DNA of 32,157 nucleotides from Aureispira sp. GTDB taxonomy: Bacteria > Bacteroidota > Bacteroidia > Chitinophagales > Saprospiraceae. Below the pieces are notes generated by a model. It saw nothing but the letters and a program-made list of their open reading frames with translations, was not told where the DNA came from and made no database searches. Position numbers and translations under genes: made by a program. The number at the start of each line of letters is the position of its first letter. The first letter of the stretch is position 1. Location of the stretch: assembly GCA_024222455.1 (NCBI GenBank), contig JAAEPD010000506.1:1-32157 (forward strand), in the 5' to 3' direction. Positions 1 to 32,157 of the stretch are shown piece after piece.

Positions 1-71
1 ATTTGAGGGTTGCTTTTAAAAGCAATCGGTGGGATTTAGTCATGGAAAAAATTTGGTCGCCTGCGGCTTAA

Positions 72-389
72 ATCCGAAACTTTGAAATACACCCAAAACT
101 AGAAGGGTTACCTCTTCGAGATTCTAAGCTAATTGAGTTACCTGAAACTATTGTTAACTGTAGTAGTTTAGAGCGTCTAGAATTGACCGGTACATTATTG
201 TTAGCACTGCCTAACAACATTGGAAAAATGAGTCAACTCAAATACCTTAGTCTAAGTAAGACTAGCATAGCTAAACTCCCTAATAGCATTACAGAACTCA
301 AACAACTATCTTATCTCTATCTTAGTACTCCTCTCAAAAATGAAAAAGCTAAATGGGAAAATCTATTGCCTAATACTGGAATTTGGTAG
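72..389 (+). pseudogene. Leucine-rich-repeat protein remnant (5' truncated)
   Basis: The reading frame is open from an in-frame stop at 69-71 to TAG at 387-389. It encodes about four LRR units of the bacterial LPxxIxxLxxLxxLxL type, for example LPETIVNCSSLERLEL, LPNNIGKMSQLKYLSL and LPNSITELKQLSYLYL. LRR proteins of this kind bind other proteins. The first unit is already under way shortly after the stop codon and there is no ATG; the only start-like codon in good position is TTG at 183, inside a repeat. A signal peptide or N-terminal cap is absent. I read it as the 3' end of a larger LRR gene whose front was lost by rearrangement or frameshift. A short TTG-started protein is possible but less likely. 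Confidence 0.55.
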
Positions 390-420
390 TTTTGCAGCTT
401 AACAATTAGTATAAAGGTTG

Positions 421-3400
421 ATGGAGAATACAAGTTATGGCAAAACATGGTGGGGAAAGCAATGGCTCGACGCTTTTTATGAGCTGGAACAAAACAATCG
501 TGTATCCAAGGGACTCGTATTGGCCAGTAAAAATGCTGTTTACAACTTTAAGATCAATAAAGAAGGCTTAATTCAATCCAAAATAAAAGAGAATACTCGT
601 TCTTATCAGCAAGTCCTGCAAGCCCTTCCACTTAAAACTAGAGGAACAGAATTTTTCTTGAACACATTGAGTCAATCACCAGAGTTATTAGCTCAATTGC
701 TCAATAAACAGTTACCTACAGAATTATTAGCTTTAGGGCAAAAAAAGAACATCCATTTACTACCAAAAAGTTGGAAGGATATTAATCTAGCCTGCTCTTG
801 TTCAGATCTAGTTGTTCCTTGCAAGCATATCGCAGCACTTATTCATACTATAGCACATAAGATTGATCAAAATCCGTTTCTATTATTCCAAATAAGAGGA
901 CTTGATCTCATAAAAGAACTTCAAACAAGAGGAGTTTCTATAGAGCCTACAAAGCAACTGAAAATTCCTAGCCTAAAGCATTTTACTAAAAAGAGTACTA
1001 CAACGCAAGATTTTGATATAGCACTATCCAATAGCATAGACTTTTCAGTCATTCAAAATCGCTTAGAACAGTACCTTCAGCTACTCAGTGAGCAACAACC
1101 TTTTAGTGAAAAAGATATTAAACCCATTCTCAAAAAAAATTATAAAAAGGCCTATAAATACTATCAAAACCTAGATATAACAAGGCATCAAGTACTAGAT
1201 TATCATCAAAAAATAAAAGCTAGTAATGAACTGGCTTTGATTGTTAATAATAACCTTCAAGCAATCAATCTTTTTGCCATACAAGGCAAGCAACACAGCC
1301 CTTTATTTCCTTCTGATAAGGTAATAGAAACCTGTGTAGAAGTCCTAGAGACAATCCCAGAAGGTGCATTAATACAATATCCTGATTATTTTATTGCCTT
1401 ACATACTATCTATAGATTTAGCATTAAATTGCTCAATACACACAACTATTTACCTCGTTTGGTAACTTGCAGCAAAGGGCATACTATACAATGGATTCCT
1501 GCTTATAATATAGATAACATAACCAAACGGGTAATCCAACAGTTGGTCCATTGCTGCCCAAGCGACCTCCTTTTGCTAGACAACAAAGAACTTACCTTGT
1601 TCCAATCTACAGAACAAATCCACACGATTTGCAGTCTGTTTATTGGCTATTTTATGCAACAAGCTACCGAAATTGTTCTGACAGAGAAGCTACAAACCAA
1701 AATCCAACATTGCTTTTTTAGTAATATCCCAACTGTATTCAATACTCAGACCGAAAAGGCAATTCCTAATCAGTTACAAACATGGTTGAATCAATTTTAT
1801 ATGGGCAATCGCCCCTATCGACCTATCCTAAAAGTAGAAGAGATTATAAAACCAAACGACAATGAGTTTTGTGTTACAATTTTGGTAGAAGACAGCCTAA
1901 ATAGCGATCAAGCTCCTCTTCCTCTCTCTGCATTTTTGGAAGATGCTCAATATGCTAGTCATAGAGCAGAATTGTTAGGAGAGCTGAACACCTTGAGCCA
2001 TTATTATACAGATCTAGCAGTAGTTTTGAGTGCTAAACAGGATAGAACTAAGTCTTATTCAGGTTACTTATTTGCTTTTATTTTGCTAAAAACATTACCT
2101 GTCATTCAGCTATTGAATATACATGTATTGCTCCCCCACTCTTTGCGTCGATTGATTCAACCTAAACTGGGATTGGCTATAAAAGAAAAAGAACCTCAAA
2201 AAGAAGGAGAGGAGAAGGAAAAAGAAACGGGACAGGGTTTCATGAAAGTTGGGGCTATGCTCCAATTTCAATGGCAAGTAGCTTTGGGCAATCAACTCTT
2301 GTCAGCAGAAGAGTTTTTAGAACTAGTAGAGGGCAAATCAGGTATTGTAAAGCTAAAAGATCTTTATGTACATCTGGATCAGGAAGCTATGCGAAAGCTT
2401 CGATTACAATTGGCCAAACCTCCTAAAATCAGTCCTGCAAAGTTAATACAAGCTGCATTGAGTGAGCAATATCAAAATACTAAAGTATCCGTAAGCGCAG
2501 AGGTGCAGGCTCAACTTCAATCGCTCCAAATTGCTCCCAAAATATTACCTCCAGAAGGACTTAAAGCTACCCTTCGCCCCTATCAACAAGTAGGTTATGC
2601 TTGGATGTACAAAAACACTCAACTGGGCCTAGGTTCTTTGATAGCAGATGATATGGGACTGGGCAAAACATTGCAGATTATCACCCTGCTACTTCGATTC
2701 AAAGAAGATGGTTGTTTCCAAAATAAGCAAGCTCTAATCATTGTCCCTACTTCTTTATTGACCAATTGGATACGAGAAATTCAAAAATTTGCGCCTACGC
2801 TCACTGCTGCAATCTATCATGGCAGCAATCGAAAATATCCAAAAAAGCATAATTTAGTTATCACTACTTATGGATTAGCTCGAACAGAGCAAAAGCTGCT
2901 CAACCAACAAGAATATTATTGCCTAGTAATTGATGAAGCTCAAAATATCAAAAACACCTCTACAGCCCAAACTAAGGCTATAAAAGGCATAAAGGCAGAG
3001 TTTAAAATTGCCATGAGTGGCACTCCTGTAGAAAATCGCTTGGCAGAATATTGGAGCATTATGGATTTTGTCAATCAAGGCTATTTAGGAGAGTTAAACG
3101 CCTTTGCAGAAGAATATGCTAAGCCTATTCAGCAAGATAACGATCAACAGAAGTTAGAGGCTTTTCAGAAAATAACAGCCCCTTTTATACTTCGTCGTCT
3201 CAAGACAGACAAAAGCATTATACAAGACCTTCCTGATAAGATAGAAACCAATTATTATGCAGGTTTAGAGGATGAACAAGCTGCTATTTATCAGAATGTG
3301 GTCAACAACACCATGCAACAAATTCGAGAAGCACAAACGGAAGATGATGGTGGCGCTAAAAAACGAATGGGGCTAGTGCTCAAACTTATGGGAGCACTCA

Positions 3401-3984
3401 AACAGGTTTGTAATCATCCTTATCAATATTTGGGAAAAGGCAGTCAATTTGCTCATCTTTCTGGCAAAAGTAAGCTATTAATAGACCTGTTGGATAAAAT
3501 TCAACAGCAAAAAGAAAAGGTGCTCATCTTCACGCAATACCAAAAGATGGGTAGATTGATGTTGCAATGGTTGGAAGAACGCTATGGCCGAAAACCTTTG
3601 TATTTGCATGGTGGAACGCCTCGCAAGCAACGTGACCTAATGGTAGATGCTTTCCAAAATAATAAACAGGATAATATCTTTATACTTTCCCTAAAAGCTG
3701 CTGGAACTGGCCTTAACTTGACAGCTGCCAACCATGTTATACACTATGATCTTTGGTGGAATCCTGCAGTAGAAGCACAGGCTACAGATAGGGCTTATCG
3801 TATTGGACAGAAAAAAAATGTGCAAGTCTATCGCTTTATTTCTAAAGGCACCTTAGAAGAGAATATTGACAATATGATTCAGAGCAAAAAACAATTAGCA
3901 GACTCTACCGTTTTTACAGGTAGTCAGTGGGTTGGCGATCTTTCTGACACAGCTTTGAATGAATGGGTACGGTTGGAGATTTAA
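421..3984 (+). CDS. SWIM zinc-finger SNF2-family DEAD/DEAH helicase
   Basis: This is a large SNF2-type ATP-dependent DNA translocase (HepA/COG0553 superfamily) of about 1187 residues. A SWIM zinc finger lies near residue 126 (CSCSDLVVPCKH, the CxC...CxH pattern), preceded by a WW-rich N-terminus (KTWWGKQWLDAF). A poorly conserved middle region follows, including a Lys/Glu-rich linker near 590-605. The two RecA-like lobes form the last third: Walker A DDMGLGKT near 744, DEAQ near 839, SGTPVENRLAEYW near 866, and the lobe-2 motifs AAGTGLNLTAANHVIHYD and QATDRAYRIGQ near 1121. All catalytic motifs look intact. I start at ATG 421 rather than the adjacent TTG 418. Such proteins remodel protein-DNA or RNA polymerase complexes, and the exact role here is unknown. 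The ATPase/HNH pair follows 69 nt downstream on the same strand, so a shared function is possible but not shown. Confidence 0.93.
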   Translation: MENTSYGKTWWGKQWLDAFYELEQNNRVSKGLVLASKNAVYNFKINKEGLIQSKIKENTRSYQQVLQALPLKTRGTEFFLNTLSQSPELLAQLLNKQLPTELLALGQKKNIHLLPKSWKDINLACSCSDLVVPCKHIAALIHTIAHKIDQNPFLLFQIRGLDLIKELQTRGVSIEPTKQLKIPSLKHFTKKSTTTQDFDIALSNSIDFSVIQNRLEQYLQLLSEQQPFSEKDIKPILKKNYKKAYKYYQNLDITRHQVLDYHQKIKASNELALIVNNNLQAINLFAIQGKQHSPLFPSDKVIETCVEVLETIPEGALIQYPDYFIALHTIYRFSIKLLNTHNYLPRLVTCSKGHTIQWIPAYNIDNITKRVIQQLVHCCPSDLLLLDNKELTLFQSTEQIHTICSLFIGYFMQQATEIVLTEKLQTKIQHCFFSNIPTVFNTQTEKAIPNQLQTWLNQFYMGNRPYRPILKVEEIIKPNDNEFCVTILVEDSLNSDQAPLPLSAFLEDAQYASHRAELLGELNTLSHYYTDLAVVLSAKQDRTKSYSGYLFAFILLKTLPVIQLLNIHVLLPHSLRRLIQPKLGLAIKEKEPQKEGEEKEKETGQGFMKVGAMLQFQWQVALGNQLLSAEEFLELVEGKSGIVKLKDLYVHLDQEAMRKLRLQLAKPPKISPAKLIQAALSEQYQNTKVSVSAEVQAQLQSLQIAPKILPPEGLKATLRPYQQVGYAWMYKNTQLGLGSLIADDMGLGKTLQIITLLLRFKEDGCFQNKQALIIVPTSLLTNWIREIQKFAPTLTAAIYHGSNRKYPKKHNLVITTYGLARTEQKLLNQQEYYCLVIDEAQNIKNTSTAQTKAIKGIKAEFKIAMSGTPVENRLAEYWSIMDFVNQGYLGELNAFAEEYAKPIQQDNDQQKLEAFQKITAPFILRRLKTDKSIIQDLPDKIETNYYAGLEDEQAAIYQNVVNNTMQQIREAQTEDDGGAKKRMGLVLKLMGALKQVCNHPYQYLGKGSQFAHLSGKSKLLIDLLDKIQQQKEKVLIFTQYQKMGRLMLQWLEERYGRKPLYLHGGTPRKQRDLMVDAFQNNKQDNIFILSLKAAGTGLNLTAANHVIHYDLWWNPAVEAQATDRAYRIGQKKNVQVYRFISKGTLEENIDNMIQSKKQLADSTVFTGSQWVGDLSDTALNEWVRLEI

Positions 3985-4011
3985 TGCCTATACTTTTACT
4001 ATAGAATTACG

Positions 4012-4019
4012 TATCTTTG
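4012..4019 (+). promoter_or_regulatory. Candidate Bacteroidota -7 promoter box
   Basis: TATCTTTG matches the Bacteroidota -7 consensus TAnnTTTG exactly and lies 34 nt before the ATG of the ATPase gene. No convincing TTTG -33 box sits at the expected distance upstream, so the call is weak. If real, it would let the ATPase/HNH pair be transcribed independently of the upstream helicase. Confidence 0.3.
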
Positions 4020-4053
4020 AAAATACTATTTTTCATTTTTTAATGCCCATACT

Positions 4054-5331
4054 ATGTATATAGAAAAGGTTAGCATCGAGAATATTCGGTGTATTCATAA
4101 ATTAGAGCTTGATTTCAAGGATATTGATAAAGCTGGCTGGCATGTTATTTTGGGTGATAATGGAGTGGGTAAATCTTCTTTATTACGAGGTATTGTAGCT
4201 ACATTGTTAGGCGATCGCCTATATACTCATCTAAAAATAGTGCCTGAAAAATGGTTAAAAAATAACACATTAAAAGGAATTATTACTTCTAAGGTTTTTT
4301 ACCCTCCAGTATTAGAACCTAAAGCAGATTATAATGATTTAAACAAAGTAGAACAAACATTATCATTTATTAAAAATGATAATAATACTAATATGATATT
4401 TAGCTCTAGTAAAGTAAATATTACATTTAAGCCCAATGAGGTTGGTTTTTCTGCAGCTTATGGGCCATTTCGTAGCTTTTCAGGAAAACATCATGAAGAA
4501 ACAGAGCATTATTATGCCAAACTTTTTGCTCACCAATCTTGTTTTGATGAAGATTTTGCTCTAACTAATAGTTTGGAATGGCTTAGAACTCTTAAATTTA
4601 GGCAACTTGATAAAACATTTAGTACATCCTCAAAAAAAGACAAAACTCTAGATTGGGTAATCCAATTTATAAATAATGCTAATTTACTTCCAAACAATAC
4701 TAAAATCAAGGAAGTTAATTCCAGTGGAGTATTTTTTAAAGATGCATTGGGTAATATTATTTCTGTCTTAGAAATGAGCGATGGTTATCGTTCAGTTTTA
4801 AGCCTAACCTTAGATTTAGTTTATCGATTAGTCTATTTTTATGGGGCAGATGTAACTTTTAAAACTGTTAAAAATAAAGGTGTTTCAATAGATGTACCAG
4901 GAGTAGTCTTAATAGATGAAGTAGATGCTCACCTACATCCAACTTGGCAAACAAAAATAGGCACTTGGTTCACTACACATTTCCCAAATATACAATTCAT
5001 TGTAACCACACACAGCCCTTTGGTTTGTAGAAGTGCTATAAAAGGTTCAATTTGGGAACTAGAACATAGTGAAGATGGTGTTATTGGGCATCAAATAACA
5101 GGTACAGACTATAATCGTTTGGTTTATGGTAATGTGTTGGACGCTTTAGGCACAACTGTTTTTGGGAAAAATATTGGTAGGAGCGAATCTTCTAATAAAA
5201 TGCTCAAAGAACTTGCCATACTCAATATGCGCCAACAACAAGGCGACCTATCAGAAGAAGATCAAACCCAACTTAATAAACTCCGCCAAATCTTCATGAC
5301 AGATGTTGCAGATAACTTCCTTAACGATTAG
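4054..5331 (+). CDS. AAA/SMC-like ATPase, PtuA-like (Septu-type defence)
   Basis: This 425-residue ABC/SMC-type ATPase of the AAA_15/AAA_21 kind starts with the typical MYIEKVSIENIRCI strand. It has Walker A GDNGVGKSS at 34-42, a signature-like segment SDGYRS near 242-247, Walker B VVLIDEVDAHLHP with D288/E289, and a switch histidine in TTHSPL at 318-323. The last 29 nt overlap the start of an HNH nuclease gene in another frame, so the two are almost certainly co-translated. In Septu systems an ATPase of this type (PtuA) forms a complex with an HNH protein (PtuB) and restricts phage. Assignment to Septu is inferred from the gene pair, since ATPases of this class also occur in retron and other defence modules. 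No reverse transcriptase is present nearby. Confidence 0.8.
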   Translation: MYIEKVSIENIRCIHKLELDFKDIDKAGWHVILGDNGVGKSSLLRGIVATLLGDRLYTHLKIVPEKWLKNNTLKGIITSKVFYPPVLEPKADYNDLNKVEQTLSFIKNDNNTNMIFSSSKVNITFKPNEVGFSAAYGPFRSFSGKHHEETEHYYAKLFAHQSCFDEDFALTNSLEWLRTLKFRQLDKTFSTSSKKDKTLDWVIQFINNANLLPNNTKIKEVNSSGVFFKDALGNIISVLEMSDGYRSVLSLTLDLVYRLVYFYGADVTFKTVKNKGVSIDVPGVVLIDEVDAHLHPTWQTKIGTWFTTHFPNIQFIVTTHSPLVCRSAIKGSIWELEHSEDGVIGHQITGTDYNRLVYGNVLDALGTTVFGKNIGRSESSNKMLKELAILNMRQQQGDLSEEDQTQLNKLRQIFMTDVADNFLND

Positions 5332-6184
5332 TACACGAACTCAAAGACTTTTGGCTAATAAACAAGATCAAATAAACATTTTAGCTAATTATACACAAGA
5401 AGTTCAGAAAGCTTCTACCCTTTGGGATGGAAAAAGTTCAACCTCTATTTACTTTAGCGAAATAAAAGCTAAGCTAAAAAAAATGGCTGTAGCCCATCAT
5501 ACTTGCAATTATTGTGAGAATGAAACAGGATCACATGTTGAGCATATTTTTCCTAAATCGCTTTATCCTGATAAGACTTTTGTTTGGGATAACTACCTTT
5601 GGGCATGTAGTATATGCAATTCAGATTATAAAGGATCAAAATTTAAGACATTTAATGCTCCCAATACCCCTCAACATACAGATATAACGCCTCTTAACCC
5701 AAGAAACTACAATCGACCTAACAATGATGCTTTACTTATTAATCCTAGATCAGAAAATCCAATGCATTTTCTATGGTTAGATTTAAAGACAGGTGTTTTT
5801 GTAGAACGTCAAAACCAAAGAACAAGAGATTGGTGGAGAGCAAACTACACAATAGAACTACTTGCATTAAATAATCGAGAAGAATTGGTTAAAGGTAGAA
5901 AAAAAGCATACAATGAATATTGGAATATGCTAAACCGTTATATCAATGTGTTAAATGCGACCAATTTCAATGAACTTGATGCAGCTTATAGTCAAGCAAC
6001 ACCTGTTCCACGTAATAAGGCTTTCAATTTTATACAAACACAATGTTGCTTAAATATTCAAGAAGCAATTTTAACCTATCCTCACCCAACAGTTTGGGAA
6101 GAAATGAAACGGCAACATCTGCACTATCCAAAACTAGCAAATCTATTTACTCAGATACCTACAGCACTAACTTGGAGCATTTAA
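5303..6184 (+). CDS. HNH endonuclease, PtuB-like (retron/Septu TIGR02646-type)
   Basis: This 293-residue protein has a zinc-stabilised HNH fold near residues 65-110. The first zinc knuckle is CNYC (C68, C71), followed by HVEHIFPK (E80/H81, the catalytic His region). Then come FVWDNYLWAC and a second knuckle CSIC with N106 (C102, C105). The order CxxC, EHxxPK, W-N-L, ACxxCN, K is the layout of HNH proteins found with retrons and Septu. The C-terminal 180 residues are helical and of unknown detail. ATG 5303 lies inside the ATPase gene (29-nt overlap), implying translational coupling and a fixed partnership. Predicted role: the DNA- or RNA-cutting effector of an anti-phage system gated by the ATPase. 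The 3' end overlaps the convergent gene by 18 nt. Confidence 0.82.
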   Translation: MLQITSLTISTRTQRLLANKQDQINILANYTQEVQKASTLWDGKSSTSIYFSEIKAKLKKMAVAHHTCNYCENETGSHVEHIFPKSLYPDKTFVWDNYLWACSICNSDYKGSKFKTFNAPNTPQHTDITPLNPRNYNRPNNDALLINPRSENPMHFLWLDLKTGVFVERQNQRTRDWWRANYTIELLALNNREELVKGRKKAYNEYWNMLNRYINVLNATNFNELDAAYSQATPVPRNKAFNFIQTQCCLNIQEAILTYPHPTVWEEMKRQHLHYPKLANLFTQIPTALTWSI

Positions 6185-7591
6185 TTGCTCCAAAAACCAT
6201 TCTCTCTCCGTCAAAGGTTGGGTAGTTTGTATCGCCTCTAGCAACTCATCTTTAGCCCTAGAGGCAAAAGGATTAAGCTTCGTTAAGCGTTGGAGCAATT
6301 GGGCAAAATTAGAATAATTTTGTTCGTGGTAACTCAACACTTTTTTGCGGTGTATAAATACTCGCATACTCGTCAAGAGCGAATCTAAAGGCTCTTTCAA
6401 CTCCGTTTCGTAGTACATTTTGGCCAACATTGTTTTATTATTTAGATTTTGCAAAATGTCCTTAAACATAGTCTGTTGCAAAAGCTCAATAGCTTGATCA
6501 TACTGCTTTTGGGTATAGTACAACCTTGCCAAACACTCATTATACATACGCCTTCTGTGTTTGGCATCTAAATATTTTTGGTAGGTAGGTATGAAATGCT
6601 CTAACCACTCAAACTCCTTTAACTTACAACCAACAATTACCGTATTTCGGTATGTCCAAGGGCTCAATTGGTTATGCTCCATCAGATAACCATATTCTAC
6701 CCCAGCCTTATACAATTCAAAAGCTTGTCGAACATAATCCAACTTACCTGTATTTATCTTTCTTATAATATAATTAATACCCAATAAGTATAGCTCACGC
6801 AGTTCAGGATGTGTGAAAAAATCCTTATATTTATATAGATGTTGCGTGAAATGTTCAAAATAAAAATCATTATTGTTATCCCCATACAAAGCCTTATAAC
6901 AATAATAATAAATACCCACAGCAGGAATATCTATCCAGATATTCTGCTCAACTAAACCTAAAACCTCATCTAAGAGATTTGGAGAATAATCAGCTTTGTA
7001 GACAGCGTTGTGCGACATAAATAGACAAGCTGTTTTAAGTTTCTCAGCACAATAATAAATATCTAAGGTATTGGAAACACTTTGGATATGCGTAGGAGCT
7101 GTACGCTTCTTTCGCTCCGAAAATCGAAATTTAAGCACTTTATATTGATAATCATCTGATAAGTATGCAGCATCTTTTAGGAGTGAGTTTGTGAGCTTAC
7201 GCTCCATACTATTCAAGCGTTTATCTAGCAACTTATCTAAATGCCTTTTGTGTAGCGCATGAGCCATAAATAGAGGCTCTTGATGGACAGTTCTTTTATA
7301 TAGTTGATAGCCCAAAAACTCTTCTAGGTTCTTTAGGAGTAAGTGGTTGATCTGCCTAAAATAGTTTTTATCTAAAGGTTTATTCGGATATAAGGTGCTC
7401 CAAATTAAGTCTTGAGCTAGATATTGTTCTTTGAGTTGAGCATCTTCTATAAAGTAATCATACAATCTCAATAATTCCACATTGGTATTATGAAGAGGAG
7501 ATTGCAACCATTGCCGAAATAAGCGAATTTCTTTTCTGCTGAGAGTTGATAATACTTGGACAAGGTGATTATTTTTCAATTTTAACAACAT
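6167..7591 (-). CDS. Uncharacterised all-helical protein
   Basis: I do not recognise a named family for this 474-residue protein. It starts MLLKLKNNHLVQVLSTLSRKEIRLF, has no signal peptide or membrane segment, and reads as helical throughout. It is rich in Leu, Tyr, Lys and Gln. The stretch ECLARLYYTQKQYDQAIELLQQ, near residue 355 onward, looks like a TPR-type helix pair, so a helical-repeat scaffold in the cytoplasm is plausible. I have the impression that similar long proteins are common as conserved hypotheticals in Saprospiria, but I cannot check this here. It is transcribed away from the T9SS gene at 7775, with a very AT-rich 183-bp divergent spacer, and converges on the HNH gene. Confidence 0.85.
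   Translation of the reverse strand: MLLKLKNNHLVQVLSTLSRKEIRLFRQWLQSPLHNTNVELLRLYDYFIEDAQLKEQYLAQDLIWSTLYPNKPLDKNYFRQINHLLLKNLEEFLGYQLYKRTVHQEPLFMAHALHKRHLDKLLDKRLNSMERKLTNSLLKDAAYLSDDYQYKVLKFRFSERKKRTAPTHIQSVSNTLDIYYCAEKLKTACLFMSHNAVYKADYSPNLLDEVLGLVEQNIWIDIPAVGIYYYCYKALYGDNNNDFYFEHFTQHLYKYKDFFTHPELRELYLLGINYIIRKINTGKLDYVRQAFELYKAGVEYGYLMEHNQLSPWTYRNTVIVGCKLKEFEWLEHFIPTYQKYLDAKHRRRMYNECLARLYYTQKQYDQAIELLQQTMFKDILQNLNNKTMLAKMYYETELKEPLDSLLTSMRVFIHRKKVLSYHEQNYSNFAQLLQRLTKLNPFASRAKDELLEAIQTTQPLTEREWFLEQLNAPS
6172..6193. terminator. Hairpin at convergent gene ends
   Basis: TTGGAGCA (6172-6179) and TGCTCCAA (6186-6193) form a perfect 8-bp stem around a 6-nt loop. It sits on the tail-to-tail overlap of the HNH gene (stop 6182-6184) and the minus-strand gene (stop 6167-6169). 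No clear U-tract follows on either strand, so it may be a weak or Rho-assisted bidirectional terminator. Confidence 0.4.
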
Positions 7592-7774
7592 TAAATAAAT
7601 TATAAAAAAACATATACTATTAATAATACAGAACTAGAACATAACTATAAAAAGGATTTAGATAAAAAACCTATTATAAATATAATAAATTATAGCTCAA
7701 ATAAGTTTTTGGGGTTTTCATTTTTTTGCAAGACGTTTGTATTGTCAAGACCAAAGATTTAAATAAATAACAAC

Positions 7775-9568
7775 ATGACTATTTCTAAACTGATCAAAAT
7801 TGTATTCCTGCTTACAGCACTTATGTGTTCTATCACATTAGTACAAGGTCAATCTTCTTTGATCAAAGGTCATGTATACCAAGAGATTGATACTAATTGT
7901 CAAAAGGATTTTTGGGAAACAACAACCTTAAGTAATGTAATTATTAAGGCAGAAAAAGGTAGTTGGGTCAACTACACTACCACAGATGTAAGTGGCTATT
8001 ATGAACTACCTGTAGACACTGGCACTTACTATGTAAGCATGATTCCACCTAGTCCTTATTGGTTAGCTTGCAATGATTCTGCAATTGTTAGTTTTTCTAC
8101 AGCTGGTACTACTACTCATAATTTAGGTAGTTGGGCTTATACTTGTCCGTTGTTGCATGTAGGTGTTTCTACACCTGTTTTGCAACCTTGCCAACCTAGC
8201 ACTTATACAGTTAGTTATTGCAATATTGGGACAGGTAATGCTGCAGGTGCTTATGTAGATGTGCAGTTAGATAGTTTCTTAACTTTGGATAGTGCCTCTG
8301 CACCACTACTTGGACAGTTGGGCTACAAACTCTATCGATTTGATGTAGGTAATGTTCCCTTTAATACTTGCGGAAATTTTGATGTACATACCACATTAGA
8401 TTGTGGTACTATACTCACAGGACAAACGCACTGTGTCTCTGCTCATATCTTTCCCGACACGCTCTGCATACCAGGAACAAATGCCATTTGGGATCAATCT
8501 GATATAAAAATAACAGTAGAATGCAATATAGATTCTATTAAATTCCACTTAGAGAATATTGGAACAGGTAATATGAGTACGCAAAGGGCTTATTTTGTAG
8601 CAGAGGATGAAATCATGCTCAAAACAGGTACTTACCAACTCAATTCTGGGCAAATAGAAACGTTGGCCGTTCCTGTGAATGGACTAACCTATCATATGCA
8701 AGCACAGCAAGACCCTGCACACCCTTTGCGCCCATTTGTATCCGTAGGATTTGAGGGATGTGGAGCAGTTGCAGACACCACAGGTATACTCCTACAATAT
8801 CCTTTAGAGAACTATCTTCCTGCATTTGATTATGATTGTCAACAAAACCTCAGTCAGTTGCCTGAGACAAGCACCACAGGTTATCCTATTGGTTATGGTT
8901 CTAATCATTATATCCCTAGTACGCAACCTTTAGAATATCATATACAATTTCAAAACAGAGGGTTGGGAATCTCTAATAATGTATTGATTGTAGATACCTT
9001 ATCTGAACACTTAGACATCAGCAGCTTACAAATAATGAGCTGTAGTCATGACTATACTTGGACGCTAGAGGACAATGTGCTTAAAATTCAATTCAACAAT
9101 ATTCTACTACCAACTTATACTATAGACAACCATAAATCGCAAGGTTTTGCTCGATTTTATATTCTGCAAAAACCTGGAAATATAGATGGTACTATTATAG
9201 AAAATAATGCTCAAGTCTATTTTGATGGGCAAGGACAAACAACCAATACAACCACACACGAAATAAAAGGCGATGCCTATACAAGTATTATAACACATAC
9301 TGTATTCGAAAAAACGATAGAACAAGCATCTATACAGATATTCCCTAACCCAGTCCATAGGCAGGCAACTGTTCGTATAGAGCCAAAAGAACCTGCAAAC
9401 AGTATTTTATTTAGATTATGGAACAGTCAAGGACAATTGGTTTATAGCAAAGCCAGTCAGACATCGCAATTTGAAATATATCCAAACTCATTAACTAGTG
9501 GTGTGTATTTTTACACCATAGAAATAGATGGTAAACCTGCTCAAACTGGGCAATTAATCGCCAAATAA
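7775..9568 (+). CDS. T9SS-sorted surface protein with Cna-B-like and DUF11-like domains
   Basis: This is a 597-residue secreted protein. An N-terminal signal peptide (LIKIVFLLTALMCSITLVQG, cleavage near VQGQ) is followed by a carboxypeptidase-regulatory/Cna-B-like sandwich (IKGHVYQEIDTNC ... DVSGYYELPVDTGTYYV). Cys-containing beta repeats fill the middle. A conserved-repeat domain typical of Bacteroidota surface proteins runs from about 375 to 495 (LEYHIQFQNRG, NAQVYFDGQ, TTNTTTHEI). The last 80 residues are a T9SS type A sorting domain (IFPNPVHRQATVRI ... LTSGVYFYTIEIDG). It should be exported across the outer membrane and anchored or released at the surface. An adhesin or matrix role is inferred. 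The next gene starts 24 nt downstream. Confidence 0.9.
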   Translation: MTISKLIKIVFLLTALMCSITLVQGQSSLIKGHVYQEIDTNCQKDFWETTTLSNVIIKAEKGSWVNYTTTDVSGYYELPVDTGTYYVSMIPPSPYWLACNDSAIVSFSTAGTTTHNLGSWAYTCPLLHVGVSTPVLQPCQPSTYTVSYCNIGTGNAAGAYVDVQLDSFLTLDSASAPLLGQLGYKLYRFDVGNVPFNTCGNFDVHTTLDCGTILTGQTHCVSAHIFPDTLCIPGTNAIWDQSDIKITVECNIDSIKFHLENIGTGNMSTQRAYFVAEDEIMLKTGTYQLNSGQIETLAVPVNGLTYHMQAQQDPAHPLRPFVSVGFEGCGAVADTTGILLQYPLENYLPAFDYDCQQNLSQLPETSTTGYPIGYGSNHYIPSTQPLEYHIQFQNRGLGISNNVLIVDTLSEHLDISSLQIMSCSHDYTWTLEDNVLKIQFNNILLPTYTIDNHKSQGFARFYILQKPGNIDGTIIENNAQVYFDGQGQTTNTTTHEIKGDAYTSIITHTVFEKTIEQASIQIFPNPVHRQATVRIEPKEPANSILFRLWNSQGQLVYSKASQTSQFEIYPNSLTSGVYFYTIEIDGKPAQTGQLIAK

Positions 9569-9592
9569 TTTCACTTATAAACAGCTTTTATC

Positions 9593-10534
9593 ATGAAGAA
9601 ATATTTGTTTTTTTTGTTGACCATAACGGTACTTGTATCAAGTTGTGTCAAAGATGAAGATAAAGACAAGAATGATGACAATACGACAGCAACAACAGCT
9701 AAACTCAAATTCAAATTCAAATTTGATCCAAACCAAGAACGTTTAGACAATTTTGGTCAACCATCTACTATTCCTGCAGGCAATGCTGCCCAAACACCTG
9801 ATTTTAGAGGCTTAAGTGCTCATTTTATAGAATTGGTAAAAGATGAATTTGTCCCTGTTCAAACTGGTGAAATGGTTTATAAAGGTGCAGAAACAACTGT
9901 AGGAGGCGATAAGGCTATTGATTTTGAGCAAGCTGTAGTTGAAGATGAAAACATTGTTTTTTTGGAAGTTCCTATCAAAGATATTACTCCAGGCACTTAT
10001 AAGCACATTCGAGTATCAGTCACATATCAGCAGTTAGATATTAAATATGATGTCATTAATATTCCTGGCCTTTCTCAAAGTTTATCAGATGAATCTGGCC
10101 GTATGGATGTATTTGTAGGATTCAATACTTACCTAAAAGAGGTAACTCCTATTCAAAAAACAGAAACCATAAATGCCAACAAAAAGCAAGGCTTCTGGGC
10201 ATTCGAAACTGACCTGAAATCACCTTACAACAACTACAATACACTAAGTAGTGGTCAAGCACCTGTAGGAGCTACTACTGTAGTCAATCCTTTTGCCAAT
10301 ACAGCTCCCATCACGGAGGGTTCATGCTTAGTTTCTGGAAGTTTTGACAACGCACTCAACATCACAGGCAATGAGACTGAAGATATAGAAGTTACTCTTT
10401 CCTTTTCTATCAACAATAGTGTAGAATGGAAGGATACAAACGGTAATGGAAAAATGGATGTAGATGTAGGCAACAACTCTGTAGAAACTATGGTAGATAT
10501 GGGCTTACGAGGACTAAAAGCTTTTGTGAATTAA
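9593..10534 (+). CDS. Lipoprotein of unknown function
   Basis: This 313-residue lipoprotein has a clear lipobox: MKKYLFFLLTITVLVSSC, with acylated Cys at 18 followed by an acidic KDEDKDKNDDN segment. The mature part is beta-rich (AKLKFKFKFDPNQERLDNFG, PAGNAAQTPDF, FVGFNTYL). Near the C-terminus WKDTNGNGKMDVD resembles a calcium-binding dockerin/EF-hand loop. The FDPNQERLDNFG and AHFIEL segments faintly recall MbnP-like domains of metal-associated lipoproteins, but I cannot confirm that. It lies 24 nt after the T9SS protein gene and is probably co-transcribed with it. A strong hairpin follows the gene. Likely location is the outer membrane. Confidence 0.85.
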   Translation: MKKYLFFLLTITVLVSSCVKDEDKDKNDDNTTATTAKLKFKFKFDPNQERLDNFGQPSTIPAGNAAQTPDFRGLSAHFIELVKDEFVPVQTGEMVYKGAETTVGGDKAIDFEQAVVEDENIVFLEVPIKDITPGTYKHIRVSVTYQQLDIKYDVINIPGLSQSLSDESGRMDVFVGFNTYLKEVTPIQKTETINANKKQGFWAFETDLKSPYNNYNTLSSGQAPVGATTVVNPFANTAPITEGSCLVSGSFDNALNITGNETEDIEVTLSFSINNSVEWKDTNGNGKMDVDVGNNSVETMVDMGLRGLKAFVN

Positions 10535-10590
10535 GCTTTAGCAATTATAAATTAGAGAGAACTCCCAGCATATTTTTTAATGCTTCTTAT

Positions 10591-10650
10591 TAAGAATAGT
10601 TTGTTGTTTTTTGAATTTTCTGCTAAAATTCAAAAAAGCATCAATTCTTA
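10591..10650 (+). terminator. Long AT-rich stem-loop, probable terminator
   Basis: TTTTTTGAATTTT (10607-10619) pairs perfectly with AAAATTCAAAAAA (10625-10637) around the loop CTGCT. An outer pair, TAAGAAT (10591-10597) and ATTCTTA (10644-10650), extends the structure. It lies 56 nt after the lipoprotein stop and before the next signal-peptide gene, so it most likely ends the upstream two-gene transcript. Confidence 0.55.
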
Positions 10651-10756
10651 GTTCTTGATAATCAAGCTATTATTAACTTTAGTTTCAAGAGCATTTAGTG
10701 CTAATTATCAATCACTTACGAAGACTCAACAAACTATAGTATTAAACAACATTATT

Positions 10757-12082
10757 ATGAAGACATTATTGGGAATAATTATTAGTGTATTTTGTTTTTT
10801 TAATGCCTTTGGGCAATACACCTCTGTCAACAATGGAAACTGGACCAACCCTCTAACCTGGTCTCCCACAGGCGTTGCAGGTATCCCCTTGCCAGGTAGT
10901 ACCGTTACAATCAATCATAATGTAACTCTTAACACTCCTTTTGCTTATACTAATGGTTCTATTACCATTAGCACCAATGGGAGTTTGGTACATGATGCAG
11001 CTGGTCGAGATATATCAGTAAGTGGTACAGGTACATTGACTAATAATGGGACACTAGAGTTCCGCTATTTATTACTAAATAACACTAGTGTTTTTACCAA
11101 TTCAGGCACAGCTAATATAGCATCGTTTGCTAATTACGCGACTATCAATAACTCTGGAAATTTGCAACAATTGGATAGTTTGTATAATGATGGTACACTT
11201 ACCAACACTGGACTTATTCGTACAGCTACATTCTACAATAATAATATACTCAACAACTATAGTGAACTACGTGGGCTAACTACCACAATTGATAGCATAA
11301 CCAATGCAGGAACAATGCTCAATGATGTGAATGCAATAGTAGTTGCAGATAGTGCTCTAAACTTAGGTACTTTCACTAATAATGGGATTTTAGACTTTAG
11401 TAGATATACCAATCAAGGTACTTTTACCAACAACAACTACCTTAGTTTTTATGATATGCTCAACTGGGGAACACTAATCAATACAGATTCTATTATTGGA
11501 AGCCATAGTGTTTGGAATATGACCTCTTTTGATAATCAAAGTACAGGTTATATCTATTTAGCCAAGAGTTTTTTGAATGGTGATGCTTCACTAGGTACCA
11601 ATGCTGTATTTATAGCTAACGGAACCTTTGAACTGGGAGATAGTTGGTACAATACAGATAGCACAAAAGGAACTACAGGTAGTATAACAATGCAAGATAG
11701 TTCTGTTAACACAGGAGTAATGTCAGGCAGTTTTGATTTTTGTGATTATACTCCTCCACCATCCTCTCCTTATGTAGATTTTAATTTAGGTACAATATCT
11801 CCATCAGTTACCTTTTGTGTGCTTTCAGGAGTAGAAGATGTACAACAAATATCAGCTGTTAATATCTACCCAAATCCAACTACAGGACTCTTAAATTTAG
11901 AAGGGATAGAAGAAGAAAGTCAAGTGCAAGTTTTCAATGCTCAAGGGCAACTATTAGAAGCCAAAACTATTTTGCCCAACACACTACAACAAATAGATCT
12001 CAATAGGTTTTCTACAGGGGTTTATTGGATAAATTTAAGCTCAAAATCAACTCAACAAACTATCAAAATCTTAAAACAATAA
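10757..12082 (+). CDS. T9SS-sorted beta-helix-like surface protein
   Basis: This is a 441-residue secreted protein. I start at ATG 10757 because a clean signal peptide begins there (MKTLLGIIISVFCFFNAFGQ). The reading frame runs 34 codons further upstream, but those residues do not look like a leader. The mature N-terminus (GNWTNPLTWSPTG ... PGSTVTINHNVTLN) is the opening seen in G8-like/bacterial parallel-helix surface proteins. It is followed by irregular repeats of about 17-20 residues built on TNNGT, TNSGT and NNSGN motifs, consistent with a stacked beta-helix. The end is a T9SS sorting domain (NIYPNPTTGLLNLEGI ... FSTGVYWINLSS). Probable adhesin or matrix protein. The next gene starts one base after its stop codon. 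Confidence 0.87.
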   Translation: MKTLLGIIISVFCFFNAFGQYTSVNNGNWTNPLTWSPTGVAGIPLPGSTVTINHNVTLNTPFAYTNGSITISTNGSLVHDAAGRDISVSGTGTLTNNGTLEFRYLLLNNTSVFTNSGTANIASFANYATINNSGNLQQLDSLYNDGTLTNTGLIRTATFYNNNILNNYSELRGLTTTIDSITNAGTMLNDVNAIVVADSALNLGTFTNNGILDFSRYTNQGTFTNNNYLSFYDMLNWGTLINTDSIIGSHSVWNMTSFDNQSTGYIYLAKSFLNGDASLGTNAVFIANGTFELGDSWYNTDSTKGTTGSITMQDSSVNTGVMSGSFDFCDYTPPPSSPYVDFNLGTISPSVTFCVLSGVEDVQQISAVNIYPNPTTGLLNLEGIEEESQVQVFNAQGQLLEAKTILPNTLQQIDLNRFSTGVYWINLSSKSTQQTIKILKQ

Positions 12083-12083
12083 A

Positions 12084-13673
12084 ATGCATAGGCAGATTAA
12101 GTTCATAGGACTAAGCCTACTGATGTTCATCAATGCTTTATCCTTTGGTCAAAACAATACATTATCAGTTGTAGAGATTGAGCAAAATGCTATTCATTTT
12201 TCTTGGCAAGACTTAGAGCCATCTATGGTAGAGTTAGAGTATGGATTAAGCCCAAAATTAGAGTTGGGCTTAGTTGAGGGCTTGTCTTTAACTAACCTTG
12301 AGGATGCTAGTTTTTACTATGTAAAAGCCAAAAGTAAAGAGCCCCAATCAAGGCAAGAATCAGAGATTCAATTGTTCTCAACTGCATCCAATTCTTCTGG
12401 GAAGATAACTGTTTATTTTAACCAACCTGTTAATAACAGTGCATCAACTCTAGCAGATGCATTATACAGACCTGCATTTGAAGATAGTCTTATTGCTTAT
12501 ATCAATCGTACTCAATACACCTTGGATGTTTGTAATTACAATACAGGAAGTTTGCCTATTGTCAATGCCATTAACGCTGCAAAAACAAGGGGCGTTGTTG
12601 TTCGGTATATAGCTGCAGATAACACACTAACCAACAATGACGAATTGGCAAATCTTTCTTCGACTATTCCTATGATACAGAGACCTTCGGATGGAGAAGT
12701 AATGCACAATAAATTTTTGATTATAGATGTTGCAGATTCCTTGCGTTCTAATCTAATAACAGGTTCAGTAAATCATACTAACAACAGTTGTCATCAAGAC
12801 TATAACAACCTTGTTATTATTCAAGACCAAGCATTAGCCTTAGCTTATGAGCTAGAATTTGAAGAGATGTGGGGAAGTGCGGGGAATACACCTAATCTGA
12901 CAAATGCAAAATTTGGCAATGCAAAAACAGATAACACACCACATTCCTTCTCTATTGGAGGGGTGCCTGTTCAGCTTTATTTTTCGCCATCAGATGGTAC
13001 TACAGCTCAGATAGAGAGTGCGATACTCTCTGCAAATACAGACATGCAGTTTGCGCTGCTGACCTTTATAAATAATGACTTAGGTGATGCTGTAGAAACC
13101 ATACACAATTCGGGCGTTGACGTAAAGGGGATTATTGAGAACATATACTATTTTGGATCAGAGTATAATGGCCTGAAGAATGCAGGAGTTGATGTTCACT
13201 CTCATTTTTCAAAACCCCACTTTCTTCATCATAAATATGGAATAGTTGACGCCAACAATAGTTTGAGTGATCCGCTTGTAATTACAGGATCTCACAATTG
13301 GACAAACTCTGCCGAAAATGATTATGACGAAAATACACTAATCATACATGATGCAGTCATTGCGAATATGTATTATGAAGAATTTATGGCACGTTATGCC
13401 CAAATCACAAATACTACTAGAATTGAAGGTCAAGAGCAAACTCAAGTTCGAGTTTTCCCAAATCCTATTGTAAATACTCTGAATATTGAATCAAAATCCC
13501 CCATTAAGGATATAAAGATCATTAATTCCTTGGGACAATCAGTTTACATTGCAACTAGTTTAAACCACAAAAATTTAGAAATAGACTTAAGTTTTCTATC
13601 TAGTGGCCTTTTCTATCTAGCAATAGAATTAGATAAAACAACAATAATCCATAAGATAAATACCTTGAAATAA
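12084..13673 (+). CDS. Secreted phospholipase D-family (HKD) protein with T9SS sorting domain
   Basis: This 529-residue enzyme-like protein has a signal peptide (MHRQIKFIGLSLLMFINALSFGQ), a fibronectin-III-like segment (about 25-100), and two phospholipase D repeats. Both catalytic HxKx4D motifs are intact: HNKFLIID at 208-215 and HHKYGIVD at 382-389. Each is followed by the usual GS/N element (TGSVNHTNNS, TGSHNWTNSAENDYDENT). A T9SS C-terminal domain (VFPNPIVNTLNIES ... LSSGLFYLAIELD) ends it. The family cuts phosphodiester bonds in phospholipids or DNA, and some members are nucleases such as Nuc. With one HKD per half, a single chain would form the active site. Substrate is unknown, but export makes environmental DNA, host or prey lipid, or matrix DNA plausible. 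It is tightly coupled to the preceding surface-protein gene. Confidence 0.9.
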   Translation: MHRQIKFIGLSLLMFINALSFGQNNTLSVVEIEQNAIHFSWQDLEPSMVELEYGLSPKLELGLVEGLSLTNLEDASFYYVKAKSKEPQSRQESEIQLFSTASNSSGKITVYFNQPVNNSASTLADALYRPAFEDSLIAYINRTQYTLDVCNYNTGSLPIVNAINAAKTRGVVVRYIAADNTLTNNDELANLSSTIPMIQRPSDGEVMHNKFLIIDVADSLRSNLITGSVNHTNNSCHQDYNNLVIIQDQALALAYELEFEEMWGSAGNTPNLTNAKFGNAKTDNTPHSFSIGGVPVQLYFSPSDGTTAQIESAILSANTDMQFALLTFINNDLGDAVETIHNSGVDVKGIIENIYYFGSEYNGLKNAGVDVHSHFSKPHFLHHKYGIVDANNSLSDPLVITGSHNWTNSAENDYDENTLIIHDAVIANMYYEEFMARYAQITNTTRIEGQEQTQVRVFPNPIVNTLNIESKSPIKDIKIINSLGQSVYIATSLNHKNLEIDLSFLSSGLFYLAIELDKTTIIHKINTLK

Positions 13674-13696
13674 TTCAAGAATAAACAAGTATTGAT

Positions 13697-14344
13697 ATGA
13701 AACAAATCAAGCTAATCCTAGTATTTCTACTATTCTATACATTCGGGTATAGTCAGCAGCCTCTCAAGATGCGAGGGAATGCAAGTGGTTTATTTTCTTT
13801 GGGAATGCGTAGTACCTTGAGTCTGTTCAACAATCACAATTGGAATAGTGTCGGTATAGGCACTGGAGGTCAATTTCGTTTACAGTTTTTTGATCAAGTC
13901 AATAGTGAATGGTACTTGGATTATACTACCAATGATATAGAGGGGAAGGCACATAGAGATGATATGCATATAGGTTGGTCGGTATTCTTTTATCCTGTAC
14001 CTGGAAATATTGACTTTAGTAAGGTGGTCAAACCTTTTATAGAAACCGGACATTGTTTTGATTTTTCATGGCTAGCAGAAAACCAAAACCCTCAAAACAA
14101 GATGTTCAATTTCACTTCTGCTATTCAATTGGGTTTAGGCACTCATTTCAACCTAACTCAACGATTTGACCTGACGCTAAAAACGCAATATATGATGCAT
14201 TTAGGTGGCGATTTGCATGCTCATCTAGAAGGGGATGAAGTACATATAGAGCGTCATAAAGGTTTTTCAGCAGAGGGGCACTTATTCATTACAGTCAGTG
14301 CCAATTACAAAATCGCAGACCTCTGGGGCAAGCGCAACAAATAA
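13697..14344 (+). CDS. Small outer-membrane beta-barrel protein
   Basis: This 215-residue protein has a signal peptide (MKQIKLILVFLLFYTFGYSQ). The rest alternates polar and hydrophobic residues with aromatic belts, for example FRLQFFDQVNSEWYLDYTT, MHIGWSVFFYPV, FDLTLKTQYMMHLGGDLHAHL and LFITVSANYKI, as in 8-stranded OmpW/OmpX-like barrels of Bacteroidota. A histidine-rich stretch (HLGGDLHAHLEGDEVHIERH) lies near the C-terminus and could bind metal or sit in an extracellular loop. It follows the PLD-like gene by 23 nt and precedes a second barrel by 31 nt, so all four likely share a transcript. Function is unknown. Confidence 0.82.
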   Translation: MKQIKLILVFLLFYTFGYSQQPLKMRGNASGLFSLGMRSTLSLFNNHNWNSVGIGTGGQFRLQFFDQVNSEWYLDYTTNDIEGKAHRDDMHIGWSVFFYPVPGNIDFSKVVKPFIETGHCFDFSWLAENQNPQNKMFNFTSAIQLGLGTHFNLTQRFDLTLKTQYMMHLGGDLHAHLEGDEVHIERHKGFSAEGHLFITVSANYKIADLWGKRNK

Positions 14345-14375
14345 TCTATTATTTACGATATACATTTAAGAGAAT

Positions 14376-14945
14376 ATGTCTTCTATACATAAAATATTAA
14401 TGGTTGGTTTTCTTATGGTTTTTAGCAACTTAGGCAAAGCACAAGATAAGCCTATAGTTCGCCCTGGCTTACTCAAAGCTACTGCTAATATTGGAGCAGG
14501 AGTACTCCTGAAGCCAACAGCTATGACTCTCTATATCAATGGTGATTTAGAAGGTTATATTAGTAAAAGAGTTTCCCTTCGTGGCGATTTTAGTTACTAC
14601 TTTGGCACTCAAAAAAAGGACAAAATATTGAAGATGAATCATTCTCTATTTTTTGGGTTTTCTTATCATTTCCCAAAGGGTAAATTTGATCCATTTATAG
14701 GCTTTCAACCTGGGATGAGCTTCGTTCAAGGGTGGGTAGATGACAATACTCCTGCCAAGATAAAAGCTGTTCCTGTAGCTTCTGTGTTGGGTGGTTTTCA
14801 CTACTATGTAGCTAAATATTTCAATTTTTACTTAGCCGTTAGATATGTCGGTGGTCGCTATATCGCCAATACAGAAATGCCAACTTCCTTACATGAATTC
14901 AGGTTTATGTTAGGTTTAGGTTTCAATCTTAATCTTATTAAATAA
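14376..14945 (+). CDS. Small outer-membrane beta-barrel protein
   Basis: This 189-residue protein has a signal peptide (ILMVGFLMVFSNLGKAQ, cleavage near KAQD). It shows repeated amphipathic beta strands: SLRGDFSYYFGT, SLFFGFSYHF, FDPFIGFQPGMSF, FNFYLAVRYVGGRY, and a final strand FRFMLGLGFNLNLIK ending in a hydrophobic hairpin typical of outer-membrane proteins. It resembles OmpA/OmpX-like barrel domains without a peptidoglycan-binding tail. Last gene of the surface-protein block, it ends 26 nt before a terminator hairpin. Confidence 0.82.
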   Translation: MSSIHKILMVGFLMVFSNLGKAQDKPIVRPGLLKATANIGAGVLLKPTAMTLYINGDLEGYISKRVSLRGDFSYYFGTQKKDKILKMNHSLFFGFSYHFPKGKFDPFIGFQPGMSFVQGWVDDNTPAKIKAVPVASVLGGFHYYVAKYFNFYLAVRYVGGRYIANTEMPTSLHEFRFMLGLGFNLNLIK

Positions 14946-14970
14946 TTTTTATAACATGAAGTTGTTCGCT

Positions 14971-15000
14971 GCCTGCCCTATAGGGTAGGCTTTTTATTTT
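14971..15000. terminator. Bidirectional terminator between convergent genes
   Basis: GCCTGCCC (14971-14978) pairs with GGGTAGGC (14983-14990) around TATA with one G-U pair, and TTTTTATTTT follows on the plus strand. This is a good intrinsic terminator for the plus-strand block. The minus-strand methyltransferase stop codon (14978-14980) lies inside the stem, so the same hairpin encodes that protein's final residues. Confidence 0.75.
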
Positions 15001-15667
15001 TTAGTTCAAAGATGAAATTGGTCTCTCCCCATACTTTTTCTTCATGTACTAATTTCCAATCAAAACTAGCCTCAGTTTTAGATATTTCTTGCATTCGGTC
15101 GATAGCACAATCATCCGAAAGGATCATATACACCACAGAATTCTCCGCTAAATATGCTGGCATATCAGCAAAAAGTCGATGAAAATATTCAAAATTTTCT
15201 CCACAAAAAAAGGCTTTCTCTCGGTCTGAGTTAGCTACTTGTGGAAAGTAAGGAGGATTAATAATAATATAGTCAAAGGTCTGTGAGGATATTGCATTAA
15301 ACAAATCAGATTCAATAATATCCAACGATAGACTATTGGTAATTTTGCTCTCTTTCATAGACTCTACAGCAACAGGATTTATATCCGAAGCTAAGACCTT
15401 AGCTCCTGCTCTGTTGGCAGCAGCAGCAATCAGCCCACTTCCCGCTCCCAACTCTAATAGTTTTTTATCCTTTAGGTCTAATTCTAATACAAATCGAACT
15501 AAAATTTTGGTGCTAAACAGCAAACCAGGATGAAAAACAGATGGAGCGACCTTTATTTTCAAGCCCTCATAATGATACCATCTATTTTTGGACAAATACC
15601 ACTTGTATATTCGCCAAAGAATAGGATTTGTTAACCTTCTGATATATCTACGCAATTTATCTATCAT
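14978..15667 (-). CDS. Class I SAM-dependent methyltransferase (HemK/MTS-like)
   Basis: This 229-residue methyltransferase has motif I LLELGAGSGLIAAAA, the acidic motif II VLASDINPVAV and the catalytic IIINPPYFP (NPPY) motif. The NPPY motif is typical of enzymes that methylate the amide or exocyclic nitrogen of Gln, adenine or guanine (HemK/PrmC, RsmC, TrmN6 types). It is shorter than PrmC and lacks PrmC's helical N-domain. The first 25 residues are Arg/Trp/Tyr-rich. The upstream cobalamin radical SAM gene ends only 2 nt before its start, so they form one transcript and may act on one substrate. A small-molecule or RNA target is equally possible. Its C-terminus overlaps the terminator hairpin. 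Confidence 0.85.
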   Translation of the reverse strand: MIDKLRRYIRRLTNPILWRIYKWYLSKNRWYHYEGLKIKVAPSVFHPGLLFSTKILVRFVLELDLKDKKLLELGAGSGLIAAAANRAGAKVLASDINPVAVESMKESKITNSLSLDIIESDLFNAISSQTFDYIIINPPYFPQVANSDREKAFFCGENFEYFHRLFADMPAYLAENSVVYMILSDDCAIDRMQEISKTEASFDWKLVHEEKVWGETNFIFELKNKKPTL

Positions 15668-15669
15668 CC

Positions 15670-17178
15670 CTAAAACCCTTCTATTTCTGGTTGTCTATAC
15701 TTGAGCCAAAACCGCTGTAACACTTTCAGCTCATAAGGATATTTATACAAACCTGTTTTGTATCGAGCCGCCGAAACTGACCGCATCACCTTGCGTTGAA
15801 ACTTGCTCAATTTGGTGTCAGATACTGTTGGGTAATAAGCGTTCAAAACAGTTTCAAAATTTTTAATTTTATCGACCATAGCTGGAGTTAACCAAGGAGT
15901 TAATGGATTTTTGCGCAAATCAAAATTTTGCCATTGAGGAGTTATCCAATCCTCCAGTTTTTCGGGAAACTGAAAACCGGCTTCAGTTATCCGTTCAAAA
16001 AGCTCTGAACCTTCGGTTGGCACAGGACTGTACATATAGATAATAATCTCTGTATTAGGGTTAATCTTTTTTATTTCTTTGATAAACTGAATATCTGAAT
16101 CTATCTGAGCCATCACTTTTTGGGGGGTTTCGGCAGGTAAGCCCAAAACAAAGGAATATTCAGGAATAATATCCACTTTTTTCATACGAGCAGCAAAGGA
16201 TTTGATTTGTTCAGCCGTCTGCTTGCCACCTTTATCCATTTGCTTCAAAATATCGTCATTCCCACTCTCTGCACCATAAAAAATCATTTTGCAGCCAGCT
16301 TTGCGCATCAGATGCAAGGTTTCATCCGAATATTTGTCAATAGTATCGATACGCCCTTCACCCCACCAAATCATATTTTCGTTGAGCATCATTTTAGAAA
16401 ATGCTGCTACTCGTTTTTCAGAAACAAAGAAGTTATTGTCATGAAATTCAATAGCATCTGCGCCATATTCCTTCTTCATTTTCATGACATCCTTATAAAT
16501 ATTCTCTGCACTTTTGCCTCTCCATCTAGCATTATAAATAGGAACTACTGCACAAAAGGAGCACTTAAAAGGGCAACCTACACTAGAGTGATAAGCTAAT
16601 GTTTTTTGGCCTAAATAGGTCTTTCCTAAATACCCTTCTATAGGATAAAAGGTGTTGAGATAATCATAAGGCAATGGTGCTAATCTATCTTGATCAAGCA
16701 AGCTTTCTTTCTGTGTTTTTATAATATCTCCATCCTGATTCTGATAGATCAAATTTGGGATAAACTCATAAGGCAAATCATTCTCCAAAGCCATCAATAA
16801 GGCAGGAAAAGTATTATCGCCAGGTCCATTAATTGCAAAGTCGATATAAGGTGCACTTACTACTACCTTATATTGGTTAGCAGGAAAATAACCTCCCCAT
16901 ATATTGACAATATTGGGATATTCTTCTTTAGCTTTTTTTGCAAAGGGAATAGCTTGGCTCAGTTGAGGCCCAGGCATAACGGTCATACCTAGGTACTTAA
17001 ATTCACCTGTATCTAAGTAGGATTTTATCTTTTGGTATGGATCTTTTTCTAAGTTACCATCAACCAATACATACTCAAATTTACCCTGTATAGATGCTCC
17101 TACTTGTAGTATACTGTTAGGTATTCTATACTTAGAATTTGCACTACGAGGATTAAAAAGGATTACTTTGTTAGACAT
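15670..17178 (-). CDS. Cobalamin-binding radical SAM enzyme
   Basis: This 502-residue class B-type radical SAM protein has an N-terminal Rossmann domain for cobalamin (VGASIQGKFEYVLVDGNL ... NIWGGYFPAN ... GPGDNTFPALL). The radical SAM cluster motif CPFKCSFC follows (C202, C206, C209), then strands typical of the TIM barrel (FHDNNFFV, WGEGRIDTI, IFYGAESGNDDILKQMDKG). Such enzymes methylate unactivated carbons or make C-C bonds. It starts 58 bp from a divergently transcribed lipoprotein and is followed 2 nt later by a methyltransferase gene. Product unknown; the surrounding glycan/lipid genes suggest envelope or natural-product chemistry. Confidence 0.9.
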   Translation of the reverse strand: MSNKVILFNPRSANSKYRIPNSILQVGASIQGKFEYVLVDGNLEKDPYQKIKSYLDTGEFKYLGMTVMPGPQLSQAIPFAKKAKEEYPNIVNIWGGYFPANQYKVVVSAPYIDFAINGPGDNTFPALLMALENDLPYEFIPNLIYQNQDGDIIKTQKESLLDQDRLAPLPYDYLNTFYPIEGYLGKTYLGQKTLAYHSSVGCPFKCSFCAVVPIYNARWRGKSAENIYKDVMKMKKEYGADAIEFHDNNFFVSEKRVAAFSKMMLNENMIWWGEGRIDTIDKYSDETLHLMRKAGCKMIFYGAESGNDDILKQMDKGGKQTAEQIKSFAARMKKVDIIPEYSFVLGLPAETPQKVMAQIDSDIQFIKEIKKINPNTEIIIYMYSPVPTEGSELFERITEAGFQFPEKLEDWITPQWQNFDLRKNPLTPWLTPAMVDKIKNFETVLNAYYPTVSDTKLSKFQRKVMRSVSAARYKTGLYKYPYELKVLQRFWLKYRQPEIEGF

Positions 17179-17236
17179 TTTTGATATTTTTAAGAGTATG
17201 AATTTATAACTTATTTCATTTACTATTCAATTTTTC

Positions 17237-18394
17237 ATGTTACAACTATCAATATTGTCTAAAAGATTTAGATGGATTCTTTATATCCTTGTCCCTTTTT
17301 GTGTTTGGAGTTGTACAAAAGATAAACTTCCTTATGACCTAAATATTCGATTAAAGTACTATTATCAAGCTACTATTAAAGACAAAACTAGCCTTAAAAC
17401 AGCTCTAAAATGGTATCTATCACATTTAGGCGCTCAATTAGCCCCCAATCAACTAGACAATGCTATTACATGGGTGAATAGTGATGATCTTTTAGATTTA
17501 GATTTTGGAGAAATTGGATTTCCAGAATATGCAACTCCTGTTTTAGCACATATTATTAAAACAATCAAAAATAGTGATGCCTACAAACAGTTAAACAGTA
17601 TAGATCTTGGTCGTTTTGTTATGCTCACGCTCAACAGCAGTCACCATTACTATGCAATTACAGGGGTATACAACTCTTTAGATGATTTTCGAGCTGCGTA
17701 TAACTTTGAGGATACGGCTATTATCACCTTTTATCCAGGAGAATCCTCCATAGCCGTAGCCGATCGGATTGTTTATCAAACTCACAATGGCGAAAACCAT
17801 TTTTTAGATATGGCTTTTATAGCAACAGAGGGTAAAGGCAGCGTTCAGCAAGGTAATTTTGAAGCAACAGAATTTGAAGTATTTGATTTCATGCCCAATG
17901 GACAGCCCCGATTTGCTATTTACAATAAGCAAGGGCAGTTAAAAACAGCTGTTCCTGCTCTGTTAGGAACAGCAGGAAAACCTAGTAAATGTATGTGGTG
18001 CCATGAATCTAATATTCAACCTAACTTTACAGGAATAAGTCCTCATACTAACTACTTTAATAACAATATCTATCAGAAAAAAAACTTGCTGGATTCTATT
18101 CGCAGCCAGATTATATCTGAATTAGACTATCAGCAGCTACAGGAACATAGTTTAATGGAATTGCTTTACATCTCGTTTATGGAGCCTAATGTAGAGCGGT
18201 TGGCGGAAGAATGGGATTATTCCATGACCGAGACTCAAACACTATTACAACCATATACCACACATACACATCATGAATACCCTCAGTTGGGGCCATTGTA
18301 CAATAGAGCAGAAATTGACCATTTGGGCCCACACCCTATATTGCAAGTCCCAGAATCAGCAAGAGAGGAATCTAGTTTTGAACCCAATTACTAA
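17237..18394 (+). CDS. Lipoprotein with a single CXXCH motif
   Basis: This 385-residue lipoprotein has a hydrophobic leader and lipobox FCVWSC with the acylated Cys at 26. I do not recognise the main domain. It contains one CMWCH motif (252-256), the sequence signature of covalent haem c attachment, inside GKPSKCMWCHESN. Met or His further on could be the second axial ligand, but I cannot tell which. The protein has many His and Tyr residues and ends in an acidic tail. It is the only plus-strand gene within the minus-strand radical SAM region, divergent from one radical SAM gene and tail-to-tail with another, where the two stop codons share bases. A periplasmic electron-transfer or sensing role is possible. 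A structural or zinc CXXCH is the alternative. Confidence 0.83.
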   Translation: MLQLSILSKRFRWILYILVPFCVWSCTKDKLPYDLNIRLKYYYQATIKDKTSLKTALKWYLSHLGAQLAPNQLDNAITWVNSDDLLDLDFGEIGFPEYATPVLAHIIKTIKNSDAYKQLNSIDLGRFVMLTLNSSHHYYAITGVYNSLDDFRAAYNFEDTAIITFYPGESSIAVADRIVYQTHNGENHFLDMAFIATEGKGSVQQGNFEATEFEVFDFMPNGQPRFAIYNKQGQLKTAVPALLGTAGKPSKCMWCHESNIQPNFTGISPHTNYFNNNIYQKKNLLDSIRSQIISELDYQQLQEHSLMELLYISFMEPNVERLAEEWDYSMTETQTLLQPYTTHTHHEYPQLGPLYNRAEIDHLGPHPILQVPESAREESSFEPNY

Positions 18395-19479
18395 CCCCCC
18401 ATAGCACTACAACATCTAGTACAAGCTGGTAATAATCCACCAGCTTTATTCAATTCCTTTCTAAATTTCGCTATAATTTCACTATTCCAAATTTCCTTAA
18501 GCGATTGTTCATGAATATTTCCTATAGTCAGATTGTAACAACGACCATGCGCAGGAATAACATTCCCATCTGATTTAACCATTATATTAGAAAATGCATC
18601 ATTGCAACGTTTCCCAAATAATTTATCTGGTTGATGGTAAAATGCCTCTAAATTCGCTCTACTGTCCACATTAGGAGAAAACCCTATATCAAATGGGACA
18701 TCCAAGCTTTTAAGGGTCTGTATCTCTTCCCAAAGTACATCTAAATCCATTTTAGACACATCTATTTCATCAATATTAGAATCTGTGGCAGGATAAGAAT
18801 TGCCATAAATCAAATTGTGCTGAGCAGCCATATCCTCAGTAGTAAAATTGGTGTGCATGAATCCCATATATGCAATTGGCAGCTCTCTAAAATAATTGGC
18901 AAACTCTAATAAATGTCCAATATTCCACTCTGTAATCACACAGAATATAGAAATTTTGGGTGCATCAGGATACAAGTACAATGCACCAATTCCATCTATT
19001 GCTTTCTGAAAAGATTTAGCATGTCCTCTTATTTCGTTATGTATAGCTTGAGGGCCATCTAGAGATATAAAAATTTCGTTCAACCCCGATTTCACTAAAT
19101 CTTCTGCCTTTTGACGTAGTGTTAATGCGTTGGTTGTAATAGTTGTATAGATTCCTTTTTTGTTGGCATAATCCAAAGACTCTATAAGATGAGGGTAAAC
19201 TAAAGGTTCTGTAAATCCATACCCTAATTTAGTGCTTGGAAAATACTCTTTAGTTTGGTCTATTATCTTATGAATAAGTTCTAGGGGCATATTTAGCGGT
19301 CTAGTCCCTACTAGGTTTTGAGCAAAGTTACTGTCTAAGTTTTTAGTTCCTACATCACACATTTTGCAATGCAAATTACACACATTATTAACCCCCAACA
19401 CCAACCAACTAGGGTCATACCACAAGTGTTTTGGCCAATAACTAACATTCAGTTTTTTTAAGCGATTATGTAACTTCAT
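18391..19479 (-). CDS. Radical SAM/SPASM domain protein
   Basis: This 362-residue radical SAM enzyme has cluster motif CNLHCKMC (C34, C38, C41) close to the N-terminus. A partial TIM barrel follows (GYGFTEPLVYPHLIESL, TTITTNALTLRQKAEDLV, EIFISLDGP). A SPASM/twitch C-terminal domain carries further cysteines (CNDAFSNIMVKSDGNVIP, GRCYN, and C353, C356, C357 in ACTRCC). SPASM enzymes use auxiliary Fe-S clusters to modify peptides, sugars or lipids. Its start overlaps the flippase gene by 14 nt, so it is the last cistron of a coupled operon with sugar and lipid genes. No RiPP precursor peptide is visible beside it, which favours a sugar or lipid substrate. Confidence 0.9.
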   Translation of the reverse strand: MKLHNRLKKLNVSYWPKHLWYDPSWLVLGVNNVCNLHCKMCDVGTKNLDSNFAQNLVGTRPLNMPLELIHKIIDQTKEYFPSTKLGYGFTEPLVYPHLIESLDYANKKGIYTTITTNALTLRQKAEDLVKSGLNEIFISLDGPQAIHNEIRGHAKSFQKAIDGIGALYLYPDAPKISIFCVITEWNIGHLLEFANYFRELPIAYMGFMHTNFTTEDMAAQHNLIYGNSYPATDSNIDEIDVSKMDLDVLWEEIQTLKSLDVPFDIGFSPNVDSRANLEAFYHQPDKLFGKRCNDAFSNIMVKSDGNVIPAHGRCYNLTIGNIHEQSLKEIWNSEIIAKFRKELNKAGGLLPACTRCCSAMGG

Positions 19480-20665
19480 TGTTTATTCTTATTGTTTTCA
19501 CTAAATAACTAAACCCAATCAATAACAACCACTGAACAATCGCTGTAGAAATTATTGCCCCCAATGCCCCATAAGTAGGAATCAAGAGGTAATTGCAGAT
19601 CAAATTGCAACAAGCCCCCCAAAAAAAGCCCCAAGCCATCTTAGTTTCTAAATGGTGCTTAATCAATAGGTGTGTTTGCAGAGCATATCCAAAAAAAGGA
19701 ACTAGCATTAAATAACCTGCAATATAAAGATATACAGAAAAACGAATTCCATACACCCAAGGTAATATAAAATATAAGGCGATAATTATAGGTCCTGTCA
19801 AAAAGATTCCAGCTAAAAACGCTTGTTTACTTAAACGAGTTAAAGATTTGAAAGGCAATCGATATATCGTTTTTAAGAATGGACTTATTACGATCCGAAG
19901 CCCTACAATAAAAAGCATTAAATACTTAAAAAAAATTTGATACTCCCCCAAGGTTTTTTTAGGCAGATAATAGGCTACTCCATAGAGATCAATTCGACTT
20001 TGTACAAATCCTACCATAGCTGGAATAAAAAAAGGAAAGGCTCCTTTCAAAAACATTAGGCTAAACCTCCATTTTAGAACACTAAATATAGTTTTCTTGT
20101 AAAACACTAGATAGCCCAAAGCTCGAAACCAAGACCATATTACATAGAGCTTGACTAACAATAAAGGACTAATATTATCTATACTCCAATAAAACAAGAC
20201 CCCAAAAATAGCTAAACTGATACATTCTAGAAAAATTAGCCATTTAAATGCCCTAAAGTAAAGATTGAGTGGTTCAACGGAACGAATAATAAAAATTGCA
20301 AACAACCATAAACACAAATAGATATATAGTTCAAAATCATCCTTATAGAGGAATAAAAAGATTAGTCCTGTAGCTACAAAAAACACTAATCTTGTTGTAA
20401 ATGATTCTTGCCACAATTGGGCAATGTTCATTGGTGTTTTACTGAATTCTCGAAGTAAATAAGTATTCTGTCCCCAATTGCAAAGCATAGCTGCCAAATT
20501 CAACACAATGAGGCAGCTAACTACTTCACCCCATATATATTGTGAACTATAAACAATCACAAAATAAGAGATCAAAAACTGCCCCACCAGGCTAACTAGT
20601 TGGAGCCCTCCATAACCACTAACCCATCCTAAACGGCTTCTTATTTTTGCTAGTTTTGCTCCCAT
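19466..20665 (-). CDS. Polysaccharide flippase (Wzx/MOP-like membrane protein)
   Basis: This 399-residue polytopic membrane protein has about 10-12 hydrophobic helices, the first at GLQLVSLVGQFLISYFVIVY. The pattern fits the Wzx/polysaccharide-export branch of the MOP superfamily, with an internal AFPFFIPAMVGFVQSRIDLYG and a C-terminal LLIPTYGALGAIISTAIVQW segment. These move undecaprenyl-linked sugars from the cytoplasmic to the periplasmic leaflet. It overlaps the sulfotransferase-like gene upstream by 16 nt and the SPASM gene downstream by 14 nt. It is the strongest sign that the operon makes a lipid-linked surface glycan, though MOP transporters can also carry other lipid-linked substrates. 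Confidence 0.85.
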   Translation of the reverse strand: MGAKLAKIRSRLGWVSGYGGLQLVSLVGQFLISYFVIVYSSQYIWGEVVSCLIVLNLAAMLCNWGQNTYLLREFSKTPMNIAQLWQESFTTRLVFFVATGLIFLFLYKDDFELYIYLCLWLFAIFIIRSVEPLNLYFRAFKWLIFLECISLAIFGVLFYWSIDNISPLLLVKLYVIWSWFRALGYLVFYKKTIFSVLKWRFSLMFLKGAFPFFIPAMVGFVQSRIDLYGVAYYLPKKTLGEYQIFFKYLMLFIVGLRIVISPFLKTIYRLPFKSLTRLSKQAFLAGIFLTGPIIIALYFILPWVYGIRFSVYLYIAGYLMLVPFFGYALQTHLLIKHHLETKMAWGFFWGACCNLICNYLLIPTYGALGAIISTAIVQWLLLIGFSYLVKTIRINNEVT

Positions 20666-21480
20666 TGCTCTAATAAGCTTTTACGCTCCTCATTAGTATA
20701 AAAATGTTTAGCATATTTAGACCCCAACATCTTTTGAAGGTAATCTTTAGGCAGTTTTATATTTTTTTTAAACTCTTGATATAGTGCTGCATAATCTTTT
20801 TGGCTGCCTATGTTTTGATTAACTAATTGAAAAGAAGGAATATCTAAAAATCTTCTGATACAATCCTCTTTTTCGGAGTCTGGTAAATCTACTCGAAATA
20901 AGAGCATTTCTATATTCTCATTCTGATACAGTTGGTATTTTTTAGTAGTATCAAAACTGTGTTGATAAACATCAATCCCTATACAAGAAGCCAGTTCTTC
21001 CTCAAGCCAAACTAAAGGATAATCATGTGGTAATTCTTTCAAAAATGTTTGTTTTAATTCTTCTTGGTTTCCATGGTATTGTGTAGGACTCACCCCATTA
21101 TAATATCGAAAAACTTCAAAAAAAGCAGACAAATTTCGGCCAATAGGCTCTCTGACTGCTGTAATTATTTTTAATGGCTTTTTAGGCAACACTTTTTTAG
21201 TATAAATGAGGCCTCCTGTATTCTTAGAGTCTGGCCACCACCCTTTTGCCCTACAAATTTCATACTCTAACTGAATTTTTTCTTTTTTTAAAGTATGCAC
21301 ATGAAAGGTAGGAAAGGATGTCTGTTTTTGGATAGAAGAATATACAGATAGTGAACCTACTTTTGCCATAGTATAAACAACTACAGGTGTTGCATCGCTG
21401 CTCAAGGCTTTTAATGCTTTTTGGTATTGCCTCTGTCCTTTTATATGATAATTATAGAATGATTTTAGTTTATAAATCAT
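20650..21480 (-). CDS. Sulfotransferase-like capsular polysaccharide synthesis protein
   Basis: This 276-residue cytosolic protein begins with a P-loop-like phosphate-binding turn, VVVYTMAKVGSLSVYSSI. It has a second nucleotide motif, ITAVREPIGRNLSAFFEVF, matching the 5' and 3' phosphosulfate-binding motifs of PAPS-dependent sulfotransferases. It resembles proteins annotated as putative capsular polysaccharide synthesis (PF10364-like). The likely reaction is sulfation of a sugar or lipid. Its ATG overlaps the stop of the upstream glycosyltransferase gene (ATGA), and it overlaps the flippase gene downstream by 16 nt. Substrate unknown. Confidence 0.75.
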   Translation of the reverse strand: MIYKLKSFYNYHIKGQRQYQKALKALSSDATPVVVYTMAKVGSLSVYSSIQKQTSFPTFHVHTLKKEKIQLEYEICRAKGWWPDSKNTGGLIYTKKVLPKKPLKIITAVREPIGRNLSAFFEVFRYYNGVSPTQYHGNQEELKQTFLKELPHDYPLVWLEEELASCIGIDVYQHSFDTTKKYQLYQNENIEMLLFRVDLPDSEKEDCIRRFLDIPSFQLVNQNIGSQKDYAALYQEFKKNIKLPKDYLQKMLGSKYAKHFYTNEERKSLLEQWEQN

Positions 21481-23069
21481 GGGAGTTTTATTTTTAGTAA
21501 GGTATAAAACCCTAATCCTCTATTCTGATCAGACAAATAATATACTTCTTTTTTATTGACTAACACAGGTTTGAGCTTATTGCTTTTGGTCTTGGTCAGC
21601 TGTTGATTTTTATAATAAACCTGATTATTCTGAATATTTACATGAATAGTATCATAAGTTGCTATAGCTATTGTTGTTTGCTTATGTAATGGAGCAGGAG
21701 CCATCCAATATTTATACACCAAATAACCATCTTGAACATTATAATCTGCTATTAAAACATCCTTGATCTCATTAGAAACATAATTGTTTTGAGGTGGTTT
21801 AGGACTAATCAGTCCAAGTAATATAAATCCTGCAAAAACAGGAGTTATAAGCAACATTTTAGGCTCTTTCCTATTAGCTATACTTGGGGATAAGTATCTA
21901 TAATAAAAGAATATAGTTAGTAATACATAAACCTTAGGAAATTTTAGAAATAATGGGAGTTTTAGAAAAAAAGCTAAAGGGATATTAGAATACAAAAATA
22001 TCAACCCCAAAAAAGCAATCCTATGTCCTAATTTCAGTGTAGACGTCTCTCGCCAAAGCACCACCAAAGGAAAAAGTAGTAAAACACTAGCATAACTACT
22101 CCAACCTGGAGATAATAACATACAAGCAATCAGCCAAAGTCCTAATTGTTCAAATATATCCTTTTTGCTTTTCCATGAAAAAAGAACTGCTGTGCCTACT
22201 ACTACTGTTTTATAAGTAGCCTGCATTAATACATACCCTATATAAGAAGGTATCAATGGCGATGGATTGAGCATCGCATCGTAGACAAAAATATTTTTAA
22301 ATAGCATCGTAGCTGACTTAGCTGCAGGTGTAAACCCATCGTAAAAGTCCCCATTATTAGATTTTGGAAAAACTTCTAATAAGTAATAAATCCAATCTAT
22401 TATATCTACACTCACTAAAGAAAATAAGACTAAGGCCAAACAGATACTTCCTAATATTACTAGGGTTCTCAATTGTATTTTCAGTAACAACAACAAGCCC
22501 AATAAAACAGGAAATACTTTTAGTAAAATAGCTAAACCCCAATAAATTCCACCAGCTAGTTCCTTCTTTTTAGAATAAGCTATCAATCCTTCTGTCAGCA
22601 GAAAAAAGATCAGAAAATAGGCCTGTCCAAAATATAGACTATTGCGTAAAACAGTATAAAAAGTAATAGGCAACACTAGCAATAACCATCTTGGAAACTT
22701 GAGTTGTTTTTGTAGGTGCATCAATGCCCAAAGAAATAAGCCTACACTAAGTATATTAAATACTAGTTTAGCCATTTCGGGCTGCTCCAAAAGGGTAAAG
22801 GGAATAAAAAAGAAGGCAAAAAATGGTGTATTGGGATAAAATGCTACAAACTTCTCTTCGAAGCCTGCTTCTAGTACCTTTACATTAAAACTTAGTGCAT
22901 CATATATAGAACTATCAAAAAATCCCTGCCTCAAAAAATCAGCAGCAAAATAGGCATTCGAAAAATCATGTAAGGGATAAAAATAAGCCTTCCAAACCCA
23001 AAAAACTAGGCAAAGTCCTAAAGGAGCCCAAAACAAGATGGGTGATATTTTAGAAGTCTCTAGTTTCAT
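21477..23069 (-). CDS. GT87-type polyprenyl-phosphate glycosyltransferase (DUF2029-like)
   Basis: This 530-residue integral membrane protein has a long multi-helix N-terminal part (about 400 residues, roughly 10 helices). A soluble beta-rich tail of about 100 residues follows. The first periplasmic loop holds HDFSNAYFAADFLRQGFFDSSIYDAL, where the Asp/Phe-Tyr pattern fits the catalytic loop of GT87/PIG-M-like glycosyltransferases that use polyprenyl-phosphate sugars. The tail (KYWMAPAPLHKQ ... YYKNQQLTK) is unfamiliar. The start codon shares a base with the upstream radical SAM stop (TAATG), and the stop overlaps the next gene (ATGA). The enzyme is predicted to add a sugar outside the cytoplasmic membrane; the donor is not deducible. 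Confidence 0.78.
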   Translation of the reverse strand: MKLETSKISPILFWAPLGLCLVFWVWKAYFYPLHDFSNAYFAADFLRQGFFDSSIYDALSFNVKVLEAGFEEKFVAFYPNTPFFAFFFIPFTLLEQPEMAKLVFNILSVGLFLWALMHLQKQLKFPRWLLLVLPITFYTVLRNSLYFGQAYFLIFFLLTEGLIAYSKKKELAGGIYWGLAILLKVFPVLLGLLLLLKIQLRTLVILGSICLALVLFSLVSVDIIDWIYYLLEVFPKSNNGDFYDGFTPAAKSATMLFKNIFVYDAMLNPSPLIPSYIGYVLMQATYKTVVVGTAVLFSWKSKKDIFEQLGLWLIACMLLSPGWSSYASVLLLFPLVVLWRETSTLKLGHRIAFLGLIFLYSNIPLAFFLKLPLFLKFPKVYVLLTIFFYYRYLSPSIANRKEPKMLLITPVFAGFILLGLISPKPPQNNYVSNEIKDVLIADYNVQDGYLVYKYWMAPAPLHKQTTIAIATYDTIHVNIQNNQVYYKNQQLTKTKSNKLKPVLVNKKEVYYLSDQNRGLGFYTLLKIKLP

Positions 23070-24469
23070 TAGAAACGCTTTGTGTATTGCATTCCTAAAG
23101 CTGCCTTGAGCGCCTTGAGTTTAAACTTGATGGCAGATTTGCTAAAACGCCCTTTTTCTAAAGTTTGTTTATGATAATGTACTTCATTCACCACCTTTTG
23201 CACTGCAAAATCATAAAACCGTCTAGGATAAGTTCGTTTGAAATCTCGATCTCGATCAGTGCTTGTATTCCAGACCAACTCCTTAGTCTGTAAGGCTTCT
23301 ACTCGATCATACAAACCTGTTCCTTTTATCGGATAGGCTACTGTAATAGTAAAATAATCCGGATTTGATACTTTTAGGTGGTGAATTGTTTCTGCTATAT
23401 CCTCTTCTGTTTCGCCTGGATAGCCTAGCATAATAAACGTACCTGCTTCTATCCCATTTTTCCGAGTCAACTGTATCATATCTCGCACTTGGTTTACATC
23501 TACTCTGCGATCCATTGCATCAATGATCTTTTGAGAGCCACTTTCTGCACCAATCCACACTCGAAAAGCACCTGCTGCTTTTAGCAACTGAATCACCTCC
23601 CCATTCATTCTATCTGCACGAGTTATACACTCAAAAGGGATAACGGCATTGCGACGAATCACCTCTTCCTTAAATGCTTTTAGCCACTTATGGCTTACCG
23701 TAAACACATCGTCTACAAACCATACTGTATCTGGATTGTAATGTTCTTTGATATACAACAATTCATCAACTACCTTATCTGGAGAACGTCTTCTATAACT
23801 CTGCCCATAAACTGCTGTGCTACACCATTTGCAAGTATAAGGACAGCCCCGCTGAGTGCTAATAGAAACAGCATTGAGCCCATGACGTTTTTTCCACGCA
23901 TCTAAATATTGGTGTAAATCTATCTTTTTCCGATTAGGGAAAGGTAAAGCATCTACAGGGCGAATTCGTTGCCGTTGTGCAGTTTTGATGATATCCCCTT
24001 CTCCATTACGATAAGCCAAACCAGTAATATGTCCAAACTCTAGGCGATTGCCCTGTGTTATGGTCTGAGCAATTTCGAGCATAGTTTGTTCGCCCTCTCC
24101 TATCACTATTATATTTGCTCCAGTATTGAGATAATCTTCTATATTATAAGTTACATCAGGCCCACCCAAAACCACTATACTCTCCTTTAGTTTAGGGTTA
24201 GAACGGATATATTGAACCATCTTAATGACATTAACTTTAGTCATCAGATTGGTGTAAATAGGTATAATATCAGGTTGTTGCTCTTCTAGATATTGATAGA
24301 GTTTCTCTTTGGATGAAAAAGTGGTATCAAAAACCTCATTAGGGAAATTGTGTTGCTCTAACCATGCTGACAGGTATAGTATCCCCAAAGGTGGATAAGG
24401 GCGCATTATTTCTTGCTCCTTCTCATCTTCATGTATGAAATATCCATGTGTGAATACTATTTTTGTCAT
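23069..24469 (-). CDS. Cobalamin-binding radical SAM enzyme
   Basis: This 466-residue protein has an N-terminal cobalamin-type Rossmann domain (MTKIVFTHGYF, RPYPPLGILYLSAWL, IVVLGGPDVTYN, IIVIGEGEQTMLEI). The radical SAM motif is CPYTCKWC (C209, C213, C216), followed by WFVDDVFTVS, GAFRVWIGAESGSQ and MLGYPGETEEDIAETI. It is closely related in layout to the enzyme encoded at 25509-26975, so the two are probably paralogues acting on related substrates. In this family the usual chemistry is methylation or ring formation at unreactive carbons (hopanoid, P-methyl, pyrrole pathways are known examples). Its start is 24 nt after the end of the methyltransferase gene, and its end is coupled to the glycosyltransferase gene by TAATG. 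Confidence 0.9.
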   Translation of the reverse strand: MTKIVFTHGYFIHEDEKEQEIMRPYPPLGILYLSAWLEQHNFPNEVFDTTFSSKEKLYQYLEEQQPDIIPIYTNLMTKVNVIKMVQYIRSNPKLKESIVVLGGPDVTYNIEDYLNTGANIIVIGEGEQTMLEIAQTITQGNRLEFGHITGLAYRNGEGDIIKTAQRQRIRPVDALPFPNRKKIDLHQYLDAWKKRHGLNAVSISTQRGCPYTCKWCSTAVYGQSYRRRSPDKVVDELLYIKEHYNPDTVWFVDDVFTVSHKWLKAFKEEVIRRNAVIPFECITRADRMNGEVIQLLKAAGAFRVWIGAESGSQKIIDAMDRRVDVNQVRDMIQLTRKNGIEAGTFIMLGYPGETEEDIAETIHHLKVSNPDYFTITVAYPIKGTGLYDRVEALQTKELVWNTSTDRDRDFKRTYPRRFYDFAVQKVVNEVHYHKQTLEKGRFSKSAIKFKLKALKAALGMQYTKRF

Positions 24470-24493
24470 AGTCTCTGCTTCTACTTCAAACGT

Positions 24494-25300
24494 TTACTTA
24501 TCTGATTGTTGCATTTGTATCATAAAATGATCTGCAGCATTCGCAAAAAAAGTGCCTCTAGGCACCCATTTTTCTATTCTATTTAGATTATTAATCAAAA
24601 AAGGCTTATTCTCAAACCATTTATCTAGATACGATGGAGGCAAGAATAGCCCTATCGCATTGACTTGTTTATATCTAAAATCTGCTTGAAAATAACGATA
24701 AAATTCTTTGGTAGCATAGTACCAAGTATCAATGGATGCCGTATCGCTCAATCTAGCCGAAATAGGTTCTTTGCTTCTGCGTCTCCATGCTTTTTTGAAC
24801 TCCCTCTTTAAAGTAAAAAACAGGGTTTCCCACCAACAAAATCGAGGCATCACTACTGCTACAAAAAAACCTTTGGGCTTTAATAGTTTGGCAGCAGATT
24901 TAGCTAATTTTTCTAATTGCTGAGGAGATAAACAGTTCAATCCACCAAAGTTAGAAAATATTAAATCATACTTTTTATCAACACCAAGTTCTCCAATAGT
25001 TCCTGCGTCTAGTGTCTGACAACTAATGCTGTTTTCTAATTTAAAATGTGTTGCTTTCTGCTGAGCAACAGACACCATTTCACTAGAAATATCTGTGGCC
25101 AATACTTGACAACCTTGCCGAGCCAACCAAACTGCATCTTCGCCTGTACCACAGTTCAATTCTAAAACATCCTTTATGGTATTTTGTTGGAATAGTTTAC
25201 TTAAATGCCAATGCACTCGTTCTCGCTGCATTCGACCAGTAGTCGTATTCGTAAACTCACTATCATAATAGGAGGCTGTGTTATCAAATGGCTGAATCAT
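24494..25300 (-). CDS. Class I SAM-dependent methyltransferase (methyltransferase-11/25 type)
   Basis: This 268-residue enzyme has motif I VLELNCGTGEDAVWLA, acidic motif II VLATDISSEMV, and YDLIFSNFGGLNCLSPQQLE in the motif IV region, where small-molecule O-, N- or C-methyltransferases position substrate. There is no NPPY motif, so it is not a nucleic-acid or protein amide methyltransferase. The region around 150-200 is basic (TLKREFKKAWRRR). It lies between the two cobalamin radical SAM genes: 208 nt after one and 24 nt before the other, so it probably heads the coupled operon. The substrate may be a sugar, lipid or quinone-like molecule. Confidence 0.85.
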   Translation of the reverse strand: MIQPFDNTASYYDSEFTNTTTGRMQRERVHWHLSKLFQQNTIKDVLELNCGTGEDAVWLARQGCQVLATDISSEMVSVAQQKATHFKLENSISCQTLDAGTIGELGVDKKYDLIFSNFGGLNCLSPQQLEKLAKSAAKLLKPKGFFVAVVMPRFCWWETLFFTLKREFKKAWRRRSKEPISARLSDTASIDTWYYATKEFYRYFQADFRYKQVNAIGLFLPPSYLDKWFENKPFLINNLNRIEKWVPRGTFFANAADHFMIQMQQSDK

Positions 25301-25508
25301 TCTAAAATAGGGTCTTTAAAGTATTGTTTGAAATCAAAAAAAATAATTCAAGCTTAATAATTATGACGCAATTGAGTATAGCCTGCTTTAGATACTTAGA
25401 TAGTTATTCTACTCAATTCCTCAGCTAATCAGTTCCTCAAAAAACACCCCTTATAGAAAAATCAACTGCTCAAACTAAATGCACATTTCTTTAAAAAAAT
25501 CCCATTTT

Positions 25509-26975
25509 TTATCCCTTAGCTTTCAAAGCGTTCAATTTCATCTTATCCATAGCAGCTGCAGGGATATAATAAAATGTAGCTAATGCTGTTTTTAATGTCT
25601 TTTTGTTGAGTTGGCTAGGCGAAGTCAATATCTTCTTGATAGTCTGCCATCCTCGTTTTTTCTGAAAGCGTTTATGCACTAAACGATGCAAACGTCTATA
25701 GAAATCAGGAGAGAATGTAGCTTTGTACATCATAGCCAAATCATCTGAGTCCTCCCAGTTTTGTTTGTCTTTTAGTTGTGACTGAACTACCTCAAAGAAC
25801 TTGGTTCCAGGCAAAGGGTAGGATACCGAAATCCCTATATCATCAGGCATTAAATCTAATACCATTTGGATCGTTTTTTCTATATCTTCCATCGTTTCAC
25901 CAAGGTAACCAAACTGCAAAAAGAAGGCTACTTTGACTCCTTTTCTCTTTAGTAACTTAGTAGCTTCATAGATTTGTTCGATTTTGGTGCCCTTGTCCAT
26001 AGCATCCAATATCTTTTGAGAGCCAGACTCTGCACCAATCCAAACAGTATCTAATCCAGAAGCTGCTAGTGCCTCTATGGTGTCTTCTTTGAGCAAAAGA
26101 TCTGCTCTAGATTGTATTTTGTACTGAATGGATAGCTTTTTCTCTGCTAATAAATCTCTAAACTCTTGTACCCAACCAGGTTTAAGCCCAAATATATCAT
26201 CACAAACCCAAAAGTATTCGGCCCCATAAGTCTTAGTCAGCATTTCAACTTCGTCTACTACTCGCTGAGGAGATCTAGAGTTGTAACGGTTGCCATAAAT
26301 TGGTTTTGCACACCAATTACATTTATAAGGGCAACCTCTAGTTGTTGCTATATTCAACCCAAAGTAGCCATGCTTTTCGACCCATATTTTTCTATAATCC
26401 TCTATATTGATCAAATCCCATGCTGGTGATGGCAAGTCATCCAAACTTTTAATAACTGACCTTCTTGCATTGCGCACTATTGTTCCATCTTGGTTGGTCC
26501 AAGCTATACCTAGGAGCTGAGAAACATCTGTATTCCCTGCCTCTAGCTGTGTTACCAGTTCTTGCAAGGTCAACTCTCCTTCTCCGAGCAGTATATAATC
26601 AGCTCCTTTTTCCAAATACATTCCATAATGATCGGTAGAATCTGAACTGGATACAATAATCCTGCAGCCCAAATCTTTGGCGTAGGCAATCATATCAAAA
26701 GCAGCCTCTCGCATACGAGTTAGACACATTTTGGTGAGGTAGTTAAACCCATCATCATAGATAATAAAATAATCGGGCTGTTGCTCTTGAAGCAACGGAA
26801 CTACATCTTGAATATCTTCCTTAAGATTAGTATCGTACAAACTTACGTTATGTCCATCTTGACGCATCAATGCAGCTGCATAGATGGTTCCATAGGGAGG
26901 ATAAGGCTGTGCTGTTTCCCACTGTTTTGGGTCAAATCTATAAAAATATGAATGTGTAAATAGTAGTTTGGCCAT
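25509..26975 (-). CDS. Cobalamin-binding radical SAM enzyme
   Basis: This 488-residue protein has an N-terminal cobalamin-type domain (MAKLLFTHSYFYRFDPKQWE, PYPPYGTIYAAALMRQDGHN, GADYILLGEGELTLQELV). Radical SAM motif CPYKCNWC (C215, C219, C222) is followed by YFWVCDDIFGL, DTVWIGAESGSQKILDAMDKG and FFLQFGYLGETMEDIEKTI. The opening HxYF ... PYPPxGxxY pattern is shared with the 23069-24469 protein. A C-terminal basic extension of about 90 residues follows the barrel. It is transcribed alone or as the first gene of the region: the next gene starts 208 nt downstream and a repeat element lies upstream. Product unknown. Confidence 0.9.
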   Translation of the reverse strand: MAKLLFTHSYFYRFDPKQWETAQPYPPYGTIYAAALMRQDGHNVSLYDTNLKEDIQDVVPLLQEQQPDYFIIYDDGFNYLTKMCLTRMREAAFDMIAYAKDLGCRIIVSSSDSTDHYGMYLEKGADYILLGEGELTLQELVTQLEAGNTDVSQLLGIAWTNQDGTIVRNARRSVIKSLDDLPSPAWDLINIEDYRKIWVEKHGYFGLNIATTRGCPYKCNWCAKPIYGNRYNSRSPQRVVDEVEMLTKTYGAEYFWVCDDIFGLKPGWVQEFRDLLAEKKLSIQYKIQSRADLLLKEDTIEALAASGLDTVWIGAESGSQKILDAMDKGTKIEQIYEATKLLKRKGVKVAFFLQFGYLGETMEDIEKTIQMVLDLMPDDIGISVSYPLPGTKFFEVVQSQLKDKQNWEDSDDLAMMYKATFSPDFYRRLHRLVHKRFQKKRGWQTIKKILTSPSQLNKKTLKTALATFYYIPAAAMDKMKLNALKAKG

Positions 26976-27017
26976 AGTTCACTCAACTCAATTATCAAAT
27001 AAAGATCAGGTATTCCT

Positions 27018-27121
27018 ACCCTAAAATACACAAATGAGGTATAAAACACTTGTTTTATCCTCATTTGTTGTCTTCTATCATACTGCCAAGTTAGCAACTT
27101 TATAGTAGATTTTTTACTAGA
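27018..27121. repeat. Dispersed stem-loop repeat, copy 1
   Basis: This 104-bp element has a second copy at 31909-32010. It begins ACCCTAA. A near-perfect stem follows, 27031-27048 against 27051-27067 (CAAATGAGG...CCTCATTTG, one unpaired T). Then come a small palindrome AAGTTAGCAACTT (27088-27100) and a TAGATT...ACTAGA end. It lies between the 3' end of msrB and the start of a radical SAM gene. It may act as a terminator or processing signal for msrB; no transposase or matching terminal inverted repeats are visible. Confidence 0.75.
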
Positions 27122-27152
27122 GTCATTACTTTAGCTATTTTTCAAAGCAGCT

Positions 27153-27611
27153 TTATTCAGCTTTTTCAGACTTAATCAACTGTATAGCTTCCGAATTGAT
27201 GCAATACCGCAATCCACTAGGCTCTGGTCCATCCGGAAATACATGTCCCAAATGCCCATCACAAGTATTACACATGACCTCTATTCGTACTCTACCAAAA
27301 GAAGCATCATTCTTATATTTTATAGCATTTTCCTTGATAGGCTGCGTAAAACTTGGCCAACCTGTTCCAGATTCAAACTTTATGGAAGAATCGAACAGTA
27401 ATGTATCACAGCAAATACAACTATATTTACCTGCATCATGTGCATGGCAAAGTGCTCCTGAGCCTGCTCTTTCAGTACCTTTTAGGCGAGTTATTCTAAA
27501 CTGTTCTGGACTGAGTATTACTTTCCATTCCTTCTCCGTTTTTTCAACTCTTCTATCAGGTAAAAGATTGCCTTTGTTGGCAAATTTGATTACATCATTC
27601 CAGTTTATCAT
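27153..27611 (-). CDS. msrB: Peptide-methionine (R)-S-oxide reductase MsrB
   Basis: MsrB reduces methionine-R-sulfoxide in proteins. The 152-residue protein has the zinc cysteines CICC and CNTC, the SGTGWPSFTQPI active-site segment, GHLGHVFPDGP, and the catalytic Cys137 in RYCIN. I start at ATG 27611 (MINWNDVIKFA). The 15 extra upstream codons run into the preceding gene and do not match MsrB proteins. The gene begins 19 nt after the stop of the glutaredoxin-thioredoxin reductase fusion, which would supply reductant, so the two form an operon. Length is normal for a single-domain MsrB. Confidence 0.95.
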   Translation of the reverse strand: MINWNDVIKFANKGNLLPDRRVEKTEKEWKVILSPEQFRITRLKGTERAGSGALCHAHDAGKYSCICCDTLLFDSSIKFESGTGWPSFTQPIKENAIKYKNDASFGRVRIEVMCNTCDGHLGHVFPDGPEPSGLRYCINSEAIQLIKSEKAE

Positions 27612-27630
27612 AACTTTATATTTTAAATTC

Positions 27631-29037
27631 CTATTTAAGAAAATTTCGAATACCATAACTCACCAAAACACCTTCACCAGTAGCCGCAGCTACCTGAGCT
27701 ATAGCTCCTTCTCTACAATCTCCTGCTGCAAAAATCCCTTTAGTTGAGGTTTCCGCCAACCCTGTGGTTTTTATAAATCCTCTGTCATTGAGTTCAACAA
27801 TATTTTGAAAGGATTTTGTATTTGGGATTAACCCTATAAAAATAAAGACACCATCCCCTTTAATTATTTCCCCCTGATTAGTATTGTTATCTCTTACTTT
27901 CAGTCCATCAAATAAACCTCGCTCATTAGCCAAAAACTCAACAGAAGTTTTATCCATGTGTGTTGTAATATTATCAATAGTAGACAGCTTTTCTATATAG
28001 GTTTCTGATGCCGTAAATGCTGCTGTATTGTTTACAATTTGCACTGTTTTGCAAAAACCAGATAAGAAAATGCCTTCCTCCAAAGCAGAGTTGCCTCCTC
28101 CTATCACCACAACATCTTTGTCTCTATAAAAAGCCCCATCACAGGTTGCACAAAAATGAATACCAGACCCAATCAGTTCATTCTCATTAGGGATTCCTAA
28201 TTTTCGATAAGTTGATCCTGTGGAAAGCACCACTGTTTTTCCGAAAAAAGAAGATGTTTTGGTTTGGATGGTAAATAGATCTCCTTCTTTTGTAATATCA
28301 ACCACTTCTTCTCCTGTCTTTATTTTGGCACCATATGTTTTGGCCTGCTCTTCCATTTTATCCATTAATTTGGGCCCCGAAATAGAAGTAAACCCTGGAT
28401 AATTCTCTATTTTTTCGGTTAAGAAGGCATTTCCCCCTATATTCTTTTTCTCTAAGATCAGAGAATCAAATCGATCTCTTTGAGCATAAATAGAGGTTGT
28501 TAAGCCTGCTGCACCGCCCCCAATAATAATAGTGTCGTAGATTTTCTGTTCCTTTTCTACATTGATAGACAAAAGGGCTGTCAATTCAGCATTATTAGGA
28601 TTGGTATATGGTTTACCATCAATCAAAATAGTTGGAATAATACGTTTACCATTATTGATTTGCTCTACTTTATTGGTAGCCCAAGCATGCTCATCTACAT
28701 CAATAAACTCAAAGTTGATCTTATTGTCTCTCAAAAAGTTTTTAGCTCTTCTACAGTCTGGACACCAATCTGCTCCATACAGTTGCACCTGCCCAGCTTC
28801 GTTTATACCAAAAACAGCAGCTAATTCCTTATTATCAGGGTTGGTATATGTCTTATCATTGATTATTAATGTTGGGATAATCCGTTTTCCGTTGTTTATC
28901 TGCTCTACCTTTGCAGTTGCATCCTTATCCAAATCAACATCTATAAAATCATAACTAATGTTATTCTCTTTCAAATAAGATTTAGCTCTTCTACAATCTG
29001 GACACCAATCTGCTCCATAAAGAATTGTACGGTTCAT
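27631..29037 (-). CDS. Tandem glutaredoxin-like domains fused to thioredoxin reductase
   Basis: This 468-residue flavoprotein carries two near-identical glutaredoxin-like domains at its N-terminus, each with a CPDC redox centre (C12/C15 and C92/C95) and the cis-proline segment RIIPT. A complete thioredoxin reductase follows from about residue 167: FAD site IIGGGAAGLT (GGGAAG 173-178), redox pair CATC (C296, C299), NADPH site VIGGGNSALEEG, and C-terminal GIFAAGDCREG. Electrons should pass NADPH to FAD to CATC and then perhaps to the attached glutaredoxin arms. Ordinary thioredoxin reductase is about 315 residues, so the extra 165 are the two fused domains. The 80-residue repeat is also visible in the DNA. 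It is followed 19 nt later by msrB. Grx-TrxR fusions with one Grx exist; two in tandem is unusual. Confidence 0.93.
   Translation of the reverse strand: MNRTILYGADWCPDCRRAKSYLKENNISYDFIDVDLDKDATAKVEQINNGKRIIPTLIINDKTYTNPDNKELAAVFGINEAGQVQLYGADWCPDCRRAKNFLRDNKINFEFIDVDEHAWATNKVEQINNGKRIIPTILIDGKPYTNPNNAELTALLSINVEKEQKIYDTIIIGGGAAGLTTSIYAQRDRFDSLILEKKNIGGNAFLTEKIENYPGFTSISGPKLMDKMEEQAKTYGAKIKTGEEVVDITKEGDLFTIQTKTSSFFGKTVVLSTGSTYRKLGIPNENELIGSGIHFCATCDGAFYRDKDVVVIGGGNSALEEGIFLSGFCKTVQIVNNTAAFTASETYIEKLSTIDNITTHMDKTSVEFLANERGLFDGLKVRDNNTNQGEIIKGDGVFIFIGLIPNTKSFQNIVELNDRGFIKTTGLAETSTKGIFAAGDCREGAIAQVAAATGEGVLVSYGIRNFLK
28558..29037 (-). repeat. Tandem 240-bp duplication coding the two glutaredoxin domains
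   Basis: Codons 1-80 (29037-28798) and 81-160 (28797-28558) of the fusion gene encode domains that agree through YGADWCPDCRRAK, VEQINNGKRIIPT and YTNP. The period is exactly 80 codons. Synonymous differences between the copies, for example in the KRIIPT codons, indicate that the duplication is not very recent. Confidence 0.9.
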
Positions 29038-29240
29038 AACTTCTACTATTTTTGATTTAAGATTTAGACGTTGTTTAAAAATGAATTGTCAAAGGCTATT
29101 GAAACGCTAATTTTCACTATAGTGTCGTTATTTTTATCAACCGTAGCTAAAACTACGCTTTCAAAAAATGTCTAACTCTAGTCAAAATCAGTACTCAAAC
29201 CCTATTTTGAACTCCATTCTTAAACAACTTTTTATTAAAA

Positions 29241-29597
29241 TTAAGCGTGGTAATATCTTTCTCTATATATTTTGCCATCCTTCCATTCTGTAGCAACGGT
29301 CTGTTCAGAAACCATTATGCTCCCATCTTTTAGTTTCAAGGTCATGACAGCATCATAAAATGTATGATTCCCATTGACAGCATAGTTTCCTACTTCATAA
29401 CCAATAAATTCTTCCAAATCATTCTTAATAAAATCATCCTCAAATTTCACGCAATAGGCTTTACCAACTTTAGGTTTTCCATTGGCTTCTCTGAGCTCTA
29501 CCTCATCATGAAGATAAGTTTCCATTGCTGTTATAAATTCTCCTTTTGCAAGTAAGTTATGGACGTGTTTTAACTTTGTTTCTATTGAATTTTCCAT
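29241..29597 (-). CDS. SnoaL-like (NTF2-fold) domain protein
   Basis: This 118-residue cytosolic protein has the cone-shaped NTF2/SnoaL fold pattern: an N-terminal helix (KLKHVHNLLAKGEFITAMETYLHDEVELREANG), then strands ending in VAGxxVG-like segments and SEQTVATEWKDGKIYRERYYHA. Members include polyketide cyclases, isomerases and many proteins of unknown function in stress operons. No specific catalytic residues can be assigned. It starts 22 nt after the thioredoxin gene and is likely co-transcribed with it, suggesting a role in oxidative-stress metabolism. Confidence 0.82.
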   Translation of the reverse strand: MENSIETKLKHVHNLLAKGEFITAMETYLHDEVELREANGKPKVGKAYCVKFEDDFIKNDLEEFIGYEVGNYAVNGNHTFYDAVMTLKLKDGSIMVSEQTVATEWKDGKIYRERYYHA

Positions 29598-29619
29598 TTT
29601 GAATATCCTTTTATATGGG

Positions 29620-29949
29620 TTAATGACTAACTGAATTTGAATACTTATGTATTTTCTGATCTAATACTGCTTTTGACTGCAAACCAACTAGACCTTCTTT
29701 GACCATACCATCTGCTATAATAAATAATGCTGGAATGCTTCTGACTCTAAACTCTTGAGCTAAAGCTCCATTCTTATCCACATTGACTTTAGCAATTATA
29801 AAATCGCCTTTGTGTTGCTCTGCCAATGTTTCTACTATTGGCAACTGTGCTTGACATGGTCCACACCAATCTGCATAAAAATCTAATAAAATTGGTTTGC
29901 CTTGTTCTAGTACTTTTTTAAAATCTTCTGTGCTTGTTACCTCTTTCAT
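29620..29949 (-). CDS. trxA: Thioredoxin
   Basis: This is a 109-residue thioredoxin with the canonical active site FYADWCGPC (C29 and C32), the cis-proline segment RVRSIPALFII, and the KVNVDKNGALAQEF strand. It is a cytosolic disulfide reductant that regenerates MsrA, MsrB and peroxiredoxins. It is the first gene of a pair with the SnoaL-like protein and lies between msrA and the reductase fusion, so it probably serves the methionine sulfoxide repair enzymes. There may be another housekeeping thioredoxin elsewhere in the genome. A short palindrome (29974-29987) lies 24 nt upstream of its ATG. Confidence 0.94.
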   Translation of the reverse strand: MKEVTSTEDFKKVLEQGKPILLDFYADWCGPCQAQLPIVETLAEQHKGDFIIAKVNVDKNGALAQEFRVRSIPALFIIADGMVKEGLVGLQSKAVLDQKIHKYSNSVSH

Positions 29950-29973
29950 AATTATTATTGTTTTTAATTGTTA

Positions 29974-29987
29974 CGATACAAATATCG
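29974..29987. promoter_or_regulatory. Palindrome upstream of thioredoxin gene
   Basis: CGATA and TATCG form a 5-bp inverted repeat around CAAA, 24 nt before the thioredoxin start codon. On the coding strand it contains GATATTTG, one mismatch from the Bacteroidota -7 box TAnnTTTG. It could be an operator overlapping the promoter, but chance is a real alternative. Confidence 0.3.
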
Positions 29988-30017
29988 GTTGAATTGGGTA
30001 GTTATGGTTAGGCATTT

Positions 30018-30044
30018 TTTCCCTAGGAATTATCAATTTTTCCC
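30018..30044. repeat. 27-bp direct repeat, copy at msrA 3' end
   Basis: A 27-bp sequence beginning TTTCCCTAG and ending ATCAATTTTTCCC matches 30682-30708 at 25 of 27 positions. This copy spans the msrA stop codon and its last few codons. The two copies bracket the entire msrA gene and its upstream region. Confidence 0.8.
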
Positions 30045-30538
30045 ATTTTAAATTTATCTAGGTTTTTTGAATGTGTTTTAAGTAAAGTTTTCAATTTTGG
30101 AGCAATGTATCTCTTGCAAAAGGGAGCTTCCTTATTCTTTTGATAGTAATCTAGGTACTCTTCCTTATTCAACTTAAAATCCTTTAGTTTCAACACTTTT
30201 GTGATATACTTGGGATCTACCTCTTCATTCTGAACATTCAGTATAGCTTCTATCTTTTTGCCTTGTGATTCGCTATAGTAATAGATGGCTGATCGATATT
30301 TACTTCTAAAAGGGTGGTTGGATTGGCTTGAATGTGTTTGCAAGTGAATTTCTATGAGCATTTCTAGTTCAATAAGCTGGGGATTAAAATGTACAATTAT
30401 GGCTTCTGAAAAAGACTCATAGGGAGTTTCTGAAGAAATCCAACCTTGTTCTACATACTCAACTCCTATTAATGCTTGAAAAACACCTTCGGTACACCAG
30501 TGGCAGCCACCCCCCAATCCTAACTGACCTAATTGCAT
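30023..30538 (-). CDS. msrA: Peptide-methionine (S)-S-oxide reductase MsrA
   Basis: MsrA reduces methionine-S-sulfoxide. The 171-residue protein begins almost directly with the active-site loop GGGCHWCTEGVF (catalytic Cys12), the local form of the family's GCFWxxE. YVEQGWISSETPYESF follows, then the conserved HLQTHSSQSNHPFRSKYRSAIYY segment. The C-terminal half is helical and basic (HSKNLDKFKMGKIDNS). It lies between the AraC regulator and the thioredoxin gene, all on the same strand. A 9-bp inverted repeat sits in its 158-bp upstream region. Together with msrB and the reductases it completes a full methionine-sulfoxide repair set. Confidence 0.93.
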   Translation of the reverse strand: MQLGQLGLGGGCHWCTEGVFQALIGVEYVEQGWISSETPYESFSEAIIVHFNPQLIELEMLIEIHLQTHSSQSNHPFRSKYRSAIYYYSESQGKKIEAILNVQNEEVDPKYITKVLKLKDFKLNKEEYLDYYQKNKEAPFCKRYIAPKLKTLLKTHSKNLDKFKMGKIDNS

Positions 30539-30603
30539 CTTAGTGCAAATAGGTTAGCTTGAAAGAACGGAGTATTTGGTGTAAAATATTGGACTGTTGG
30601 AGT

Positions 30604-30642
30604 TGTCATAATTCTATTTTTTATTACTAAATGATTATGACA
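30604..30642. promoter_or_regulatory. Inverted repeat upstream of msrA
   Basis: TGTCATAAT (30604-30612) and ATTATGACA (30634-30642) are perfect 9-bp inverted arms about 21 nt apart, between araC-type regulator and msrA and roughly 65-105 nt before the msrA ATG. The spacing suits binding of a dimeric regulator. The neighbouring AraC-type protein is a candidate, but this is inference. Confidence 0.4.
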
Positions 30643-30681
30643 CAAAGATGGGGTACAAATAGGAGACAGTGATAGACTAGA

Positions 30682-30708
30682 TTTCCCTAAGAGTTATCAA
30701 TTTTTCCC
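30682..30708. repeat. 27-bp direct repeat, copy at AraC-regulator 3' end
   Basis: This is the second copy of the 27-bp repeat (TTTCCCTAA ... ATCAATTTTTCCC), with two mismatches to 30018-30044. It spans the AraC-type regulator stop codon and final codons, but in a different reading frame from the msrA copy, so shared protein sequence does not explain it. Confidence 0.8.
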
Positions 30709-31536
30709 TAATAAGCCTTTTTCACGGTACATCGTTGGAGAAACGCCTTCTTGCTTTTTGAAAAACCGACTAAATGATTGAATATCGTTAAAACCTAAAT
30801 CATAGGCTATTTCAGAGACATCTTTTGGAGAGTAGCGCAGAAGTCTTCGGGCTTCTAATAAGATACGCTTTTGAATGAATTGTAAGGGTGATTTTTCTCC
30901 TAGTTTTTTGAATACATTAGAGATCGTTTTAGGCGATTTATGCAGAATATCTGCATAGTCAGCCACTGTATGTTTCTCTTTAAAATGGATTTCGACTAGG
31001 TAATTAAAATTGCGTACCAACTCATTTTGAGTAGTGTTCAACTGCTCGAGATTGGCTTGACGTTTATATACACGCGTGCAGAGAATCAGAATCCGCTTCA
31101 ACATCATCTGAAGCATCTCTAATTGCAAATTATCGTGCATTTCAAACTCTAGATTGGCCATTTTCCAAGCTGTTTCTAGAATTTCTAATTCCATCTTGTT
31201 TGGACGTAAAACTGGAACATTGGATGCTCCATAATATAGAATGCCCTTGCATCCAACTTCACTATCATGGTCTAAAATACAATAGAAAGATTGGTTAAAC
31301 TGTAGAAAATTAGCTGTATTGACAAACTCATAGACTAGAGAATGGAACTGTGTCAAGCAAACAATATCATTGGTATTGAATTCAAAAGGTACTCCATCAA
31401 TAAGTACCTTATTATTATCGGAAGTAAACCAAAGTAAGCATAAGCTGTCTTCTAACTGCTCTTCTAGTGGTGCACAGTTAGAACTATTAATTTTTTGCAG
31501 CTCAAAATGTTCTTTATTTTTCCCTAGATATTTCAT
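30697..31536 (-). CDS. AraC-family transcriptional regulator
   Basis: This 279-residue protein has an N-terminal cupin-like sensor region (LCLLWFTSDNNKVLIDGVPFEFNTNDIVCL), a helical dimerisation stretch, and a C-terminal double helix-turn-helix. The two HTH units are HTVADYADILHKSPKTISNVFKKLGEKSPLQF and PKDVSEIAYDLGFNDIQSFSRFFKKQEGVSP, the classic AraC signature. The effector is unknown. Its gene lies 158 nt upstream of msrA on the same strand, with an inverted repeat between them, so it may control the redox block. It starts 24 nt after the Rof-like gene and probably shares its transcript. Confidence 0.93.
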   Translation of the reverse strand: MKYLGKNKEHFELQKINSSNCAPLEEQLEDSLCLLWFTSDNNKVLIDGVPFEFNTNDIVCLTQFHSLVYEFVNTANFLQFNQSFYCILDHDSEVGCKGILYYGASNVPVLRPNKMELEILETAWKMANLEFEMHDNLQLEMLQMMLKRILILCTRVYKRQANLEQLNTTQNELVRNFNYLVEIHFKEKHTVADYADILHKSPKTISNVFKKLGEKSPLQFIQKRILLEARRLLRYSPKDVSEIAYDLGFNDIQSFSRFFKKQEGVSPTMYREKGLLGKN

Positions 31537-31560
31537 TGTCTAATAACCTTATAAAAGTGA

Positions 31561-31824
31561 TTAAATTTTACAGGATTCATAATCACTTAGCTTATCCTTC
31601 CCTATCGATATAATTTTATCCAACCTAATGATTGTCCCTTGTTCTAGCTTTAGGTACTCTGCCTTCTCTTTAGTGAATACGTCAATAATCTTAGATTCTA
31701 CAGTTAGTTGCTTATTCTGAGGATCTAAATAGGTTATGTTTTCTAAGCTTTTAAATGTTGCTCTAGCTAAAATAAGATCATAAAAATTACAACTTATGGA
31801 TTTATATTCGTCATTAGAGGGCAT
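31561..31824 (-). CDS. Rof-like Rho-binding antiterminator
   Basis: This 87-residue protein follows the pattern of Rof/YaeO, a small protein that binds transcription terminator Rho and blocks its RNA access. The opening DEYKSISCNFYDLILARA matches the YxxIxCxxYDxLExA start of Rof. Then come a strand with ESKIIDVFTKEKAEYLKLE and the RLDKIISI end, which mirrors the Rof LRLDKITSF. There is no signal peptide. It lies 24 nt before the AraC gene on the same strand. Family assignment rests on remembered consensus, not a search. A generic small beta-barrel protein is the alternative. Confidence 0.7.
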   Translation of the reverse strand: MPSNDEYKSISCNFYDLILARATFKSLENITYLDPQNKQLTVESKIIDVFTKEKAEYLKLEQGTIIRLDKIISIGKDKLSDYESCKI

Positions 31825-31859
31825 TTGAACCTATTTTAAATTGTATTATAAGTTGGTAT

Positions 31860-31880
31860 TACTTTCCAATACAGAAAGTA
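31860..31880. promoter_or_regulatory. Inverted repeat upstream of the Rof-like gene
   Basis: TACTTTC (31860-31866) and GAAAGTA (31874-31880) are perfect 7-bp arms around CAATACA, 36 nt before the Rof-like ATG. A second small palindrome TTGATTATCAA (31888-31898) follows. This could be an operator at the promoter of the rof-araC pair or a short hairpin. Confidence 0.3.
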
Positions 31881-31908
31881 CTTTTTATTGATTATCAATA
31901 AATTACAC

Positions 31909-32010
31909 ACCCTAAGGTACAAATGAGGTACAAAAACTATCATTTTAGCCTCATTTATCCTTTTTTGTGCTTCTGCTAAGTTAGCAACTTTCTAATAGAT
32001 TCACACTAGA
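31909..32010. repeat. Dispersed stem-loop repeat, copy 2
   Basis: This 102-bp copy of the element at 27018-27121 has the same order: ACCCTAA, stem CAAATGAGG (31920-31928) with CCTCATTT (31949-31956), CTGC/TAAGTTAGCAACTT (31978-31990), TAGATT...ACTAGA. The inner stem sequence differs while the outer stem is kept, and the small palindrome is identical. It reaches the stop codon of the partial gene to its right. Confidence 0.75.
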
Positions 32011-32157
32011 ACATTCGCTCTAAAGCTCTCATATCTACTTTTTCAGCATCTTCTATCTTTTGGAGTAATCTTTTATACCGCTTAGTAGGCTTACCATTAT
32101 AGTATTTTTTGAAGTGCTTACTATAGATTTCTTCATAAGCCTTTTCACTAGTAAAAT
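32006..32157 (-). CDS. 3' end of an unrecognised gene (partial)
   Basis: The minus-strand frame is open from the window edge to TAG at 32008-32006 and encodes the last 49 residues of a protein: an SEKAYEEIYSKHFKKYYNG stretch, KPTKRYKRLLQKIEDAEKV, and DMRALERMF at the end. It is highly basic and helical with no membrane segment. I cannot name a family from this fragment. Its codon and amino-acid pattern (Lys, Tyr, Glu) fits neighbouring genes. The repeat element begins at its stop codon, as copy 1 does downstream of msrB. Confidence 0.6.
   Translation of the reverse strand, partial: FTSEKAYEEIYSKHFKKYYNGKPTKRYKRLLQKIEDAEKVDMRALERMF

Follow-up and report, generated by a model that had tools for sequence, protein, structure and literature searches.

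Moenomycin is an actinomycete antibiotic whose pathway has one cobalamin radical SAM enzyme, MoeK5, which acts on a sugar. The enzyme is described as carrying out a methylation in the pathway of a phosphoglycolipid (PMC8992657), and it is on the basis of this description that we liken it to the locus reported here. According to the same source, the reactions of cobalamin radical SAM enzymes include methylation, ring contraction and rearrangement, and no more than a small proportion of these enzymes has been studied. In the route to bacteriohopanetetrol cyclitol ether, as outlined in PMC12583986, the radical SAM enzyme HpnJ acts on a lipid-linked amino sugar (glucosamine) after a glycosyltransferase (HpnI) and a deacetylase (HpnK); by analogy, this route offers a precedent for radical chemistry on a lipid-linked sugar. 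Among Bacteroidota, the O-glycosylation locus (LFG) is reported to combine a flippase with variable transferases and to yield methylated glycans (PMC12871550). Surface polysaccharide loci of the Wzx/Wzy type share with the loci described below their flippase-like, GT4, Wzy-like, sulfotransferase and deacetylase genes.

The DNA analyzed here (the window) is a stretch of 32,157 nucleotides from contig JAAEPD010000506.1 of Aureispira sp. Unlike the HpnI-HpnK-HpnJ route, the gene set has three predicted B12 enzymes together with a nucleotidyltransferase and methyltransferases, and no hopanoid gene was found in the window. The LFG begins with metG, whereas no metG was present among the 27 ORFs scanned (window only), and we rejected this identity; the terms "radical SAM" and "B12" are also absent from the main text of PMC12871550. 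What sets the locus apart from Wzx/Wzy loci is a constant radical-enzyme core instead of sugar-nucleotide genes. No published description of this gene set was found in the open-access literature searched. Ten genes, named A to J, lie at positions 14978-26975:

14978..15667, minus strand: A, HemK-like (MTS) methyltransferase with an NPPY motif, core gene (PF05175, 55.7 bits)
15670..17178, minus strand: B, predicted cobalamin radical SAM enzyme, core gene (PF04055, PF02310)
17237..18394, plus strand: C, probable exported lipoprotein with a CxWCH heme-c motif, goes with GT87 (motif, model)
18391..19479, minus strand: D, predicted radical SAM/SPASM enzyme, optional partner of the core (PF04055, PF13186)
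19466..20665, minus strand: E, putative Wzx-like flippase family protein, swappable (f11 family profile)
20650..21480, minus strand: F, predicted sulfotransferase-fold protein of the PF10364 family, swappable (PF10364, 86.9 bits; model)
21477..23069, minus strand: G, GT87 membrane glycosyltransferase, swappable (PF09594, 73.5 bits against a cut-off of 25)
23069..24469, minus strand: H, predicted cobalamin radical SAM enzyme, core gene (PF04055, PF02310)
24494..25300, minus strand: I, class I SAM methyltransferase, core gene (PF13649, 62 bits)
25509..26975, minus strand: J, predicted cobalamin radical SAM enzyme, core gene (PF04055, PF02310)

Gene calls and Pfam matches agree with the gene content and coordinates of the original prediction, which had named three cobalamin radical SAM enzymes, a SPASM radical SAM enzyme, two methyltransferases, a GT87 transferase, a sulfotransferase-like enzyme and a flippase. 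The overlaps of 1-16 nt that it reported are also present (D/E 14 nt, E/F 16 nt, F/G 4 nt, G/H 1 nt), and C and D overlap convergently by 4 nt. Gene C was absent from its list and belongs with the set. The 7.76-Mb assembly has 23 radical SAM matches, four of them on this single contig of 32 kb.

The radical SAM domain (PF04055) was found above its cut-off in B (55 bits), H (89.7) and J (83.9). The B12-binding domain (PF02310, cut-off 32.1 bits) was detected in H at 46.2 bits and slightly below the cut-off in B (31.3) and J (29.9), and at E<=0.001 in 20/20 members of the B family and 23/25 of the J family scanned. The CxxxCxxC cluster motif is conserved in all three (C202/C206/C209 in B). With both cluster motif and B12-binding domain, B, H and J are predicted to be cobalamin-dependent radical SAM enzymes. 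By sequence search the best solved relative of J (84 bits) and of H (74 bits) is 9CCB, which is MgmA, the methyl-coenzyme M reductase glutamine C-methyltransferase (PMC11796369). The substrate of MgmA is a protein, and the model of this activity (TIGR04014, cut-off 360 bits) is far from reached by J (121) or H (100). Among the best 25 NCBIfam families listed per protein, none brought a B12 enzyme of the window to the cut-off of a named family. D combines a radical SAM core (PF04055, 60.8 bits, above the cut-off) with a SPASM domain (PF13186, 43 bits against 21.5), and its cysteines C34/38/41, C292, C314, C353, C356 and C357 are conserved in 84 sequences, as expected of a radical SAM/SPASM enzyme. 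In A, the motif N137-P138-P139-Y140 is conserved at >=90% in 80 sequences.

Across relatives, the recurring unit is f7-J-I-H plus B-A, in which f7 is a nucleotidyltransferase gene; in some genomes it is contiguous as B-A-f7-J-I-H. A census of 395 Bacteroidia genomes retrieved J in 58, B in 41 and both in 40. Flavobacterium, Winogradskyella, Kordia and Roseivirga are among the genera in which named strains carry such loci. Adjacent same-strand pairs were separated by a gap or overlap of <=10 nt in 18/21 cases for f7/J, 19/20 for J/I, 25/26 for I/H (H directly follows I in 26 loci) and 46/57 for B/A, counts in which overlaps are upper bounds because ORFs were taken from the first possible start. 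In many relatives I sits between J and H. Divergence was strongly correlated for H-J (0.87), A-H (0.86), H-I (0.82) and A-J (0.81), and more weakly for B with A, D, H, I and J (r 0.18-0.47; B-G 0.00). The B set was probably contaminated by a paralog and fragments. In 16-17 loci the same neighboring genes recur, as at a fixed site; we take these to be ribosomal-protein and tsf-like genes.

The synteny set consisted of 80 named loci, the best 80 of 176 found with D, and is biased to D because it was picked by this gene, a bias that the 395-genome census corrects. The 83-locus set holds three contigs twice (L030=L044, L031=L066, L032=L074), none of them among the 61 loci with full flanks. A and B occur together in 54 of these 61 D loci. 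J was searched for in the genomes of 34 loci, namely 32 of the 36 J-less loci with full flanks (L034, L038, L089 and L103 were left out) plus L096 and L097, where J was already present. For the 32 loci, 30 genomes gave a match over at least 438 of 488 residues, G125 an edge fragment and G112 a weak match; J lies on the D contig within ~50 kb in ~26 of them (coordinates compared by eye), the others being L056, L063, L070, L092 and L099, with L077 ambiguous. D accompanies the core optionally. Its orthologs were found in 11/395 Bacteroidia genomes; 10 of these carry J, and likewise 10 carry B. Among 20 hand-picked loci from J-bearing genomes without D, f7 was present in 20/20, directly upstream of J in 15, and H was absent from 11.

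The outer borders drawn for the region match the conserved set, except for the missing f7. The Aureispira homolog of this gene (311 bits) is on a different contig from A-J, where it adjoins Wzy_C and GT4 genes whose homologs stand by the core in other genomes. Scattering of the genes in relatives, named as a refuting condition for the original prediction, counts partly against it: the core mostly stays together, but D stands apart in three genomes (G393, at a distance of ~2 Mb, and G388 and G448, where it is on a different contig), and the Aureispira f7 lies elsewhere. The prediction is partly supported. Its idea of a single pathway to a glycan or glycolipid, in which radical chemistry is combined with flipping and, optionally, sulfation, is supported. 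The coupled five-gene block is not, as the synteny search did not recover it in relatives: D is optional, E, F and G are exchanged, and we rejected the overlapping block as a conserved unit in favor of f7-J-I-H plus B-A.

The flippase, GT87 and sulfotransferase genes form a swappable module, and in relatives E, F and G give way to different transferases, sulfotransferases, and flippases or exporters. Across the 61 loci with full flanks, GT87 occurred alone in 14, the GT4 family f4 alone in 32 and both in none, a mutual exclusion that persists after similar loci are collapsed, which was the sole correction for kinship in these co-occurrence p values. Exclusivity between flippase and ABC exporter was weaker after the same collapsing than before it (p 0.01-0.06). 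E scored 237.5 bits against the f11 family profile and has 10 hydrophobic segments in a simple scan; it has no Pfam match of its own, and PF01943 (Polysacc_synt) was found in 4/25 alignment members of its family (best E 2.5e-4). Sequence searches retrieved no solved relatives for G or the E family, and for F a single match of no use (E 0.07).

Statements on the folds of C and F rest on a second-look structural aligner, as Foldseek with these two models returned nothing at E<=0.001. The Pfam label of F is putative capsule protein; it is read as a sulfotransferase because the predicted structure, not Pfam, points there. Its model (pLDDT 75, built from 4 sequences) retrieved sulfotransferase-fold chains in 50/50 rows listed, at modest Z of 8.8-7.5 and rmsd of 3.7-5.2. 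By fold, F thus matches a PAPS sulfotransferase-like protein and is predicted to transfer sulfate. C is present in 12/14 GT87 loci, and in 18 sequences its motif C252-x-W254-C255-H256-E257 is invariant and the lipobox-like Cys26 nearly so. The best structural rows of its model (pLDDT 84) were cytochrome c'-beta and P460, which made up 12 of the first 13 (Z 6.4-4.7, below 8, over 102-116 residues); no match of this kind was among the top 50 from Foldseek alone. The model of C is described as resembling cytochrome c'-beta/P460 at modest score.

The core genes f7, J, H, B, I and A co-occur across genomes while the surrounding transfer and export genes are exchanged. We consider it probable that a gene cassette conserved in Bacteroidota, of which this region is one version, makes a radically modified, probably sugar-like unit and delivers it to the cell surface. 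First, f7 and J/I (with H where present) would C-methylate, dehydrate or rearrange a common precursor in the cytosol through radical chemistry; the precursor would be either a nucleotide sugar or a sugar linked to a lipid. B and A, plus D where present, would then introduce more radical modifications and N- or O-methyl groups, and in the Aureispira version F would sulfate the unit in the cytosol. The lipid-linked product would cross the inner membrane via the putative flippase E; outside, G would attach a sugar donated by polyprenyl phosphate, and the putative heme lipoprotein C would act there too. Extension or polymerization could follow through Wzy- and GT4-type genes, which in Aureispira are on the contig of f7. 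The scan of window ORFs turned up no initiating phosphosugar transferase. On the best reading, the unit would receive sugars and in some cases sulfate, and would be flipped to become part of a glycan or glycolipid of the cell surface.

The core could instead make a free small molecule (a cofactor, or a compound resembling an aminoglycoside or nucleoside), its glycan-gene neighborhood being frequent and not functional, which we regard as unlikely. Five of the 20 D-less loci (L140, L148, L149, L152, L153) have no match to transferase, flippase or exporter profiles and contain either the core or just f7-J-I accompanied by a methyltransferase of the f17 type; they include the minimal f7-J-I sets of L152 and L153 and the bare blocks B-A-f7-J-I (L140) and A-f7-J-I-H (L148). 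Because of these five loci, the product may be a small molecule and not always glycosylated. The nucleotidyltransferase domain of f7 is likewise consistent with a small molecule, as are two solved relatives taken to act on sugars or nucleosides: AprD4 for B, presumably, and for D cytosylglucuronate decarboxylase, a weak match ranked after a sulfatase-maturating enzyme. On the other hand, 50 of the 61 full-flank D loci carry genes from one or more of the seven families profiled (transferases, flippases and exporters), often between core genes (the remaining 11 match none of the seven profiles), and the f7 of Aureispira is itself within a Wzy/GT4 locus. GT9, polysaccharide deacetylase and Wzy-like genes are further surface-glycan neighbors, with heptose genes in one locus.

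It is less probable still that the substrate of the B12 enzymes is itself a membrane lipid, of hopanoid, ladderane or polyprenyl type, which the transferases then decorate. BchE (TIGR02026), HpnJ (TIGR03471) and the ladderane-type lipid B12 radical SAM model (TIGR04072) are within the four best NCBIfam models of both H and J, and HpnJ also within those of B, but all scores are far below the cut-offs and none of these identities was retained: 173, 166 and 116 bits for H, J and B against 481.35 (BchE), 141, 133 and 114 against 577.6 (HpnJ), and 143, 122 and 51 against 360 (TIGR04072). The Pfam scan of 27 window ORFs also revealed neither a terpene cyclase nor a fatty-acid gene.

Polytheonamide-type clusters have enzyme classes similar to those of the window. 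A peptide (RiPP) maturation cluster, with a SPASM enzyme, B12 methyltransferases and an amide N-methyltransferase, is nevertheless disfavored and seems highly improbable, since this resemblance and moderate scores to the RiPP methyltransferase model TIGR03975 (75-98 bits against 281.85) stand against nearly gapless core genes and small-ORF families of which the widest, in 16 and 12 loci, do not include the window. In that comparison of intergenic ORFs from 103 loci (three contigs twice) plus the window, none of the 15 widest families listed was common to the window at a BLAST E of 1e-4, which short divergent peptides can escape. The 16-locus family adjoins a carbamoyltransferase gene in the loci inspected.

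Returning to the surface-glycan reading, three co-inherited genes for predicted cobalamin radical SAM enzymes are the constant core of otherwise variable loci. This defines a gene set whose product is predicted to show among the masses of glycans and glycolipids, and f7-J-I is its minimal version. If this reading is right, a modified sugar that sugar-nucleotide annotation overlooks would be widespread. More tentatively, about 1 in 7 Bacteroidia genomes (58/395 with J) might make an undescribed class of surface glycoconjugate, defined by a carbon-methylated or carbocyclic sugar-like residue that up to four radical enzymes would build; in the GT87 version, a P460-like heme lipoprotein in the periplasm would complete it.

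Four of the 23 radical SAM matches of this Aureispira genome fall on the window contig, where the following stretches were distinguished:

418-6184, a run of a SNF2 helicase, an AAA_21 ATPase and a weak HNH-like gene, possibly a defence set
7775-13673, near the cluster, T9SS sorting tails on three proteins, of which one has PLD-like domains
14978-26975, the ten cluster genes, here lettered A-J in order of position
27153-30538, adjoining the radical SAM genes, MsrB, a fused glutaredoxin-glutaredoxin-thioredoxin reductase, thioredoxin and MsrA together, a compact methionine sulfoxide repair set

No strong homolog of the repair set was counted among the 83 loci compared. The original prediction of a radical SAM-rich region for a modified glycan or lipid described the gene content of the cluster as we found it, and to its nine genes we add a tenth on the opposite (+) strand (C). 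B, H and J are cobalamin radical SAM enzymes; by sequence, the best solved relative is MgmA in the case of H and J, and AprD4 in that of B. None of these three proteins reached a family cut-off among its 25 best NCBIfam families. Of the two methyltransferases (A, I), A carries an NPPY motif, as do enzymes whose methylation target is an amide or ring amine. D belongs to the radical SAM/SPASM enzymes, E is flippase-like and G is a GT87 glycosyltransferase. The predicted model of F (PF10364, sulfotransferase-like) retrieved sulfotransferase-fold chains in 50 of the 50 best structural rows, with modest Z. C, a probable lipoprotein, has an invariant CxWCH, and the best structural rows for its model were cytochrome c'-beta and P460 (Z 6.4 and below).

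Among 100 genomes of the family, the window's own included, D orthologs were detected in three others (59-62% identity), while all non-ortholog matches scored below 43 bits. In G049, one of these three, the order of A, B, C, D and H is that of the window, and the place of E, F and G is taken by a GT4 transferase, a different methyltransferase and two different sulfotransferases; its contig stops just past H, and those of the other two stop near D. A wider scan with a D profile, covering one genome per species, returned 176 relatives, the best 80 of which were compared. By record title these came mostly from Bacteroidota or its groups, with six titles outside it (Gammaproteobacteria, BD1-7 clade, Elusimicrobia, Verrucomicrobia, Thermoanaerobaculia, and Thermoflexales), some on short metagenome-bin contigs. 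A recurrent order was f7 (a nucleotidyltransferase family)-J-I-H, then a variable stretch, then D-B-A. Among the 61 D loci with full flanks, B was present in 56, A in 55 (both in 54), H in 32, I in 26, J in 25, and f7 in 19. Where J was missing from the flank it lies mostly elsewhere in the genome, since 30 of 32 such genomes held a match over most of its length; D and J shared one contig in 9/9 longer regions compared.

A census of 395 Bacteroidia genomes found D in 11, J in 58, and B in 41, and therefore D is an optional partner of the core (f7-J-I-H plus B-A). J was present in 40 of the 41 B genomes (Fisher p ~1e-39, uncorrected for kinship), with both genes, by our reading, on the same contig in 29 of the 40, and 10 of the 11 D genomes had J, as 10 had B. 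Read in the same way, 35 J genomes out of 58 also carried a second, H-like match (~35% identity), which in 31 of the 35 lay on the strand of J and within 5 kb of it. D lay ~2 Mb from the core in one genome (G393) and on other contigs in two (G388, G448). Of 20 J loci lacking D that were picked by hand, all had f7, 18 had I, 13 had B, 12 had A and 9 had H; five (L143, L144, L154, L155, L156) had a contiguous B-A-f7-J-I-H.

Tight coupling, defined as an overlap or a gap of at most 10 nt between adjacent same-strand genes, was observed for f7/J (18/21 pairs), J/I (19/20), I/H (25/26), D/B (28/38), and B/A (46/57). Distances among H, J, A and I were correlated (r 0.53-0.87); those of B correlated less with A, D, H, I and J (r 0.18-0.47) and not with G (0.00). 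In Kordia algicida (L120-L121) the core is interrupted between H and I by ~24 kb of other genes, part of which, read by eye, bears some resemblance to a Dnd-type DNA modification island. Loci of Kordia, Flavobacterium terrae and a BD1-7 genome (L120, L122, L132) have one more cobalamin-type radical SAM protein, the fourth, close to H and encoded on the other strand; it is related to B, whose profile it matches at 221-259 bits.

The window itself lacks f7. A homolog on another contig of the same genome (C78) scored 311 bits against the f7 profile, inside the range of core-adjacent f7 genes, and is adjoined by one Wzy_C and two GT4 genes whose best relatives stand beside the core in L109, L110 and L079. 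From this arrangement, the pathway appears to be split over two genomic places.

Of the 61 full-flank D loci, 50 carried genes from one or more of seven families of transferases, flippases or exporters. In the same loci, GT87 and the GT4 family f4 never occurred together (14 and 32 alone) and C accompanied 12 of the 14 GT87 genes, both patterns surviving the collapsing of similar loci. E-type flippases and the ABC exporter f22 met once (26 and 15 alone), an avoidance that was weaker after collapsing (p 0.01-0.06). F occurred in 3 of 80 D loci plus L150, always with G and C, and directly followed G, as in the window, in three of the four. Also recurrent in the neighbourhood were GT2, GT9, GDSL/AlgX-like, carbamoyltransferase and arylsulfotransferase-like genes, as well as a polysaccharide deacetylase accompanied by a GNAT protein; heptose genes appeared in one locus. 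Arylsulfotransferase-like proteins (PF05935) nearby in some genomes (L030:3017-6324, L050:11089-12549), two with T9SS sorting tails, hint at further sulfate chemistry. In 16-17 loci the same genes recur near the A end, presumably those for ribosomal proteins L13, S9, S2 and EF-Ts, and these recurrent neighbours recall the fixed genomic site of polysaccharide loci.

Five of the 20 J loci without D (L140, L148, L149, L152, L153) had no match to the transferase, flippase or exporter profiles used, and two of them (L152, L153) held f7-J-I plus one methyltransferase of another type (f17) and nothing more of the core. Since loci with such a bare core exist, its product may be a free small molecule. 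The enzyme kinds of the cassette are already known; as far as our searches of the open literature go, a constant core with exchangeable glycan modules has no previous description. Membership and co-inheritance of the cassette are established, and for its chemistry we infer the steps of a glycan pathway. In the cytosol, with a nucleotide or a lipid as carrier, the core would build a sugar-like unit altered by radical chemistry; D and B-A would elaborate this unit and F may sulfate it, E would flip it, G and C would act outside, and the Wzy and GT4 genes would incorporate it into a surface glycan.
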